Source: an uncultured Parabacteroides sp. (lineage in GTDB: Bacteria; Bacteroidota; Bacteroidia; Bacteroidales; Tannerellaceae). From it: 64,000 bases of DNA. The stretch is from positions 38,165 through 102,164 of the forward strand of contig CAKVBA010000004.1 of NCBI GenBank assembly GCA_934725305.1, in the 5' to 3' direction. A program made the translations under genes and the position numbers. Shown one piece after another: positions 1-64,000 of the stretch; positions within the stretch are counted from its first letter, which is position 1, and every line of letters begins with the position of its first letter. The notes under the pieces are model-generated. The model saw only the letters and a program-made list of their open reading frames with translations. It made no database searches and was not told the DNA's origin.

Positions 1-207
1 GAGTTGGTGGCATTGGTGCTGTGTACACCGGTTGCCTTATCCGGCAGATGCTACACAGCCATCTCTTTGGCTGGAATCAATTCGATGGATGTTTGTCTGC
101 CTATGATTGTCAATCAGCGCACTTCGCCTCGTTTGATGCCTGCGGCCGTGATACACGGTATAATGATTGAGATTTCCGTCCCTTTGATCCTTTCCGTATT
201 GTGTTAA
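1..207 (+). CDS. lysO: LysO-family lysine exporter, C-terminal end (partial)
   Basis: Frame 1 is open from the window edge to a TAA at 205-207, giving the last 68 residues of an inner-membrane protein. The stretch AGINSMDVCLP followed by VIHGIMIEISVPLI matches the end of LysO (DUF340) exporters, where a G-x-x-SMDxxLP motif precedes a final membrane helix containing an IFHGILVD-like sequence. LysO exports lysine and toxic analogues. The start and most membrane helices lie outside the window. The gene converges on the minus-strand WYL gene, and the two stop codons overlap by a few bases. The family call rests on recognised motifs, not a search. Confidence 0.6.
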   Translation, partial: ELVALVLCTPVALSGRCYTAISLAGINSMDVCLPMIVNQRTSPRLMPAAVIHGIMIEISVPLILSVLC

Positions 208-1034
208 GGAAAGACTGTCGAATACTTTTTTAGTAAACTCTCTATCTTTTGGGCAATCTGTTGTCTTAGCCAGTCAGGTTGGAGCACTTCTACTTGATTG
301 CCATAGGAGAAGATGCGTGCCTCCAGCTCTTTGTTGGGGCGGACTATAAGCCTGATGATGTGTTGCTGTTCGTCTTCAATTGTCTGTGATGGATGAATCG
401 GTTTGTTGACCACGTAAGGGAAACGTTCCTTGTCGAACTTCAAGAGCACTGGTTCTGCCTCGGGATGGTCTTCGGGCAAAGTCACACCTACAATGTCTTT
501 GAAATAGTTATTAAAGTCAATCTTGGTATTCGGGATAAACGGCACATTGGCGTGTGAGAACTTTACGATACGATCGAGAGCCTTGTTGATGATGCAATTG
601 CCGTTGTTGTCTTCTTGCAATCCGATGAGAAACCAGCGGTTGTTGAACTGCTTGATGTGGTAAGGATGGAAGATGCTGATGCTTTCGTTGCCCGAAAAGG
701 AGCGATAATGTAGGGTGAGAGGCTGATGATTTAATGCCGATTCGATCAGTTCGCCTAAAAACTCGGTGCCCTTTAGCAGATCATTACGTTCAAACGAAAC
801 GATATTTTCGTTATTAGGCTTCACGCCAAAACGGAATTCGAGATTGGAGATGACATCTTCCAGCCAGGCGTTGCTCGACACTCCTCGGAAACGGCCCAGT
901 AGATCAATCGTAGAGCGCAGAGAGGTTACTTCCTCGGTGGTCAATTTATTGTTGAAGATGGAAAAGTCGGCGTCGGCATAGCGATAGTAGCACTTCCTTC
1001 CCTCGAAGGTTAATGGTTGAATGGGTTTAAGTAC
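204..1034 (-). pseudogene. WYL-domain transcriptional regulator, 5' truncated
   Basis: The frame encodes a WYL ligand-sensing domain and its C-terminal extension: LTLHYRSFSG, a WFLIGLQED strand and the closing EVLQPDWLRQQI segment. Family members are normally about 330-350 residues with an N-terminal helix-turn-helix. Here family-like sequence reaches back to YYRYADADFSIF near 1000, but the frame then meets a TAA at 1035-1037 and has no ATG upstream. The only early start in frame is a TTG at 944. The DNA-binding half therefore appears to be missing. The remnant could still make a sensor-only protein from an alternative start, but loss of function is more likely. Confidence 0.6.
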
Positions 1035-1128
1035 TTAAAAATATTGCAGTGCAGATAGGATGCACCAATTGCCTCTTATTTCGCATCAAAATAGTCGGAC
1101 AACCCTAACTATATATATGCAAGGTAAA

Positions 1129-1165
1129 AGTGGCCATGCTGTTCGGACGAAAGCAGCTGGCCACT
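1129..1165. other. Strong intergenic hairpin
   Basis: AGTGGCCA and TGGCCACT pair perfectly, and GCTG/CAGC extends the stem after a single bulged T, closing a 12-nt loop. No T-run follows on either strand, so a simple terminator is unlikely. It could be an RNA structure or a protein-binding site. Confidence 0.45.
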
Positions 1166-1266
1166 ATAACCTCTCCTTCAGTCGTTCTCGTTTTCAGCAA
1201 TTTTCATTTCCCTAAATTTGACTGTTGGGAAATTTATTTACTACCGTAATTTATCAGTCCGGATAT

Positions 1267-1297
1267 TTTGATTTACACAAATAAATTTCTATTTTCG
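1267..1297 (+). promoter_or_regulatory. Candidate Bacteroidetes promoter
   Basis: TTTG at 1267-1270 is followed after 19 bp by TATTTTCG, one mismatch from the TAnnTTTG box. It would give a long leader of about 255 nt before the beta-helix gene, so the assignment is tentative. Confidence 0.35.
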
Positions 1298-1559
1298 TTT
1301 TTTTAAAGATCCTGATTAAGAGGTTCGTGAAATTGCAATTGTTTCCATACCGGAAAAATCTTGATACGACATTTATAACCGTTTTTATGATGTGACAATG
1401 ATACCTGTCTGTGTAAAGATCTGTCGATCTTGCGGCATATATGTCGGTTTAGTAATCTTTTGAATTCAAAGAGAAACTGTTCAAAATGGCCGTTTGGATG
1501 GAGCATCCAAATAAATGTATAAACTCAAAAGAATAGTATTAATCTTAAAATGTATCAGT

Positions 1560-3014
1560 ATGAAAGCAAGCAACGTTTTTATCAAAGTATTACTGTCCGT
1601 AGCTTTGATAATGGGAACTTCCGTTGATTCCGGAGCTCAGTTTGTGAACTCGCTGAAAGGAAAACTGAAGGAAACCAAAGCTGTAGTTGACAAAGTGACA
1701 CAAAACCAAGGAGTGGTCGCAGGACTCTCTCAAGTGAGCGGCGATGTGAAGTTCAACAATGTATTTTATGTAAGTGCCGAAAAAGGTTCTGCACGCAGTC
1801 AGGGAACCAAAGACGCTCCGTTGCGTGATGTGCAGAAGGCAATCAGTCTTGCTTCCGATGGCGACGTTATCCGCATTGCAGAAGGAAACTATCTGGGTAA
1901 TCTCGATCGTGGTTGGATTGAAATCAAAGACAAATATGTAAGTCTCGAAGGCGGCTGGAATAACGATTTTACGGAAAGAGATCCGTTGAAATACATTACC
2001 CGCATTCAGCCGGGCCAGCAACAGGCAGGAACCATTGCCAGAGGTGCTTTGATGATTGAAACAACAAAGAATCCGGATCAGACAATCGTTATCGACGGTA
2101 TTTTCATCGATCTCGGTCTGATGCTTGAATATTGCAAGGCAGATCCGTCTGACCCGCGTTTCGGATGTCCGGAAGGTTGTGAAACCGGTCGTATTCTGCC
2201 GGTAGGAAACCCACCAAACAAAACAGTACGTCTTATCGGCGGCAAGGTTGCCGGGCGTTTGATCATTCGCAACTGTATGTTCCTTAATGCTTCGTTCAAC
2301 GGCATTATCATGACCAATATGGGCGGATTTTGGGAGATTTATAACAATGTATTCGTATCCAATCTTTACGCATCTTGCGAGATTACAGGTGGCTTGAACC
2401 AGCAGACTAATGCACACAAATCTCACGTGGATTTCCACCACAACACTGTGATGTTCTCATGGCCGACAACCAAAGAGATGGAAAGTATGGGCTATGGCTA
2501 TCGTTTCCGCAATGGTTGCGACCACACCGTACACCACAATATTTTCGGCTGCAACAACTTTGGTGCTCTTGACGGTGGTTGGGACGACTCTAATCTTCCG
2601 GCAGACAAACGTAAGGTTTGTTCAGCATACGACAATCTGTTCTTTATGAACAAGGGCGATATTGTTTTGGCTGGTACAAGCGGTGGCAAATGGCTGTATG
2701 TTCCGGGCAAGCGCTTTGACGAAGTGGAAATGTTGAAGCAGTATGAAAACAACCGTGAACTTCCTGAGACAAGCAACTTCAAGGATGTGATTGATCCGGC
2801 TTATCTGAAAGGTTATGCTTCTCTTGAAATCATCACTACTGAAAGTTATGATGCCAATTCAGCCGCAAACCTTTATCGTGAGGCTCATGGCTTAAACAAG
2901 CGCGGAACTATGACTACTCGTGTTTCTATGTTTGGTAACCGTTATAATTTCGATAAGGCGTTAAAGTTCTTTGGTGCCGAAAAGGATTATGGTGCACAGT
3001 TGCCTCCGATGTAA
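1560..3014 (+). CDS. Secreted right-handed beta-helix (DUF1565-like) protein
   Basis: The 484-residue product starts at the ATG at 1560; the frame is open upstream, but only this start gives a clean signal peptide (hydrophobic VLLSVALIM ending in SGA-QF). After a short helical stretch, residues from about 70 contain the FYVSAEKGSARSQGTKDAPL motif typical of DUF1565/pectate-lyase-like proteins, where a 'G-T-xx-xP' turn opens a parallel beta-helix. Repeated short strands with N and G turns follow (IRNCMFLNASFNGI, IYNNVFVSN, VHHNIFGCNN). Such proteins bind or cleave polysaccharides, or act as cell-surface adhesins. No catalytic residues could be assigned. It is a single-gene unit closed by a bidirectional terminator. 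Confidence 0.65.
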   Translation: MKASNVFIKVLLSVALIMGTSVDSGAQFVNSLKGKLKETKAVVDKVTQNQGVVAGLSQVSGDVKFNNVFYVSAEKGSARSQGTKDAPLRDVQKAISLASDGDVIRIAEGNYLGNLDRGWIEIKDKYVSLEGGWNNDFTERDPLKYITRIQPGQQQAGTIARGALMIETTKNPDQTIVIDGIFIDLGLMLEYCKADPSDPRFGCPEGCETGRILPVGNPPNKTVRLIGGKVAGRLIIRNCMFLNASFNGIIMTNMGGFWEIYNNVFVSNLYASCEITGGLNQQTNAHKSHVDFHHNTVMFSWPTTKEMESMGYGYRFRNGCDHTVHHNIFGCNNFGALDGGWDDSNLPADKRKVCSAYDNLFFMNKGDIVLAGTSGGKWLYVPGKRFDEVEMLKQYENNRELPETSNFKDVIDPAYLKGYASLEIITTESYDANSAANLYREAHGLNKRGTMTTRVSMFGNRYNFDKALKFFGAEKDYGAQLPPM

Positions 3015-3054
3015 TAGTTGTTGAAAGGGGCGTTACTAATTCCTGACGCATCTG

Positions 3055-3100
3055 AAAAAGGGGTTGTATCAAAATAGTTATCTTGATGCAGCCCCTTTTT
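3055..3100. terminator. Bidirectional intrinsic terminator
   Basis: AAAAAGGGGTTGTATCAA pairs with TTGATGCAGCCCCTTTTT around a 10-nt loop. It sits between two convergent genes, and the A-run and T-run serve both strands. The stem sequence is shared with other terminators in this window. Confidence 0.85.
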
Positions 3101-3135
3101 ATGTCGTTGTGGCAGAATGGCAAACAGTCTCATCT

Positions 3136-4866
3136 TTACACTTTTGAGGCGATATGCCTTCTGTACAAGTCGAGATTTGTTTGGTTAAGCACATTGTTTA
3201 TATGATTCAGACGCTGGCGTTGAGAGATTGAAGCATCTTGGAAATCATTGTCTTCCTTCATGTAAATGTTGCCTTTACCGGTGACAGGCAGATATTCGTC
3301 CCAATATACCGGCACACGGTGTGAGCGACCATCGCCACCCCACTTACTGACATAGGTCAGTCGTTGAACGGAACGATAGCCATGAGCATACACAGTAATG
3401 GTTGAATTGTCACCTCTCTCTCTTGTCTGTTCCGTTTTCAGAATGCAGTCTGTAACGCAGCTTGGATGTTTGAAATGATTTTGTCCCCAAAAGTTGGCCA
3501 AGGCTTCGTGTTCCCAAAACGAACTATGACGTGGCATGTCTTGCCCATAAATGTCATGTGGCGGCCGAATCTGCTGATACATCGGGACGCAGAGCAATGG
3601 CGCCAGACAGAAATAGATAGCACGGAAATATTTGGCATTGATTGTATAGAAATCCGCCTTAGCCTTATCATAATCAAAGTGGTGATATTGATCGGGGTTC
3701 ATGTCGAGATTCAGCTCCTGCATATGGTCGGAGAGAATGGTGTTGATCATCTTGTGCTTGTCGAAGTCGAAATCGTCACCATAGCCGGCTTCTTCGTCCC
3801 TTAACAAATTAAGCATACTCTCTTGGGCCAGCGGAGTAAACAGAAGGGCGAATTGTTGGTTGTTGTTGCGATTACTCGTATTGAAAGCCACTTCAAACTC
3901 TTCGTTGGTCATCATCGCAAAATCGGCATTCGTCAGATTTCGGGCTTTTTTGCGGAGTGAACGCTTTTTCCACTTGAAGGACAACGAATCCTCTTTACCT
4001 GCCAATCCGCTCTGTTTGCGGTAGAATATCAAGTCGGGAGCAGCGGTGTTTCCATAGATCAGACGTGTCTTCTCGAAATACTCCGGAAAAGGAGCTGTCA
4101 CGCTGGCTGTGAGAACTTCGGAATGGCGAACCGTCTGATACTTGCCATTAGCCACGCGTTCGCGTCTTGTCCAGGTGATAGTCTTCGATCCATAATAGGT
4201 CTTTGTGCCCATTTCCATCTTTCGGGTTCGGCATATCACAAACGGATTGCCGTTGATAAGGCCCGAATGAGAATACACCACAGAGCGTTCGGCATTGAAG
4301 GAATCGTCCCAGTTATAACTCCTCTTTAAGTCGGCTAAACGCTGTGTGGTGAAATAGGGGTCAAATTCTAAACGAGGAACTGTCTTAGACATCATACGAG
4401 TGAGTATGTCCCAATCGTACAAACGATTGAGTGGCGACATCTGTTCCCATGCTTTGTTTTTTAGTTGGTTGGCGGTTGCTGCTAAGTCATCACGCGTTGT
4501 TTTCAGCTTTTTCAATCGAGGATGCACTCTTACGAAAAGATACACAAGAGCAGCCAATACCGCGATCACAATTAGTCCCAAAGCATGTTCCTCTAATTCT
4601 TCTATCGAAACATAGACCTTGATAAAGCCGCCCACAACGCCCAACCACAGACACACACACCAAACTGTCCACCAGCTGATACTCGATTTTACGGAAGATA
4701 GCACCTTTTCCGTTGCGTATAGCTGGCGACACGTCTTATGATTTGCATCAACGTCAACGTTTGCTTCTGCGGCCAATTCTGCAAAGGTCTCTTCGGTAAC
4801 ATCCTTAAAGCGGTCGCGAAATACATTGACGTATTCTGTCAGTGGGTCGTAGATGTCTTTCAGCAT
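3136..4866 (-). CDS. DUF3137-like membrane protein paired with LemA
   Basis: The 576-residue protein is placed from the ATG at 4866. This is 10 bp after the LemA stop and is preceded by AGAAGG; a longer frame from 4986 would overlap LemA by 110 bp. Two adjacent membrane helices lie near residues 65-115 (WCVCLWLGVVGGFIKVYV; LGLIVIAVLAALVYLFV). A following region contains NEEFEVAFNTSNRNNNQQF and FALLFTPLAQESMLNLL, matching the pattern of DUF3137 proteins, which often sit beside LemA. A third hydrophobic stretch (FRAIYFCLAPLLCVPMY) lies toward the C-terminus. The molecular function is unknown. The gene is the last of a three-gene unit with LemA and a lipoprotein. Confidence 0.6.
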   Translation of the reverse strand: MLKDIYDPLTEYVNVFRDRFKDVTEETFAELAAEANVDVDANHKTCRQLYATEKVLSSVKSSISWWTVWCVCLWLGVVGGFIKVYVSIEELEEHALGLIVIAVLAALVYLFVRVHPRLKKLKTTRDDLAATANQLKNKAWEQMSPLNRLYDWDILTRMMSKTVPRLEFDPYFTTQRLADLKRSYNWDDSFNAERSVVYSHSGLINGNPFVICRTRKMEMGTKTYYGSKTITWTRRERVANGKYQTVRHSEVLTASVTAPFPEYFEKTRLIYGNTAAPDLIFYRKQSGLAGKEDSLSFKWKKRSLRKKARNLTNADFAMMTNEEFEVAFNTSNRNNNQQFALLFTPLAQESMLNLLRDEEAGYGDDFDFDKHKMINTILSDHMQELNLDMNPDQYHHFDYDKAKADFYTINAKYFRAIYFCLAPLLCVPMYQQIRPPHDIYGQDMPRHSSFWEHEALANFWGQNHFKHPSCVTDCILKTEQTRERGDNSTITVYAHGYRSVQRLTYVSKWGGDGRSHRVPVYWDEYLPVTGKGNIYMKEDNDFQDASISQRQRLNHINNVLNQTNLDLYRRHIASKV

Positions 4867-4876
4867 GGCCTTCTGT

Positions 4877-5629
4877 TTAGAAGAACTTACCTCTTGCCAT
4901 CTCGCGTGTTTCGGCTGAAGCGGTGAACGGAATGCGAGTGGTATATCCTTGGCGAGCTGCCACAATCTTTTTGGTTGGCCAGGCAAAGATGTCCGTGTTC
5001 CATTGTGTTACACGGCTATTATAGACCGTGCGTGCGGCTGTGATCTCCCGTTGTAGATAACTGTTCTGCTGCATGGCATCCGCAATAGCCTTGTGAGCCT
5101 TTAACTCCGGATAGGCTTCTACTTGGGGAAACAGATGAGCGCAGACAGAATTAATCTGCTGACTCTTTGTGTTACGGTTCTCGGCATTGATGTTGCCACC
5201 GCCACGAAGCGTAGCCACGGCTTTCATCACATCTTTATCCAGGTCGATGGCTCGCTCAACCAGTCCTACCACATTCTGTAAGATTTGCACACGCTGTTCC
5301 AGGAAGTTGTCGATGTTAGAAGCTTCTGCTTGAATACGTTGTTCGAGCTGTTGGAAATAGTTGCGGGCAGAGATCTTCATGAAAATAAAGATCACTCCGG
5401 GCAAAATTCCCACTAAGCAACCCACAACGCCAACAAATAAGGCATTTTCGAGCGTATTCCCCATGATGAGCACATACAACAATACCAGCATTGGGATTGT
5501 CACCCAAAGTGCAATTTCAAAAAACGTAGATCCGAAGCCCACCTTAACGGGCAGCTGACGGTCAATCACATGTATGTCTCGGCCTTTGTCATTAACAGGC
5601 CCGGTCACTTCATCTAATAAATTTGCCAT
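4877..5629 (-). CDS. lemA: LemA family protein
   Basis: The 250-residue membrane protein has two hydrophobic helices near residues 38-85 (ALWVTIPMLVLLYVLIMG; LFVGVVGCLVGILPGVIF). Next comes the helical LemA core: Q-rich coiled coil, IDNFLEQRVQILQNVVGLVE, and the segment FPQVEAYPELKAHKAI. That last segment carries the diagnostic 'YPxLKA' motif, followed by LQREITAARTVYNSRVTQWN. LemA proteins are helical bundles of uncertain function, linked in other bacteria to envelope stress. Unlike the classic form with one N-terminal helix, this one has two. It is followed after 10 bp by the DUF3137-like gene, implying a joint envelope complex. Confidence 0.88.
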   Translation of the reverse strand: MANLLDEVTGPVNDKGRDIHVIDRQLPVKVGFGSTFFEIALWVTIPMLVLLYVLIMGNTLENALFVGVVGCLVGILPGVIFIFMKISARNYFQQLEQRIQAEASNIDNFLEQRVQILQNVVGLVERAIDLDKDVMKAVATLRGGGNINAENRNTKSQQINSVCAHLFPQVEAYPELKAHKAIADAMQQNSYLQREITAARTVYNSRVTQWNTDIFAWPTKKIVAARQGYTTRIPFTASAETREMARGKFF

Positions 5630-5674
5630 ATATATATTTATTTATTTTGATTTTGTTTCTTAGAATAACCCTTT

Positions 5675-6760
5675 TCAGAAATACTCGATAGTTTGTGTTT
5701 CAATAAAGGGAGGATCGGTATGAATTTCTTTTACCTCTTTGTCGTCATTGTTTTCATACGACTCAATTGTGCGGGAAACTTTCCGTTTCAGCCAATTCCC
5801 TTGTGCATCCACTTCGAGATATTCGTATGTATCTATAGTGCACATATATCCATATTCATTTGGTGTAGTAATCTTCTGACTGTCAGGAAGCTTGTTCTCT
5901 CCCGTATAAGTATAAGTTGATACAGGATAATACATCGAGGTATGTTCTATACGTTTGATAATTCTGTCTTGATCGTCAAAAAAGTATTCAACGGAGCCTT
6001 CTGTGTCTGATTTATCTTCACTCAAATCTGTTCTTTTGTGGTCGGAATAAATAATCTTGTAAGGGCCACGATCATTTATCTGATATTGCTTATATGACAC
6101 TCCGAAGTCGTAGTATTCCGTTTTTTCTCCGTTATTGCTGACTCTACTCAAGATGTCACCCATCCTGTCAAACTCAATAAAATCACCGTTCTCTTTTGTT
6201 ACCTTACTGGCATTTCCATAGATGCCCAATCCCTTTCGTGCCGAGTGAGGATGCGGCACCAGCGCATCCAGTAATAGTTCAGAAGGAATGATTTTATGGT
6301 ACTGTTCATACGTGTCGTCAGCCAAAGCCTCTTCTTCCTCTTTACTCCCTTTATTGATAAGCTCTCCGCCCTCAAATTTTAATTGTTGGTTCTTCGGATT
6401 ATAGGTTAATGTGGCCGAATAGATCAGTCCCATGGGATCAACATATTCTATATAGGCATTATTCCCTTCCGTTCGGGCGGCTATGATGTTTCCTTCTTGT
6501 TCAAAGAGGCCATTGTTTACATAAAAACCGCCATGAGATTTTTCCTCCTCTAAATCAATCCCTCTTGATAGAGTCTTGGCATACAGATCGATATTTATAG
6601 ACATGAAATAGGGATACTGATCTTCATTGTCTGGTTCTTGGCTATTAAACCATATACCTTTAAACACTCCATCAGTTTCGGCCGATTGACCACTTTTGGC
6701 AGAACATGCCCCTAATATCGAGACAAGCGCCACGGTTAAAATAATGTGCAGGCTTTTCAT
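5675..6760 (-). CDS. Lipoprotein with YD-like repeats
   Basis: The product is 361 residues from the ATG at 6760, chosen because it gives a lipoprotein signal ending SILGAC-S; the longer frame adds unrelated residues. The mature part is acidic. The C-terminal half contains tyrosine-rich strands such as EFDRMGDILSRVSNNG and YFFDDQDRIIKRIEHTSMYY, which resemble the repeating 'YD..GR' units of RHS/YD-repeat folds. It probably faces the periplasm or the cell surface. It is 45 bp upstream of lemA in the same direction and may be its operon partner. Its 5' flank is the STAS remnant, so its promoter lies in acquired or rearranged DNA. No specific function can be assigned. Confidence 0.6.
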   Translation of the reverse strand: MKSLHIILTVALVSILGACSAKSGQSAETDGVFKGIWFNSQEPDNEDQYPYFMSINIDLYAKTLSRGIDLEEEKSHGGFYVNNGLFEQEGNIIAARTEGNNAYIEYVDPMGLIYSATLTYNPKNQQLKFEGGELINKGSKEEEEALADDTYEQYHKIIPSELLLDALVPHPHSARKGLGIYGNASKVTKENGDFIEFDRMGDILSRVSNNGEKTEYYDFGVSYKQYQINDRGPYKIIYSDHKRTDLSEDKSDTEGSVEYFFDDQDRIIKRIEHTSMYYPVSTYTYTGENKLPDSQKITTPNEYGYMCTIDTYEYLEVDAQGNWLKRKVSRTIESYENNDDKEVKEIHTDPPFIETQTIEYF

Positions 6761-6779
6761 ATTGCTAAAAATTAATTGA

Positions 6780-6962
6780 TATCTCATCGAGATGAACCAC
6801 GAGAAAGGCATCCACGTCATCCTCTCGGGTGTAACTGCCAAGGTACACTCACAGCTCGAAAAGGCTCACTTCTATGACAAGATGAACCCCGACCACATCT
6901 GCCCACACATCGACGTGGCGCTGGATAAGGCCAAGGAGATACTCCGCGAAGTCAACGCATAA
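6780..6962 (+). pseudogene. Remnant of SulP sulfate permease (STAS end)
   Basis: Sixty in-frame codons ending in TAA read YLIEMNHEKGIHVILSG, then HICPHIDVALDKAKEIL. This is the C-terminal STAS-domain end of Bacteroidetes SulP anion transporters, where 'ICPHI..AL.RA' is typical. The frame meets a TGA just upstream at 6777-6779, so the rest of the roughly 550-residue transporter is absent. The segment is visibly more GC-rich than its flanks. Confidence 0.6.
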
Positions 6963-7017
6963 TACATAATGCATAATACATCCTTCCTACGAAGCTCTGG
7001 TTATTTGCTTTATAAAT

Positions 7018-7205
7018 AACGTGAGTTCGATGAATTATAACAGTCTATAAAATTGGTGATTAGCAAAAATTATTGTGTCTTTACAGTGTTGAAATACAAA
7101 TATATACGAACAACAATCGCTATAATCACCGAAAACAAAGTTATAGAAATATTTTGTATGGCAGATGATTTTTGCAAGTTTTTTGATACAATGATGACAA
7201 AAACC
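7018..7205 (+). mobile_element. Left-end fragment of an IS982-like element
   Basis: The fragment begins AACGTGAGTTCGATGAA and runs into a reading frame IITENKVIEIFCMADDFCKF that matches the start of Bacteroides IS982-type transposases. The start codon has decayed to ATA and the frame leaves the family after about 25 codons. The same left end is repeated at 10571, in the same orientation. The right edge is approximate, because the fragment runs directly into the DUF1254 remnant. Confidence 0.6.
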
Positions 7206-7488
7206 TCTGACTTGTTCGATGCGTCGGCCATCTTTACAGCATGAATAAGTTGATTAACCGGTGCACGAGGTATGCCCGGTACAAATGTCTCGGCATTTGT
7301 TTCTACCGATTCTGTGGCATCCATTATCATTAGCGGAAAGGTATAATAGAAAGTCTCTTTTAGTTCACTCTCGGTAACGGGAACATCAATAGGATTGGTA
7401 ATAGGTTCTTTGTCAGGTATTTGTTACAACTTACTGTAAACATACTTAGTGTCACCAGAAGAGGAAGAAATAGGCGTTTTATTTTCAT
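7206..7488 (-). pseudogene. DUF1254 lipoprotein gene, frameshifted and truncated
   Basis: An ATG at 7488 opens a lipoprotein signal (MKIKRLFLPLLVTLS, then FTVSC). About 22 codons in, near 7420-7430, the reading continues only in another frame. From there PDKEPITNPIDVPVTESELK, FYYTFPLMIMDATES and PRAPVNQLIHAVKMADAS match the N-terminal part of DUF1254 proteins, where 'APVNxFxH..K..DA' is diagnostic. The similarity stops where the IS982-like fragment begins, so both a frameshift and loss of the 3' end are visible. It follows the propeller lipoprotein gene in the same direction. Confidence 0.6.
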
Positions 7489-7573
7489 TATTTATTTTGC
7501 TTTTGTTATGTCAATACTTCGGTAATTTTTTAGTGAAGTATTGACATAACTGTTATATGATGATTAAATTATT

Positions 7574-9229
7574 TCAATATTTTACGCGGATTGGTCCGGC
7601 AACAGAGTTGAATAAAAGATCGCCGTTAGCAAGATACTGAATGATGGCGTAGGCACCATTGGCTCGGTTGTTCTTGCCCAATATGCTGCGGTGACGTGTG
7701 GCACCACTCTTCCAGTCAAGTCCTGTAACTTCCCAGCCCGAAGCATCGTTCCAGCCACATACAAATACCATCTCCGACTTGGTACTTACGGCAGGAATCA
7801 TACTTACAGAACTTACATCGCTGCGCGTCCACTTATTCTCCCACTTGTTCTCCTTTGTATTCCAACGTACACACTCGGCACCTTGAGGACCTTTGACAAT
7901 AGGGCCAATAGCAAGTACACCAACAATCTTGTCGTTTATTTTCTGATCAGTAACATTGATGTTGTTTACAACAAAGGCATCGTAGCCACCTACTACAACA
8001 GACTGCTCAGACTGTATCCACTCTGTTGATCCTCCAAGACCGCATGTAACCTCGTGCATTCCGGCTATACGCTTGTCGTACCCTGCTACTTGCTGTGCGT
8101 CCGAAGGGATTTCGTCACGCCAGAAAGCTACCAGTTTCATATGCTTAGAGCCATCGGTAATAACTACCAGCTTATCCTCGTCTTGGCCAAAGCCCATAAG
8201 TGTAGGCGTTGAACCAGTGCCATGTCCGAGTTTGATGCATGGGGCTTCTGGACCACCATCGTAATAGGCTTGCCAAGCGCCATCTGCCTTGGCTGTAGAG
8301 ATTTTGCCGTCCTTGCAGATGAGTTTCTGCATAAGGCCTTTTCCGCCTGGTGTACGACTGTTACTTGCTACGTAAACACCGCCATTCTCGTCGATACTGA
8401 TAGAGTTGGTGAGAACCTGGTCTGATGGAAGAGGGTATGAATCTTCAATTGTGGTAAGAGCGCGATTCAGCACAAGAATTCCGTTCTGAGCAGCCACAAC
8501 GAGGTGTCCGTCATAGGTCATAGTAGCACCTACGAGTGTGTAAGAGTTAAAGGTAAAATTCGTAAGTCTTATTTGATGATCCAGCACAATGCCTTCCTTA
8601 GGATTATTAGGATTGGCAAGGCGATAGCGTGCCATTACCTGACCTGCATTGGTGTAAGCATAGTTATCCTTGTCGCACAAGACATAATTACCGTTGGCCA
8701 TAGACATTTGTGGCATCGGACCCAGTATATCGGTAACTGTCTTAGAAAGTTCGTCGTAAGTAGCATGATCGGCAGTCATACGTGTCAGTTGCTCCTGAGT
8801 CTTCATTGTAATCCCTGGCAAGCCAGCCTCCGCAACCCTTTCAAGCTTGCCGTCGCTTATGTCAAGATATGACACGCGGTCGCTACTCATGCCCCACATA
8901 TAATTGGGCGAAGTCGAAGCAAGAGTCATCAAATTAACAGGACCGCTCCATGTCATCTGACACTTGGAAAGATCGATATTGAAAGTTCCATCCTTGACAG
9001 CAGACGAGAAAGCATCGGTCTGAGCCGAATTGAAGTGCGTAATACTATACTCTTCCTGTGCAAGCCAAGGGTTAGGTTTGGGTTTTGCAACTTGTGCCAA
9101 AGGCACTTCGGTAGTGCTGTCGCCATCGCCATCGCCACCAGCATCAGGAGAAATAGAATCTTCGGAACACGAAGCTAAAGACATAGCTCCTATGGCACAC
9201 ACCATTAAATAAAGATAGGTTTTTTGCAT
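7574..9229 (-). CDS. Lipoprotein, predicted beta-propeller
   Basis: The 551-residue product has a textbook lipoprotein signal (AIGAMSLASC, Cys21), followed by an Asp/Gly-rich linker (GGDGDGDS) and then repeated beta strands with GN, DG and NG turns. Segments such as YTLVGATMTYDGHLVVAAQ, ILVLNR and SISIDENGGVYVASNS resemble blades of a quinoprotein or SMP-30-like propeller. An exported substrate-binding or enzymatic role on the outer membrane is plausible. I do not recognise a named family. It sits between an AraC-type gene and a broken DUF1254 gene, all in one direction, and the whole block is bounded by IS fragments. Confidence 0.65.
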   Translation of the reverse strand: MQKTYLYLMVCAIGAMSLASCSEDSISPDAGGDGDGDSTTEVPLAQVAKPKPNPWLAQEEYSITHFNSAQTDAFSSAVKDGTFNIDLSKCQMTWSGPVNLMTLASTSPNYMWGMSSDRVSYLDISDGKLERVAEAGLPGITMKTQEQLTRMTADHATYDELSKTVTDILGPMPQMSMANGNYVLCDKDNYAYTNAGQVMARYRLANPNNPKEGIVLDHQIRLTNFTFNSYTLVGATMTYDGHLVVAAQNGILVLNRALTTIEDSYPLPSDQVLTNSISIDENGGVYVASNSRTPGGKGLMQKLICKDGKISTAKADGAWQAYYDGGPEAPCIKLGHGTGSTPTLMGFGQDEDKLVVITDGSKHMKLVAFWRDEIPSDAQQVAGYDKRIAGMHEVTCGLGGSTEWIQSEQSVVVGGYDAFVVNNINVTDQKINDKIVGVLAIGPIVKGPQGAECVRWNTKENKWENKWTRSDVSSVSMIPAVSTKSEMVFVCGWNDASGWEVTGLDWKSGATRHRSILGKNNRANGAYAIIQYLANGDLLFNSVAGPIRVKY

Positions 9230-9279
9230 AGTGAATTGTTTTTGAGAATTTATGTTTGAATTGTTTGAATTTCCTCATA

Positions 9280-9287
9280 CAAAGATA
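9280..9287 (-). promoter_or_regulatory. Candidate -7 box of the propeller lipoprotein gene
   Basis: On the minus strand the box reads TATCTTTG, a perfect TAnnTTTG, about 50 bp before the ATG. A TTTG lies 16 bp upstream, closer than the usual 19-21. The gap 9300-9420 also carries GTGTCAC/GTCACAG and repeated GGTTAC-like half-sites that the AraC protein could bind. Confidence 0.45.
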
Positions 9288-9448
9288 CAGGAGCATCAAT
9301 CATCAAAAACCTCAAAGACATCACTTATGTGTCACTCTTATAGAAAGGATACGTCACAGTAAGAAAGGTTACACTTTGCCTTATTATGTAACCTTCATAC
9401 AAAAGTTACACCTTACATTCAGTAGCAAACGCACATATAACCAGTATA

Positions 9449-10504
9449 TTACCGTTGACGGCGCCACTCGGCGGGAGTCAAGCCCGTCCTTTCCTTGAAC
9501 AGACGCTGAAAATACACACGCGACGAGAAACCACACTCCATAGAAACAACCTCGTTACTATATTCGGGGTGTGCAGCCATGAGTGCCTTTGCCTCCTCCA
9601 CGCGAATACCCGAAAGCCATGTACGGAAATTCTTACCATATATGGAAGTCAGATACGAAGCAACGTCGGTACGATTAACCATTATGCGACGAGCAAACGA
9701 GGATAATGTCAAGTCGCTATCTCTAAAACCACCCTCGCTTCGCCATTTGCTTACCGCTATATCTATTTCGGCGATACGTTCAGGCTCAATCTCCCGAAAG
9801 ACTTTAGCAGCGGCTATCTCATCGTTAGTCTCGGCAACAATCTCAGTTACTCCCTCGGACATACTAAATCCAAGCGCCGTAAAACTAACAATAAACAGCG
9901 AAAGCGAAATCAATCCCAAAGGTCCAAAGACAAAGAGCAGCGGCCGCGACAATATATAAAGAGGCGAAATTACAGCAAAAGCACACACCACAAAAAGCCC
10001 AATGCGCATAGTGCGCAGGTAAGCATCTACAGGATTACCATGTTCACTGTCGAGCCGGCGTTGAACATTACCAAGTTCCCTCAGCGGAGTCCATATATAA
10101 TACAACAGAGTAAAGAAATGAATGGCATCAGCAATATATAGCATAGGACCAATATGCAGACTGTCATTTGAGATAACTCCTGCGACTATGCACAATACCA
10201 TAAGAGCATATCCACCAACGCCATAGCGCATAAAACTCCAACGTCTATGCCCAGCACGCAGAATATTGAGCTGCGACCACGACAACAAAATAGCCGAAGG
10301 CGAATAAAACAGCAGATTAAACAGAACACCCACATCGTCCCCATGTTGTCGCCAACCAAACCGCATCTGACACACGTAGTGTACAACAAACAATAGTAAT
10401 GCCGCAACAATCATCCAACGCGACTGCTCAAACTGCCTATTACGGCAAGTTACATAGTAGCGCGACACAAAAACAAAAAATGCAAGCATGACCATCACAA
10501 TCAT
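9449..10504 (-). CDS. AraC-family regulator with N-terminal membrane domain
   Basis: The product is 351 residues from the ATG at 10504. The open frame extends further, to 10861, but that part is antisense to the IS fragment and to the repeat island, so it is rejected. The first 230 or so residues hold about six hydrophobic helices (MVMLAFFVFVSRYY, MIVAALLLFVVHYV, YALMVLCIVAGVIS and others). The last 100 residues form the double helix-turn-helix: SSFARRIMVNRTDVASYL and ECGFSSRVYFQRLFKERTG followed by TPAEWR. This is the common Bacteroidetes type in which a membrane sensor domain carries an AraC output domain. It probably controls the neighbouring lipoprotein gene. Confidence 0.85.
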   Translation of the reverse strand: MIVMVMLAFFVFVSRYYVTCRNRQFEQSRWMIVAALLLFVVHYVCQMRFGWRQHGDDVGVLFNLLFYSPSAILLSWSQLNILRAGHRRWSFMRYGVGGYALMVLCIVAGVISNDSLHIGPMLYIADAIHFFTLLYYIWTPLRELGNVQRRLDSEHGNPVDAYLRTMRIGLFVVCAFAVISPLYILSRPLLFVFGPLGLISLSLFIVSFTALGFSMSEGVTEIVAETNDEIAAAKVFREIEPERIAEIDIAVSKWRSEGGFRDSDLTLSSFARRIMVNRTDVASYLTSIYGKNFRTWLSGIRVEEAKALMAAHPEYSNEVVSMECGFSSRVYFQRLFKERTGLTPAEWRRQR

Positions 10505-10570
10505 GCAAGTATATTGAAGAGCAATAAGGTCTAAGCAAGTATCCAAGATTATATGTATATTAAATAATTT

Positions 10571-10754
10571 AACGTGAGTTCGACGAAATATAAGTGCCTG
10601 AAAAATGGTGATTAGCGGAAATTGTTGTAATCTTAGAGTGTTAAATATCAAAAGTTTATAGACAATAATTGCTATGATTACCGAGGACAAAGTTACTGAG
10701 ATTTTCTGTATTACGGATGACTTCTGCAAAGTTTTTGATGTTGTTTCTCGGTGA
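10571..10754 (+). mobile_element. Second left-end fragment of the IS982-like element
   Basis: The fragment starts AACGTGAGTTCGACGAA and retains the ATG at 10674, reading MITEDKVTEIFCITDDFCKV before a TGA at 10752-10754. It aligns along about 165 bp with the fragment at 7018, in the same orientation, but here the start codon is intact. All catalytic transposase sequence is missing. Confidence 0.62.
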
Positions 10755-10824
10755 CAAAATACAATAAGCCAACGAGCGGATAAGTGGCTATTGATCTTGT
10801 CAAAAAGGAGTAGTTTATTTTCAA

Positions 10825-10957
10825 GAATTGGGTGCCTACCCAATTCAAACGGAGTAGGCACCCAATCTGAACGGAGTGCCTACCCATTTTCAAAAAAGTC
10901 CCTAGACTTTTTTCAAATACTCTATACCCTTTTTTCGAAAACTCTATAGACCCTTGA
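10825..10957. repeat. GTGCCTACCC repeat island 1
   Basis: It holds three copies of a unit of about 22 bp containing GGAGTGCCTACCCAAT (one inverted), followed by a second motif, CTCTATACCCTTTTTT / CCCTAGACTTTTTTC. The same two motifs recur at 24154-24390, and the first recurs at 45563-45640. Confidence 0.75.
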
Positions 10958-11149
10958 AAGACAGCTAAAATCCTGTGTTTAAAGGGTGTTTGAATCAAGG
11001 CAGACTTGTCCGTCAATTCTGCCGGAGTCATCCAGCGTTTCTATTGGAATCGTCTCTCGTTTTTAGTCGAAACGAGCTTTTATAAATTACAATAACCTTT
11101 TTCACGGGTATTGCCAATACACCGCATGAAAAGGATAGGAATAAAGAAA

Positions 11150-11181
11150 GGCGGCATCAAAACAATCATTATGATGCCGCC
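11150..11181. terminator. Intrinsic terminator after the phosphotransferase gene
   Basis: GGCGGCATCA and TGATGCCGCC form a perfect 10-bp stem flanked by AAAG and CTTTT. It lies about 35 bp downstream of the minus-strand gene ending at 11218. No gene is evident between 10755 and this hairpin. Confidence 0.85.
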
Positions 11182-11217
11182 CTTTTCTGGTATGCCTGTG
11201 TATGCCTGTGTAGTTTC

Positions 11218-12315
11218 TTATAACCACTGTTTCATGAATCCATCCATCTCTTCGGCATGAGCTTCGAGACTCTGCAACAGTTTGAACTGCGCTTTGGTGC
11301 GGATCAAATTGTGTTTCGGAGAGTGAATCTTATAATAAGTATCTCCGTTCATATAGTCTGTCAAGAAGCGCACAGTCTGCATATAGGTCAGCAGGCGGCC
11401 TCCATACGGAAGCAGTTGAATCTCTTGTGGAGTCAAGAAGGCTTTTGCCTTTTCCATATAACCACGGGTATAGGCTTCAAAGATTTCTAAGTTTACATTT
11501 ACGTTGTCGAGGTTCTCATCATCTTCAGCACCCGTATTGGCTCCTGTACGGATAAAGTCTCCAATGTCAGACAAAACGAATCCGGGCATAACGGTGTCCA
11601 GGTCGATCACGCATAATACCTTATCGGTGTCGGCGTCAAACATCATATTGTTCACTTTGGTGTCACAGTGATTGGTGCGTTTCTTCAACTTGCCTTCGCG
11701 ATACAATCGTTCTTGGATACACATGGCTTCGGCTCGTTTTTCAATCTCATCAACCAGCTCTTTCACCTCTTCTAAGCGGCCGATCGGATTGGCTGCCACT
11801 GCTTCGTGGAACTGTTGCAGGCGGAATTCCATGTTGTGGAAGTCGGGGATGGTTTCGCCCAATGCGCCTTCCGGAAGATCGGACAGCATGGTTTGGAAAT
11901 CACCAAAAGCACGTCCGGCTTCGTATGAGAGTTCAGGCGTTACCTCTTCGTAGCTTTTGCTGCGAGGAATAAATAGGCAAACACGCCAATAGCTGTCTCC
12001 GTCAAAATAATAAAGTTTACCCTCTTTAGTGGGCAAGAAGGTCAATACTTTGCGGTCGATATCATCTACTCCCTGTTCTTCCAGCTTTTTGCGAATATGC
12101 GAAGTCACGATATGGATATTGTTTTGCAACATCTCCACGTTGGTAAAGATCAGATGATTGATTCGCTGAAGTACATATTTGACTTCTCCTTTGTCGGTAG
12201 AAACCTTCAATGTGTCATTAATGTGTCCGTTGCCAAACGGTTCGGCAGATATTACTTTATCCTGAAGATCAAATTGGTCGAGGATATGCAATAGTTCGTC
12301 TTTTGTTTTTGCCAT
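11218..12315 (-). CDS. APH-family phosphotransferase, N-acetylhexosamine kinase-like
   Basis: The 365-residue cytoplasmic kinase has the aminoglycoside-phosphotransferase/choline-kinase fold. GNGHINDTL near residue 28 is the nucleotide-binding loop and KYVLQRIN follows with the ATP-lysine region. TNHCDTKVNNMMFD holds the catalytic loop (H-x-D-x-K-x-x-N), and VIDLDTVMPG is the metal-binding 'DxD' segment. Bacteroidetes proteins with the opening 'F.......GHINDT..V' and this length are usually annotated as phosphotransferases related to N-acetylhexosamine 1-kinase NahK. The sugar substrate cannot be told from sequence alone. The gene stands alone with its own terminator and a candidate promoter. 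Confidence 0.75.
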   Translation of the reverse strand: MAKTKDELLHILDQFDLQDKVISAEPFGNGHINDTLKVSTDKGEVKYVLQRINHLIFTNVEMLQNNIHIVTSHIRKKLEEQGVDDIDRKVLTFLPTKEGKLYYFDGDSYWRVCLFIPRSKSYEEVTPELSYEAGRAFGDFQTMLSDLPEGALGETIPDFHNMEFRLQQFHEAVAANPIGRLEEVKELVDEIEKRAEAMCIQERLYREGKLKKRTNHCDTKVNNMMFDADTDKVLCVIDLDTVMPGFVLSDIGDFIRTGANTGAEDDENLDNVNVNLEIFEAYTRGYMEKAKAFLTPQEIQLLPYGGRLLTYMQTVRFLTDYMNGDTYYKIHSPKHNLIRTKAQFKLLQSLEAHAEEMDGFMKQWL

Positions 12316-12339
12316 GATATAATTTTGTTAACTGAGAAG

Positions 12340-12371
12340 CAAAAATAGCAAATAGGGTTGAGGAAATCAAT
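12340..12371 (-). promoter_or_regulatory. Candidate promoter of the phosphotransferase gene
   Basis: On the minus strand, TATTTTTG at 12340-12347 fits TAnnTTTG. A partial -33 element (ATTG) lies 20 bp upstream. Confidence 0.45.
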
Positions 12372-12419
12372 AAGAGAGGATACCAAAATGACTGAAAGGT
12401 CGGTTGGCATCCTCTTTTA
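12372..12419 (-). terminator. Terminator of the biotin operon
   Basis: AAAGAGGATGCCAA pairs with TTGGTATCCTCTCTT around a central loop, immediately downstream of the bioD stop. One G-T pair interrupts an otherwise long stem. Confidence 0.75.
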
Positions 12420-12423
12420 TTTG

Positions 12424-13122
12424 TTATAGTGGGAATAGTTTATTAAGCAGTTCTTTGCTCCAGGAAGCATCTTGAGGAGTGTCGCCTTCTTCGGGCATAG
12501 ACACTAACAGCGTTTCTGGGAATTCTTTCTGTAGATACTGTTGCAGATATTCCAGCGTGTTTTCTTCGATAAGACTGTCGGTATGCGGATACAGATTATA
12601 GATAACGGCTGCTACCTGAATGCCATATTGTTTGCAGGCAAAGAGGTTTAACAATGTGTGATTGATGCTTCCTAATTTGCCCGAAGTGACCAATATCAGC
12701 GGATAATGTCGGTCGCGGACATAGTCGATTGTCAGTGAGTTGAAATCGTTTGGAACCATCAGACCACCGGCACCTTCCAACAGGATATAGGCATGATTCT
12801 GTTGCAGACGCTCGGTGGCAGCCGTAATCGTGTCGAGACAGATGGTGCGTCCGTCTCGTGCGGCAGCCATGTGAGGCGAACAGGGATAGGTGAAGATGTA
12901 GGGACAAGTGGTTCCGTTCAGATCTTCTTCTGTGAAGGGAATGCCTTGCAGCTGACGATGCATTTCAATGTCTTCTGAACGTTCTGTGCATCCGGTCTGA
13001 ATCATCTTCTGTGTGATGACATTTCTGCCATTTTGAGCTAAAGCTCTTGCCAACATGCCTGTGACATATGTCTTACCTATATTCGTATCGATACCTGATA
13101 CAAAAAATACTTTTCCTTCCAT
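12424..13122 (-). CDS. bioD: Dethiobiotin synthetase
   Basis: The 232-residue cytoplasmic ATPase closes the ureido ring of dethiobiotin from 7,8-diaminopelargonate and CO2. The P-loop is GIDTNIGKTYVTG near residue 10 (usual family form GTDTxVGKT). QKMIQTGC carries the substrate-binding lysine region, and LLEGAGGLMVPND is the conserved metal/phosphate motif. The length is typical of BioD. It is the last gene of the biotin operon, 17 bp after bioC, and is followed by a strong terminator. Confidence 0.95.
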   Translation of the reverse strand: MEGKVFFVSGIDTNIGKTYVTGMLARALAQNGRNVITQKMIQTGCTERSEDIEMHRQLQGIPFTEEDLNGTTCPYIFTYPCSPHMAAARDGRTICLDTITAATERLQQNHAYILLEGAGGLMVPNDFNSLTIDYVRDRHYPLILVTSGKLGSINHTLLNLFACKQYGIQVAAVIYNLYPHTDSLIEENTLEYLQQYLQKEFPETLLVSMPEEGDTPQDASWSKELLNKLFPL

Positions 13123-13139
13123 ATTGTTGAATGTTTAAT

Positions 13140-13916
13140 TTATCTGTTTCTGACAGCAACCCAATAGATGGGGCTGTATGTAAGTGTTACCTTATGTTTG
13201 TCGTTGCCATACAATTGTTGGTAACGGTCGCAGAACAAAGCCTGTTTTTGCCGTGTCCATACAGAACCGTCTCCCGTGGCGGTCACTCCAGTATATTTGA
13301 GATGGCGCAACACCTCCAGCGGATGGTCAAAAGAGAGTGTGATTGTCTCTTGTTCTTCATGCAGCAATAGAAAACCGGCCTCTTTGATCCATTCACGTAG
13401 CAGTGACGGTTCCGGATAATCCAAGCCTTTGCCTGTGAGCTGTCGTATCTCTTTCAGGTTGTTGGATGTAAATGAGTTGAACAGCAGTATGCCGTTTGGA
13501 TTCAAGAGCCCGAACAGCTTTTTCAGGAACGCTTTCTGGTCTTTCATCCATTGGAAAGCCGAGGCAGATGCAATCAGGTCGAACGGACCGGGAAAGGCCA
13601 GTGTCTCGGCATCGCCAGCCATGAACAGAGGCTCTTCGTTGCCGGAGCTGTTGGCAAGAGGCACAAACTGCTGACAAGAACTGCACAAGTCGTTGATGAC
13701 CCATTCGTTGATGGGAAATTTATTCATTAATACACGCGTGAAGCCTCCGCTACCACAACCAATCTCCAACGCACGATTGAAGGAAGTTTTCCCCTGCTGT
13801 TGCAACAGCTCAGTCAGCCGAAGGCAAATCTGTTGCTGTGCTTCTGCATGACGGTCATAGGTGGACAAGGCTCGTGTGAAGCGGCGGCTGATCTGTTTCT
13901 GTTCGATTACTTCCAT
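13140..13916 (-). CDS. bioC: Malonyl-ACP O-methyltransferase
   Basis: The 258-residue SAM-dependent methyltransferase methylates malonyl-ACP to disguise it for fatty acid synthesis, the first committed step of pimelate-moiety formation. Motif I is ALEIGCGSGGFTRVL near residue 50; the N-terminal ISRRFTRALSTYDRHA is characteristic of BioC. The start at 13916 is preferred over 13937, because GGAGGAGTT lies directly upstream (one of the few strong ribosome sites here) and the overlap with bioG shrinks to 10 bp. It pairs functionally with the adjacent esterase BioG. Confidence 0.93.
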   Translation of the reverse strand: MEVIEQKQISRRFTRALSTYDRHAEAQQQICLRLTELLQQQGKTSFNRALEIGCGSGGFTRVLMNKFPINEWVINDLCSSCQQFVPLANSSGNEEPLFMAGDAETLAFPGPFDLIASASAFQWMKDQKAFLKKLFGLLNPNGILLFNSFTSNNLKEIRQLTGKGLDYPEPSLLREWIKEAGFLLLHEEQETITLSFDHPLEVLRHLKYTGVTATGDGSVWTRQKQALFCDRYQQLYGNDKHKVTLTYSPIYWVAVRNR

Positions 13917-14581
13917 AACTCCTCCCATTTGTTCCATATATAAAAAGGTTCATGAGGTGAATCAGTCTCACAGATAGCGGCCCGATCTTTCCAATAATTG
14001 CGCAGATTGTCAATTGGGAAAATGCGGTCTTGTCGGGATAGCCACACTTTGGTCCAAGGGAAAGAGGCGGCAGGATGTGCATCCTCTTTGATATGGATAA
14101 ATAGCTGTTGTAGCTCTTCCTGTATCTCAGGCAAAGGCCGTTCCGGAAGCTGTTTGTAGGCAGCAAAATGTTCTTTGTTGCCACACATTCTGCGGTTGAA
14201 ATGTTGTCTGCCTGTCTCGTCCAGATGTTCCAATGTTCCTTTAAAGATGACCTCCGGAATACCGAATTGGTCATCAATAGGAGCGCCGGTGCCGTTGATG
14301 GCTACGGTGATCCATTGAATCGTTTGTGAAGTTTTGCGGATTGTTTCTGCCAATAACTGTTCAGCGACCCACACGCCAAGTGACCACGCAATCAGATAGA
14401 TTCTGTTATACGATTCGAGAGATTCGGTCAGACTGATGTCGCGATAGTCGTAGCAAACCCACACATCCTGATTGTCGTCGGCTGTCAGTCTGCGGAACAG
14501 TTCCGGCGAGGCCGACCAGCCGGCGAAACAGAGTATGAGCTGTTTGGCATCTGGGTGTTGAGTCAGTTTTTCAGTTTTCAT
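13907..14581 (-). CDS. bioG: Pimeloyl-ACP methyl ester esterase BioG
   Basis: The 224-residue alpha/beta hydrolase of the DUF452/BioG type removes the methyl group from pimeloyl-ACP methyl ester, ending chain elongation. The nucleophile elbow is IAWSLGVW (G-x-S-x-G replaced by the BioG-type W-S-L-G), and the catalytic histidine is in ETDSPHEPFYIW close to the C-terminus. ILCFAGWSASPELF near the N-terminus is the oxyanion strand. Its start overlaps the bioF stop by 4 bp (ATGA), showing translational coupling. In enterobacteria BioH does this job; BioG is the usual replacement in Bacteroidetes. Confidence 0.92.
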   Translation of the reverse strand: MKTEKLTQHPDAKQLILCFAGWSASPELFRRLTADDNQDVWVCYDYRDISLTESLESYNRIYLIAWSLGVWVAEQLLAETIRKTSQTIQWITVAINGTGAPIDDQFGIPEVIFKGTLEHLDETGRQHFNRRMCGNKEHFAAYKQLPERPLPEIQEELQQLFIHIKEDAHPAASFPWTKVWLSRQDRIFPIDNLRNYWKDRAAICETDSPHEPFYIWNKWEELWK

Positions 14582-15726
14582 AAGGCTTCTAAGATTGATA
14601 TTAGGCTCTTTACTTCTTCTTCTGTTATGTTTGCGGTCAATGAGAAACGGATTCGAGATGTTCCTTTAGGCACTGTAGGCGGTCGGACCGGCAAGCAATA
14701 GAATCCTTTACGGCGAAGCTCTTCGGCCTTCAGAATACACTCTTCGTTATCTCCCACAATGAAGGGAATAATGTGGCTGTTGCTGATTTCGCCACCTTTG
14801 CCCTTCAAGGCTTGTTGCAGCTGTTGGCTGATAGTTGCCAGATGAATACGTTCATCTTCCAGATTGGGAAGCTGTTCAAAGAGGAACCAGCTCCAGGCAA
14901 TCTGGATTGGAGGCAGAGCCGTGCTGAATATCAACGGACGCATGGTGTTGATCAGGTAGTTGCGGATATCATTGTTACAGATAAGATAAGCACCCATTGA
15001 GGCCAGTGCTTTCCCGAAAGTACCGATCAGCAGGTCGATATCCTGAATGCAATCTTGCTCTTCGGCCACGCCCAATCCCTTTTTACCTCTCACACCGATG
15101 GCATGTGCTTCATCGACATAGAGCAGCACATTGGGATAACTATTCTTCAGTTCAATCAGCTTGCGCAGGTCGGCCACATCGCCATCCATGCTGAAGACGC
15201 TTTCTGTTACGATGATGATCTGTTCATACTGATCGATCGATTTGCTGAGCAGACGTTCCAAATGGTTGTAATCGTTGTGCTTATAGCGATAGAAAGGCGT
15301 GTCGCTCAGCAAGATGCCGTCAATGATGCTGGCATGTACCAGCTTGTCGGCAAGAATCAGTGTCTTTTTGTCTGCCAAAGCCGGCAATATACCTGTGTTG
15401 GCATGATAGCCACTGTTAAAGAGCAGCGCACTTTCTCGTCCGAACTGTTCGGCCAAAATTTCCTCCATCTCAGTATAGATGGGATAATTACCGGTTAGCA
15501 GTCGGGATGAGGTAGAGGAGAAGGGCAGATCTGTCGTCTCTATCCAAGAGAGGAAGTCGTTACGCAGATCGAGGCGGCAGCTCAATCCCAAATAGTCGTT
15601 CGACGACAGGTTGAGCAGCTCGTTCTCCTCTTGCTTGATATATTTGCCGTTGTGGATAATCTCCGGTATTTTACGGAGACTACCTTGGGCGGCTAATTCT
15701 TCCAATTGTTTGCGATAATCTTTCAT
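14578..15726 (-). CDS. bioF: 8-amino-7-oxononanoate synthase
   Basis: The 382-residue PLP enzyme condenses pimeloyl-ACP with alanine. Evidence includes NLSSNDYLGLSCR near residue 40, TGNYPIYTEMEEILA, LLYVDEAHAIGVRGKKGLGV with the PLP-binding Asp/His, and GTFGKALASMGAY with the Schiff-base lysine. The length is typical. It lies between bioA (21-bp gap) and bioG (4-bp overlap). The final residues of the substrate-binding domain, PVRPPTVPKGTSRIRFSLTA, are intact. Confidence 0.96.
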   Translation of the reverse strand: MKDYRKQLEELAAQGSLRKIPEIIHNGKYIKQEENELLNLSSNDYLGLSCRLDLRNDFLSWIETTDLPFSSTSSRLLTGNYPIYTEMEEILAEQFGRESALLFNSGYHANTGILPALADKKTLILADKLVHASIIDGILLSDTPFYRYKHNDYNHLERLLSKSIDQYEQIIIVTESVFSMDGDVADLRKLIELKNSYPNVLLYVDEAHAIGVRGKKGLGVAEEQDCIQDIDLLIGTFGKALASMGAYLICNNDIRNYLINTMRPLIFSTALPPIQIAWSWFLFEQLPNLEDERIHLATISQQLQQALKGKGGEISNSHIIPFIVGDNEECILKAEELRRKGFYCLPVRPPTVPKGTSRIRFSLTANITEEEVKSLISILEAL

Positions 15727-15747
15727 GCTTCTTCGTATTGAGATAGG

Positions 15748-17028
15748 TTAACTTTTTTGCAGTACGTGCAGTAAGCCATTTGTCAGTTTAGACAATTCTT
15801 CCGGCTTGATGATGAAAGGAGGCATGATGTAAACCAGTTTACCAAAAGGTCTGATCCAGATTCCCTCTTCTACAAACTGCTGTTGCAATACCGCCATATT
15901 GACCGGATCTTTCATCTCAACCACACCAATGGCTCCCAAAACGCGCACTTCATTGACTGAGTCGAGCTTTGCTGCCGGAGCCAGTTCTCTCTTGAGTTGC
16001 TCTTCAATGGCATGAACTCTGTCTTGCCAACCGTTTTCCAATAGCAGAGAGACTGAGGCCGAAGCGATGGCACAAGCCAAAGGATTGGCCATAAATGTAG
16101 GTCCATGCATGAAGCATTGGGCGTCACCCGAGCAGATGGTGTCTGCAATCGGTTGGGTTGTAATGGTGGCCGACAGCGTTAAGTATCCGCCAGTCAATGC
16201 CTTGCCAATACACATAATGTCAGGTTCAACTCCGGCCCATTCCCAGGCAAACAGTTTGCCTGTACGTCCGAATCCTGTTGCAATTTCATCAAAGATCAAT
16301 AGTACATGGTGGCGGTTACACAGTTCACGTGCCTTTACCAAGTATTCAGGCGAATAGAAATACATACCACCGGCACCTTGAACAATGGGTTCGAGAATCA
16401 GGGCTGCAATACTGTCGGCATGCTGGTTCAGCAGATCTTCCAGCGGTTTAATCGCTTCGTCGTTCCATTCTTCACCAAACTTGACAGAGGGTTGCGGAAT
16501 GAAATATTGTATAGGCAAGCTGCCGCTAAACAGTCCGTGCATACCGGTCACCGGGTCACAAACCGACATCGCATGCCAAGTGTCGCCATGATATCCGCTG
16601 CGGATAGTGGCAAACTGATGTTTGTTCTTCAAGCCTTTGGCCTGCCAATATTGGATAGCCATCTTCAAAGCCACTTCTACGGCCACTGAACCACTATCGG
16701 CATAGAACAGTTTGTCCATAGAGGGTGGAAGAAGAGGAAGCAGTTTGGCTGCCAGTTCTACAGCCGGTTTATGTGTGAAGCCTCCAAACATAATGTGGCT
16801 CATCTGCTTCAGCTGCTCTTCTGCCGCCTTGTTCAATACCGGATGATTATATCCATGTACGGCTGCCCACCAAGAAGACATGCCGTCAATCAGTTCGCGT
16901 CCATCTTCCAATGTGATGGTCACACCATGCGCCTCCTTTACCGGAAATACAGGTAGCGGATCGATGGTTGAAGTGTAGGGATGCCAAAGATGCTCCCTAT
17001 CATATCTGAGTTGTTCTGTTGTTGTCAT
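15748..17028 (-). CDS. bioA: Adenosylmethionine-8-amino-7-oxononanoate aminotransferase
   Basis: The 426-residue class III PLP aminotransferase makes 7,8-diaminopelargonate using S-adenosylmethionine as amino donor. [19 protein letters not shown] is the BioA signature near residue 48, [19 protein letters not shown] holds the PLP aspartate, and [11 protein letters not shown] holds the Schiff-base lysine. The ATG at 17028 is preferred to a TTG 9 bp upstream; it overlaps the bioB stop by 4 bp (ATGA), indicating coupled translation. Confidence 0.96.
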
Positions 17029-18011
17029 TTTTCCCAATCTGTATTTTCAGTTAATGAATAGCCGGCTGCGGTGAAGAGCACTTTGTCGTCTTCCACCTTG
17101 CAGCCGATGGTTGTCAATAAATCTCCAATAATGGCAGAGTTGATGCCAATATACAATGCCTTCTGTTGTGTTTCTTGTGTCAATTGAGCTCTACCACCCG
17201 AGAAGCGCAGGAAGGCTTTCGGGTTGATGAAGCGGAAAAGAGCGATACTTGTCAGCAGCTCCTCTTCGTTGAGCGGCTGGGTGTTTTCGAGCGGAGTGCC
17301 AGGAATAGGCTGCAATAAGTTCAATGGAATTGACAGGATTTCCTCTTTCTGTAGGAATAGAGCCATCTCGATACGTTGTTCCATGGTTTCACCCATGCCG
17401 ATGATGCCACCTGAGCAGATGCGGAAACCAATCTCGCGTGCCATGTGGATGGTGTTCATCTTCTGTTCGATGGTATGAGTTGTACATAGCTTACCGAAAT
17501 AAGAGGGTGCAGTTTCGATATTACAGTGATAGTTCTCGATGCCACTGTCATAAAGAGCTTGCAGCTTTTCACGGTCGAGCAAGCCCATGGAAGCACAGCA
17601 TTTGATTGGGCTTGCCTGTTTGATGCTTTTGACTATTTCGGTAATCTTCTGCACATCTGTATTGCTGACATACTTACCGCTGGTCACCAGAGCAAAGCGT
17701 CCGATTCCCTGTTTACTGTTGTATGTGGCATGTCTCAAGCACTCTTCGGCCGATAATAGAGGATAGAGATTGACTTTTGTCTTGTAATGTCCGGATTGGG
17801 CACACCATTTACAATCTTCGCTGCAGTTGCCACTTTTTGCATTGATGATTGAGCAGGTATCAAACATATTACCTTTGAAATGGTGGGTGATTTCATGAGC
17901 CGCTTTATAAAGAGCCTCTTTATTGGGATGATTAGCCAGGCTGATAGCCTCTGCTTCATTGATTAGTCCTCCGTTCAATACTTTTTGTTTCAGTAATTCT
18001 ATCTGTTCCAT
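17025..18011 (-). CDS. bioB: Biotin synthase
   Basis: The 328-residue radical-SAM enzyme inserts sulfur into dethiobiotin. [20 protein letters not shown] near residue 60 is the CxxxCxxC [4Fe-4S] motif. [28 protein letters not shown] and FSGGRAQL are conserved BioB blocks that supply the [2Fe-2S] ligands and the substrate pocket. It heads the order bioB-A-F-G-C-D. The start codon lies only about 20 bp after a terminator-like hairpin, so read-through or attenuation may control the operon. Confidence 0.97.
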
Positions 18012-18031
18012 AATTGATGTTTTAAAAGCAA

Positions 18032-18073
18032 AAGCGGAAGAAAACTCTTTTAGCCAAGAGCTTTCCCCCGCTT
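18032..18073 (-). terminator. Terminator-like hairpin just upstream of bioB (possible attenuator)
   Basis: In the direction of transcription, AAGCGGGGGAAAGCTCTT pairs with AAGAGTTTTCTTCCGCTT (18-bp stem, three mismatches, 6-nt loop), followed by TTGCTTTTAAA. The run of T residues and the 20-nt distance to the bioB ATG fit an intrinsic terminator that would silence the biotin genes unless bypassed. Confidence 0.6.
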
Positions 18074-18078
18074 CCTAT

Positions 18079-18450
18079 TCATAAAGAATAATGATCAGTA
18101 AAATAGGTAGTATGCGCCTGATGGCAAGTCACAGTCTGTTCTCTCATAGACAAAACTGTCCATGATGCCCAAACAGAGGCGATGTCCTTCAGTAAATCGG
18201 TAATCTTTTCTGTCAGTTCACGGATTGTCATAGCTCCATAGGCAACACTCTTTTCAGAGCAAGAGGAAGCTGTGTGCAGTGACAGATTCTTTTCTAGAAA
18301 CCGATCTGCTATGTGAGCCGACAGATGGCCAATCGTTACTACCTGTTTCCGACTGATAAAGGCCGCATACCGTTTCCTGCTCCATCTGCGAAAACGGAGT
18401 ACTGGCTGTTGAGCACAGCACTTAGAGAAAATGGTATGCGCTCTTTTCAT
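18079..18450 (-). CDS. Small basic protein with FRRWSRK motif
   Basis: A 123-residue frame starts at an ATG 5 bp after the peptide-transporter stop and ends just before the bioB leader hairpin. Its first half is strongly basic: RFRRWSRKRYAAFISRKQ, then VVTIGHLSAHIADRFLEK. I recall short Bacteroidetes proteins with the same 'FRRWSRKxYAxF...VTIGxL' pattern near vitamin-related genes, but no function is known to me. It might be a real protein or a transcribed leader with coding capacity. Codon composition is unremarkable. No membrane helix or metal motif is seen. Confidence 0.5.
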   Translation of the reverse strand: MKRAHTIFSKCCAQQPVLRFRRWSRKRYAAFISRKQVVTIGHLSAHIADRFLEKNLSLHTASSCSEKSVAYGAMTIRELTEKITDLLKDIASVWASWTVLSMREQTVTCHQAHTTYFTDHYSL

Positions 18451-18454
18451 CGGA

Positions 18455-19954
18455 TTAGCAAACCTTATTAAGTTTCTTGATAATTGCAAAGATAAACAGA
18501 GCTGCTACCACGCAGATGCACATCAATGTACCCCAAACGATTGTAAGGTCCATATTCCACATGTGACCCGGGATAGAAACCAACTTGTTACCCAAAGCTG
18601 TTGCAACGAACCAAGCACCCATCATCATACCTTGATACTTCGGAGGAGCCACCTTTGTTACCAAAGAGATACCGATCGGTGAAAGCAGCAACTCTGCGAA
18701 TGTCAAGATCAAATAGGTTGAAACCAAAAGGTTCGGTGTTACGTCAGCCACGTGGTTGGGGTGATCAGATGCCGGCAGACCGATACAAGAAACAGTCATC
18801 ATCAAGTAAGCAGCAGCAGCAACCAACATACCCAAACCAATCTTAACCGGAGCTTTCGGTTCTTTACCCTTCTTAGCCAACCAGCCAAACAAGGCGATGC
18901 TGACAGGAGTAAGCATTACAACGAAGCAAGCGTTGAACTGCTGGAAGATCGGAGCAGATAGCTTCACTTCGGGTTCCAAATTATAGTAGTTGTAGCCCAA
19001 GATAGCCAAACCTGTGATGATTACAGCAGCATAGATACCTTTTGTCTTTGAAGTAGTGCTCTGGAATACGCCAAACAAACCATATACTAAGAAGATACAA
19101 GCCACAAGGTTGGTTACGTCGAACTGCATAGAAGCAATACCAGTAGAGGTAGTGGCTGTAAACTCATCAGCAAACCAAGTCAATGTCAAACCGTTCTGGT
19201 GGAATGCCATCCAGAAGAAGATTACTACGGCGAACACCAACAGCAAACATACGATACGTTCGCGAGTTTCTGCTGGAGACATTTCTTTAGTCTGCTTGTC
19301 ATCGGCCTTCTTTTCTTTCTTTACTGCAAGCACCTGAGCAAAGGTTGACTTACCAAATTTATAGATACAGATACTGGCAATGACAGAGATGCAAGCCACA
19401 GCAAAAGCGAAGTGATAAGAATCAGCTTTTGAATAGCCCAGGCTCGTCTGTGCCCATTCCATAGATTTGATTGCTGCAGTCGGAGCAAACAATGCACCTA
19501 CGTTGATCAACATATAGAACAGAGAGAAACCAGAGTCACGTTTATCAGCATACTTTGGATCATTGTAGAGGTTACCTACCATCACCTGCAAGTTGCCCTT
19601 AAACATACCTGTGCCGGCACTTACCAGCAACAAAGCTGCACCCATGGCGATGATAGCCACTGTGCCGCTGCCCAAGGGGATAGAAAGCAGGAAGTAACCT
19701 GCGAACATAATAAAGATACCGATCACTACCATACGGGAATAGCCCCACTTATCGGCAGCCATACCGCCAAACAAAGGCAAGAAATAGACCAGTGTTAAAA
19801 ACCAAGTGTAAATCTCGGAAGCTACTCCAGCTTCGAACCCGAAATTCTCGCCGAGAAATAATGCAAATACTGCAAGCATGGTGTAATAACCAAAACGCTC
19901 GCCTGTGTTGGCCAATGCCAATGACCAAAGTCCTTTAGGTTGTCCTTCAAACAT
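18455..19954 (-). CDS. POT-family proton-coupled peptide transporter
   Basis: The 499-residue inner-membrane protein has about 12-14 hydrophobic helices. NTGERFGYYTM in the first helix matches the ExxERFxYY proton-coupling motif of POT/PTR transporters. GGMAADKWGYSR is the MFS loop 2-3 signature and GTGMFKGNLQVMVGNLY the PTR2 signature. LTFAELLLSPIGISLV and the C-terminal helices complete the family pattern. It imports di- and tripeptides with protons. It follows the DUF4831 gene by 29 bp and shares its promoter. Confidence 0.93.
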   Translation of the reverse strand: MFEGQPKGLWSLALANTGERFGYYTMLAVFALFLGENFGFEAGVASEIYTWFLTLVYFLPLFGGMAADKWGYSRMVVIGIFIMFAGYFLLSIPLGSGTVAIIAMGAALLLVSAGTGMFKGNLQVMVGNLYNDPKYADKRDSGFSLFYMLINVGALFAPTAAIKSMEWAQTSLGYSKADSYHFAFAVACISVIASICIYKFGKSTFAQVLAVKKEKKADDKQTKEMSPAETRERIVCLLLVFAVVIFFWMAFHQNGLTLTWFADEFTATTSTGIASMQFDVTNLVACIFLVYGLFGVFQSTTSKTKGIYAAVIITGLAILGYNYYNLEPEVKLSAPIFQQFNACFVVMLTPVSIALFGWLAKKGKEPKAPVKIGLGMLVAAAAYLMMTVSCIGLPASDHPNHVADVTPNLLVSTYLILTFAELLLSPIGISLVTKVAPPKYQGMMMGAWFVATALGNKLVSIPGHMWNMDLTIVWGTLMCICVVAALFIFAIIKKLNKVC

Positions 19955-19983
19955 AGTGTTTTAGATAATATTAGAGATTATAA

Positions 19984-21051
19984 CTATTGAATAATTTGTT
20001 TTATCGCGCCTGTTTCCGGATAGAAATAAACTTTTATCGGAGCCTTTTTGTCTTCAAACATAACCGGAGCCAAACCTTCGTGGCTACCAAATTGTGTAAT
20101 CTGTACTTCTCCCTTGAAAAGATTTATCTTGTTCATCATGATCTCGACATTGGCTTTTCCCGGAACGTTATAGACAATGCCTTTCAGTGATTTTTCTTTC
20201 TTTTCTGCTTCTTTTGGATCTAGTTGTGGAGCACGTTCCGTGGCTGTCAGGTTCATATAAACCGGAGCTCCTCCTAAGTCGTCAGCATCTAAGATACCTA
20301 AGCGACTTGAGAATCGGAACAGAATCTCTTTGTTCAAGTCTTCTTTGGGTTCTATTTCTACTTCATAGCTTTGTGTTTCTTTGGTACGTATGCCTGTGAA
20401 CAGGTTGGATAAAGATTTCTCCTGACTTTCCAACTGCTGAATCACCAGTTTCATGGCTTCACCATCGGGAGGAAGATTGTCTGCTTCACCCGTCAAGATG
20501 TTCATGCGGCTTTCGCGAATACGATAAATCTGCTTTGCGGCTACTTCTGCCTGTTTGGCTGTAGAACCTGCCATCAGTAATTCTTCCGATAAGACAGAGG
20601 CATCAGTTACCTTTTCTGTGGCTTTCTGTTTCTTGCTGGATGCTTTTTGAGCTGTTTCTTTTGGAGAGTATTCTGCATTGATAGAGCACAAGCGGCCATC
20701 TTCTGTTAAGTAGGCGTATGGAGCCACTGTTCCCTGTTTGAATTCGACAATGTATGTGTTGTCAGCATCGGGAACACCTCTGTTAAGTAAAGAGATTTTC
20801 CCTAATTCATAATAGACTTTGTTGTCTGTAATCACATCTTTAACGCCTAAGTATTTTTCTGCATACTGATAATAGGGACCCGCTTTACAAGTAACCTTGG
20901 TTACTTCAGCTTCTACTGTCAATACTGTTTTAGGCAATGTATAGGTAATTCCGAAATTATTTGCTTTGACTGCATTCTTTTTTACCACTTTGGTCTGTGC
21001 AATGAGCGGTAAAGAGAGAAGCAAGCTCGCTATGATGAAAATATGTTTCAT
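19984..21051 (-). CDS. DUF4831 family exported protein
   Basis: The 355-residue protein has an N-terminal signal peptide (HIFIIASLLLSLPLIAQ). The rest matches my recollection of DUF4831: a domain opening 'Y.LPKT.L.VE.E....' (ITYTLPKTVLTVEAEVTKVT), the YAEKYLGVKDV segment, an internal RIRESRMNILTGEADNLPPD block, and a C-terminal strand-rich domain ending YFYPETGAIKQI. The function is unknown; its cellular place is probably periplasm or outer-membrane-facing. It is the first gene of a two-gene unit with the peptide transporter, preceded by a good promoter. Confidence 0.8.
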   Translation of the reverse strand: MKHIFIIASLLLSLPLIAQTKVVKKNAVKANNFGITYTLPKTVLTVEAEVTKVTCKAGPYYQYAEKYLGVKDVITDNKVYYELGKISLLNRGVPDADNTYIVEFKQGTVAPYAYLTEDGRLCSINAEYSPKETAQKASSKKQKATEKVTDASVLSEELLMAGSTAKQAEVAAKQIYRIRESRMNILTGEADNLPPDGEAMKLVIQQLESQEKSLSNLFTGIRTKETQSYEVEIEPKEDLNKEILFRFSSRLGILDADDLGGAPVYMNLTATERAPQLDPKEAEKKEKSLKGIVYNVPGKANVEIMMNKINLFKGEVQITQFGSHEGLAPVMFEDKKAPIKVYFYPETGAIKQIIQ

Positions 21052-21086
21052 ATTTCAGTGTCTGTTTTAATTCGATAACGATTGCA

Positions 21087-21117
21087 CAAAGCTATGAAAT
21101 ATTTTCGGCTTCGCAAA
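21087..21117 (-). promoter_or_regulatory. Promoter of the DUF4831/peptide transporter unit
   Basis: On the minus strand, TTTG (21114-21117), 19 bp, then TAGCTTTG (21087-21094) is an exact match to the Bacteroidetes promoter. The start codon is about 36 bp downstream of the box. The rest of the gap to 21299 shows nothing recognisable. Confidence 0.7.
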
Positions 21118-21299
21118 TATTGACGGTAAAACATGCAAGATGTTTCTAAAAAGGTTTTCTGATTTTTGGGTTCAAAAGATAGGATAGAAGCGTAATCTGC
21201 GAGATGAGTCGTTGCGGATTGTGGAGTGATTTGTGAAAAAGGGGTCAGTGTTCGCTTTTTTCCATTGGTGATTTTTTATGTGCTAATTCCTCTGTGTGA

Positions 21300-21731
21300 T
21301 TACAGAGGAATTTTATCAACACGTCTTTGATGACGTCCGCCTTCGAAAGGAGTATTGAGGAATGCTTCAACACATTTGAAAGCCTCTTCCTTTTCGATGA
21401 AACGTCCCGGAAGCACTAAGATGTTGGCATCATTGTGAGCACGTGCCAAGCGAGCAATCTCTTCCATCCAGCAGTGTGCAGCACGAACACCTTGATGTTT
21501 GTTCAATGTCATACCAATGCCATTGCCGCTACCGCAGATAGCGATACCCGGATATACTTCGCCCTTTTCAACGGCAAATGCCAGCTTGTGTGCAAAATCA
21601 GGATAATCACAGCTTTCTGTTGAATAGGTGCCAAAATCTTTGTAAGCTAAACCTTTGCTATCGAAAAGAGTTTTGATCTGCTCTTTCAATTCAAAACCCG
21701 CGTGGTCGCAGCATAAACCAATTGTATTCAT
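21300..21731 (-). CDS. rpiB: Ribose-5-phosphate isomerase B
   Basis: The 143-residue RpiB/LacA-B family isomerase interconverts ribose-5-phosphate and ribulose-5-phosphate. IGLCCDHAGFELK is the N-terminal substrate-binding block, AICGSGNGIGMTLNKH contains the catalytic cysteine and phosphate loop, and HNDANILVLPGRFI is the conserved C-terminal block. The ATG at 21731 gives the usual family length; the longer frame would run back into the tkt terminator. It follows transketolase, the next pentose-phosphate enzyme, in the same direction. Confidence 0.95.
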   Translation of the reverse strand: MNTIGLCCDHAGFELKEQIKTLFDSKGLAYKDFGTYSTESCDYPDFAHKLAFAVEKGEVYPGIAICGSGNGIGMTLNKHQGVRAAHCWMEEIARLARAHNDANILVLPGRFIEKEEAFKCVEAFLNTPFEGGRHQRRVDKIPL

Positions 21732-21786
21732 AATATTTTGTATAAAAGGTGATCTGGAAATGTGAGGTGATATATATAAAAGGAAA

Positions 21787-21817
21787 GGTTGCATCAAAAC
21801 AATTATTTTGACGCACC
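21787..21817 (-). terminator. Terminator-type hairpin between tkt and rpiB
   Basis: GGTTGCATCAAAA pairs with TTTTGACGCACC around a short loop, with two mismatches. The stem belongs to the shared TGCATCAAAA family of terminators. It lies about 17 bp after the tkt stop and may be only partly effective, since rpiB follows. Confidence 0.6.
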
Positions 21818-21833
21818 CTCTCTATAATCCTAT

Positions 21834-23861
21834 TTATCCTAATAATTCTTTGACCTGTTTGTAAACATTCTGTCCGTTGAAGCCAAGCTTTTCGTCAAGA
21901 ACTTTGTATGGAGCAGAGAAACCAAATGATTCAAGACCCCAAATCTTTCCGTTGGCACCAACCAAACCTTCCAAGTTTACAGGAAGACCTGCAGTCAAAC
22001 CAAACTTCTTGGCATTAGCCGGCAATACAGATTCCTGATATTCCTTACTCTGGTTGCGGAATAAACCTTCAGAAGGAACAGAAACGATACGAACCTTAAC
22101 ACCTTCGGCGCGAAGTAAAGCAGCGCCTTCTACCAAGGTAGAAACTTCTGAGCCTGAAGCCAACAAGACAACATCAGCTTTTTCGTCTTCGTTAACAATG
22201 TAAGCACCCTTAGCTGCCTGCAAAGCATCTTTGTAGCGACAATCTGCAGTTGGCAGGTCTGTTACATTCTGACGAGAAAGAATCAAAGCACTCGGAGTAG
22301 AAGTGTTTTCCATCGCCAATTTCCAGGCAACAGTTGTTTCTTGAACGTCGGCCGGACGAAGAACTAACATAGAGTTTTTACCGCTGTGATTTTTCAGCTT
22401 TTCAAGCAGGCGTACTTGAGCTTCCTGTTCAACCGGTTCGTGAGTAGGACCATCTTCTCCTACGCGGAATGCATCGTGTGTCCAGATGAACTTAACAGGC
22501 AATTCCATCAAGGCCGCCATACGCATTGCCGGTTTCATGTAGTCAGAGAACACAAAGAATGTACCACATGCTGCAATTACACCACCATGCAGTGCCATAC
22601 CGATACATACGCAAGCCATTGTTAATTCAGCAACACCCGCCTGGAAGAATGCACCAGTGAAATCTCCCTTAGCAAGAGCGTGAGTTTTCTTTAAGAAGCC
22701 ATCTGTCTTGTCTGAGTTGGAAAGGTCGGCAGAAGCACAGATCATGTTTTCTACTTGAGTAGCCAAAACGCCTAATACTGTAGCAGATGCACCACGGGTT
22801 GCGTTGTTGGCCTTCTGTTCAATAGCTTCCCAGTTGATTTCGGGAGCTGTATTAGAGAACCATTTTTCCATCTTAGCAGCCAACTCCGGATTTGCTTTAG
22901 CCCATGCTTCCTTAGCTGCATAGCGTTCTGCAACGATAGCTTCCAGTTCTTTCGCACGTTTGGCATATAATTCAGCAACTTCGGGATATATAGTGAATGG
23001 ATTTTCAGGATCGCCACCCAAGTTCTTAACAGTTTCTTTGTAAGAAGCACCGGCAGCAGACAGTGGCTGTCCGTGAGTGCAAACTTTGTTTTCAAAACTG
23101 CTGTGGTCTTCGGCAATCGCACCTTTACCCATCAGTGTTGTTCCTATAATTAAGGTAGGACGGTTCTTTTCTGCCTGAGCTTCGATGATAGCCTGGCGGA
23201 TTTCAGCAACATCGTTACCATTGATCTTGATGACTTTCCAGCCCCATGCTTCATACTTCATGGCTACATTTTCATCATCTACCTCTTCTACAGTTGTAGA
23301 TAACTGAATGTTGTTGGCATCGTAGAACATGATCAGGTTGTCCAATCCTAATGTACCGGCAATACGTCCGGCACCCTGAGAGATCTCTTCCTGAACACCA
23401 CCATCAGAGATATAAGCATAGATGGTCTGGTTCATGACATCGCCCAAGCGAGCTTTTAAGAATTTAGCGGCAATTGCAGCACCAACGGCGTAAGTGTGGC
23501 CTTGTCCTAACGGGCCGGATGTGTTTTCAATACCACGCATAACATTTACTTCCGGATGGCCCGGTGTAACACTACCCCATTGACGGAATTGTCCTAATTC
23601 TTCCATTGTGAACTTCCCAGTTAGTGCTAATGTCGCATAGAGCATTGGAGACATGTGACCCGGATCCAGGAAGAAACGGTCTCTGCCTTCCCATGTCGGA
23701 TTCTTGGGATCATATATTAAGAACTCAGAGAACAGTACGTTGACAAAATCTGCACCACCCATGGCACCACCCGGGTGTCCGGATTTTGCTTTCTCTACCA
23801 TTGACGCAGCCAGAACACGTATGTTGTCAGCTGCTTTGTTCATTATATTAATATCGTTCAT
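21834..23861 (-). CDS. tkt: Transketolase
   Basis: The 675-residue thiamine-diphosphate enzyme transfers two-carbon units in the pentose phosphate pathway. Blocks seen: AKSGHPGGAMGGAD and LDPGHMSPMLYA in the N-terminal TPP domain, GPLGQGHTYAVGAA, and the TPP/Mg loop YISDGGVQEEISQG (Asp, then Asn in ANNIQLS). THDAFRVGEDGPTHEPVEQ is in the middle domain, and LESFGFSAPYKVLDE in the C-terminal domain. The length is typical. It is transcribed with rpiB downstream and has its own promoter-like box. Confidence 0.97.
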   Translation of the reverse strand: MNDINIMNKAADNIRVLAASMVEKAKSGHPGGAMGGADFVNVLFSEFLIYDPKNPTWEGRDRFFLDPGHMSPMLYATLALTGKFTMEELGQFRQWGSVTPGHPEVNVMRGIENTSGPLGQGHTYAVGAAIAAKFLKARLGDVMNQTIYAYISDGGVQEEISQGAGRIAGTLGLDNLIMFYDANNIQLSTTVEEVDDENVAMKYEAWGWKVIKINGNDVAEIRQAIIEAQAEKNRPTLIIGTTLMGKGAIAEDHSSFENKVCTHGQPLSAAGASYKETVKNLGGDPENPFTIYPEVAELYAKRAKELEAIVAERYAAKEAWAKANPELAAKMEKWFSNTAPEINWEAIEQKANNATRGASATVLGVLATQVENMICASADLSNSDKTDGFLKKTHALAKGDFTGAFFQAGVAELTMACVCIGMALHGGVIAACGTFFVFSDYMKPAMRMAALMELPVKFIWTHDAFRVGEDGPTHEPVEQEAQVRLLEKLKNHSGKNSMLVLRPADVQETTVAWKLAMENTSTPSALILSRQNVTDLPTADCRYKDALQAAKGAYIVNEDEKADVVLLASGSEVSTLVEGAALLRAEGVKVRIVSVPSEGLFRNQSKEYQESVLPANAKKFGLTAGLPVNLEGLVGANGKIWGLESFGFSAPYKVLDEKLGFNGQNVYKQVKELLG

Positions 23862-23885
23862 AATGATTAAAATGTTAAATTGCTA

Positions 23886-23893
23886 CAAATATA
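23886..23893 (-). promoter_or_regulatory. Candidate -7 box of tkt
   Basis: On the minus strand the box reads TATATTTG, a perfect TAnnTTTG, 25 bp before the ATG. A TTTG lies 16 bp further upstream. Confidence 0.45.
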
Positions 23894-24153
23894 TAGATAA
23901 TTCATTTGACAAACAATTCTTTTAGAGGGGAACGATTGTCGTTGATTCGAATTTTTCTGTCTTTTTATCACCGTATTCTTGTGTTTGAGTTGTCTGGGAG
24001 TAATTGTTTGGGTCAAAGTGTTGAGAAAGACATGCTTTAAGTGGTTATTGCTAAAATGGAACGGAGATTGCATGTGCATTTTATCAAGTGGTCTATATTC
24101 TCGGTGCAATACGTTATAAACTCATTGGAGGGTGAAGTGGATGTTGGTGAAAT

Positions 24154-24390
24154 CGGAGTGCCTACTCTGTCAAAAATGGGTGCCTACCCAATCCGAACGG
24201 AGTGCCTACCCAATTTTTCAAGAGTCTATACCCTTTTTCTGAAGACTCCCTAGACTTTCCCTTAAGAGTCTATGGTCTCTTTTTCGAATCCTTTTCAAAC
24301 GCGATTTGAATACCGTTCGAAAAAAGATGCCGACCTTTTTCCCAAAAGGGTGCGCCCTTTTTCAGAAAAGATGCCGACCTTTTTCCTGAA
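24154..24390. repeat. GTGCCTACCC repeat island 2
   Basis: Three CGGAGTGCCTAC-type units are followed by GAGTCTATACCCTTTTT and CCCTAGACTTT motifs shared with island 1. Two further copies of AAAGATGCCGACCTTTTTCC are separated by an AAAGGGTGCGCCCTTTTT palindrome. The stretch 23862-24153 holds no recognisable gene. Confidence 0.75.
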
Positions 24391-24396
24391 ATGGGA

Positions 24397-24432
24397 GAGG
24401 CTGCATCAAAACAACCATTTTGATACAGCCTC
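24397..24432 (-). terminator. Terminator of galK
   Basis: GAGGCTGCATCAAAA pairs with TTTTGATACAGCCTC around a 6-nt loop, about 25 bp after the galK stop. The stem belongs to the shared TGCATCAAAA family. Confidence 0.75.
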
Positions 24433-24456
24433 CTATGTGATAATAAGCTCTGTTGC

Positions 24457-25602
24457 TTAGCAAAGTTTGCGAGCGCCGTCGCTGATAACTACATTGTACA
24501 ATTTAGGTTCGTGTCCGAATTTTTCGGTATAAGCAGCGAATGCCTCTTTTACGAAGTTGTCATACAATTCTTCTTTTACCAAGTTGATTGTACAACCACC
24601 GAAACCACCGCCCATTACACGTGAACCGGTTACACCACATTTCTTAGCAATGTCGTTCAAGAAGTCCAACTCTTCACAGCTTACTTCATACAGTTTGCTC
24701 ATGCCATGGTGAGTTCCGTACATCTTTTTACCAACTGTCTCGTAGTCGCCCTTTTCCAAAGCATCACAAACATCCAATACTCGCTGAACCTCTTCGATTA
24801 CATATTCAGCGCGCATATAGTCTTCTGCGCTTACTTCGGCTTTTACCTCGTTCAGCATATCCATAGTGGCATCGCGTAGGAACTCAACTTCAGGATGTCT
24901 GTTGCGGATGGCAGCAACAACGTTTTCGCAAGACTGACGACGTTTGTTGTAGGCAGAAGATGCCAATTCGTGTTTAACAACCGAGTCGAGCAATACCAAT
25001 TTATAGCCAACCGGATTGAACGGGAAGTATTTATATTCTAATGAACGGCAATCCAAACGGATCAGGCTACCCTCTTTACCAAATACTGAAGCGAACTGGT
25101 CCATGATACCACAGTTGACACCGCAGTAGTTGTGTTCAGTTGACTGACCAATCTTGGCCAATTCAAATTTGTCAATATTCAGATTGAACAGGTCGTTCAT
25201 GGCAAAGGCGTATGTGCTTTCCAATGCAGCAGAAGAAGACATACCTGCTCCTAATGGAACATCACCTGCAAATACTGTATCAAAACCTTTTACTTCGCCA
25301 CCACGTTTGATGATTTCGCGGCATACACCGAAAATGTAGCGAGCCCAGCTTGCCTGAGGTGCACTTTCTTCGGTCAGACCAAATTCGGCATAATCGTTCA
25401 GGTCAAGAGCAAATGCGCGGATCTTATCTGTTCCGTTCGGCTTGATCTCAGCAATCATACCTTTGTCAATAGCACCCGGAAATACGAAACCGCCATTGTA
25501 GTCGGTGTGTTCACCAATCAGATTGATACGACCAGGAGAGGTATAAACGCTACCAGCAGCGTTGAATAATTCTTGGAATTTTTCCCTAATTCTTTGTTGC
25601 AT
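24457..25602 (-). CDS. galK: Galactokinase
   Basis: The 381-residue GHMP-family kinase phosphorylates galactose at C1 (Leloir pathway). SPGRINLIGEHTDYNGGFVF near residue 20 is the galactokinase signature, PLGAGMSSSAALE is the GHMP ATP-binding loop, and GSRVMGGGFGGCTINLV is the C-terminal GHMP motif. The length is typical. It forms a unit with the upstream sugar symporter and mutarotase. Confidence 0.97.
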   Translation of the reverse strand: MQQRIREKFQELFNAAGSVYTSPGRINLIGEHTDYNGGFVFPGAIDKGMIAEIKPNGTDKIRAFALDLNDYAEFGLTEESAPQASWARYIFGVCREIIKRGGEVKGFDTVFAGDVPLGAGMSSSAALESTYAFAMNDLFNLNIDKFELAKIGQSTEHNYCGVNCGIMDQFASVFGKEGSLIRLDCRSLEYKYFPFNPVGYKLVLLDSVVKHELASSAYNKRRQSCENVVAAIRNRHPEVEFLRDATMDMLNEVKAEVSAEDYMRAEYVIEEVQRVLDVCDALEKGDYETVGKKMYGTHHGMSKLYEVSCEELDFLNDIAKKCGVTGSRVMGGGFGGCTINLVKEELYDNFVKEAFAAYTEKFGHEPKLYNVVISDGARKLC

Positions 25603-25638
25603 GATATTTTTCTTTTTAGGTTAATCATTTATTGATAC

Positions 25639-25677
25639 AAAGAATCATTCGGCCGGTTAAGTGCCGAATGATTCTTT
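25639..25677 (-). terminator. Perfect 15-bp hairpin between symporter gene and galK
   Basis: AAAGAATCATTCGGC pairs without mismatch with GCCGAATGATTCTTT around a 9-nt loop in the 92-bp gap. The A/T-rich base of the stem fits a terminator that lowers galK expression or a processing site inside the operon. Confidence 0.65.
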
Positions 25678-25694
25678 ATGGATTGTTCTTTTAA

Positions 25695-26972
25695 TTAATT
25701 CTTGTGTTCAACTTTTGAACCGATCAGTGCATAGAACAGGATGTAAGCAGCACAGAACAAAACTACCCAATAGCTTGTCATGTAGTTGGTCAAATCTGCC
25801 ACCTGTGCCTGAATAGCCAACATAACAGCGCAACCGAAGACCATTGTCATGAAGATACCTGATGCTACAGCGGTGTATTTGCCCAAACCTTCAACGGCCA
25901 TATTGAAGATGCCACCCCACATAACGGATGTACATAAACCAACCAGCAGAAAAGCAAAGATGCCCACAGGAACTTCTGCCCAAATCATTGTCAATGTTGA
26001 CCAGTCGATACCCGGAACATTTACCTTAATATCTGTAGGAGCAAACATACCGAAAGCAACCAGCAACAGTGTAGCAGAAGCTACGGTTGTAATCATGGCG
26101 CGAGGAGAAACCTTGCTACCAATGCTGGCACCAACGAAACGGCCGATAAGCATCATGAACCAGTAAACAGCAACGATCAAACCTGCTGTTGCAGCGTTGA
26201 TGTTCAATTCCGGTGTATTTACCAGGTACATATTTACATAAGTAGGAGTACCCACTTCGATACCCATGTACAGGAAGATTGCCAAAACGCCCAATACGAA
26301 ATGGCGGTATTTCATTGCGCCCTTGATTAGGTTAACGTCAACAGGAGCCTGTTCCGGTTCTTCAATCTTTGTAAACATGATTGTAAAGAAGGCTACGACG
26401 AAGATACCCAAAGCAATCATCAGGGCAGGAGTTGCATCGGCAATCTTAGTCTCGGGAGAGATCTCACCGATAAGAGCACCCATGATGATATAGACAGCTA
26501 CTGCTGCTGCTGAGTTGAATACACCACCTGTCTGAATCAGCTGGTTACCTGTGCTACCGCCACCACCAAGGAGGTTAAGCATCGGGTTAACAACACAGTT
26601 CAGAATACACATACAGAAACCTGAGATAAATGCACCGATCAGGTAAACTGTAAAGACCAGACCTAAGTTGTCTTTAGCATCCAACTGACCGCTGAGCCAC
26701 TGTACAAGGATACCTGTGATACCAACAGCCAAACCGATAAGGGCTGTCTTCTTGTAGCCATATTTTGAGATAAGCATACCGGCAGGAATACCCATTACCA
26801 AATAGGCAACAAAGTTACCATAGTTACCAATTTGGGCTAATACTTCTGAGATTTCACCTTGAGCTTTGATGATGTTTGCCATAGGAGAACATAAGTTGGT
26901 AACGAATGCAATCATGGCAAATAGCGCAATCATAATAATGATTGCACCCCATTGTTTCTTTTCTTGAGTCAT
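25695..26972 (-). CDS. FHS-family sugar:H+ symporter (glucose/galactose type)
   Basis: The 425-residue major facilitator protein has about 12 membrane helices. It has the opening IIIMIALFAMIAFVTNL and the LVMGIPAGMLISKYGYKKTAL loop typical of FHS (fucose-galactose-glucose) symporters. GLCTSVMWGGIFNMAVEGLG near residue 350 is the conserved FHS helix that contributes to sugar binding. Its place between galM and galK makes galactose the likely substrate, though fucose or glucose cannot be excluded. It imports the sugar later phosphorylated by GalK. Confidence 0.88.
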   Translation of the reverse strand: MTQEKKQWGAIIIMIALFAMIAFVTNLCSPMANIIKAQGEISEVLAQIGNYGNFVAYLVMGIPAGMLISKYGYKKTALIGLAVGITGILVQWLSGQLDAKDNLGLVFTVYLIGAFISGFCMCILNCVVNPMLNLLGGGGSTGNQLIQTGGVFNSAAAVAVYIIMGALIGEISPETKIADATPALMIALGIFVVAFFTIMFTKIEEPEQAPVDVNLIKGAMKYRHFVLGVLAIFLYMGIEVGTPTYVNMYLVNTPELNINAATAGLIVAVYWFMMLIGRFVGASIGSKVSPRAMITTVASATLLLVAFGMFAPTDIKVNVPGIDWSTLTMIWAEVPVGIFAFLLVGLCTSVMWGGIFNMAVEGLGKYTAVASGIFMTMVFGCAVMLAIQAQVADLTNYMTSYWVVLFCAAYILFYALIGSKVEHKN

Positions 26973-27028
26973 TGATTTGATATTTTTTATTTGTTAATAA
27001 TTTATTTCTGTTTAGTTAGGCACTTGTT

Positions 27029-28105
27029 TTATTCTACAGAGAATTTATAGATTGTATTGCTGGTAAACACTTCGTTCGGACGCAATAGAGTTGTCGGATA
27101 TTCCGGCTTGTTGGGGCTGTCGGGGAAGTGCTGTGTCTCCAGGCACAAAGCAGCACGTTCGGGATAGCGCTGACCCGGTTTGCCTTCGAAGTTGCCGGTC
27201 ATCCAGTTTCCGGTATAAAGTTGTACACCTGGCTGTGTAGTATAAGTTTCCATCACAATACCTGTCTTCGGCGCGAAGCAGCGGGCACAGAATGAAAGCT
27301 CATCACCCTCTTTGTTCAATACATAGGTGTGATCGTAACCTTTACCAAAGATCAACTGTTCAAACGGCTCGTTGATACGTTCACCCACTTCGTGCGGTGT
27401 TCTGAAGTCCATTGGAGTTCCTTCTACCTTTTCTTTCGGGCCATAAGGAATGGCTGTGTTATCGGTCGGAAGGTAATAGTCTGCATTGATAGTTAAGACA
27501 TGATCTCCAATATACGGATCTCCTGCTCCTGATAAGTTGAAGTAAGAGTGGTTGGTCAGATTGAGCACAGTGGGTTTGCTTGTTACGGCATGATAAGAAA
27601 TCACCACGGCATTATCGTCTGTTAAATGATAGGTAACAGTTGTTTTAAGTTCACCGGGGAAACCTTCTTCGCCGTCAGCAGAGGTATAATGCAGTTCTAT
27701 GGTTTGTTCGTCTTTCTTTTCGGCATCCCAGACAACAGCATTAAATCCCTTGATGCCTCCGTGAAGGCTGTTAGGACCATTGTTGATTGCTAATTTATCA
27801 TAGACGATGCCATCGATTGAGAAAGTGCCCTTCGCGATGCGGTTGCCATAGCGTCCGCATATAGCTCCGAAATAGGGCTCTTCTGACGTGAGATAATCTT
27901 CGATACATTTGTGTCCGGTAACGACATCGGTTAATTTTCCGTTTCGGTCTGGAACCATGAGAGAGACAATCTTTGCGCCATAATTTGTAATTGCCAACTC
28001 TACTCCATTTTTATTTGTCAGTGTGAATAGTGCAGTGTTTTTTCCGTCAATGCACTTGCTGAAATCAGATACAGCTAAGCCTGACAGTGTGTGTTTAGTC
28101 TCCAT
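27029..28105 (-). CDS. galM: Aldose 1-epimerase (mutarotase)
   Basis: The 358-residue enzyme converts beta- to alpha-galactose for galactokinase. FGAICGRYGNRIAKGTFSI, NLTNHSYFNLSG (catalytic His) and ALCLETQHFPDSPNKP (catalytic Glu) are the GalM hallmarks. The ATG at 28105 is used; a TTG 18 bp upstream would add six residues. It is the first gene of the galactose unit galM-symporter-galK. No signal peptide is seen, so it is cytoplasmic. Confidence 0.95.
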   Translation of the reverse strand: METKHTLSGLAVSDFSKCIDGKNTALFTLTNKNGVELAITNYGAKIVSLMVPDRNGKLTDVVTGHKCIEDYLTSEEPYFGAICGRYGNRIAKGTFSIDGIVYDKLAINNGPNSLHGGIKGFNAVVWDAEKKDEQTIELHYTSADGEEGFPGELKTTVTYHLTDDNAVVISYHAVTSKPTVLNLTNHSYFNLSGAGDPYIGDHVLTINADYYLPTDNTAIPYGPKEKVEGTPMDFRTPHEVGERINEPFEQLIFGKGYDHTYVLNKEGDELSFCARCFAPKTGIVMETYTTQPGVQLYTGNWMTGNFEGKPGQRYPERAALCLETQHFPDSPNKPEYPTTLLRPNEVFTSNTIYKFSVE

Positions 28106-28207
28106 GTGTATATGAGTTTTCAAAATTGACTGTAAAAGTAACGTTCTTTGTTGTATTACGTCTATTTATTTTTCATGTTTTATAACATACGTTAGAGCTT
28201 GCACATC

Positions 28208-29773
28208 TTAGATGTTTAAGCCCAAGACGAACCGGCAACCCTGTTTGTATTCCGGATCCAGCGTTAAGGAACCATTCATTTTGGTTGCAATCAGGCTACA
28301 GATAGGTAGTCCCAATCCATCTCCTTCCGACAGATCTTTGATCTCAGAGAATGGCTTGAAGATGTTTTCTTTACGTTCTTCGGGTATGCCACATCCCGTA
28401 TCGGTTACAATGAACTGACAGATGTGTGCTCCACGTCTCTTAAATTCAAGTTTGATCTTGCCTTCTGTGGTATAAATGGTTGCATTCATCAGCAGATATT
28501 GCAGGATGCGTTCCAGCTGTTTTGTGTTGACTTTGATCTCTAAAGCAGACGCATCAACCGTCATTTCAACACCTTGCTTGCAGTTCAGTCTCATCTCTTC
28601 AACAAGCTTCTTACAGAAGGTGCTGACATTGATAGACTCTGTTTCGTAGGGCGTCATCAGCGTATTTTCCAGTTGCGACAACTCTTGCACATTGGTGGTG
28701 AAGTTCTTCAGTGCCTTCACGTGCTGTGCGATCTGTTCTTTTTGTTGATAGGTTGTGGCAGTCAGATTATCGACTACACTTTCCAGCTTCTTCAGCGAAG
28801 GCTCCATCTGTGCGGAAATGTTCTGGATAAACTGTCTTTTCAAGTCGTTGTGTTCGTTGATGATCTGAATATTCTGTTTCTGCTTTTTGTTGAGCATCAT
28901 AAAGCGCGACAATACGAGCAGGCCGAACAGCAAGAGGGCAATCATGATAGCTATTACAATGCAGAGCCCGACAATGATGTATTGCTTGTTTGATAGAGAG
29001 TTGTCTTTATCCTGAATGGTTTGCAGACTTTCGTCGTACTGCTGTTTTAGCAACATATACTCCTCTTTTGCTTTGATAGAGCGGATCGAATCGGTCCATA
29101 CATAATATTTCTCGTAGCTTTGTTTGATCAGAGCCGTATTGTCAGTTTTTAGAGCGATGTTGATCAGGTTCTGATAGCATTCGCTTGCTTTGTCATAGTT
29201 CTTCTGTTCCTTATATTTCGCAATGAGTTGCTGGAAACATTTGTCTCCTTTCTCCGGCTGGCCAAATGTGTAGTAGAAATTGGCCTCCGTATAGAGAAGT
29301 TCTTCATTCACGGTATGTTCGTTTGCTTGTTGGGCATAATTCTTCAAGCGCGTCAACTGACCTTGTGCTTGTTCTGCATTCTTAAGCTGGATGTACATCT
29401 GCAAGCGTTCGCGTGCTACTTTGAAATGTAGTTCGGGCATCTGTTTTTGCTTTTGCTGTTCGCCTGTCATAATCAGCTGATCGATGGCGCGGCACAGATC
29501 AAAAGCCTCTTTATAGTTGTGGTCGCGATAGAAAAGAGACACGGCCTGTGTGCCACTGTTGGTGGCTTCTTGATAATTCTCTTCGGCAGCAAAGGCGTTG
29601 TAGGCTTCGAGAAACAGAGCACGCGATTGGGCTTTGTTGTTTTGAGTAAGAGAATTCTGAGCTTTTTGCATCAGATCTTTACCGTTGTCTTGGGCGTTTG
29701 TCGTGTGACCAGTAGCACATAGGCTGGCCGCTATGGCTAAGATAATAATGGTAATTCTCATAACTTTGATCAT
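28208..29773 (-). CDS. TPR-containing sensor kinase without the phospho-acceptor histidine
   Basis: The 521-residue protein has a signal/anchor sequence (ITIIILAIAASLCATG), about 200 residues of helical TPR-like repeats in the periplasm, a membrane helix at residues 265-288, and then a cytoplasmic kinase part. At the H-box, family members read 'NISHELRTPL'; here it is NISAQMEPSL (Ala at residue 321), so the phosphorylated His is gone. The ATP-binding domain looks intact: N-box LQYLLMNATIYT, G1 DTGCGIPEE at 458-466, G2 GDGLGLPI at 484-491. It may act as a pseudokinase, ATPase or phosphatase, or signal through a partner. No response regulator lies beside it. Confidence 0.8.
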   Translation of the reverse strand: MIKVMRITIIILAIAASLCATGHTTNAQDNGKDLMQKAQNSLTQNNKAQSRALFLEAYNAFAAEENYQEATNSGTQAVSLFYRDHNYKEAFDLCRAIDQLIMTGEQQKQKQMPELHFKVARERLQMYIQLKNAEQAQGQLTRLKNYAQQANEHTVNEELLYTEANFYYTFGQPEKGDKCFQQLIAKYKEQKNYDKASECYQNLINIALKTDNTALIKQSYEKYYVWTDSIRSIKAKEEYMLLKQQYDESLQTIQDKDNSLSNKQYIIVGLCIVIAIMIALLLFGLLVLSRFMMLNKKQKQNIQIINEHNDLKRQFIQNISAQMEPSLKKLESVVDNLTATTYQQKEQIAQHVKALKNFTTNVQELSQLENTLMTPYETESINVSTFCKKLVEEMRLNCKQGVEMTVDASALEIKVNTKQLERILQYLLMNATIYTTEGKIKLEFKRRGAHICQFIVTDTGCGIPEERKENIFKPFSEIKDLSEGDGLGLPICSLIATKMNGSLTLDPEYKQGCRFVLGLNI

Positions 29774-29791
29774 TCATTTGTTTACTTTACG

Positions 29792-29799
29792 CAAATATA
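29792..29799 (-). promoter_or_regulatory. Candidate -7 box of the sensor kinase gene
   Basis: On the minus strand, TATATTTG (TAnnTTTG) lies 18 bp before the first ATG. Only a poor TTTC is present near -33. Confidence 0.4.
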
Positions 29800-29851
29800 C
29801 ATAAATATAACGTAAAGCGAACGAAATGAGTCTGTTTTCTGTTGATTTGGA

Positions 29852-30946
29852 TCAATGGCGCGGGTTGAAGTCTATTTCCAGTTGCTTCCATCTCTGTTTT
29901 TCTTCTTGTGGATTTGAGACCGACAATCCAATCAGTCGAATGGGACGATTGTCATGTTCGATCTCTTTCAGCAGATGTTTGGCCAGCGGTAATATCTCTT
30001 TTAAGGTCGTGAGAGTATGAGCTTGACTGACGCTACGCGATGTCAGTGTGAAATCGTGAAATTTGATTTTCAGTGTCAGCGTGTTGCCTTTGAATTGTGA
30101 ACGCTTCAGCCGTTCTATTAATTCCGTTGCCACATGATAGAGCTCGATGATGATGGAAGAATGTAGCGTGATGTCTTTCTCCAAGGTGTGCTCACAGCCA
30201 ACCGATTTGCGGATATGTGTCGGTTCAACCGGTCGGGGATCAATTCCTAACGAGAAGTTGTGATAGAGCAATCCGGCCTTACCAAATTGTCGGGTCAGCA
30301 TTCCAATAGAGCTTTCCCGTAATTGTGCACCGGTGTGGATGCCCAACAGATGCATCTTCTTGGCTGTGACAGGTCCGACGCCCCAAAAAGATTCAATCGG
30401 CAATTGGGCAATAAAATCTAAAGCCTGATCCGGATGGATGGTGCAAAGTCCATTGGGCTTGCGATAGTCTGATGCAATCTTTGCCAGGAATTTGTTGTAA
30501 GAGACTCCGGCCGAAGCGGTAAGTCCCAGCTCATCATGGATGCGCCTTTTAATCTCTTTCGCTATGTCAACAGCCAGCTCTATCTGTAGTTTGTTGTCTG
30601 TTACATCCAGGAAAGCCTCGTCCAGCGAGAGCGGTTCCACCAAGTCGGTGTAGGAGTGGAAGATTTCATGAATCTGCTTGGATACGCTTTTATAGACATC
30701 GATGCGTCCGGGTAGGAAGATAAGGTCGGGACAAAGCTGTTTGGCTCTTTGTGACGACATCGCCGAACGTACGCCATAACGGCGGGCTTCATAATTGGCG
30801 GTAGAGACAACTCCTCTTTCAGAAGCATGTCCAACAGCAATGGCTTTGCCTTGCAGCTCGGGATGGTCGCGCAGTTCTACAGAAGCATAGAACGCATCCA
30901 TGTCGATATGGATAATCTTTCGCTCTTTCTTCTCTTTATTTTGCAT
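29852..30946 (-). CDS. dinB: DNA polymerase IV
   Basis: The 364-residue Y-family polymerase copies past damaged bases. IHIDMDAFYASVE near residue 13 carries the first catalytic Asp. YRKPNGLCTI and the YTDLVEPLSLDEAFLDVT block carry the second acidic pair. ASAGVSYNKFLAKIASDYRK and the thumb helix-hairpin-helix FWGVGPVTAKKMHLLGI are intact. The final residues (EIDFNP) end without a clear beta-clamp-binding motif. It is transcribed alone, divergently from the M14 peptidase gene. No LexA-like box is obvious in the 92-bp gap. Confidence 0.96.
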   Translation of the reverse strand: MQNKEKKERKIIHIDMDAFYASVELRDHPELQGKAIAVGHASERGVVSTANYEARRYGVRSAMSSQRAKQLCPDLIFLPGRIDVYKSVSKQIHEIFHSYTDLVEPLSLDEAFLDVTDNKLQIELAVDIAKEIKRRIHDELGLTASAGVSYNKFLAKIASDYRKPNGLCTIHPDQALDFIAQLPIESFWGVGPVTAKKMHLLGIHTGAQLRESSIGMLTRQFGKAGLLYHNFSLGIDPRPVEPTHIRKSVGCEHTLEKDITLHSSIIIELYHVATELIERLKRSQFKGNTLTLKIKFHDFTLTSRSVSQAHTLTTLKEILPLAKHLLKEIEHDNRPIRLIGLSVSNPQEEKQRWKQLEIDFNPRH

Positions 30947-30996
30947 AGCTGTTGTTTTTTTGCCCGACGAAGGTAGTGTTTTTTTATAAGTTTCTT

Positions 30997-31004
30997 TACT
31001 TTTG
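30997..31004 (+). promoter_or_regulatory. Candidate -7 box of the M14 peptidase gene
   Basis: TACTTTTG fits TAnnTTTG and lies 35 bp before the ATG at 31039. No good -33 element is found at the usual distance. Confidence 0.4.
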
Positions 31005-31038
31005 TGTGGGCAGTTTATCTAATACAAACAAACTTGTT

Positions 31039-32853
31039 ATGAAAAAGAACTTATTAACCTTATGTCTATTCCTGTTGTGTGGTATGCTCTCATGTACAGA
31101 GGGCGTGCAGGAGAATGATGAACGTTTTGTGACCGACTGTGAGAAGTCGGATTTTGTGAAAACACCGCGCTATGCCGAGACAATAGCTTATTGTAAGCTG
31201 TTGGCCGATTCTTCTCCGATGGTTCATTACACCACTTTTGGTGTGAGTCCCGAAGGTCGTGATTTGCCGTTGATGATTATTGACAAAGATGGCTCAACAT
31301 CACCTGAGGACATTCGTAAGAGCGGAAAATCTATTATGTTGGTCGAAGCCTGTATCCATTCGGGCGAACCTGATGGCAAAGATGCCGGCTTGATGTGGAT
31401 TCGTGATATGGTAATCCATAAGAAGGATATCGAGGTGCTCGATCGCGTCAGTATCGTGTTTATCCCTATCTTTAACGTAGATGGCCACGAAAACTTCAGT
31501 GCTCAGAATCGTATCAATCAGAATGGTCCGGAAGAGTTGGGTACACGTGTAACCGGTCAGTTCATCAATCTGAACCGAGACTTCTTGAAGGCAGACGGTC
31601 CGGAGATGCGTCAATGGTTGCCGCTTTTCAATAAGTGGATGCCGGAATTGTTTATTGATGTCCATGTAACGAATGGTGCAGACTTCCAATATGTATTGAC
31701 CTATACAATGGAAACCTATAGCACCTATATGGAAGAGGGTTTGCGCAAATGGACTTTCGATGTGTTTGAAGCCTCTTTGAATAAGCAGATGGAAGAGGTT
31801 GGTTATCCTATCTTCCCTTACTTCTCATTCCGCGATTATAACAAACCGGAAAGCGGTATCTTGTTAGAGGTGTTCGATCCTCGCTATTCTCAAGGATATG
31901 TTGCAGCTCGTAACCGAATAGGATTGTTGGTCGAAAATCATATCTATAAACCTTATAAGCAGCGTGTGTTGGCAACCATTGAATTGCTGAAGTCTTCTGC
32001 TCACATCTTGGCAGACAACTATTCTACATTGCAGCAGGTTATTCATGAAGCCGATCAAAAGGTGGGCAGTGAAGCCTTCCGTAAAGAACCGATGGCTTTG
32101 GCTTTCCAGCCGGTGAACCGTGATAGCGTGATGGTCGATTTCTTGAGTTGGGAACGCGACACTGTGAAGAGCGATCTCTCCGGTGGTGATTGGGTTCGTC
32201 ACAACTATGAGAAGCCAAAGACCGTTCACACCTCTGTTATCACCTCTTATGAACCGACGCTTACCGTGCAATTGCCCGAGGCTTATCTGTTTATGCCGCA
32301 ATGGAAAGAGGCTATTGCCTTGTTGGATCTGCATAATGTGAAATATACCAAGATAGAGAAACCGCAGCGTGTGAAGGTGCAGACCTATCGCTATACAGGA
32401 GCTACTTTCAGCCGCTATCAGAGTGAAGGCCGTGTTCCGGTACAGACAACCTACACGACTCAGGAAGAGGAATTGCTTTGTCCGGCTGGCGCGTTGCTGA
32501 TTGATATGAATCAACCTTCGGCTCGCGTAGTTGCTTGGCTGTTGGAACCGAGTGCACCGGGTTCATTGACCTATTGGGGCTTCTTCAACCAGGTTGTTCA
32601 GGCTCCGGGTGAGTTCTGGATCAGTTTGCCTTATATGGAGGTGAAAGGTAGAGAGTTGTTGGAGAAAGATCCTGCTTTGCGTAAGGAGTTTGAAGAAAAG
32701 AAGGCTTCTGACCCGGCATTTGCTTCCGATCCGAAGGCTATCTTAGGTTTCTTCTATGCAAAGGTGAAGAAGATCTCAGAACAGAATATGGAGATCCATC
32801 CGGCTTGGAGAATTGTGGATCGTGCAACTGTTACTCAGCTTCAAGGAAAGTAA
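31039..32853 (+). CDS. M14-family zinc carboxypeptidase lipoprotein
   Basis: The product is 604 residues from the ATG at 31039, which opens a lipoprotein-like signal (LCLFLLCGMLSC). Zinc ligands are visible: EACIHSGEPDGKDAG holds H-x-x-E near residue 105, and ELFIDVHVTNGADFQY the third histidine. The M14 N/R residues lie in NLNRDFLKADGPEM, and the catalytic glutamate probably in SGILLEVFDPRYS. M14 peptidases remove C-terminal residues or trim peptidoglycan peptides; Bacteroidetes lipoprotein forms of this size are usually exported to the envelope. The substrate is unknown. A terminator follows. Confidence 0.85.
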   Translation: MKKNLLTLCLFLLCGMLSCTEGVQENDERFVTDCEKSDFVKTPRYAETIAYCKLLADSSPMVHYTTFGVSPEGRDLPLMIIDKDGSTSPEDIRKSGKSIMLVEACIHSGEPDGKDAGLMWIRDMVIHKKDIEVLDRVSIVFIPIFNVDGHENFSAQNRINQNGPEELGTRVTGQFINLNRDFLKADGPEMRQWLPLFNKWMPELFIDVHVTNGADFQYVLTYTMETYSTYMEEGLRKWTFDVFEASLNKQMEEVGYPIFPYFSFRDYNKPESGILLEVFDPRYSQGYVAARNRIGLLVENHIYKPYKQRVLATIELLKSSAHILADNYSTLQQVIHEADQKVGSEAFRKEPMALAFQPVNRDSVMVDFLSWERDTVKSDLSGGDWVRHNYEKPKTVHTSVITSYEPTLTVQLPEAYLFMPQWKEAIALLDLHNVKYTKIEKPQRVKVQTYRYTGATFSRYQSEGRVPVQTTYTTQEEELLCPAGALLIDMNQPSARVVAWLLEPSAPGSLTYWGFFNQVVQAPGEFWISLPYMEVKGRELLEKDPALRKEFEEKKASDPAFASDPKAILGFFYAKVKKISEQNMEIHPAWRIVDRATVTQLQGK

Positions 32854-32870
32854 TATCTTTTTGTTTCCCT

Positions 32871-32930
32871 AACCCAATTGGATTAAAGCGGAATTTCTTG
32901 ATTCCTCAATGGTCCGATTGGGTTTTCTTT
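32871..32930 (+). terminator. Terminator of the M14 peptidase gene
   Basis: AACCCAATTGGA pairs with TCCGATTGGGTT (one bulge), followed by TTCTTT. It lies 18 bp after the stop codon and also faces the convergent LuxR gene. Confidence 0.75.
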
Positions 32931-33000
32931 GCTTATAACCGATGCGTGTTGAAACGACGATAAGAATGGGTCTGTATATATAATAATGTATAGGCGATAG

Positions 33001-33588
33001 TTATGAGTTTGTGGGAGTGAATACAATCTCATCTCCTGAGATGATGCCGTTCATGATGGCATAAAAGGTAAGACCCGAGACCGTTTTGATGCCTAATTTA
33101 TTAGTGATATTCTTGCGATGCGACAAAACCGTATTCAGACTGATATTCAGCTTATCGGCAATCTCTTTGTTGGTGATGCCTCTGACGATTAGTTGCAGCA
33201 CATCAATTTCGCGGGTAGAAAGCTCTTTGTTGGTCTCTACACCATTGTTATCCACAGAAAAGAGCTGTTGTATTTGTTCGATAAGGTTCTCTTGTGTCGC
33301 TTTTGTGTAGATTCTGTTTGAGTGGGGCGACATGCTTTTGATCTCCTCGTCTTGAATTAGTATCACCGTCTTGCTACGGCGCGGCAGGAAAAAGTCCGCA
33401 TTTAGCACAAACAACTCTGGCTGGGTGAAATAATAGTCATACGTGTCGCTACCCGAGGCAGCAAACTGTTCAAAAGAAGAGTAGCAGGAAATTTCAACCG
33501 GACTGAAGTAGTCGGTCAACACACTTTGTAGTCCGATACATTGCAGGGTGTCGGGCAAGATTAATACTATTTGTTTGTCTCTGTGCAT
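33001..33588 (-). CDS. LuxR-type transcriptional regulator
   Basis: The 195-residue protein starts at the ATG at 33588, 10 bp after the preceding stop; the longer frame overlaps the hemerythrin gene. Residues 1-115 resemble a degenerate receiver domain (IVLILPDTLQCIGLQSVL), without a clear DD-D-K set. Residues 130-190 are the LuxR helix-turn-helix: STREIDVLQLIVRGITNKEI and NISLNTVLSHRKNITNKLGI. In Bacteroidetes such proteins pair with hemerythrin-domain partners that may sense oxygen, NO or iron. It probably binds DNA as a dimer. Confidence 0.88.
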   Translation of the reverse strand: MHRDKQIVLILPDTLQCIGLQSVLTDYFSPVEISCYSSFEQFAASGSDTYDYYFTQPELFVLNADFFLPRRSKTVILIQDEEIKSMSPHSNRIYTKATQENLIEQIQQLFSVDNNGVETNKELSTREIDVLQLIVRGITNKEIADKLNISLNTVLSHRKNITNKLGIKTVSGLTFYAIMNGIISGDEIVFTPTNS

Positions 33589-33598
33589 GTCGTTTAGG

Positions 33599-34324
33599 CT
33601 ATTCCTGTTTGGTTGATTCACAAAGTTTCTCCATAGCGGAAACAATAGGAGCAAGAATCCGGTAGCGGATACGGTTATGCTGTTTGATGTCTTTCTCGAG
33701 GCTGCTGATAGAAAAAATCACGGCGTAGCATAGATTCTCATCATAATCTCCCGACAGATGCTTGATCATGATATTCTTCAAGTCTGCCAGAAAGGCTTCG
33801 ATAGAATCTTCTCCTTCCATCGAAGAGGCTGAATCCGGCTTCTCCAACGCATAAGGAATCTTGTTATGCTGAAACTTTGCACTGAGCGCTTTGCAATAGG
33901 GAAACCATTCTTGTTCATCCTTTTTGATGCGTGTAATCAACTCTTCTTTGAAGGAAGAGAAGAAGTGGGCAATCAGGTGCAGGCTGTTGTTGCCCGGTGT
34001 GCTCATTGAGATGAAAGAGGAGAGATGTCGCTCGATATTGGGCAACTGATAGCGGGTGTAATAGAGATTGGTCTTGGTTAGATAGTCGATGATCAGCGAG
34101 GTGTGAAAAGCCTGTAACTTCTTTTCCGGGAAATATTCCTCATTCAAGAAGGTGTTGATAACAGTCAACAGAAAGTTGGTGTCCAACTGATATTCGTTAC
34201 AAATTGTTCTTACGGATTTATCACCCAAGCCCAGCCTGATTCCAAACCGATTGATAACAGGAATAAGAGATGGATGTTCCTCCACAATCACACTTAATTG
34301 CATATTTGAATAAACTAATGGCAT
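33599..34324 (-). CDS. Hemerythrin-like (RIC/YtfE-related) protein
   Basis: The 241-residue protein opens with LSVIVEEHPSLIPVINRFGI, the ScdA/RIC N-terminal domain. Where RIC proteins have a Cys pair ('CCGG') this one reads LGLGDK, so the iron-sulfur repair cysteines are absent. The second part is a helical bundle with His/Glu residues in the expected places (AFHTSLIIDYL, IERHLSSF, KKDEQEWFPY, MIKHLSGDYDE) that could hold a di-iron centre. A start 21 bp further in (MQLSVIVEEH) is equally possible. It is followed after 10 bp by the LuxR gene, suggesting a sensor-regulator pair for nitrosative or oxidative signals. Confidence 0.75.
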   Translation of the reverse strand: MPLVYSNMQLSVIVEEHPSLIPVINRFGIRLGLGDKSVRTICNEYQLDTNFLLTVINTFLNEEYFPEKKLQAFHTSLIIDYLTKTNLYYTRYQLPNIERHLSSFISMSTPGNNSLHLIAHFFSSFKEELITRIKKDEQEWFPYCKALSAKFQHNKIPYALEKPDSASSMEGEDSIEAFLADLKNIMIKHLSGDYDENLCYAVIFSISSLEKDIKQHNRIRYRILAPIVSAMEKLCESTKQE

Positions 34325-34668
34325 ACGACGTTAGTATTACGTTTTTCCCCTTTTATCTTTCTCTCTTTGTATATAACTATATGCAATATTCGTAAAATTT
34401 CTTGGTTTCTGCAAGCAGTGGCTTATTTAAATATCCTTTAACCCTGTCCTTCGTGGTGTTTACAAGTTTCCCAAACAACTCTCTTCCGGCAAATAGCTCT
34501 CGGAACAGGAGAGAAGATATGTGTACTGATAATCCTTCTGTTGGCGTTTTAGGCTGTTTTTAACTTAAAGATATTAAAAGTGGAAACTTTTATGGCCTAA
34601 ATAGGGTTGATATGGTTCAAAATGTAAATAAAAAAGGTTTTATAGGCTTGGGAAATGGATAAAAATAC

Positions 34669-34676
34669 TATATTTG
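34669..34676 (+). promoter_or_regulatory. Candidate -7 box of the acyl-CoA synthetase gene
   Basis: TATATTTG (TAnnTTTG) lies 35 bp before the ATG at 34711, with TTGG about 17 bp upstream. The rest of the gap 34325-34668 shows no gene or other signal. Confidence 0.55.
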
Positions 34677-34710
34677 TTCCCGATCGTTGAATCTACTTAA
34701 TCAAAATATT

Positions 34711-36771
34711 ATGATTAACCGTGAACTAATTAATCCTCGAAGCATCGTAGTGGTGGGAGGTTCCAATAATGTGCATAAACCGGGCGGTCGTATCGTTCGT
34801 AACTTATTGGATGGAAAGTATAAAGGTGACCTTCGTGTCGTTAATGCTAAAGATACAGACGTGCAGGGCATCAAGGCTTATCAGTCTGTAAATGAAATTC
34901 CTGAAACGGAATGTGCTATCATCTCTATCCCCGGACCATCTTGTCCGGATGTAATGGAGGTGCTTGCCAAAGAAAAAGGCGTGAAGGCCTTTATCGTTGT
35001 TTCTGCAGGATTTGGTGAAGAAACTGCAGAAGGTGCCGTGTTGGAACAGAGAATGTTGGACATCGTGAACGAAGCGGGAGCCAACATGATTGGTCCGAAC
35101 TGTATCGGTCTGATGAATATGAATTATCTGGGCGTGTTTACTCAGCCTATTCCTGAATTCCATCCTGAAGGAGTTGACTTTATTTCAAGCTCTGGTGGTA
35201 CAGCTTTATTTATCATTGAATCTGCTTTGACTAAGGGATTGCGTTTTTCTTCTGTATGGTCAGTAGGTAACTCTAAGCAGTTGGGTGTTGAGGATATTCT
35301 TGAACACATGGACCGTACATTTGATCCTTCTCGTGACTCTAAGATCAAGATTTTGTATATCGAACAGATTAAGCAGCCCGATAAACTGTTGTTCCATGCC
35401 TCTTCTTTGATTCGTAAGGGATGTAGAATTGCAGCAATTAAGGCAGGTAGCACAGACTCTGGTAAGCGTGCTGCTTCTTCACACACAGGCGCTATTGCCA
35501 GCTCAGACTCTGCTGTTGAAGCATTGTTCCGCAAGGCTGGTATCGTACGCTGCTTCAGCCGTGAAGAATTGACAACTGTAGCAAGTATCTTTACATTGAA
35601 GCGTGTACACGGCAAGAATTGTGCTATTGTAACTCATGCCGGTGGTCCTGCTGTTATGTTGGCCGATGCTTTGTCAAAGGGTCATTTGAACGTTCCGTTC
35701 ATTGATGGTCCTATGGCTGCCGAATTGAAGTCTAAATTGTATCCGGGCGCTGCTGTTGGTAACCCGATTGATATCATTGGTACTGGTACACCGGAACACT
35801 TGGCTACTGCTATTGACTATTGCGAAAACAAGTTTGACAACATTGACTTGATGATGGTTATTTTCGGTACACCGGGTCTGGTTAAGTTGTATGATACATT
35901 TGAAGTGTTGCACAAGAAGATGGAAGAGTGTAAGAAGCCTATCTTCCCGATTTTGCCTTCTATCGTAACAGCCGGTCCTGAAGTACAGTGCTTTATCAAG
36001 AAAGGCCATGTAAACTTCTCTGATGAGGTTACTTTGGGTACAGCTTTGTCACGTGTGTTGAACACTCCGGAACCAGCAAGTTCAGATATCCAGTTATATG
36101 GTGTTGATGTGCCTGAAGTACGTCGTATCATTGACGGTTTGCCTGAAAGCGGTTATTTGTCTCCTGAAAATGTTCGCTTGTTGCTCCGTGCTGCTAACAT
36201 TCCTTTGGTTGACGAGTTCGCTTCTGATAACAGAGAAGAATTGCTTGCATTTGCTAAGAAGGTTCAGTATCCGGTTGTGGCTAAGGTTGTAGGTCCGGTT
36301 CATAAGAGTGATATTGGTGGTGTTGCTTTGAATATTGGTAGCGAAGAACATCTGATATTTGAATATGACCGCATGATGAAGTTGCCAGGTGTAACAGGCG
36401 TTATGGTTCAGCCGATGTTGAAGGGTACAGAATTGTTCTTGGGTGCTAAGTATGAAGAACGTTTTGGCCACGTTGTATTGTGTGGTTTGGGCGGTATCTT
36501 TGTTGAGGTATTGAAGGATGTGTCTTATGGTTTGGCTCCGTTGTCATACGAAGAAACCTTCTCTATGATTCATTCATTGCGCGGTTATCCTATCATCAAG
36601 GGTACTCGTGGTCAGAAGGGCGTTGACGAACAGCAGTATGCTGATATCATTGTACGTCTGTCCACTCTTCTTCGTTTCGCAAGAGAAATCAAAGAGATGG
36701 ATATCAATCCGCTGGTATCAACCGAACGTGGTCTGTTTGCTGTGGATGCTCGTATTCGTATTGAAAAATAA
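34711..36771 (+). CDS. Acetate/acyl-CoA ligase (ADP-forming), fused alpha-beta
   Basis: The 686-residue protein is placed from the ATG at 34711. Order of domains: CoA-binding Rossmann domain (SIVVVGGSNNVHKPGGRIVR), two ligase-CoA domains with the phosphorylated histidine in AASSHTGAIASSD, and the C-terminal ATP-grasp domain (VAKVVGPVHKSDIGGVALN; LNIGSEEHL). Such enzymes turn acyl-CoA and ADP+Pi into acid and ATP, conserving energy during amino-acid or sugar fermentation. It fits functionally with the nearby indolepyruvate oxidoreductase, whose acyl-CoA products it could use. The early frame adds eight residues from a TTG and was rejected. Confidence 0.9.
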   Translation: MINRELINPRSIVVVGGSNNVHKPGGRIVRNLLDGKYKGDLRVVNAKDTDVQGIKAYQSVNEIPETECAIISIPGPSCPDVMEVLAKEKGVKAFIVVSAGFGEETAEGAVLEQRMLDIVNEAGANMIGPNCIGLMNMNYLGVFTQPIPEFHPEGVDFISSSGGTALFIIESALTKGLRFSSVWSVGNSKQLGVEDILEHMDRTFDPSRDSKIKILYIEQIKQPDKLLFHASSLIRKGCRIAAIKAGSTDSGKRAASSHTGAIASSDSAVEALFRKAGIVRCFSREELTTVASIFTLKRVHGKNCAIVTHAGGPAVMLADALSKGHLNVPFIDGPMAAELKSKLYPGAAVGNPIDIIGTGTPEHLATAIDYCENKFDNIDLMMVIFGTPGLVKLYDTFEVLHKKMEECKKPIFPILPSIVTAGPEVQCFIKKGHVNFSDEVTLGTALSRVLNTPEPASSDIQLYGVDVPEVRRIIDGLPESGYLSPENVRLLLRAANIPLVDEFASDNREELLAFAKKVQYPVVAKVVGPVHKSDIGGVALNIGSEEHLIFEYDRMMKLPGVTGVMVQPMLKGTELFLGAKYEERFGHVVLCGLGGIFVEVLKDVSYGLAPLSYEETFSMIHSLRGYPIIKGTRGQKGVDEQQYADIIVRLSTLLRFAREIKEMDINPLVSTERGLFAVDARIRIEK

Positions 36772-36802
36772 TTATACTCCAATAAGTATTTATTAATCTC
36801 GA

Positions 36803-36845
36803 GAGGGGTTGTGTCAAAAATGGTAGTTTTGATGCAGCCCCTTTA
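36803..36845 (+). terminator. Terminator of the acyl-CoA synthetase gene
   Basis: GGGGTTGTGTCAAAA pairs with TTTTGATGCAGCCCC, followed by TTT. It belongs to the shared TGCATCAAAA family and abuts palindromic element A. Confidence 0.8.
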
Positions 36846-37045
36846 ACCCAAATCGGTCATTAGAACGAAAAAAAGTAAAGCGGCTGAATATTTTTATTCT
36901 TTCCAACTCTTGTCAGCACTTCTTTCGGCATCTTGCTTCCGCCTGCGTTTCGACATAGCCCGCTATGCCTTCAACGCAGCCATTGCAACCTGCTCAAAAC
37001 AAGCACTAACAAGAATTGTAATCTAATGACCGAATTGGGTTTAAA
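36842..37045. repeat. Palindromic MITE-like element A
   Basis: About 204 bp is bounded by inverted ends TTTAACCCAAATCGGTCATT and AATGACCGAATTGGGTTTAA. A nested dyad lies near the middle (TGCGTT...CATAGC / GCTATG...AACGCA). No coding frame was recognised. A relative with the same ends is at 45189-45382. Confidence 0.65.
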
Positions 37046-37165
37046 GTTTGTCGTGATTCGTAAAGTGTAAGCCGCTGAATCCCGATTTTGGAAGCTGTGG
37101 AGCCGTTTGTAATCTTCCTGTGCCTTTGTGTAGTGGGCGGAATAAATAGATCAGAGGCATAAAAC

Positions 37166-37200
37166 AGAAAAGGCTCTGCAGAAAAATCTGCAAAGCCTTG
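37166..37200 (-). terminator. Terminator of tRNA-Ser
   Basis: AAGGCTTTGCAGA pairs with TCTGCAGAGCCTT in the minus direction, followed by TTCTGTTTT, just after the tRNA 3' end. Confidence 0.75.
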
Positions 37201-37214
37201 TATAACTCATTCTG

Positions 37215-37301
37215 CGGAAGCGGGGGGATTCGAACCCCCGGTACAGTTACCCGTACGTCAGTTTAGCAAACTGGTGGTTTCAGCCACTCACCCACACTTC
37301 C
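37215..37301 (-). tRNA. tRNA-Ser (anticodon GCU)
   Basis: The 87-nt cloverleaf runs from GGAAGTG at the 5' end to CGCTTCC plus a G discriminator. The anticodon stem-loop CCAGTTTGCTAAACTGA gives anticodon GCU for AGC/AGU codons. A long variable arm (CGTACGGGTAACTGTACCG region) is typical of tRNA-Ser, and the T-arm reads GGGGGTTCGAATCCCCC. The CCA end is not encoded. Confidence 0.95.
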
Positions 37302-37336
37302 TTTTTGAAGTAGTGCATTTCCTTAGAATTGCGCTG

Positions 37337-37344
37337 CAAAGATA
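37337..37344 (-). promoter_or_regulatory. Candidate promoter box of tRNA-Ser
   Basis: On the minus strand, TATCTTTG (TAnnTTTG) lies 35 bp before the mature 5' end. An A/T-rich -33 region (TTTT) sits about 20 bp upstream. Confidence 0.55.
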
Positions 37345-37492
37345 GGGTGATATTTTGGAATAAAAAAATATTCTTGCCACTTTTTTCTATGAAAAATCGC
37401 AGGTTTCTTGTAGGAATCTATGTATCAAAGGAATGTCGAATCACTTTTTTTCTTTTTTATATTCATGCGTAGGGTTATGTCGGTAAAAATAA

Positions 37493-37500
37493 TACCTTTG
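37493..37500 (+). promoter_or_regulatory. Candidate -7 box of mltG
   Basis: TACCTTTG (TAnnTTTG) lies 33 bp before the ATG at 37534. No clear -33 element is present. Confidence 0.5.
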
Positions 37501-37533
37501 TGCACTTGTTGAATAGCTCTGAATAAAGCGAAC

Positions 37534-38574
37534 ATGAAGAAAATCAAACTTAGCAGAAAGAGTTGGCTGATAGGTCTTGCTTGTGCAGTCCTCTTGCTTG
37601 TCGGTGTCGGCGGATGGATGTATGGTCTGCTGTGGCGTTCCAATTTCAATCCGAAAAAGACCGCTTATGTTTATGTCGATCAGCATAAGTGTTTTGACGA
37701 CCTGTGTCGTCAGCTTGTAGATTCTGCCGGATGTCGTCAGATAGAATCCTTCAAGCAGTTGGCCGGTCTCTTGGACTATCCGGAACACATGAAGACCGGA
37801 CGTTATGCCGTTGAAAAAGAGATGGGCAATCTTGCTTTGCTAAACCGTCTGCGTCGCGGATTGCAGTCTGCCACACAAGTTACATTCAACAATATACGTT
37901 TGAAAGAGGATTTGGCTCGCCGGCTGGATGAGCAGCTAATGCTGGATCAGTCTGAACTGTTGACACTGTGGAACGATTCTGCCTATTGCGATTCCTTGGG
38001 TTTCACGACACTGACTTTGCCATTGCTGTTTATTCCCAACACGTATGAGATTTATTGGAATGTTCCGGCTAAGGGGTTGATGAATCGTATGCAGCGTGCA
38101 TATAAGGCCTTTTGGAATGAGCAGCGAATGAAAAAGGCCCAAGAGTTGGGCCTGACACCGGTTGAGGTGGCAATCTTGGCTTCTATTGTGGAAGAAGAGA
38201 CCGCAGCGGCAGATGAATATCCGATTGTTGCCGGACTCTATCTGAATCGCTTGAATGCGGGTATTCCTTTGCAGGCCGATCCGACCGTGAAGTTTGCTGT
38301 GGGAGATTTTACGCTTCAGCGCATTTTGTTTGAGCATCTTGAGATAGATTCACCCTATAACACCTATAAGAACATTGGCTTGCCTCCGGGTCCATTGCGC
38401 ATTCCCACCATACGCGGAGTGGATGCCGTGTTGAATTATACGAAGCACCGCTACTTTTATATGTGCGCCAAAGAGGATTTTTCCGGTCGTCACAACTTTG
38501 CCAAGACTTTGTCTGAGCACATTCGAAATGCCGATCGATATCGCATGGAGTTGAATCGGAGAAAAATACGATAG
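37534..38574 (+). CDS. mltG: Endolytic murein transglycosylase MltG
   Basis: The 346-residue inner-membrane protein has one N-terminal anchor helix (WLIGLACAVLLLVGVGGW). The YceG/MltG catalytic domain shows ILASIVEEETAAADEYPIVA with the catalytic Glu, AGLYLNRLNAGIPLQADPTV, and SPYNTYKNIGLPPGPLRIPT. It cuts nascent peptidoglycan strands and so sets glycan chain length. The length and motif order are as in other Bacteroidetes MltG. It is transcribed alone. Confidence 0.95.
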   Translation: MKKIKLSRKSWLIGLACAVLLLVGVGGWMYGLLWRSNFNPKKTAYVYVDQHKCFDDLCRQLVDSAGCRQIESFKQLAGLLDYPEHMKTGRYAVEKEMGNLALLNRLRRGLQSATQVTFNNIRLKEDLARRLDEQLMLDQSELLTLWNDSAYCDSLGFTTLTLPLLFIPNTYEIYWNVPAKGLMNRMQRAYKAFWNEQRMKKAQELGLTPVEVAILASIVEEETAAADEYPIVAGLYLNRLNAGIPLQADPTVKFAVGDFTLQRILFEHLEIDSPYNTYKNIGLPPGPLRIPTIRGVDAVLNYTKHRYFYMCAKEDFSGRHNFAKTLSEHIRNADRYRMELNRRKIR

Positions 38575-38910
38575 ATAAAAGACTTATACAATGTAACTAC
38601 GAGTGTAGCAACAAGCGCAACGATGTGAAATGATTAATAGGGCAAAACAACGGACATTTATATAATAAGCCAACAGACAGGCAAAAGACCGTTCATCTTG
38701 CCATAAAGATAAGTGATAACGTTAAATAGATTCCATTTTGCATCGGTGATACAGGGAAACCGATTCCAATCGTATAGCGCAGTTTGAGGAGGCATTTGGG
38801 CGGTCAAAAAATACTTATATTGTTGAGTTATATTCTTTTTGGCGTTTTCTTTTCGCTTTCATATCTTTTCTTATCTTTGCATATGATAATTGAAATCTAT
38901 TTAAATACAC
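38575..38910 (+). promoter_or_regulatory. Intergenic gap with iorA promoter box
   Basis: No gene is seen in this 336-bp gap. TATCTTTG at 38872-38879 (TAnnTTTG) lies 31 bp before the iorA ATG, with T-rich sequence upstream. Confidence 0.5.
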
Positions 38911-40509
38911 ATGGAAAAACATTTATTTTTAGGAGACGAGGCTATTGCGCAAGCTGCAATTGATGCTGGTTTATCTGGCGTATATGCTTATCCTGGAACT
39001 CCATCTACAGAGATTACAGAGTATATCCAGGGTTCTGCAGTAGCAAGAGAAAGAGGAATCCATTGCCGTTGGAGTGCCAACGAAAAGACTGCAATGGAAG
39101 CCGCTCTGGGTATGAGTTACGCAGGCAAGCGTTCACTTTGCTGTATGAAGCACGTGGGTTTGAACGTAGCTGCGGATTGCTTTATGAATGCCGCAATGAG
39201 TGGTATTAATGGTGGTATGATCATCGTTACAGCTGATGACCCTTCTATGCACTCTTCACAGAATGAACAGGATAACCGTGTATATGGCAATTTCGCCATG
39301 ATTCCTATGTTTGAGCCATCCAGTCAGCAAGAGGCTTATGATATGGTGTACAATGGTTTTGAACTGTCTGAAAGATTGGGCTATCCTATTTTGTTGCGTG
39401 TGACAACACGAATGGCTCACTCTCGTGCCGGTGTAGTAACTCAAGCTCCGAAACCTGAAAATGAGATGAAATGTCCGGAAGATGGACGTCAGCGTTTCAT
39501 CCTGTTGCCTGCTTTGGCCCGTAAGCGCTACAAAACATTGCTTGCTGCTCAGGATGTGATGGTTGATGCGTCTGAAAAATCGGCTTATAATGTTTACTAT
39601 GATGCTCCGAATAAAGATCTGGGTATTATCACAACAGGTATTGCCTTTAATTATCTTTCTGAAAACTATCCTGATGGATTTGAACATCCTGTATTGAAGA
39701 TCTCTCAGTATCCGTTGCCCATGAAGCAGATCAGACAGATAGTGGCAGAATGTGATGAGATTTTGGTGTTGGAAGAGGGCTATCCGGTTGTTGAACAGCA
39801 ATTAAAGGGTCTGCTTTCTATGGGAATTATTGTTCATGGTCGCTTGGATGGCACTTTGCAGCGCGACGGTGAACTGACTCCGGATGCCGTAGGAAAGGCT
39901 TTGGGTAAGAAGATTACTCAGTATTATGCTATTCCCGAAGTGGTGGAACAGCGTCCGCCTGCATTGTGTCAGGGATGTGGTCACCGCGATATGTATCAGG
40001 CATTGAATGAAGTTGTGGCTGAATACGAAGGTGCTAAAGTGTTTGGTGATATTGGTTGCTACACATTGGGCGCATTGCCTCCGTTCCGTGCTATCGACTC
40101 TTGTATTGATATGGGTGCTTCTATCACAATGGCCAAGGGTGCATCTGACGCAGGTGTTTATCCGGCTATCTCTGTGATTGGTGACTCAACATTTACTCAT
40201 TCTGGTATGACAGGTCTGTTGGATTGTGTAAACGAAAATACCAATATGACGATTGTTATTTCTGATAATGAAACAACGGCAATGACCGGTGGTCAGGATT
40301 CAGCCGGAACCGGACGAATCGAATCAATCTGTAGAGGATTGGGTGTTGATCCGGCTCATATCCGTGTAATGGTTCCTTTGAAGAAGAACTATGAAGAGAT
40401 GAAGGCTATCATCCGTGAAGAGATTGAATATAAAGGTATTTCTGTCCTGATTCCTCGTCGAGAATGTATTCAGACATTAACCAGAAAGAAAAAAGCAAGT
40501 AAGAAATGA
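38911..40509 (+). CDS. iorA: Indolepyruvate ferredoxin oxidoreductase, alpha subunit
   Basis: The 532-residue subunit converts aryl pyruvates from aromatic amino acids to acyl-CoA. YAYPGTPSTEITEYI near residue 25 and ANEKTAMEAALGMSYAG form the first pyrimidine domain. LCQGCGHRDMYQAL, FGDIGCYTLGALPPF and VIGDSTFTHSGMTGL form the TPP/Mg domain. Archaeal and other IorA proteins carry a C-terminal 2[4Fe-4S] ferredoxin domain; this one ends at SVLIPRRECIQTLTRKKKAS without it. The missing clusters might be supplied by a separate ferredoxin. iorB overlaps its end by 4 bp. Confidence 0.94.
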   Translation: MEKHLFLGDEAIAQAAIDAGLSGVYAYPGTPSTEITEYIQGSAVARERGIHCRWSANEKTAMEAALGMSYAGKRSLCCMKHVGLNVAADCFMNAAMSGINGGMIIVTADDPSMHSSQNEQDNRVYGNFAMIPMFEPSSQQEAYDMVYNGFELSERLGYPILLRVTTRMAHSRAGVVTQAPKPENEMKCPEDGRQRFILLPALARKRYKTLLAAQDVMVDASEKSAYNVYYDAPNKDLGIITTGIAFNYLSENYPDGFEHPVLKISQYPLPMKQIRQIVAECDEILVLEEGYPVVEQQLKGLLSMGIIVHGRLDGTLQRDGELTPDAVGKALGKKITQYYAIPEVVEQRPPALCQGCGHRDMYQALNEVVAEYEGAKVFGDIGCYTLGALPPFRAIDSCIDMGASITMAKGASDAGVYPAISVIGDSTFTHSGMTGLLDCVNENTNMTIVISDNETTAMTGGQDSAGTGRIESICRGLGVDPAHIRVMVPLKKNYEEMKAIIREEIEYKGISVLIPRRECIQTLTRKKKASKK

Positions 40510-41087
40510 AAACAGATATTATATTGTCAGGTGTAGGAGGTCAGGGTATCCTATCAATCGCTGCTGTCATTGGTGAAGCAGCCCTGAATGAAGGTTTGTA
40601 CATGAAGCAGGCCGAAGTGCACGGCATGAGCCAGCGTGGTGGTGATGTGCAGTCAAACTTACGATTGTCGGACAGACCGATTGCTTCGGACTTGATCGCA
40701 TTGGGCCAGGCCGATTTGATTATCTCATTGGAGCCGATGGAAAGTTTGCGCTATCTGCCTTATCTGAAGAAAGATGGATGGTTGGTAACCAACTCTCAGC
40801 CATTTATGAATATTCCTAACTATCCGGAAGAGGATAAGTTGACAGCCGAATTGGATAAATTGCCTCACAAGGTTGTGCTGGATGTTGAAAGCATCGCAAA
40901 AGAGGTTGGCTCAGTGCGTGCTGCCAATATCGTTATGTTGGGTGCGGCTTCTCCGTTCATCGGCATCGATTATGATAAGATTGAAAATGGTATTCGCCAG
41001 ATCTTCGGAAGAAAAGGTGAAGAGATTGTTGATATGAACTTGAAGGCGTTGAAGGCCGGATATGATGTGGCGCAGAGCATGCGTTAA
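40506..41087 (+). CDS. iorB: Indolepyruvate ferredoxin oxidoreductase, beta subunit
   Basis: The 193-residue gamma-type oxidoreductase domain protein shows IILSGVGGQGILSIAAVIGE, the CoA/substrate-binding glycine loop near the N-terminus, then EVHGMSQRGGDVQSNLRLSD and the IGIDYDKIENGI segment. It forms the heterodimer with IorA. The start lies inside the iorA stop (ATGA), so translation is coupled. A terminator follows. Confidence 0.94.
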   Translation: MKTDIILSGVGGQGILSIAAVIGEAALNEGLYMKQAEVHGMSQRGGDVQSNLRLSDRPIASDLIALGQADLIISLEPMESLRYLPYLKKDGWLVTNSQPFMNIPNYPEEDKLTAELDKLPHKVVLDVESIAKEVGSVRAANIVMLGAASPFIGIDYDKIENGIRQIFGRKGEEIVDMNLKALKAGYDVAQSMR

Positions 41088-41104
41088 AAAGACAGTCAAG
41101 CATA

Positions 41105-41150
41105 AAAAATCTCCTTCGGATAGCCTTAGGGCGTATTCGAAGGAGATCTG
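41105..41150 (+). terminator. Terminator of iorAB
   Basis: AATCTCCTTCG-ATA pairs with TAT-CGAAGGAGAT around an 11-nt loop. A-runs precede it and TTAATTTAT follows. Confidence 0.75.
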
Positions 41151-41168
41151 TTAATTTATAATAAGAGA

Positions 41169-41687
41169 ATGTTTATGAAAAGATATTTGCTGTTAGCATT
41201 GTTCTTGATGCTGGGTTGGGTAACTCGTGCACAGGACAATAGCTCTGATATTGTGAAGGTGGGAGATCGGATGCCCTCTTTTACGATTGTTTCGGACAAA
41301 GGTCATAGTACAGCTTCTTCTACATTCAAGGGAAAAGTTGTGCTGATCAATTTCTTTGCTACTTGGTGCCCGCCTTGTCAGAAAGAGCTGGCCTCTGTGC
41401 AACAGAAGTTATGGCCGAAATACAAGAACAATAAAGATTTTGTGTTGTTGGTGATTGGCCGTGAACACACAGATGCCGATTTGGCAAAATACAACGAGAT
41501 GAAGGGTTTTACGTTCCCGTTGTATCCGGATAAGAGTCGTGCAATCTACAGCTCTTTTGCCAAGAGCTTGATTCCGCGAAGCTATCTGATTGATAAGAGT
41601 GGTAAAATTATATATGCTTCTAAAGGTTATACCGATCAGGAATTTGAAGCACTGATGCAGGAAATAGAGAAATCGTTAAAACATTAG
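41169..41687 (+). CDS. TlpA-like thiol-disulfide protein, exported
   Basis: The 172-residue protein has a signal peptide (YLLLALFLMLGWVTRAQ) and a thioredoxin fold of the TlpA/ResA type. NFFATWCPPCQKELASVQ holds the active-site WCPPC, and KSLIPRSYLIDKSGKIIY the conserved cis-Pro region. It acts in the periplasm, probably keeping partner thiols reduced or resolving disulfides. It starts soon after the iorAB terminator and is followed after only 6 bp by the flavodoxin-ferredoxin gene, so the two may be co-expressed. Confidence 0.9.
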   Translation: MFMKRYLLLALFLMLGWVTRAQDNSSDIVKVGDRMPSFTIVSDKGHSTASSTFKGKVVLINFFATWCPPCQKELASVQQKLWPKYKNNKDFVLLVIGREHTDADLAKYNEMKGFTFPLYPDKSRAIYSSFAKSLIPRSYLIDKSGKIIYASKGYTDQEFEALMQEIEKSLKH

Positions 41688-41693
41688 AAGGTT

Positions 41694-42476
41694 ATGCAAT
41701 ATACAAGTGTTCATTTGATTTATTTTTCTCCGACTCATACTTCTGCCAAAATAGCGTATGCTATTGTTGAGGGAATGAATGTGAAAACATTTTCAGAGTC
41801 AGATATAACTCACGAAAAGCCCGTTGAGACAAGTATTGAAGATGAATTGACTGTGGTGGCAGTGCCTGTATATGGCGGACGCGTAGCTGAGACAGCATTA
41901 GATCGTCTGCAAATGTTTCAAGCTTGTAATGCGCCGGTGGTGCCGGTGGTTGTGTTTGGCAATCGTGATTATGAAGATGCATTGCTTGAGTTGAGCGATA
42001 CATTGAAAGCGCAAGGTTTTATTCCTGTGGCTGCGGGTGCTTTTATCGGTGAGCACTCTTATAGTCGTCGGGATATGCCGATTGCAGCCGGGCGTCCGGA
42101 TGATGAGGATCTGAATAAAGCAATGGCTTTTGGCAAAGCTATTATGGCAAAGTTGAACAAACCGGAATCTCCGGAAGAGGCCGAGCCTTTGCAGATTAAG
42201 GGCAATTTCCCCTATAAAGTGAAGTCTCCGTCAACACCGCAGGCGCCTGTGACTGATAGTGAGCTTTGCACACAGTGTGAATACTGTATCGATGTGTGTC
42301 CAACCGATGCGATCTCGTTGGCCGACGATGGCATGTATAGCGATCCGGCTAAGTGCATCAAGTGTTGTGCATGCGTGAAAGAGTGTCCGGAAAGCGCTCG
42401 TTCGTTTGACACACCTTATACGGCCCTGTTGCATAAAAATTGCAGTGCTCGCAAGGAGCCGGAGTTGTTTATGTAG
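41694..42476 (+). CDS. EFR1-type flavodoxin-ferredoxin protein
   Basis: The 260-residue protein has an N-terminal flavodoxin-like domain (YFSPTHTSAKIAYAI binds FMN phosphate; VPVYGGRVAETAL) and a C-terminal 2[4Fe-4S] domain. The cluster motifs are CTQCEYCIDVCPTDA and CIKCCACVKECPESA. Such EFR1 proteins are small electron carriers. Because IorA lacks its own ferredoxin domain and its genes lie just upstream, this protein is a reasonable electron acceptor for IorAB; that link is inference. It has no signal peptide and is cytoplasmic. Confidence 0.85.
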   Translation: MQYTSVHLIYFSPTHTSAKIAYAIVEGMNVKTFSESDITHEKPVETSIEDELTVVAVPVYGGRVAETALDRLQMFQACNAPVVPVVVFGNRDYEDALLELSDTLKAQGFIPVAAGAFIGEHSYSRRDMPIAAGRPDDEDLNKAMAFGKAIMAKLNKPESPEEAEPLQIKGNFPYKVKSPSTPQAPVTDSELCTQCEYCIDVCPTDAISLADDGMYSDPAKCIKCCACVKECPESARSFDTPYTALLHKNCSARKEPELFM

Positions 42477-42591
42477 GCAAGGCGGTGTTTCGGTAGTGTC
42501 TTGTGAGAGATTGCCAAAATCGGTTTGTTGATAGACGGCGTTTTGTCTTCTTGCTCTTATTTTTAGCCGTAATAAATTTATGTGATTATAT

Positions 42592-44322
42592 ATGAAGAGA
42601 TTCTTTTTGTTTTTTATGCTTTTGTGGGCGGCTTGTTCGTTGTCGGCCTCCACAAAGGAAGTCAAGATTAAATTAGTTGAAACCAGTGACATTCATGGTA
42701 ATTTCTTTCCCTACAATTTCATTCAGCAAAAAGCCTGGGGCGGAAGTTTGGCACGTGTCTGCACCTATGTCGAAGAGGTGCGCAAAACCTATGGAGATCG
42801 TTTGATATTGGTCGATAACGGTGATATACTGCAAGGTCAGCCATCGGTCTATTACTATAACTATATGGATACAACGTCGGAGCATCTGGCAGCATCCGTT
42901 ATGAACTATATGAAATATGATGTCGGCAGCATGGGCAATCACGATGTCGAAGCCAGTAGAGCCGTGTTTGAACGCTGGATCAAAGATTGTAATTTCCCGG
43001 TATTGGGAGCCAATATCATTGATAAATCCACCGGTCAGCCCTTGCTGAAGCCCTATCAGGTGATTCAGCGCAATGGCGTGAAAGTGGTTATTCTCGGCAT
43101 GATTACGCCGGCAATTCCTATCTGGTTGCCCGAAACACTGTGGAAAGGCCTTGAGTTTGCCGATATGGAAGAGACCGCACGCAAATGGATAGCAGTGATT
43201 CGTGAGAAGGAAAAGCCCGATTTTGTGGTGGGTGTGTTCCATTCAGGAGATGAAGCCCGCACATTAGGCGGTCATTATCGGGAAGATGCTTCGGAAGAGC
43301 TGGCTCGTAGAGTGCCCGGTTTTGATGTGGTGATGTTTGGACATAATCACCGTAAGCGTTGCGAGAAGATTGTCAATTGTGAAGGCGACAGTGTGTTGAT
43401 GATCAATCCGGCAAGCAATGGCCGTGTTGTTGGCGATGTAGATGTGGTTTTCCGGATGAAAGGCAAAAAAGTGGTTGGCAAACAGGTCTCCGGAGAATTG
43501 AAGGATGTGGATAAGCTGCCGGCAAGCGAGGCATTTATGCAGAAGTTCGCCCCACAGTATCAGGCTGTAGAGGCTTTTGTCTCTCGCAAAATCGGCTCAT
43601 TCTCTGCCTCTATCACAACACGTCCGGCCTATTTTGGGCCTTCAGCCTTTATCGACCTGATTCACTCGTTGCAATTGGCCATCTCTAAGGCCGACATCTC
43701 TTTTGCGGCTCCTTTGTCTTTTGATGCCGAGATTAAGCAGGGCGATGTAACGGTGGCCGATATGTTTAATCTGTATAAGTTCGAGAATATGCTCTATACC
43801 ATGTCTCTGACGGGCGCAGAGATTAAGGGTTTCCTGGAAGAGTCGTATGCTATGTGGACCAATCAGATGAAGTCGCCGGATGATCACATTCTGTTGGTGA
43901 AGGATGGCAAGCGAGGCGAACAGCGCTATAATACATTTGTCAACTATAGCTTCAATTTTGATTCGGCTGCCGGCATTGAATATACTGTTGACGTTACGAA
44001 GCCGAAGGGCGAGAAGATTACTATTCTGCGTATGGCCGATGGCACACCGTTTGACATGAATAAGACCTATAAAGTGGCTCTGAATTCCTATCGTGGCAAC
44101 GGTGGTGGCGAGTTGCTGACGAAAGGAGCTGGTATTCCTCAAGACAAATTGTCTGAGCGCATCCTGACCTCCACGGATAAGGATCTTCGTTATTATCTGA
44201 TCAAGTATATTGAAAAAGAGAAGGTGTTGAATCCCTCTTCTTTGAATCAGTGGAAATTCGTTCCGGAAGAGTGGGTGAAACCGGCTTCTGAACGCGATTA
44301 TGAATTTTTGTTCGGAGAATAA
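42592..44322 (+). CDS. Exported 5'-nucleotidase / 2',3'-cyclic phosphodiesterase
   Basis: The 576-residue protein has a signal peptide (FFLFFMLLWAACSLSAS). Its metallophosphatase domain shows VETSDIHGNFFPY (D-x-H), LILVDNGDILQGQP (GD), GSMGNHDVEAS (GNHD), FVVGVFHSGDEA and VVMFGHNHRKR (GHxH). The C-terminal half is the 5'-nucleotidase specificity domain with ADMFNLYKFENMLYTMSLTG and NSYRGNGGGELLT. It would release phosphate or nucleosides from extracellular nucleotides in the periplasm. It is a single gene ending in a terminator. Confidence 0.92.
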   Translation: MKRFFLFFMLLWAACSLSASTKEVKIKLVETSDIHGNFFPYNFIQQKAWGGSLARVCTYVEEVRKTYGDRLILVDNGDILQGQPSVYYYNYMDTTSEHLAASVMNYMKYDVGSMGNHDVEASRAVFERWIKDCNFPVLGANIIDKSTGQPLLKPYQVIQRNGVKVVILGMITPAIPIWLPETLWKGLEFADMEETARKWIAVIREKEKPDFVVGVFHSGDEARTLGGHYREDASEELARRVPGFDVVMFGHNHRKRCEKIVNCEGDSVLMINPASNGRVVGDVDVVFRMKGKKVVGKQVSGELKDVDKLPASEAFMQKFAPQYQAVEAFVSRKIGSFSASITTRPAYFGPSAFIDLIHSLQLAISKADISFAAPLSFDAEIKQGDVTVADMFNLYKFENMLYTMSLTGAEIKGFLEESYAMWTNQMKSPDDHILLVKDGKRGEQRYNTFVNYSFNFDSAAGIEYTVDVTKPKGEKITILRMADGTPFDMNKTYKVALNSYRGNGGGELLTKGAGIPQDKLSERILTSTDKDLRYYLIKYIEKEKVLNPSSLNQWKFVPEEWVKPASERDYEFLFGE

Positions 44323-44357
44323 CCGGGCTGCTTTGATTGATAGCAAGAAATAGAGGC

Positions 44358-44402
44358 GGAAAGGGCTATGTTGGAAGAGTGATTTCGATGTAGCCCTTTC
44401 TC
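44358..44402 (+). terminator. Terminator of the 5'-nucleotidase gene
   Basis: AAAGGGCTA pairs with TAGCCCTTT, with an imperfect inner stem. It is followed by CTCTTG, 40 bp after the stop codon. Confidence 0.7.
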
Positions 44403-44511
44403 TTGTATAGAAGAATGTTATGTATGTGAGCAACTGCTGGGTGATAGATGGAGGCGCGCGTTAACTCACAAACACAATAATATTCACACGCTTTACGAAA
44501 CGTAGCAACAA

Positions 44512-44568
44512 CGCCCGTGGCGAATGTTTTTTGTTGATTGTTTGGTGCAACGGCGCCCGTGGCGAATG
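44512..44568. repeat. Direct repeat CGCCCGTGGCGAATG (two copies)
   Basis: Copies lie at 44512-44526 and 44554-44568, spaced 42 bp, in the gene-free gap 44403-44665 downstream of the HU-like gene. Each is itself nearly palindromic around CGCCCGTGGCG. Confidence 0.6.
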
Positions 44569-44665
44569 CCATGGGCAATGGTTTTCTTAGCCCAGGGCAG
44601 GGCGCCCTCTGGGTGATAGAATGGGCACATTGAACCCTAAAAAACATAAATCGCCGAGGCTGCTG

Positions 44666-45178
44666 CTACAGGTTGCCTCCGCCTTCATCGTTGTGATCAG
44701 GATTCGGATCCTGTTCGTCGGGATTCTGTTCGTCGGGATTGAGTGACGGATCTTTGCCCTGCTCAATCTGCGTACCTGTTTCAGGAATAAGACCGGCTTT
44801 CTCAAACTTGATGCGGTCACACATCTGACGCAACAGGATGCCGGGCGAAAACACGATTTTCGGCTTGCGAAACATCGACACTTTAAAGTCTTCGGCTTTC
44901 TCAACGCCCTCACTGCCTGCATTGAGTCGGAAGTGACCCAGCTCACCTAACTGCACGGTTTCGCCTTTTTCAAGGTGCGTCTTCAGAGCAAAGAGCAAAC
45001 CGTCTATCACTAACATTACATCACCCTTGCTGGCGGTTGAGCGGTCGGCAATGGTTTCACAAAGCTGCTCAAAGCTGTAATAGTCGTGAACTCGCACCTG
45101 TCCGTAATACAACTTTTTGTCTTTCGGCGCGTCTTTGCGCATGTCGGGGCGCAACACTAAATGATACTTCAATGACAT
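44666..45178 (-). CDS. HU-like histone-family DNA-binding protein
   Basis: The 170-residue protein is of the Bacteroidales histone-like type: KYHLVLRPDMRKDAPKDKK opens an HU-like fold, and KTHLEKGETVQLGELGHFRL is the conserved central strand-turn. FKVSMFRKPKIVFSPGILLR is the DNA-binding arm region. The last 30 residues are an acidic tail with a repeated PDEQNPDEQDPNPD. In Bacteroides such genes accompany DUF4248 and phage-like replication genes near accessory islands, which is the case here. It stands upstream of no other gene in its direction. Confidence 0.85.
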   Translation of the reverse strand: MSLKYHLVLRPDMRKDAPKDKKLYYGQVRVHDYYSFEQLCETIADRSTASKGDVMLVIDGLLFALKTHLEKGETVQLGELGHFRLNAGSEGVEKAEDFKVSMFRKPKIVFSPGILLRQMCDRIKFEKAGLIPETGTQIEQGKDPSLNPDEQNPDEQDPNPDHNDEGGGNL

Positions 45179-45188
45179 AATTCAAAGG

Positions 45189-45382
45189 TTTTAACCCAAA
45201 TCGATCATTAGGGCTTGCTTGTATTTTGTCTTTTTAGAAGAGTGGATTTTGTTTGTCTTTTAATGAGTAATAGCGAGCTATTGCGAATTAAAAACAGGCA
45301 AAAGACGCCTTATAAAAAACAAAAGACTGCAAGCAGTTCTAAAAATATACATCAAACGGCCTAATGACCGTTTTGGGTTTAA
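45189..45382. repeat. Palindromic MITE-like element B
   Basis: About 194 bp is bounded by TTTAACCCAAATCGATCATT and AATGACCGTTTTGGGTTTAA. A central dyad AATAGCGAGCTATT sits inside matching TTTTAAT/AATTAAAA arms. The ends match element A at 36842-37045, though the interiors differ. Confidence 0.65.
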
Positions 45383-45449
45383 TTAAACAATAAACTTTTT
45401 TCCTAACACTGACGCAAAGGTAAAAAACGCTGTTTGTGGCTTTTCCGCT

Positions 45450-45519
45450 TTTGTCCGTCTTTGTCCGCATCTGTCTGTATCTGTCTGCCTTTGTCTATGT
45501 CTGTCTATCTTTATCCGCT
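45450..45519. repeat. Seven degenerate 10-bp tandem units
   Basis: Units read TTTGTCCGTC, TTTGTCCGCA, TCTGTCTGTA, TCTGTCTGCC, TTTGTCTATG, TCTGTCTATC, TTTATCCGCT. The 10-bp period matches the DNA helical turn. No gene overlaps it. Confidence 0.65.
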
Positions 45520-45562
45520 CCGTTTTACTGCCTTTTGGGGCTGAAAACGGGTCGTTTATTTG

Positions 45563-45640
45563 CCAAAACGGAGTAGGCACTCCGTTCGGATTGGGTAGGC
45601 ACTCCGTCCGAATTGGGTAGGCACTCCGTTTTTGACCCGT
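45563..45640. repeat. GTGCCTACCC repeat island 3 (inverted)
   Basis: Three copies of GGGTAGGCACTCCG-type units are the reverse complement of the unit in islands 1 and 2. The second motif of those islands is absent here. Confidence 0.75.
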
Positions 45641-45689
45641 TTTTGTGGCTTTTTTGTGGCTTTTTGGGTCGTTTTTAACCCGTTTTTTG

Positions 45690-45926
45690 CTATGGTTCGC
45701 CCAAAAAATCCACTAAAATCTGCACTTGCAGCGGTGTTAAGTGTCGCTGTCCCTTGCTCCAGCCTACTTTCACCAGCGATTTTTGCAATTTGGGATTAAA
45801 CGTAATCCAGCGGTGCAAACGCTTCGTGGCAGAAGCAGGCTGCAAATCGGGCGCATAAAGACATGCCAACTCCTTCCAACTGTAGCTTTTAATTTCAAAA
45901 TTTATCCTGCTTGTTTCGTTATCCAT
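45690..45926 (-). CDS. DUF4248 domain protein
   Basis: The 78-residue protein consists of one DUF4248 domain: YSWKELACLYAPDLQPASAT, then KRLHRWITFNP, and RHLTPLQVQILVDFLGEP as the closing block. Its function is unknown, but the helical pattern and basic residues are compatible with nucleic-acid binding. It overlaps the preceding gene by 25 bp, and its direction and position show it belongs to the minus-strand accessory cluster. Such genes recur in Bacteroides islands beside HU-like proteins. Confidence 0.85.
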   Translation of the reverse strand: MDNETSRINFEIKSYSWKELACLYAPDLQPASATKRLHRWITFNPKLQKSLVKVGWSKGQRHLTPLQVQILVDFLGEP

Positions 45927-46585
45927 TTATCAAATTCTTGCTTTAGAAGCCAGGTCATGGCTTTACTTTTAATAATGTAATTTCTCGTATCTTCGCTGAT
46001 ATATAGCAGATTACGAGGTTTATAATTAGCGAAATGAGCTATTGCATTTTGCTTTTCAGCAACAGAATGATGAATATACCCTAAACTTTGAAGTTTTTGA
46101 TAAACCCTCACCGGGTAGAGGCGGTCAAGCGGTGTTCCGGCTTTGTATTGCAAATAAACATTGCGCAAAAAGTTCAGTTCATGCTCTCGCTTGTAATCTT
46201 CGCTCACGGCAGGCAATGCTTTTTGACAGTCCTCTTGCTGCTTCTTTTTCAATGCGTTATAGCGCAATTCACTTGTTTTGTAGCTTTGCAGCCATCGTGT
46301 GATAATGCGCATATTGATGCCGTGATATTCGCCATAGATGTTTTTTAAGCCCAGTTCAAAACAAAGCTCTATTTCGCCAAGCGTCAGATAGCCATACGAC
46401 TCAGCTAAATCACTTGCCAGCTTTGCTGTGATAATCGCCAAATCTTTGTCGCCCGGAACATTGAAACCTGCCAAAAGATAGGAGTTTTTCAATATTTCGC
46501 CAACTGCATTTATCAGTCTTTCAGAAGTGATATGGCTGATAGTTTCCTGATTAATAACGCGCTGTATGCGCAAATCTACGCTCAT
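45902..46585 (-). CDS. Hypothetical protein of the DUF4373/DUF4248 cluster
   Basis: The 227-residue, largely helical cytoplasmic protein has no membrane helix or catalytic motif that I can see. Features: an N-terminal helix region (ISHITSERLINAVGEIL), AESYGYLTLGEIELCFELGL, the line GINMRIITRWLQSYKTSELR, then a charged KKKQQEDCQKAL stretch. Position and composition recall small helical proteins linked to phage or plasmid replication initiation, some of which resemble helicase-loading factors. That idea is inference. It overlaps the DUF4373 gene by 4 bp (ATGA) and the DUF4248 gene by 25 bp. Confidence 0.6.
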   Translation of the reverse strand: MSVDLRIQRVINQETISHITSERLINAVGEILKNSYLLAGFNVPGDKDLAIITAKLASDLAESYGYLTLGEIELCFELGLKNIYGEYHGINMRIITRWLQSYKTSELRYNALKKKQQEDCQKALPAVSEDYKREHELNFLRNVYLQYKAGTPLDRLYPVRVYQKLQSLGYIHHSVAEKQNAIAHFANYKPRNLLYISEDTRNYIIKSKAMTWLLKQEFDKWITKQAG

Positions 46586-47526
46586 ATATGCAACATTTGT
46601 TTAGCCATTTCTACTGCTCTTTTCGTTGTTTCCGTCATTTCATCCACTTTTGATAAACGCTGAGGCGGTTGATAAGGATAAGGAAGGCCAACAATGCGTT
46701 TGGCTTCGCCACCTGACAATTCTTTCATGTCGAGATTGAAATTGTGATAACGCCACCAGCTAATAAAATTTTGGCTATATTCCTGTTGCGTTTGAATGGT
46801 GTGTTCGCGTTGAGTGAGCAGCAAAAAGTCATCAAAGGTTTGCATAGCCTCTTCGACATACTGCAAGATGGCCGAACCTTTGCCAGCAAACCGCACCAGT
46901 GTGGCTTGCCAATCTTCGTTTTCTATCAGTGCCTTTTTCCATGCTGCTTTTTCATTTCCAAAAAAATCGCTCGCGCGTTCTCTCTCTCTATTTTTTAAAT
47001 TCTCCTTTTCTTTACTCTCCTTTTCTTTACTCTCCTTTTCTTTCCTTTTCTTTTCTTTTCTTTGTGGGATTTCTTCCCGAGAAACGGGGGTTTCTGCCCG
47101 AGAAACGGGGGTTTCTGCCCGAGAAATGGGAGTTTCTGCCCGAGAAACTAAACATACATCTTCATTGATTGAATGATTTACTGATGATTTGTGCTTTGCC
47201 ATGATATAGCATTCCTGAATATATTGAGAGGTCAAAATCCGTTTTTGCCTCCAAAATTCAGCATGAAATACTTCCAGTTTTACCAGATAATCTATAATTT
47301 CTAACAACTTTTTTTCATCACAGGCGCACACTTCTGTTAAATCAAACAGATAATCATCTGTCACCTCAATAAAATATCCATTAGCAAATGTATCGCATAA
47401 AACAGTCATGTAAACAACTAAACCATCATTATCAAACTGACGCTTCAATCGGCGTGCAATTCTGCTATTCATGAAATTTACATCAAAGGGAAAATAATCC
47501 AACCCATTTTTTATTGGACGTGCCAT
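46582..47526 (-). CDS. DUF4373 (Lin1244/Lin1753-type) protein
   Basis: The 314-residue protein has the DUF4373 domain in its first 110 residues: GLDYFPFDVNFMNSRIARRL, DNDGLVVYMTVLCDTFANGY and YLVKLEVFHAEFWRQKRILT. Such domains occur at the start of phage replication-initiator-like proteins. A linker holds heptad repeats (SRAETPI, SRAETPV, SRAETPV) and a Lys/Glu-rich run. The C-terminal part has TQQEYSQNFISWWRYHNFN, resembling the DnaD-like tail of such proteins. It is the central gene of the accessory cluster. Confidence 0.75.
   Translation of the reverse strand: MARPIKNGLDYFPFDVNFMNSRIARRLKRQFDNDGLVVYMTVLCDTFANGYFIEVTDDYLFDLTEVCACDEKKLLEIIDYLVKLEVFHAEFWRQKRILTSQYIQECYIMAKHKSSVNHSINEDVCLVSRAETPISRAETPVSRAETPVSREEIPQRKEKKRKEKESKEKESKEKENLKNRERERASDFFGNEKAAWKKALIENEDWQATLVRFAGKGSAILQYVEEAMQTFDDFLLLTQREHTIQTQQEYSQNFISWWRYHNFNLDMKELSGGEAKRIVGLPYPYQPPQRLSKVDEMTETTKRAVEMAKQMLHI
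47076..47148. repeat. 21-bp tandem repeat inside the DUF4373 gene
   Basis: The unit CCCGAGAAACGGGGGTTTCT plus G is present three times plus a partial copy. Each unit is itself a hairpin (GAAAC...GTTTC), and 21 bp keeps the frame, encoding the SRAETPV heptads. Confidence 0.8.
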
Positions 47527-47564
47527 AATAGTATTAAATAATTAACAACTGACAATTTTTAAAA

Positions 47565-47885
47565 TCATAACATACACTTCACTGCTCTGACAATGAGCAT
47601 AATAGTCTTAACAGTAAGCAGTTCCGACGGAGTAGTGCGGATAAGGAGCCAGCCGCAGGCGGCCGCTTCGTTGTACTTTTCAAGATCACGCAGATAACCT
47701 TCCGGGCGGACGTGCCGACCGCCGTTCCAAACAGAGCCTTCTACTTCAATTGCAACGTGGGCAGAGGGAATGGCATAATCGAAACGCCATTCCCGGGCAG
47801 GGTGGAACTTATATTCAGCAACCACCCTTTGCCCTGTATATCTGTGTATTAGTGCGTCAAGCGGCGAATAGTTCATCATCTGCAT
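47565..47885 (-). CDS. Small PD-(D/E)XK-like nuclease, phage type
   Basis: The 106-residue protein reads EWRFDYAIPSAHVAIEVEGS, where Asp and the E-x-E pair are spaced as in PD-(D/E)XK or VRR-NUC nucleases, followed by NGGRHVRPEGYLRDLEKYNE and GWLLIRTTPSEL. The short length and order resemble Vsr- or DUF559-like endonucleases found in Bacteroides prophage genes. The catalytic lysine cannot be placed with certainty. It is the first gene of the minus-strand cluster and has the best promoter in the window. Confidence 0.7.
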   Translation of the reverse strand: MQMMNYSPLDALIHRYTGQRVVAEYKFHPAREWRFDYAIPSAHVAIEVEGSVWNGGRHVRPEGYLRDLEKYNEAAACGWLLIRTTPSELLTVKTIMLIVRAVKCML

Positions 47886-48359
47886 CTATCAACAATCTTA
47901 TTTGAGTTAAAACAACGTAAACTATAAGAATTTGGCCAATCTTTTACATCTCAAATGTACGGTTTTTATATTTATAAAACAAATTATATACTTTGAAATT
48001 CAAATGATTGACATTTTATATACAATTTTAAGCCTGTTTATCCGTAAGCTCACAAACAAACACAGACAAACATGGACGAAGAGCGACAGAAGTGGATTTT
48101 AGCTTAGGCCGAGGTTTTATATTTGTGCAGCGAACGGTCAAGTATGGTTGGGATAAAAATGGATAAATAGTGCAGAACAGAAGTTTAGAGAGGTTTTTCT
48201 TGATCTATATTAAGATTTTTTCAAAATATAACAGGTGGATTTGTCACAGATAAAAAAAGTTAAGCAAATATATATATAATCTCATTGGAGTCCCGGAATG
48301 AGGAGGATTCTGATTTTGCATGTTATGTCGTTTTTATTTACACACTAAACTTTTCAATT
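47886..48359. other. Divergent intergenic region
   Basis: This 474-bp AT-rich gap lies between the nuclease gene and the zinc-ribbon gene. Besides the promoter at 47952-47983 it holds an ACAAACAAACACAGACAAAC tract at about 48047-48070 that echoes the 10-bp units at 45450. No gene is seen; the frame extending upstream from 48360 has only a TTG start. Confidence 0.5.
47952..47983 (-). promoter_or_regulatory. Promoter of the accessory cluster
   Basis: On the minus strand, TTTG (47980-47983), 20 bp, then TACATTTG (47952-47959) is an exact Bacteroidetes promoter, about 65 bp before the nuclease-like gene. Confidence 0.72.
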
Positions 48360-50297
48360 ATGGATTATTTATTTATTGGAAATTTGGGTATTGGAGAACT
48401 GATAATTGGAGGTGCTATTTTAGTCGTTGGGCCTTTGCTCTTGGTTTTGCTTATTTGCGGAGCTTTTACGACTTTTCCGCCTGATCCTCAAACAACGGAC
48501 CGTTCGGAATGGGATCCTAAGGCTCATCAAATATTTTATGGGGTTATTTTTTATTCATTGGCAAATATTCTTGGGGCTATTGTGAGTATATTGGATAAAT
48601 GGAGCAGTCTCTTATATTACAGAAATCAGTTTATTTCGGCCTCATCACCGGAAGATATCATTAATATTTTGATGGGAGATACCCCGAGTTTTTTTAGCGG
48701 AACAACGGTTGCCAATTTCTTTGTTGTCATAGGACTTATATTGTATTTCATGGGATTGGAAGAGTTTATGAAAATACACAAAGACTTTGTGACTGTCAAT
48801 AAACTTCGGGATGTTCATACCGCGACAGTCTTTGGCATCGTCGCTGTTATTCTTGGCTATATTCCCGTTGCAGGGCCATTCTTCTCTTGGGTATTCAATC
48901 TTGTCATGTACTTTATGTTCGTATTTGCTTTTGGCTATTTGAGATACAGCCCGGTGTTTAATATCAAGGCCAGAGCCGGAGCCGGATTGCTTCGAACGGC
49001 AGCAATTATGTATATTCTCAGTATGTTCATTCCCTTTATCGGTGGTCTGTTCAGTCTTTTTGGCTTCCTGATGACACTGATAGGATGGGGACGCATTGCT
49101 AACGGTGGTCCTGTTGCATTCTTACATACTGCCACAAGCCAACCAAGTAATTATTCTCTATCTGCTGCTACTCCAGCGAAGGAAACACATGTAACACAAA
49201 CGCCAGCCGAGGTCAGCAGGGGTACTGTATATTGTTCGCACTGTGGAACGCAGTGCAAAGAGACTCAGCGATATTGTTCGCGGTGTGGCTTTGAATTGCC
49301 TTCTTATAAAAGGCAGGAAGAGCCTGTGCCGTCTTTTATAAGAGAGAGCCTGCCACAGGCCGTAGCAGAGCCTAAACCCGAAGTAAAGCCGGCTCCTGCG
49401 CCTGTTTCGGCTCCTGCGCCGACTCCGAAGCCCGAACCGGTGTCTCTGCCTGTTTCAAAATCTGTTTCCGAGCCAACGCCGAAGCCCGCTCCGATGCCGG
49501 TTCCGAAGCCTGTTCAGAAAGTTGCAGAGCCAGCATCTTCAACAACACGTGTGACATCTAAGAATAATACCAACACGATATATGGCATAGCCGTTGCCGT
49601 AATTGTGATTGTAGTCGTTATATTGGCTTATACATTTTGGTATAGACCTTATGCAATAGAGCGGGATGCGCCTCGCTTCTACACGTTCACCAACCTGAAT
49701 TTGCGCACTTCGCAAGATTCGGAATCGAAGACAAATATCCTTACCATGCTTCCTTATGGCACGGAGGTGATAGCGTATGAAAAAGATTTTTTGTGGGCGA
49801 AGGTGAAGGCAAACGGTGCAAAGGGATTTGTTTCATCCCGACATTTGATTAGCAAAATTCAGTTTGGCTTGTTGGATGGTGTTTGGGGAAATGAGGATGC
49901 AAAGAAATGTCTGGGCGCAACTCGATACCGTTTGGCTGTGCTCGATTATTTGCAGCGAAAAGGATATTCATCCGGAAGTCGGGGTTGGCAGATTTATGCG
50001 AATCCCTATGGAAGTCGGTTGAATACGGTGGTCTATCCTAAAATGTGTCTGCCTGAAAACGATTTTGAAGATTTGGTCTTTATCATTACAAACAATCTGG
50101 ATCATGAACGCAGGTTGGTTGTCTATCGGTTTGAAAACGAAACGGAAGAACCTGTGTTTGAAAAGGATGTAATCATTAGAGGCGATTTGAAAATCCGGAA
50201 GATAACAGGCGAGCGTGAGCCGTTTAGCAGTGTGATTGCTGTAACTGTTTCGTTTGGCAATGGCAATAATGCCTATTTTGATATAGATCTCAAATAG
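48360..50297 (+). CDS. Membrane protein with zinc ribbon, Pro-rich linker and SH3b domain
   Basis: The product is 645 residues from the ATG at 48360. Residues 1-245 hold about six hydrophobic helices (GGAILVVGPLLLVLLICG and others). A zinc ribbon follows (CSHC 292-295, CSRC 306-309), then a Pro/Lys/Ala-rich linker at 335-395 (KPAPAPVSAPAPTPKPEP). One more membrane helix lies at 407-427, with a bacterial SH3 domain at 440-498 (FTNLNLRTSQDSESKTNI; GFVSSRHLI). The C-terminal 150 residues are unrecognised. SH3b domains bind cell-wall peptides, so the tail probably faces the envelope. I know no named family with this full order. Confidence 0.6.
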   Translation: MDYLFIGNLGIGELIIGGAILVVGPLLLVLLICGAFTTFPPDPQTTDRSEWDPKAHQIFYGVIFYSLANILGAIVSILDKWSSLLYYRNQFISASSPEDIINILMGDTPSFFSGTTVANFFVVIGLILYFMGLEEFMKIHKDFVTVNKLRDVHTATVFGIVAVILGYIPVAGPFFSWVFNLVMYFMFVFAFGYLRYSPVFNIKARAGAGLLRTAAIMYILSMFIPFIGGLFSLFGFLMTLIGWGRIANGGPVAFLHTATSQPSNYSLSAATPAKETHVTQTPAEVSRGTVYCSHCGTQCKETQRYCSRCGFELPSYKRQEEPVPSFIRESLPQAVAEPKPEVKPAPAPVSAPAPTPKPEPVSLPVSKSVSEPTPKPAPMPVPKPVQKVAEPASSTTRVTSKNNTNTIYGIAVAVIVIVVVILAYTFWYRPYAIERDAPRFYTFTNLNLRTSQDSESKTNILTMLPYGTEVIAYEKDFLWAKVKANGAKGFVSSRHLISKIQFGLLDGVWGNEDAKKCLGATRYRLAVLDYLQRKGYSSGSRGWQIYANPYGSRLNTVVYPKMCLPENDFEDLVFIITNNLDHERRLVVYRFENETEEPVFEKDVIIRGDLKIRKITGEREPFSSVIAVTVSFGNGNNAYFDIDLK

Positions 50298-50315
50298 GAG
50301 AGTAGCAATTATGAT

Positions 50316-50344
50316 ACACCGTCCTTGCGTTGCGATGGCGGTGT
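50316..50344 (+). terminator. Possible terminator after the zinc-ribbon gene
   Basis: ACACCGTC pairs with GGCGGTGT around an 11-nt loop, 19 bp after the stop. No T-run follows. The remainder of the gap to 50662 shows no gene. Confidence 0.35.
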
Positions 50345-50662
50345 GTCAATGGTAAAGAGTATTTGTAAAGATCTGTATTCGAGTCAGTTTGCAATCCTCC
50401 GGAATGTGTCGCTATTGATACTGCTCTAAAGATAAGAAAAGTGAACTAATTTACAATGTTTTAACTGCTAAATAACGCGTTGGATTTCAGGAATAATAGT
50501 TGTTGGGTCTTTTCGGTTGAGCTCCGTCTTTTTAGTCATATCAGATTGATATATAGTTTATTTTACCAATGAATTGCTAAGAAACTATGATGTGGTAGGC
50601 GTGGGGCTTTTCGTTACGCATTGCAGACTTTTAGTTCCTGTTTATATTGCAGTGAGTAACTG

Positions 50663-50731
50663 CTATTTTGCGAAATAGAAAAAGTTTTTTGATTTTTTTG
50701 TTCACAAATCAATTATTTTTCACTAAACTTG
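50663..50731 (+). promoter_or_regulatory. Candidate promoter and operators of the CRISPR operon
   Basis: TTTG (50697-50700) and TAAACTTG (50724-50731, one mismatch) are 23 bp apart, 20 bp before the XRE gene. Two inverted repeats flank or overlap it: CTATTT-TGCG-AAATAG (50663-50678) and TTGATTT...AAATCAA (50689-50712). These are plausible operators for the XRE protein. Confidence 0.4.
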
Positions 50732-50750
50732 TAACCAAAACCAACAAGAT

Positions 50751-51752
50751 ATGGCTAATAATATATTACCGATCAGATTACGAGAAGCAAGAAACATGCA
50801 GAAACTCAGCATGGATAAGCTCATTGAACTTACCGACTTTGTTGTCACCAAACAGAGTCTTTCAAAATATGAGCGAGGCATTATGCGTCCTCATGCAAAC
50901 GTTTTATCTGCACTGGCAAAAGCATTGGATATCAGCGAAGACTATTTCCTTGGTGCCAATATCCATATAGATGTACCTATGCTTCGTGCTACATGTGATG
51001 GTGATTTGCAAGAAGATGAGCTAATTGCTTTAGAGTCAAAATTATCTTATTGGGCAGAACGTCTTCTGCTCAAAGAACGTGCAGCAGGAATCTCCATTGA
51101 ATTTATCAATCCTCTGGATAACTTTCAGGTTTCTTCCCTTGAGGATGCTATTCAAGCGGCAGATTTCCTTCGCCAGCACTGGCATTGCGGAGACGGACCT
51201 ATTGCAAGTGTGTTGCGTCTTTTTGAGCGTAAGGGAATCAGAATATTGGAAACAAATCTTCCCAAAGGCGTTTATGGTCTTAGCACATGGGCAGACAAGT
51301 ACCTGCCACTGATGATTTTAGATACACGTCGTTCCAAGACAACCGTGGAGCGTCTTCGCTTCACTGCAGCTCACGAACTTGGCCACCTGCTTCTATCTTT
51401 TCCTTCTGATTCAAGCCAGATGGAGGAGAAACTTTGCAACAAATTCGCAAGTTTCTTCCTCTTCCCCAAGTCTGCGTTTATCGAGGAAATGGGTGGTGAA
51501 CATCGTGATAAGCTTATGTTAGAAGAGTTGATAGACTTAAAGGAAGTGTATGGTGTATCCATCGCCGCACAAGTGCATGAAGCTTGGGACATCCGCATGA
51601 TTTCACGTGAGCACTACGATTGGTGGTACAGCGAAATGATATACTCCAACAGCATGGAAAAAGGTTGGGGTAACTACGCTTTTCCTGAGACGATTGGTCG
51701 GGAAAAGAGAGTAGAAGCAAGGATAAGTACAAAAGATAAAAAACAACAATAA
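50751..51752 (+). CDS. XRE helix-turn-helix + ImmA/IrrE-type metallopeptidase
   Basis: The 333-residue protein starts with an XRE DNA-binding domain at residues 7-65 (LREARNMQKLSMDKLI; KQSLSKYERGIMRPHANVL). A COG2856/ImmA-IrrE domain from about 140 carries the zinc motif HELGH at 208-212 (RFTAAHELGHLLLSF) and the third-ligand region EEKLCNKFASFFLFP. Such proteins sense a signal and cleave or bind a repressor, often controlling mobile-element or stress genes. The stop is only 2 bp before the cas6 ATG, so it is translated from the same mRNA as the CRISPR effector. Both halves look intact. It may autoregulate the cas operon; toxin-antitoxin use is possible, but no toxin is adjacent. Confidence 0.85.
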   Translation: MANNILPIRLREARNMQKLSMDKLIELTDFVVTKQSLSKYERGIMRPHANVLSALAKALDISEDYFLGANIHIDVPMLRATCDGDLQEDELIALESKLSYWAERLLLKERAAGISIEFINPLDNFQVSSLEDAIQAADFLRQHWHCGDGPIASVLRLFERKGIRILETNLPKGVYGLSTWADKYLPLMILDTRRSKTTVERLRFTAAHELGHLLLSFPSDSSQMEEKLCNKFASFFLFPKSAFIEEMGGEHRDKLMLEELIDLKEVYGVSIAAQVHEAWDIRMISREHYDWWYSEMIYSNSMEKGWGNYAFPETIGREKRVEARISTKDKKQQ

Positions 51753-51754
51753 AA

Positions 51755-52417
51755 ATGAGAATACATATTTCTACAACAAAGAATACCCGTTTAGTTCCTT
51801 TTGACTATCAGCAAAAGTTGGTTGGAACTATTCACAAATGGATAGGGAACAATTCTATTCATGATAGGATTTCACTATATTCTTTTTCTTGGCTAAAAGG
51901 AGGAGAAAAAGTATCGGAGGCTTTAAATTTTCCTGAAGGAGCAACAATGTTTCTTAGCTTTTATGATGATGAAACTATGAGAAAGGTCATAAAGTCTATT
52001 TTAGATGATCCTCAAATGTTTTGTGGCATGTTCGTAACAAACGTTACTATTGAAGACATTCCATCACTTGAAAGTCGAGAGCTGTTCTATTGCGCAAGTC
52101 CTATTTTTATCAAAAGAAAAATGGAAGATGGAGAAATTAAACAATATACCTATAACGATGAACAAACAAGTCTTCTTCTTAAAGAAACTCTACTAGCCAA
52201 GATGAGAGAAGCGGGATTGGAAGAAGACGACACTTTAGACATAAAGTTTGATACGTCTTATCAGAGAAAGAAATTCAAATTTGTACGCTATCGTGGTATT
52301 GGCAACAAAGCAAACCTATGCCCTGTCATCATAAAAGCCAAGCCGGAAACAAAACTGTTTGCTTGGAATGTTGGCATTGGTAACTGCACTGGTATCGGAT
52401 TTGGCGCAATTTATTAA
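51755..52417 (+). CDS. cas6: CRISPR repeat endoribonuclease Cas6
   Basis: The 220-residue RAMP protein cuts CRISPR precursor RNA at the base of each repeat. Two ferredoxin-like halves are visible. The C-terminal glycine-rich loop is clear (WNVGIGNCTGIGFGAIY), as is the LVGTIHKWIG segment in the N-terminal half. A histidine in the region IHISTTKN or IHKWIG may act as general base; the exact residue cannot be fixed. It is the first cas gene after the XRE protein and lies 18 bp ahead of cas5. Cleavage would leave the 8-nt tag ATTGAAAT on the crRNA 5' end. Confidence 0.85.
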   Translation: MRIHISTTKNTRLVPFDYQQKLVGTIHKWIGNNSIHDRISLYSFSWLKGGEKVSEALNFPEGATMFLSFYDDETMRKVIKSILDDPQMFCGMFVTNVTIEDIPSLESRELFYCASPIFIKRKMEDGEIKQYTYNDEQTSLLLKETLLAKMREAGLEEDDTLDIKFDTSYQRKKFKFVRYRGIGNKANLCPVIIKAKPETKLFAWNVGIGNCTGIGFGAIY

Positions 52418-52435
52418 TTATTAAAGGATTGGATT

Positions 52436-52990
52436 ATGTACGTTGTAATATATAAGGGACAGTTTGGTTTCATTAAGCCATGGACCGCTGTTCGTGATGG
52501 TGAAACATTCAGCCAACAATTTCTTACACCTTCAATAATTGAAGGCATTGAGAAAAAACTATTTCCTGAACTATTGAACGTCTCTGGAATTCACAAAATA
52601 CTAAGACACAAGCTAAAGTATGATTCAATGGATTCCCAACAAGAGGTGACACAGCCAAGAGGTTGGGAGTATAAAAATAGAACTTTCATTAGAAATCGTT
52701 CGGTGTTGAAGCGTTCTGTTCTATTGCATCCAGTTTTATACATTGCTTTTGAAAACGATGAAGATGCTATTATTGCCTCGAAGCAACATGTATGTGTATG
52801 CAGAAATGAAGATATACTCTTGCCGGAATCAGAAATCCATGTGATGGAAGAAGAACAATTCAATCAATTACCTGGTTTCGAATTACGCTTTGGCAATTCT
52901 GAGCAATCTTTCCTCGTTGGCTACAATCGTTTTAACGACAATCAGCCGATGTTGGGCTGGATAGAGTTTAATGGTCAATCTTTACTTTAA
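52436..52990 (+). CDS. cas5: Cas5 (PGING/I-B branch)
   Basis: The 184-residue RAMP-fold protein has the opening strand MYVVIYKGQFGFIKPWTAVR and the segment TFSQQFLTPSIIEGIEKKLF. A basic helix region (HKILRHKLKYDS) precedes YKNRTFIRNRSVLKRSVLL. This matches the Cas5p type described for Porphyromonas gingivalis systems, by position and pattern. Cas5 caps the 5' handle of the crRNA in Cascade. The start context is weak, as in most genes here. It is the second cas gene, 12 bp before cas3. Confidence 0.75.
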   Translation: MYVVIYKGQFGFIKPWTAVRDGETFSQQFLTPSIIEGIEKKLFPELLNVSGIHKILRHKLKYDSMDSQQEVTQPRGWEYKNRTFIRNRSVLKRSVLLHPVLYIAFENDEDAIIASKQHVCVCRNEDILLPESEIHVMEEEQFNQLPGFELRFGNSEQSFLVGYNRFNDNQPMLGWIEFNGQSLL

Positions 52991-53002
52991 TGATGTAATT
53001 AT

Positions 53003-55144
53003 ATGAATATTCATCAAGAAATATTAGCTAAAAGCGAGCAGAATGGACATATTTGTTTGTATCAGCATCTAAAGAATGTTGCTGATACAGCTCGTGTTAT
53101 GGCTAAGCATCTAGGATTTGATGAACAGATTGCAGTAGAAGGAGCTTTGTTGCATGACATCGGAAAAGCAAGTCCAGTGTTCCAGCAATCGCTGATTTCT
53201 CCAAGCAAAAAGAAGCCTGGTTTTGTTTTTCGCCATGAAATAGCTTCCTTGTTCTTTCTGTCGTTGGTATGTCAGGAGCATAGAGATGCAGTGATAGATA
53301 TGATTGTAGCTCATCATAAATCTATGTATAGAGATGTTCGGGATTTGGGCATTTTAGATTTAGATGATACATCAGATTGTTTCAAGGAACATTCAAAGTT
53401 ATTCCCGGAATGGAGTTATATAGCCATTGATATTCTTGAAAGCCTTGGTATGGAAACTCATGAGATTTCTTTGAAAAAGGCAAAAGAAAATTATGAATAT
53501 GTCATAGACTATTGTGATGGCAGAAAAAAGGGTTGTTCTGAATGGAGAGGGTTGTTGATGGCGGCAGATCACATGGCTTCTGCTATGGAGACTGCATGTG
53601 AAATGCCGCTTGATAAACTCTTCATCAAACCAAATTTGTCTTTTTACAATAGGCAAAGTGAACTCTATCCTTTGTCCATGATTTCTTCGGATAGTAAGAA
53701 GATGCATACGTTGGTAACAGCTCCAACTGGAGCAGGAAAAACAGATTTTTTGTTGAGACGTTGTTGTGGAAGAGTTTTCTATACACTGCCTTTTCAAGCA
53801 TCAATTAACGCTATGTATGATAGAATAAAGAGTGATTTGAGTGATACTAATGCTCAAGTTCATCTTCTTCATGCAGCCTCTAATCTGAAAATGAAAGACG
53901 GCAAGATAGAGGAAAGCATCATGCAGCGTCATGTTGGTGCATCTGTAAAGGTTCTTACTCCTCACCAGATGGCCTCAGTAGTTTTTGGTATCAAAGGATA
54001 TGAGGCCATGGCTATGGATTTAAGAGGTTGTGATGTGATTCTCGATGAGATACACACCTATTCTGATGTTATGCAGTCTATAGTTCTGCGCATTATTGAG
54101 ATTCTTGTTGCGTTGGATTGTAGAGTTCATATTGGTACGGCAACAATGCCTACAGTATTGTATCAGAAGATACTTCATCTATTGGGTGGAGCTGATGCTG
54201 TTTATGAGGTTAAGTTAGATTCTCAGATGCTTCAATCATTCAACCGGCATCAAATCTACAAGCTTGAAGATAAAAAAGAATCTTATGATGTGATAGCTTC
54301 AGCAATCAAAAGTAATTCTAAAATTCTCATAGTATGTAATCAAGTAAAAAGAGCACAGGAACTATATGAATCTATTGAGGATTTATATCCGGAAGTGAAA
54401 AAGATGCTTGTGCATAGCAGATTCAAACGAAGCGACAGAGCAAGATTGGAAACAGAGTTGCGTGAAGACTTCAATCAATTAGAAAACGTTCCATGTATCG
54501 TAGTTTCCACTCAAGTAGTAGAAGTCAGTCTTGATATCAGCTTTGATGTAATGATTACTGAATGTGCCCCAATTGATGCTCTTACCCAGCGTTTTGGACG
54601 AATTAATCGCAAACGTACAAGAGATACCATTGGACACTACAAGCCGATATATGTCATAGCACCCTCTGAAGATGAAAAAGAAGCTCTTCCTTACAGTAAA
54701 GAAGTTCTGAAAAAAACTTTCAGGGTATTGCCAGATAATGGCGATATTATGGAAGAAAACCGCGTTCAAGAAATGATAGATAAGGTGTATCCTAAGATTG
54801 ACTTCCAAAATATAGATTTTACCGGTGTGGCATTCTTGGAAGGAAAATGGGTGTTAAAGGCACTTTGTCATCATCCTAAATCTGTGTTGTTGGAAACGCT
54901 TGACATCAATTCTGCTGTTTGTATTACAGAAGATGATAAAGATAGATACTTATATGCCAATGGATTGGAAAGAATTGAAATGGAAATACCGGTAAGCTAT
55001 CATTCCATTGCACATAGAAATCTTGATCAACTCAATAAGGGATCGCGTCCTTTCGTCATTCCGAACAAAGGATATGATGAAGAGAAGGGATTGTTGCCCG
55101 ATTTGTGTAAAATAGAATATTATCAATCGTTTGAAATACTATAG
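53003..55144 (+). CDS. cas3: CRISPR helicase-nuclease Cas3
   Basis: The 713-residue protein fuses an HD nuclease and an SF2 helicase. HD residues: ALLHDIGKASPVF (H51, D52), FRHEIASLF, and IVAHHKSMY. Helicase motifs: APTGAGKT (I, about 240-247), DEIH (II, 347-350), IGTATMP (III), VVSTQVVEVSLDISF (V) and QRFGRINR (VI). All are intact. It is recruited by Cascade to unwind and degrade DNA. It lies between cas5 and cas8, and its stop is 3 bp before the cas8 ATG. Confidence 0.96.
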   Translation: MNIHQEILAKSEQNGHICLYQHLKNVADTARVMAKHLGFDEQIAVEGALLHDIGKASPVFQQSLISPSKKKPGFVFRHEIASLFFLSLVCQEHRDAVIDMIVAHHKSMYRDVRDLGILDLDDTSDCFKEHSKLFPEWSYIAIDILESLGMETHEISLKKAKENYEYVIDYCDGRKKGCSEWRGLLMAADHMASAMETACEMPLDKLFIKPNLSFYNRQSELYPLSMISSDSKKMHTLVTAPTGAGKTDFLLRRCCGRVFYTLPFQASINAMYDRIKSDLSDTNAQVHLLHAASNLKMKDGKIEESIMQRHVGASVKVLTPHQMASVVFGIKGYEAMAMDLRGCDVILDEIHTYSDVMQSIVLRIIEILVALDCRVHIGTATMPTVLYQKILHLLGGADAVYEVKLDSQMLQSFNRHQIYKLEDKKESYDVIASAIKSNSKILIVCNQVKRAQELYESIEDLYPEVKKMLVHSRFKRSDRARLETELREDFNQLENVPCIVVSTQVVEVSLDISFDVMITECAPIDALTQRFGRINRKRTRDTIGHYKPIYVIAPSEDEKEALPYSKEVLKKTFRVLPDNGDIMEENRVQEMIDKVYPKIDFQNIDFTGVAFLEGKWVLKALCHHPKSVLLETLDINSAVCITEDDKDRYLYANGLERIEMEIPVSYHSIAHRNLDQLNKGSRPFVIPNKGYDEEKGLLPDLCKIEYYQSFEIL

Positions 55145-55147
55145 AAT

Positions 55148-56449
55148 ATGATAACATCAAATATAGGAAAGATATTGATAGATGCTTACAATGAAGAATA
55201 TGGCACCAGCTATGATGCCCGAACTTTCTTCTTGGAGCAGTTCTATCCTTTGTTTTTTGATCAAAACAAGTATATGATGACTGCTGGCAATTCGCCTTTG
55301 GAAAATCCTAAACTAAGTTGGGATGATATGATTAACGGGAAAAAACCCTACGAAACACCCGAGCAGAGAAAAAGTCGTTTTGACAAATTGGTTGATAAAA
55401 TTGAAGAAAGCGATGCAGATGCCAGCATTGCACGTGGCTATCCATCTTTGGATGTGGCTGCAACTACGTCAGGTCAAGTAACTGATTTAAAGATATCAAA
55501 TAGTAAGGAGGATATTTATACTTCTTGGATTGGAGATGCTCTTGGCGTCGGTGTGCAGGGAGGTCTCTCGATACTCTTTAGTAAAAAAGAGATACTTCTT
55601 GATATTTATAAGGGGTGGAAACTATATCGCAAGAGTCTCAATGAAACGTCTATGCTTAAGGGAAACCAAATAAACACATGGAATGGGCAATGGCTTTCAC
55701 ATTATTATGATAGTAGAGAATATGATGACTCTATGCCTTTGGCAGGATACAATCCTTATAATACGAGCAAGGACGGAATAATTAGTCTTGATACTCAGAC
55801 TTGGACTAAGATACTTATTGGTATTTCAAGGAAATACAAAAACGTTCAAATTCTTGGTTACATATATAGCATTGGACAAACTAATACAACTATTGGTTTC
55901 ATTCCATTTGACTTGACACAGATACGTCGCCCTATTCATCTTTATGAAAAGTTGTTTGGAATAAGTAACGGTCGAAACGCAGAGTCTTTATGGGGAACTG
56001 CTGTCGGATTCAAAACTGTTTGTACGCAAGGTGTTATTGGTATTAAATCTATGGAGCCAAAGGGTCTTAGAGATTATATCTATAAAGGAAAACAACCCAA
56101 GGCTCCTAAAAGCGAGGAGGAAACAATTAATTTTAATGTATATAAAATCTGGATGTTAGCCATGTTGAATAATGATGAATTATGGGATAAATCCCAAGAA
56201 TTGGCAGTGTTATTGAACAATGCCTCAAGTGATAATGATAAGTCAATTAGTACTAAACGTAAAAATTTGGTTGAAACAATGCTCAATGCAGTCAATAAGA
56301 AACAATTCATTGCAGCTGCTGCAGAAGTTGTTTCATTCATTGGTGAGAAAGAAGAGTTTAAAGGAATCGTAAAAGAGATTCATAGTATGCCTACAGATAA
56401 TGTTCCATACTTCTTAACACTTTTGCGTTTCCAGTATAAGACATTATAA
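55148..56449 (+). CDS. cas8: Cas8-type large Cascade subunit (Csp2-like)
   Basis: The 433-residue protein sits in the slot of the Cascade large subunit, between cas3 and cas7. Its sequence carries few known motifs: IGKILIDAYNEEYGTSYDA, a SWIGDALGVGVQGGLSILFS segment, and ILGYIYSIGQTNTTIGFIPF. The gene order and general shape fit the Csp2/Cas8 proteins of the P. gingivalis-type I-B system. The role is PAM recognition and start of R-loop formation. The subfamily call is from position and recollection. Confidence 0.7.
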   Translation: MITSNIGKILIDAYNEEYGTSYDARTFFLEQFYPLFFDQNKYMMTAGNSPLENPKLSWDDMINGKKPYETPEQRKSRFDKLVDKIEESDADASIARGYPSLDVAATTSGQVTDLKISNSKEDIYTSWIGDALGVGVQGGLSILFSKKEILLDIYKGWKLYRKSLNETSMLKGNQINTWNGQWLSHYYDSREYDDSMPLAGYNPYNTSKDGIISLDTQTWTKILIGISRKYKNVQILGYIYSIGQTNTTIGFIPFDLTQIRRPIHLYEKLFGISNGRNAESLWGTAVGFKTVCTQGVIGIKSMEPKGLRDYIYKGKQPKAPKSEEETINFNVYKIWMLAMLNNDELWDKSQELAVLLNNASSDNDKSISTKRKNLVETMLNAVNKKQFIAAAAEVVSFIGEKEEFKGIVKEIHSMPTDNVPYFLTLLRFQYKTL

Positions 56450-56471
56450 TAACAATTTAAGATACAAAATT

Positions 56472-57539
56472 ATGAAAGAGAATTCTTTTATTTATTTGCG
56501 CGGTCTTAAGCATGCTGCGTTTACTGTATTCTGCGTTGAAGATGGTCAGAAATCTTATTATGACCCACAATTCAATGTACGAGCACCATACTCAAGTGGT
56601 CAACAAATAAAGCGTTCTATCATGGATCGGCTTAACGACGTTTTAGGTGTACAACCTTCTCCTACAGAATTCTTTTTTGATATAGATAAGAAGGGTGCGC
56701 TCAAAGAAGGAGAGGTTCTTTCCTCTTGCGATCCACACTATATCGACCAACTTTTAGGAGGTTGGATGAGAACCCCCAAAGGAGGTAAGGAAAAGGCTGT
56801 TAAGCGTAGAAGCCCATTTAGTATTTCTGCAATGACGCCACTTCATCCCCTCTTGGCATCAGTTCCTAAAGAGAATATTTCGTTTGACCGTTCCGACAAG
56901 CCTAATGTACATAAAGTTGTAGTAAGAGATGCAAGTGGAAATATATTGACAGACGAACAAGTAAACAATTTCTTGGAAGGAAACGATAGAAGTCTTTATC
57001 GTAAATGGATACCAGATAATAGTCGTGCCACAGGTCTCTTTGTCTATGATGTAGCTATAGATTTACGACGTTTATTCTGTGTTTCTACAAATCAGCTGGA
57101 ACCAGAGGTAACATCAGAGATGGTAGAGAAGTTGAAAGAAGATGGATGGAAGGTAATCACTACTTCTTTTGGTGAGTGCTTGTTGATGCCGAAAGAACAG
57201 CGTGAGCAGATTATTCCAGCTATAGCCGATGCTCTGATTGATTGGCATATTACATCCAATCAGGCGAGAACATTTAGCTTGATGGAGACACTTGCTATTG
57301 CGATTAGCGACAATGCTGATACTTTAGCTGCTGCTATTCGTGCCAAACTCATTGATGATAACGAGTCTAAACCTAAGGCAAAACCTATCATTGACGAAAA
57401 TGCCGGTGCAAAAACTTTCATTACTCTCCCTTGTGCAAGTTATGTGGTTACGGAGACGGAAAGTGCAGATGCCTTGACCTTAGCAAAACAAGAGTTGATA
57501 GAAAGAATGATGGCTTTTGATTACGAGAATCAAATATAG
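56472..57539 (+). CDS. cas7: Cas7-type backbone subunit (Csp1-like)
   Basis: The 355-residue RRM-type protein forms the filament along the crRNA. FIYLRGLKHAAFTVF opens the first strand; NVRAPYSSGQQIKRSIMDRL is a conserved Cas7 block; GLFVYDVAIDLRRLFCV and LMETLAIAISDN are later core segments. Its place after cas8 matches the Csp1/Cas7 of the P. gingivalis I-B type. It closes the effector half of the operon and is followed by a hairpin and then the adaptation genes. Confidence 0.78.
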   Translation: MKENSFIYLRGLKHAAFTVFCVEDGQKSYYDPQFNVRAPYSSGQQIKRSIMDRLNDVLGVQPSPTEFFFDIDKKGALKEGEVLSSCDPHYIDQLLGGWMRTPKGGKEKAVKRRSPFSISAMTPLHPLLASVPKENISFDRSDKPNVHKVVVRDASGNILTDEQVNNFLEGNDRSLYRKWIPDNSRATGLFVYDVAIDLRRLFCVSTNQLEPEVTSEMVEKLKEDGWKVITTSFGECLLMPKEQREQIIPAIADALIDWHITSNQARTFSLMETLAIAISDNADTLAAAIRAKLIDDNESKPKAKPIIDENAGAKTFITLPCASYVVTETESADALTLAKQELIERMMAFDYENQI

Positions 57540-57551
57540 AAAATAAACTAC

Positions 57552-57580
57552 GAGGCTCCTGATTATCCACTGGGAGCCTC
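57552..57580 (+). other. Intercistronic hairpin between cas7 and cas4
   Basis: GAGGCTCC and GGAGCCTC pair perfectly around a 13-nt loop in the 56-bp gap. No T-run follows, so mRNA stabilisation or cleavage seems likelier than full termination. Confidence 0.55.
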
Positions 57581-57595
57581 AATATACAATCTCTT

Positions 57596-58114
57596 ATGAT
57601 AATAACCGGCATTCATTTCAACTATTACCAGCTTTGCCGTCGCAAACTATGGCTGTTTGCCAATGGCATCAACATGGAGCAAGAGTCTGACTTGGTCTAT
57701 GAAGGAAAGTTGGTGCATGAATCAAGCTATCCTCAGCGGACGGCAAGATACGAGGAAGTGGAGATCGACGGCATCAAAGTAGATTACTATGACGCCAAGA
57801 GCAAGGTAATCCACGAAATAAAGAAATCCAACAAGGTGGAAAAGGCTCATGAATGGCAACTTAAATATTATATGTTTGTTTTCGAACAGCATGGCATCTC
57901 GGGTGTAAAAGGTATCTTGGAATATCCTCTTTTGCGTAAGACTCAAGAAGTGATTCTAACAGATGTAGATAGAGAAGAAATTCGGGCTATCTCGGAAGAT
58001 ATCACAAAAATCATCTCACAAGATACATGCCCACAGATAGTTAAGAAAGGGATCTGTAAGAATTGCAGTTACTTCGATTTTTGCTATATTAATGAGTTGG
58101 AGGAAGAAGAATGA
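57596..58114 (+). CDS. cas4: Cas4 exonuclease
   Basis: The 172-residue PD-(D/E)XK nuclease has a [4Fe-4S] cluster. The first cysteine is in FNYYQLCRRKLWLF and the last three are in CKNCSYFDFC; KVIHEIKKSNKVEKAHEWQL carries the active-site E-x-K and Q motif. It trims new spacers and checks the PAM during acquisition. The stop overlaps cas1 by 4 bp (ATGA), so the two are coupled. Confidence 0.92.
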   Translation: MIITGIHFNYYQLCRRKLWLFANGINMEQESDLVYEGKLVHESSYPQRTARYEEVEIDGIKVDYYDAKSKVIHEIKKSNKVEKAHEWQLKYYMFVFEQHGISGVKGILEYPLLRKTQEVILTDVDREEIRAISEDITKIISQDTCPQIVKKGICKNCSYFDFCYINELEEEE

Positions 58115-59127
58115 AAAGAAGTTTCTATCTGTTTAATCCAGGCATTATGGAGCGTAAGGACAACACGTTGAAGTTTACGCCTGTGGTCGTGAATGAAGAC
58201 AATACGGAAGTCAAACAGCCGCCTCGATATATTCCTATTGAAGATGTGACAGAATTGTATGCTTTTGGGAGCCTTCGAACGAATAGTGCTTTGTTCAATT
58301 TCCTGGGGCAAAAAGATATACCTGTTCACTTTTTCGATTATTACGAGAATTATACAGGAAGCTTTATGCCAAGGGAAAGTCTTCTGTCAGGCAAGGCTTT
58401 GTTGGCACAGACATCTGCACACCTGAACAAAAAGAAACGAATGGAGCTGGCTCGAAAATTTATCCAAGGTGCTACATGGAATATAGTCATGAATCTCAAC
58501 TACTATAACCGTAGAGGGAAGGACTTGCAAGACATCATCAATGCAATCAAGAGATTAAGTGATACTTTAGCAGATGCCAAAGCCGTGGATGAAATTATGG
58601 GAATAGAAGGAAATATCCGACAGGTATATTATGCAGCTTTCGATATTATACTCGATGATTTCAATATGGGCTCGAGAACTAAGCAACCACCCGAAAACGA
58701 AGTGAATGCCCTAATATCTTTCGGCAATATGATGTGTTATGCAGAAACGCTTCGAGCTATTCATCAAACCCAACTCAATCCAACGATAAGTTTTCTTCAC
58801 GCTCCCGGTGAAAGAAGGTATTCTTTATGTCTTGACATCTCTGAGATATTTAAGCCCATTATCGTAGATAGAGTTATCTTCAAGGTTCTAAATAAGCATG
58901 CATTAAGCAGTAGTCACTTTGACAAGAAACTTAGCAAATGTCTTTTGAATGAAAAGGGCAAAAAGATATTTGTGAAAGCCATGGAAGAGCGATATAACGA
59001 AACATTCCGCCATCGCGTTTTAGGCCGTAACGTAAGCTACAAACATCTTATAAAGCTGGAATGCTACAAGTTGCTGAAAGATATCTTGGGAATAGAAGAA
59101 TACAAACCGTTTAAAATGTATTGGTGA
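58111..59127 (+). CDS. cas1: Cas1 integrase (type I-B)
   Basis: The 338-residue metal-dependent integrase inserts spacers. It starts SFYLFNPGIMERKDNTLKF, with the conserved AFGSLRTNSALFNFLGQKDI and HFFDYYENYTGSFMPRESL. Catalytic residues sit in IEGNIRQVYYAAFD (Glu), FLHAPGERRYSLCLDISEIF (His) and that last block (Asp). All are present. It overlaps cas4 by 4 bp and abuts cas2 with a 1-bp gap. Confidence 0.96.
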   Translation: MKRSFYLFNPGIMERKDNTLKFTPVVVNEDNTEVKQPPRYIPIEDVTELYAFGSLRTNSALFNFLGQKDIPVHFFDYYENYTGSFMPRESLLSGKALLAQTSAHLNKKKRMELARKFIQGATWNIVMNLNYYNRRGKDLQDIINAIKRLSDTLADAKAVDEIMGIEGNIRQVYYAAFDIILDDFNMGSRTKQPPENEVNALISFGNMMCYAETLRAIHQTQLNPTISFLHAPGERRYSLCLDISEIFKPIIVDRVIFKVLNKHALSSSHFDKKLSKCLLNEKGKKIFVKAMEERYNETFRHRVLGRNVSYKHLIKLECYKLLKDILGIEEYKPFKMYW

Positions 59128-59128
59128 T

Positions 59129-59392
59129 ATGTATGCAATTGTTGTTTATGATGTGGGTGAGAAGCGTGTCGGTAAAATGCTGAAACTGTGCCGTCAATAT
59201 TTGTGTTGGATACAAAATTCTGTATTTGAAGGAGAGATTTCAGACGCAAAACTTAGGGAGCTGAAGCTGAAAATAAAAGGAATAATCGAGCCGTCTGAAG
59301 ACAGCGTAATTCTTTTTACCAACAAAATAGGCTATAATATGAACAAGCAAGTACTTGGAAAAGAGAGAATGTCAACCGACAATTTCTTGTAA
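59129..59392 (+). CDS. cas2: Cas2
   Basis: The 87-residue ferredoxin-fold partner of Cas1 reads MYAIVVYDVGEKRVGKMLKL, with the conserved Asp in the first strand, then LCWIQNSVFEGEIS and DSVILFTNKIGY. It forms the Cas1-Cas2 acquisition complex. It is the last cas gene, ending 215 bp before the first repeat. Confidence 0.96.
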   Translation: MYAIVVYDVGEKRVGKMLKLCRQYLCWIQNSVFEGEISDAKLRELKLKIKGIIEPSEDSVILFTNKIGYNMNKQVLGKERMSTDNFL

Positions 59393-59607
59393 TAAAAGTT
59401 GTCGATGTAAGTTTTCCATACAATAAATACCCCTTCATGGGTAATGTTTAGCTCTTTGACATGTTGTAACGCCAATAAATATAGGGGTTGTCGAAGAACG
59501 CACCAAAATATATAATTACCCATCGACATTTTTTTGGAGAAAAAGATTAACTTTGTACACATAAATCCTATTGTAGATAAGAATATTACATTTTCTAAAA
59601 CAATGGG
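59393..59607 (+). promoter_or_regulatory. CRISPR leader
   Basis: This AT-rich 215-bp leader joins cas2 to repeat 1. It holds TGTCGATG (59400-59407) and ATGGGTAAT (59437-59445), with their joined reverse complement ATTACCCATCGACA at 59515-59528. CAATAAATA is repeated directly at 59421 and 59473. TAACTTTG at 59548-59555 is a perfect -7 box, so array transcription would start near 59562. Confidence 0.75.
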
Positions 59608-61548
59608 GTTCTAATTGTACCTTTATGGAATTGAAATTCCGCAAAACTCAGTATAAAGTCCTGTCTCCGGCTCGTTCTAATTGTACCTTTATGGAATTGA
59701 AATTGCAATATGCTCTCACCGACGGTCGGAGTAGAAGAAGTTCTAATTGTACCTTTATGGAATTGAAATATACAAGGAGTCACAAGAGAGAGAACTGATA
59801 GAGGCAGGTTCTAATTGTACCTTTATGGAATTGAAATTTGAGCAGATGAAGCGGATCAGCGCCGAAGGCGGTGTTCTAATTGTACCTTTATGGAATTGAA
59901 ATGATAATCTTTCCACAAAGTACGAAGCGGAACTTTATAGTTCTAATTGTACCTTTATGGAATTGAAATTTTACTGTAAGAGCTGGAGAAACGAAAGCTA
60001 TTGACGTTCTAATTGTACCTTTATGGAATTGAAATAAGAAGAAATTGTTTGATTTATCATTGGTATATATGTTCTAATTGTACCTTTATGGAATTGAAAT
60101 GTAGTTTATATCTGTTAAGCTGTTAGCAAGCGTTTGGTTCTAATTGTACCTTTATGGAATTGAAATCTCGTTGCTTCTGCTATCTGATCGAGCGTCCAGT
60201 GTTCTAATTGTACCTTTATGGAATTGAAATACCACGACAGCGCACGGCCTAATTTCAGCTTTGCGTTGTTCTAATTGTACCTTTATGGAATTGAAATGTA
60301 TAAACTCGCCCGTTCCGTCCATCGATTTAGACAAGTTCTAATTGTACCTTTATGGAATTGAAATATCTGCCTTTATTGCAGGAAGAGAAGAGAAGGCAGC
60401 GTTCTAATTGTACCTTTATGGAATTGAAATTTTCGTAGGTGATGAATGTCTTGAATAGAAACGAGTTCTAATTGTACCTTTATGGAATTGAAATGAGAGT
60501 TGGAGGCCCTGATTTTATCTTTATAGGATTGGTTCTAATTGTACCTTTATGGAATTGAAATTGGGTTATTTAGGACTCAGTTACGAAATTTTTTGATGGT
60601 TCTAATTGTACCTTTATGGAATTGAAATTCTGCTTCTTCTCCGTCCGCTTCAACTTCTTCCTCGTTCTAATTGTACCTTTATGGAATTGAAATAAGGAAT
60701 TTCTAAAATAAAGGAATTTGCAGCGGAGAGTTCTAATTGTACCTTTATGGAATTGAAATTCGAATAGTAACCGTTTGATTCCGTGAATACAAGTTCGGTT
60801 CTAATTGTACCTTTATGGAATTGAAATTCAACAGGTTGGTGTTGTTGCCGTCCTGGATCTGGTTCTAATTGTACCTTTATGGAATTGAAATGCCGTTTGT
60901 TTGCCACATCCAGCGCCTCTTGGCCGTTCTAATTGTACCTTTATGGAATTGAAATTGCCTTCGTGTGTGATGGTTAGGCTGTTTAATCCCCGTTCTAATT
61001 GTACCTTTATGGAATTGAAATTTGGATTTTTGCGGTTACGTTTTCTATAGAAACGAGGTTCTAATTGTACCTTTATGGAATTGAAATTTAAAGATTCAAC
61101 AGAATAATTCAATATCTTAAAATCGTTCTAATTGTACCTTTATGGAATTGAAATCCTGTCAGTTGCACTAATATTATCAAGTAGGGGATGGTTCTAATTG
61201 TACCTTTATGGAATTGAAATATCTGACGATCCGCTCTATCTCCTCATGCGCCTCGGCGTTCTAATTGTACCTTTATGGAATTGAAATGACGAAGCGGGCA
61301 AACCCCGCGAAGATCGAGCAAGTTCTAATTGTACCTTTATGGAATTGAAATTCCGTAACAGCCAACCCCGTAGAGCTGCGTATCGATGTTCTAATTGTAC
61401 CTTTATGGAATTGAAATTTGGCTCTATCGTGGATCAGCAGCTCAAACAAAACGTTCTAATTGTACCTTTATGGAATTGAAATTGATGCGGGCAACGCCTG
61501 AGGCAGCCTGCCCCATGCGTTCTAATTGTACCTTTATGGAATTGAAAT

Positions 61549-61909
61549 GTTAGAACGGCATTAAGACGATTCAAAAGTGTTGAGTTCTAATTGTACCTTT
61601 ATGGAATTGAAATTTGTGAATGTGTTCAAACTTCTTTCGATAGAGGTAGTTCTAATTGTACCTTTATGGAATTGAAATGGAGAATATTGATAGCCTTCAC
61701 ACATTGATAGACAAGTTCTAATTGTACCTTTATGGAATTGAAATGACAAAGCGTAGACTACATGGTGAACTCTATCGTGTTCTAATTGTACCTTTATGGA
61801 ATTGAAATTGATTGTCGGAATGTCGGAGATCAGGCGCGTGATGGTTCTAATTGTACCTTTATGGAATTGAAATGCCAAAACGGCATTAAGACGATTCAAA
61901 AGTGTTGAA
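61549..61909 (+). repeat. Pair of near-identical spacers (30th and 35th)
   Basis: Spacer 30 (61549-61583) and spacer 35 (61874-61909) share 30 consecutive bases starting at position 6 of each. They differ only at positions 2, 3 and 5 and by one extra A at the end of the older copy. Four unrelated spacers lie between. Confidence 0.92.
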
Positions 61910-62436
61910 GTTCTAATTGTACCTTTATGGAATTGAAATACAAGATCCGGCAGATACCTTCGCAGGAATATGAGGTGTTCTAATTGTACCTTTATGGAAT
62001 TGAAATGCATATCAAAACCTCCTTATAAATATATAGTTGTCTGGTTCTAATTGTACCTTTATGGAATTGAAATTGTGTCAAAGAGCACCGCCTTTTTCAT
62101 GTCCGGGGTTCTAATTGTACCTTTATGGAATTGAAATAAGGACGGTGCTTGGGTGGAATCGCAGACAGGCAAGTTCTAATTGTACCTTTATGGAATTGAA
62201 ATATAGCAGGCCTGGCGCGGATATGTTTTACAACATGTAGTTCTAATTGTACCTTTATGGAATTGAAATCTCTGACGAAGGCGAACGAAAAATACGAAGA
62301 GCAGAGTTCTAATTGTACCTTTATGGAATTGAAATTCCTTTCAACCTGCTGTTTATTCAAAGAGATACGAGGTTCTAATTGTACCTTTATGGAATTGAAA
62401 TTCTACAAAGAAGTACATGTCCTCGCCAACCGCCGC

Positions 62437-62696
62437 GTTCTAATTGTACCTTTATGGAATTGAAATCGCAGTTGCAAGCCGTGTTGCACGGCAGGCATGA
62501 TGGTTCTAATTGTACCTTTATGGAATTGAAATCCTTCATGTGCGTGCCGGCTATGGCAAGCTGAAAGTTCTAATTGTACCTTTATGGAATTGAAATCGCA
62601 GTTGCAAGCCGTGTTGCACGGCAGGCATGATGGTTCTAATTGTACCTTTATGGAATTGAAATCCTTCATGTGCGTGCCGGCTATGGCAAGCTGAAA
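62437..62696 (+). repeat. 130-bp tandem duplication of two spacer units
   Basis: Two repeat-spacer pairs at 62437-62566 are repeated exactly at 62567-62696. Spacers beginning CGCAGTTGCAAGCC and CCTTCATGTGCGTG both occur twice. Confidence 0.95.
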
Positions 62697-63379
62697 GTTC
62701 TAATTGTACCTTTATGGAATTGAAATTTAATTTCAAACTGCTCTCTCGGCATAACTCACGGTGTTCTAATTGTACCTTTATGGAATTGAAATTAGCCGTC
62801 CTGGATAGATTTGTTTAGGTCGGCTAATGGTTCTAATTGTACCTTTATGGAATTGAAATGATTGTGTAAATATCCAGAAAGCGAAGCGCCAGCTCGTTCT
62901 AATTGTACCTTTATGGAATTGAAATAAATCTCTTTAATCCGCTTACGGATCTCTTTATCGTTCTAATTGTACCTTTATGGAATTGAAATTACACGCCTGA
63001 AATCGTGAAGTCGTCAGCAGGGAGTTCTAATTGTACCTTTATGGAATTGAAATCTCAGAGTCCCATTTCTCGGCCACTTGCGTCAAGCCGTTCTAATTGT
63101 ACCTTTATGGAATTGAAATTTCCTCTTACCCCCCCCTATTGACAGATAGTAGTGTGTTCTAATTGTACCTTTATGGAATTGAAATAGATTTGATCACTAT
63201 TCAAGGTAAAATGTTAAAAGTTCTAATTGTACCTTTATGGAATTGAAATGATCGTTCTGCTCGCGGTGTGCCTTAAAGGCAGCAAGTTCTAATTGTACCT
63301 TTATGGAATTGAAATAGTTGTAATGGCCGCGCACCATTTCGGGCGTGGTGTTCTAATTGTACCTTTATGGAATTGAAAT

Positions 63380-63655
63380 GAGGGGGAGTTTCCAATAAAC
63401 GTATCTATTATTGGTTGATTATCAGTGCTATACGCTCTAAACGGTAGAAAAGTGACCGTATGGATTCTGATTAGATACGAAAAGCGTAAGATTTAACGTA
63501 TTTAACTTTCAATCACATCAGGAATCACGAAATAAGGGTTGGAAGGGGCGCTTTTAACTGACCCCATAATGTGGTGAATAGGAGTAAGCCTCCGGTAAAG
63601 TACGTATTTTCTGCAATCTCTTCGTCCAGTATCTTTGTACCCAAAAATAAAACTT
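63380..63655. other. Region between array and IS66-like gene
   Basis: No gene is seen. TATCTTTG at 63630-63637, with TTTT 19 bp upstream, is a plausible promoter of the following gene. GGGCGCTTTTAACTGACCCC near 63547 resembles an IS66-type left end. Confidence 0.5.
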
Positions 63656-63937
63656 ATGATGACACGAGAAGAAGTTGCAGAAATTATTATGTACTGCAAG
63701 GAACACAAAGTAACTTATAAATCAAGGCTGGCGGAACTCAATATTCCTGTCTGGAGATTTTATGACAGCAAGTCCCATTATGCAGAAGAACAGTCCTGCG
63801 TCAATACTTCCAAAGGTGATTTTATAGAACTGGGACAAAATGGCACATTTATTCCTGTCCCGTCATTTACCGGTCAGAGCGGCCGTAAACCCAAAGGAGA
63901 GTCATCATCCGGATTTAAAAGAATAGACATTATATAG
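63656..63937 (+). CDS. IS66-like accessory protein, first gene of an element
   Basis: The 93-residue protein starts MTREEVAEIIMYCKEHKVTY (after an initial Met-Met choice) and includes KSRLAELNIPVWRFYDSKSH. This matches the first small protein of Bacteroides IS66-type elements, which read a similar motif and then a longer basic tail. The frame stops at RIDII-TAG, where relatives appear to continue, so the copy may be truncated or frameshifted. The rest of the element would lie beyond the window. Confidence 0.45.
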   Translation: MMTREEVAEIIMYCKEHKVTYKSRLAELNIPVWRFYDSKSHYAEEQSCVNTSKGDFIELGQNGTFIPVPSFTGQSGRKPKGESSSGFKRIDII

Positions 63938-64000
63938 ATTAATTTGTTATATGACTCATTTTGTGACTGATTCTGAAGTTGTGTAATCCACAAGCAATAA

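Follow-up and report, generated by a model that had tools for sequence, protein, structure and literature searches.

A gene for an XRE repressor fused to an ImmA/IrrE-type (M78) metallopeptidase stands first in a type I-B CRISPR-Cas operon, and its nearest relatives stand at the head of four types of cas operon: I-B, I-C, V-A (Cas12a) and II (Cas9). We consider it likely that a fused repressor-protease related to RmrA has been turned into a controller of CRISPR-Cas operons, which it would repress, release through its M78 domain and accompany in swaps between types. Autorepression of the cas operon via a conserved operator, as predicted from the sequence, is well supported, while a proteolytic trigger of derepression is suggested by analogy.

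The regulator gene occupies 50751–51752 on the forward strand of the window (the whole stretch of 64,000 nt that was analysed) and encodes 333 aa; the assignment comes from Pfam, from an AlphaFold model with its structure matches and from PADLOC (RmrA). An earlier note had described an XRE and an ImmA/IrrE part in one chain, in a type I-B operon where only 2 nt separate its stop from cas6, and both parts were recovered. Specifically, HTH_3 (XRE helix-turn-helix) covers residues 10–66 (E 3.4e-11, above the Pfam cut-off) and Peptidase_M78 (ImmA/IrrE, PF06114) residues 159–273 (E 2.1e-8, 34.4 bits against a Pfam cut-off of 22). Reading of the sequence gives an intact HELGH metal-site motif at residues 208–212 (51372–51386, forward strand), and E226 (51426–51428) is presumably the third metal ligand, going by the family motif. 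The best PADLOC hit has E 3.9e-39 over residues 7–293 and 14 RmrA models match, while capP (E 8.5e-14) and capH (E 1.9e-7) are both far weaker. With the spr1629 family repressor/antitoxin model NF052239 the regulator scores 101 bits, below the curated cut-off of 335, and Pfam gives no WYL domain in it at E<=0.001.

The AlphaFold model has a mean pLDDT of 77 and a tail of low confidence. Only 36 residues follow the helix at 286–297; pLDDT is below 50 at 299–325, and a further helix is modelled at 318–332. Judged from the model, these 36 C-terminal residues are too few for a GAF-like domain of about 100 residues, for which the 333-aa chain has no room, and therefore no sensor was found in the regulator. 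It could be argued that the protein does autorepress the cas operon, but that its M78 domain is no protease in vivo and instead senses a ligand or a metal/redox state. We regard this as unlikely: HExxH and E226 are kept in 49 of 49 aligned homologues (16/16 of the cas-linked clade described below and 33/33 others), as expected of a working metal site, and the closest solved peptidases found by structure search, CapP and PprI (IrrE), are described as proteases in the texts cited below. Since C229 is missing in two of the 16 clade members, no cysteine-based switch can be general.

Behind the regulator the gene order is cas6-cas5-cas3-cas8b-cas7-cas4-cas1-cas2 (51755–59392, all on the forward strand), followed by a CRISPR array; Cas8b, Cas7b, Cas5b, Cas3, Cas6, Cas1/2/4 and the array are all present, which makes the system type I-B. 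The genes are cas6 (51755–52417; PF01881, TIGR01877), cas5 (Cas5b, 52436–52990; PADLOC Cas5, 293 bits, no Pfam or NCBIfam match), cas3 (53003–55144; TIGR01587, 233 bits), cas8b (55148–56449; PADLOC Cas8b, 589 bits, no Pfam or NCBIfam match), cas7 (Cas7b, 56472–57539; PADLOC Cas7b, 598 bits), cas4 (57596–58114; PF01930, 182 bits), cas1 of type I-B (58111–59127; TIGR03641, 441 bits against a cut-off of 304) and cas2 (59129–59392; PF09827). In the array, on the same strand, the 30-nt repeat GTTCTAATTGTACCTTTATGGAATTGAAAT recurs at a spacing of about 64–68 nt, with the copies listed lying at 59608–63379 and 22 more copies besides. No Rfam family reached its gathering score within 47000–64000. Between the regulator stop, which ends at 51752, and the cas6 ATG at 51755 there are 2 nt; this gap behind the regulator promoter would put cas6 on the regulator transcript, so the placement fits the earlier proposal that the regulator is part of the cas mRNA.

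A candidate operator-promoter lies at 50699–50737 on the forward strand, where the inverted repeat TGTTCACA-N23-TGTAACCA covers predicted promoter hexamers (TTCACA-17-TAAACT, 50701–50729; the overall count of promoter-like sites is not above that in shuffles). An inverted repeat over the promoter upstream of the gene is common to cas-linked and toxin-linked relatives. A matrix built from 25 loci that carry no cas genes, two of which (L103 and L161) belong to the cas clade, scores 16.8 bits at the window site, against a mean of −3.7, sd 4.0 and maximum of 6.9 in 100 shuffles. Compared with the consensus the site is degenerate (12/16), and 12 matches are reached in 149 of 2000 shuffles anywhere and in 25 of 3000 at the right distance. 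Consensus scoring is partly circular because all loci went into the consensus when it was initially drawn up by eye (start codons being set by rule, L097 by hand), and the matrix test is fairer. The operator of L101 is weak, being matched by 2 of 100 shuffles, and L145, which has no upstream sequence, was left out of the operator counts. No second site with at least 13/16 occurs on either strand of the window. It had been suggested earlier that palindromes at 50660–50731 could serve as operator. This is right only in part: the conserved inverted repeat sits at the right-hand edge of that region, and the stronger palindrome, at 50308–50353, forms a hairpin just past the end of the upstream gene (48285–50297). 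The hairpin, on the forward strand and found by folding and as an inverted repeat, is stable (−23.3 kcal/mol, z −3.81, equal stability in 0 of 200 shuffles), has no T run behind it and is absent from the terminator scan output. It is probably a transcript end separating the upstream gene from the regulator.

The regulator is found next to cas genes more often than by chance. Among the 22 homologues found at E<=1e-30 in 399 genomes of one family, eight lie directly before a cas gene and two more one small gene away, and the attachment of the clade to cas genes is far beyond chance. The cas-linked relatives form one clade of 17 proteins with 100/100 support: 14 precede cas genes, one precedes an HNH gene where its contig ends and two lack cas genes nearby (L103, for which 5.6 kb of downstream sequence was read, and L161, with only 1.2 kb to the end of the stretch), counts that are not unbiased because L168 and L190 entered the tree sample for lying beside Cas12a and L270 by similarity. 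Cas1 was not found in the genomes of L103, L161 and L101, which are perhaps incomplete. Where linked to cas, the regulator is the first gene, on the same strand, with a gap of a few to 63 nt to the next gene. Outside the clade, 29 of 33 relatives precede a PIN-like toxin gene, a label given from weak matches and from a motif recognised on visual inspection. The cas check around these 33 loci used the window's cas proteins and is blind to Cas9 and Cas12a themselves; six of the loci have less than 1.3 kb past the regulator. The toxin-linked proteins have a C-terminal module, which we infer to bind the toxin; it has no pattern match in 15 of 16 cas-clade members and is mostly lost there. All cas-linked genomes found via the regulator search belong to one sampled family of Bacteroidota, and a scan of genome contigs gave one distant homologue only (L001, 29%).

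Several other origins were considered. A random neighbour was rejected on the gene contexts and the tree. A phage-borne regulator was rejected: 26 phage records match, and among the best 20 one (MT838366.1, 58.5%) has the regulator followed by a Cas3c gene and the other 19 are at <=30.2% identity. Viral contigs gave 74 matched loci; among the 20 inspected by eye (L196–L216 without L199) no cas genes were seen in the neighbourhood and several PIN-like genes were. A plasmid origin was also rejected, with no near DNA match and the best 20 of 305 plasmid records matching by protein at <=32.3%.

The regulator is present in none of the 32 loci with the same Cas8, a count that leaves out contigs of Cas8 relatives at 84–87% identity and G149 (Cas8 match E 4.3e-4). 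Five of these sister loci have no recognised cas6 (L056, L064 and L070 at a contig edge; L042 and L049 not at an edge), in L062 cas6 was missed through ORF overlap, and the operator was scorable in 27 of the 32. Among the Cas8 relatives, one at 85% carries the name Segatella hominis. In 19 of 25 genomes with Cas12a no regulator was seen, several of the upstream stretches being cut short, and WYL proteins precede Cas12a in five of the 25. As relatives of the operon lack the gene, the I-B system works without it, and a role as specific partner of the window operon was rejected. The earlier note had named absence from relatives with the same cas genes as the result that would speak against its idea. 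This absence is what we found, and it speaks against the partner role; the regulator's own clade leads cas operons all the same. The absence does not decide the matter because what seems to travel is the regulator together with its promoter, and not the window Cas8. None of the sampled relatives of the window's type I-B operon carries the gene, and this operon has probably acquired it.

The many cas operons without a regulator, together with the two clade members that have no cas neighbour, would also suit a neutral neighbour, i.e. a left-over antitoxin gene in shared defence islands that regulates only itself. We find this improbable given the constant strand, first position and short gaps before four cas types in a single clade that has mostly lost the toxin-type module, and given the predicted shared transcript with cas6. 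Least probable is that the protein is still an antitoxin, with regulation secondary, which keeps an unlinked or phage-borne toxin in check or lends the cas locus an addictive character: homology to RmrA and to proteins before PIN-like genes speaks for it, but the 2 nt before cas6 cannot hold a toxin gene and the toxin-linked module was not found by pattern in nearly all clade members.

We therefore return to the fused repressor-protease as controller of cas operons. The XRE domain would bind the candidate inverted repeat, as its conservation suggests, and repress both the regulator gene and the cas genes on the shared transcript. A signal would activate the M78 domain, the repressor would be cut within the chain or between dimer partners, and cas expression would rise, as may be expected from ImmA-ImmR, PprI-DdrO and CapP-CapH. 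The lineage may have left toxin-antitoxin service once, shedding most of the C-terminal module, and the regulator with its promoter may then have passed among operons of types I-B, I-C, II and V-A. Induction on infection or stress would be a reasonable idea since CapP and PprI are ssDNA-activated proteases that cut a repressor (PMC13373217, PMC10904395), but the chain has no room for the GAF-like domain on which ssDNA activation of PprI depends. We suggest more tentatively, as a possibility that falls short of an even chance, that a phage-sensing antitoxin like that of RosmerTA was recruited on a single occasion to control CRISPR-Cas in general. An infection signal would then free cas rather than a toxin when the fused repressor-metallopeptidase cuts itself in the manner of LexA, and the promoter-regulator cassette would change hands between CRISPR systems of class 1 and of class 2.

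Induction of CRISPR-Cas during infection is understood for few systems. One regulator clade and one operator, found with CRISPR systems of four types (those of Cas9 and Cas12a among them), make a ready test set, with natural loci lacking the regulator as controls. The case would be a concrete one of a toxin-antitoxin part made CRISPR controller, and it would extend the idea of a controller of adjacent pathways (CapW, CapH+CapP, CapK+CapS) to CRISPR-Cas and to a single-chain repressor-protease.

Among known systems, RmrA of the anti-phage toxin-antitoxin RosmerTA (NetFlax node D25) likewise joins an XRE HTH and an ImmA-type peptidase in one chain, and for the D25 proteins, too, an association with PIN-like domains is described (PMC10440598). 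The window regulator has no adjoining RmrT or PIN-like toxin gene, a cas operon standing in its place, and the C-terminal module is mostly gone in the cas clade. With cas6 as the next gene 2 nt away, it is an RmrA homologue and not a RosmerTA system. Xre-COG2856 fusions that share an operon with a PIN or RelE toxin (Makarova 2009, PMC2701414) have the architecture and toxin partners of this lineage; in the authors' reply published there, toxin-antitoxin systems show no particularly strong link to CRISPR loci, although some lie nearby. In WYL-domain regulators, such as Sll7009, which represses a type I-D locus (PMC9122601), operon-linked repression is shared, whereas the protein family is unrelated and has no peptidase. 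PprI/IrrE-DdrO of Deinococcus and ImmA-ImmR of ICEBs1 have the same M78 fold and HExxH and use repressor cleavage as a derepression switch (PMC10904395, PMC10440598), but there protease and repressor are separate proteins, and PprI has a GAF-like domain needed for ssDNA activation that the window regulator lacks. CapH and CapP, too, are an XRE repressor and an HExxH-bearing M78 peptidase encoded ahead of an immune operon, and together with CapW/BrxR they are tied to BREX, Pycsar, CBASS, DISARM and Bub (PMC13373217). They are encoded by two genes; the window regulator is a single chain without a GAF-like domain, and it is attached to CRISPR-Cas.

The regulator gene (50751-51752, + strand) encodes 333 amino acids with an XRE helix-turn-helix at residues 10-66 and an M78 (ImmA/IrrE-type) peptidase domain at residues 159-273, both above the Pfam cut-offs, and its HELGH motif occupies residues 208-212. 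The earlier note had placed an XRE and M78 gene just ahead of cas6, and this is confirmed: with the regulator stop codon ending at 51752 and the cas6 start at 51755, a transcript of the regulator can hardly leave out cas6. After cas6 come cas5, cas3, cas8b, cas7, cas4, cas1 and cas2, then an array with 30-nt repeats. A hairpin behind the upstream gene (−23.3 kcal/mol, z −3.81) points to a separate transcription unit beginning with the regulator. Scanning 50200-52500 gave a single terminator-like site, at 50649-50663 directly ahead of the putative operator, a count not above that in shuffled sequences. Elsewhere in the window, the CRISPR array contains two adjoining identical stretches of 130 nt (62437-62696), in which two repeat-spacer units are duplicated in tandem, and an ORF at 204-944 (− strand) has by eye the look of a WYL-type regulator.

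With the window Cas8 as query, matches were obtained in 23 of 395 genomes of the phylum and 12 of 399 genomes of one family within it, two being common to both samples; one weak match (genome G149) was left out and 32 Cas8 loci were read. Loci with a recognised cas6 all keep the order cas6-cas5-cas3-cas8-cas7; the adaptation genes vary. None of the 32 loci has an ORF matching the regulator at E ≤ 1e-3 in the fetched stretches, several of which are truncated by contig ends, and in the family sample no genome is among both the 12 with Cas8 and the 22 with the regulator. If relatives with the same cas genes are made the measure, as the earlier note had proposed, the regulator would be a chance neighbour. 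Two Cas8-sister loci (L053, L054) have, by eye, a 321-aa HTH-like gene 95 nt before cas6 (5.4-6.4 kb in oriented coordinates), which is a candidate controller.

Regulator homologues (E ≤ 1e-30) are present in 22 of the 399 family genomes and in 21 of 295 genomes (24 loci) of an order-wide sample. Context was read for all 46 loci, with key neighbours named by Pfam, NCBIfam and PADLOC. In 10 of the 22 family loci the regulator leads a cas operon: type I-C with Cas5d and Csd1 (L093, L094 and L106, the last with cas3 split in two), type V-A with Cas12a (L095, L096, L100, L162), a second type I-B operon with a Cas8b different from that of the window (L097), and type II with Cas9, where a Bro-N gene (L098) or an HNH gene (L099) lies between regulator and cas genes. 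In L101 the regulator is followed by the same HNH gene as in L099 and then by the contig end; no cas genes adjoin the regulator in L103 or L161, the latter being readable for only 1.2 kb behind it. A search with the window's cas proteins, which is blind to Cas9 and Cas12a, matched nothing in the remaining 9 loci of the family sample or in the 24 of the order-wide sample; in 29 of these 33, the regulator is followed by a member of a single PIN-like family. The PIN label is weak: seven of ten members tested match PADLOC PDC-S70 (E 2e-8 to 9e-4), and the best Pfam PIN match (E 3.9e-4) is below the model cut-offs. The other four have as neighbour an unknown gene (L107, with a marginal Csx23 match at E 0.0027, and L109), an efflux pump on the opposite strand (L140) or a BT4734/PrimPol-like gene (L160:5281-5910, 166 nt behind a homologue outside the cas clade). 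The Bro-N genes lie at L098:7404-7841, between regulator and cas9, and at L093:2117-3028, between cas3 and cas5 of the type I-C operon. In MT838366.1 (L270) the regulator is 8 nt ahead of a gene matching Cas3c best; this unverified 'Bacteriophage sp.' record from human faeces looks bacterial.

Cas12a scores above cut-off in 25 of the 399 genomes. The regulator directly precedes it in six, with a gap of 2-58 nt; four of these are among the ten cas-linked family loci and two were missed at E ≤ 1e-30. A WYL protein is upstream of Cas12a in five more genomes and a RhuM protein in one. The slot before Cas12a looks like a site that takes interchangeable controllers. The WYL gene lies 42-162 nt before Cas12a in L169, L170, L172 and L177, and in L182 an HNH gene stands between the two; in L167 the RhuM gene is 15 nt away. 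Small HNH proteins (196-209 aa, HNH_5) are encoded between regulator and Cas9 or between WYL protein and Cas12a (L099:4944-5573, L101:8222-8851, L182:5437-6027), and that of L099 weakly matches PtuB and IscB-like proteins.

In a maximum-likelihood tree built from 50 proteins, a branch with support 100/100 separates 17 from the other 33, and the same branch splits a 47-row tree into 14 and 33. Of the 17, 14 precede cas genes; the rest are L101 and two orphans, L103 and L161. Cas types are mixed inside this clade: the starred branches force at least six label changes for Cas12a-linked rows and at least two each for types I-C, I-B and II. The window regulator is nearest to type I-C regulators, with 65% identity to L093. 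The simplest reading is that a toxin-antitoxin regulator was captured once and then exchanged among cas types. Capture in the opposite direction is compatible with the tree taken alone, whose root is unfixed. As for this I-B operon, we infer with moderate confidence that it acquired the regulator after its relatives had diverged.

Most of these genes are preceded by an inverted repeat, GGTTKACA and TGTMAACC separated by 21 to 24 nt, with one half over the −33/−35 region of the promoter and the other over its −7 region; the Bacteroides promoter consensus is TAnnTTTG. A match at 13 or more of the 16 positions occurs in 10 of the 12 cas-linked regulator upstreams and 25 of the 34 others, as against 6 of 236 upstreams belonging to other genes of those loci and 1 of 27 cas6 upstreams without the regulator. 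Because the consensus had been read by eye from all loci, a matrix was trained on 25 loci lacking cas genes, then run on the 12 cas-linked upstreams; 11 scored above all 100 of their own shuffles, and L101 was reached by two. The window site (50699-50737) has a modest plain consensus score of 12/16 and a matrix score of 16.8 bits; its shuffles average −3.7 bits and peak at 6.9. In MT838366.1, which is outside the training set, TGTTGACA...TGTCAACA is seen by eye at the same place. Promoter, operator and regulator thus appear to move together, and the regulator is most plainly read as an autorepressor. The regulatory interpretation of the earlier note, argued there from a single locus, is of the right kind; what carries it is the attachment of a whole clade to several CRISPR types, together with the shared operator.

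The HExxH motif and glutamate 226 are present in all 49 aligned proteins. Toxin-linked proteins end in a conserved C-terminal module (...EIISxSKAAxLL...), whose pattern occurs in 29 of 33 toxin-linked and other proteins versus 1 of 16 in the cas clade (L097); by eye, L098 and perhaps L100 retain remnants. The median tail after W292 is 63 residues in toxin-linked proteins and 40 in the cas clade. Toxin binding is a possible role of this module. What the sequences show directly is the gene, the operon, the clade, the exchange of partners and the conservation of metal site and operator. DNA binding and repression by the regulator are highly likely, and proteolytic release of that repression is moderately so.

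Among the best matches of a literature search, covering mostly papers available without subscription, we found no description of an XRE-M78 gene heading a cas operon. The accessible text of a review linking toxin-antitoxin systems and CRISPR does not mention Xre or COG2856 (PMC12737573), and that of two surveys of CRISPR-neighbour genes (PMC6967390, PMC10910872) has HTH and toxin-antitoxin genes near cas, with an XRE-M78 gene unnamed. The closest named family is RmrA, the antitoxin of the anti-phage system RosmerTA; according to the accessible part of the source, an HTH is common at the N-terminus of RmrA-type proteins, whose node has PIN-like domains among its associations (PMC10440598). The closest working analogue is CapH+CapP, where, as described in the accessible parts of two papers, an ssDNA-activated protease cleaves the repressor of the neighbouring immune operon (PMC13373217, PMC10904395). 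By analogy, the trigger here may be ssDNA or another infection signal.
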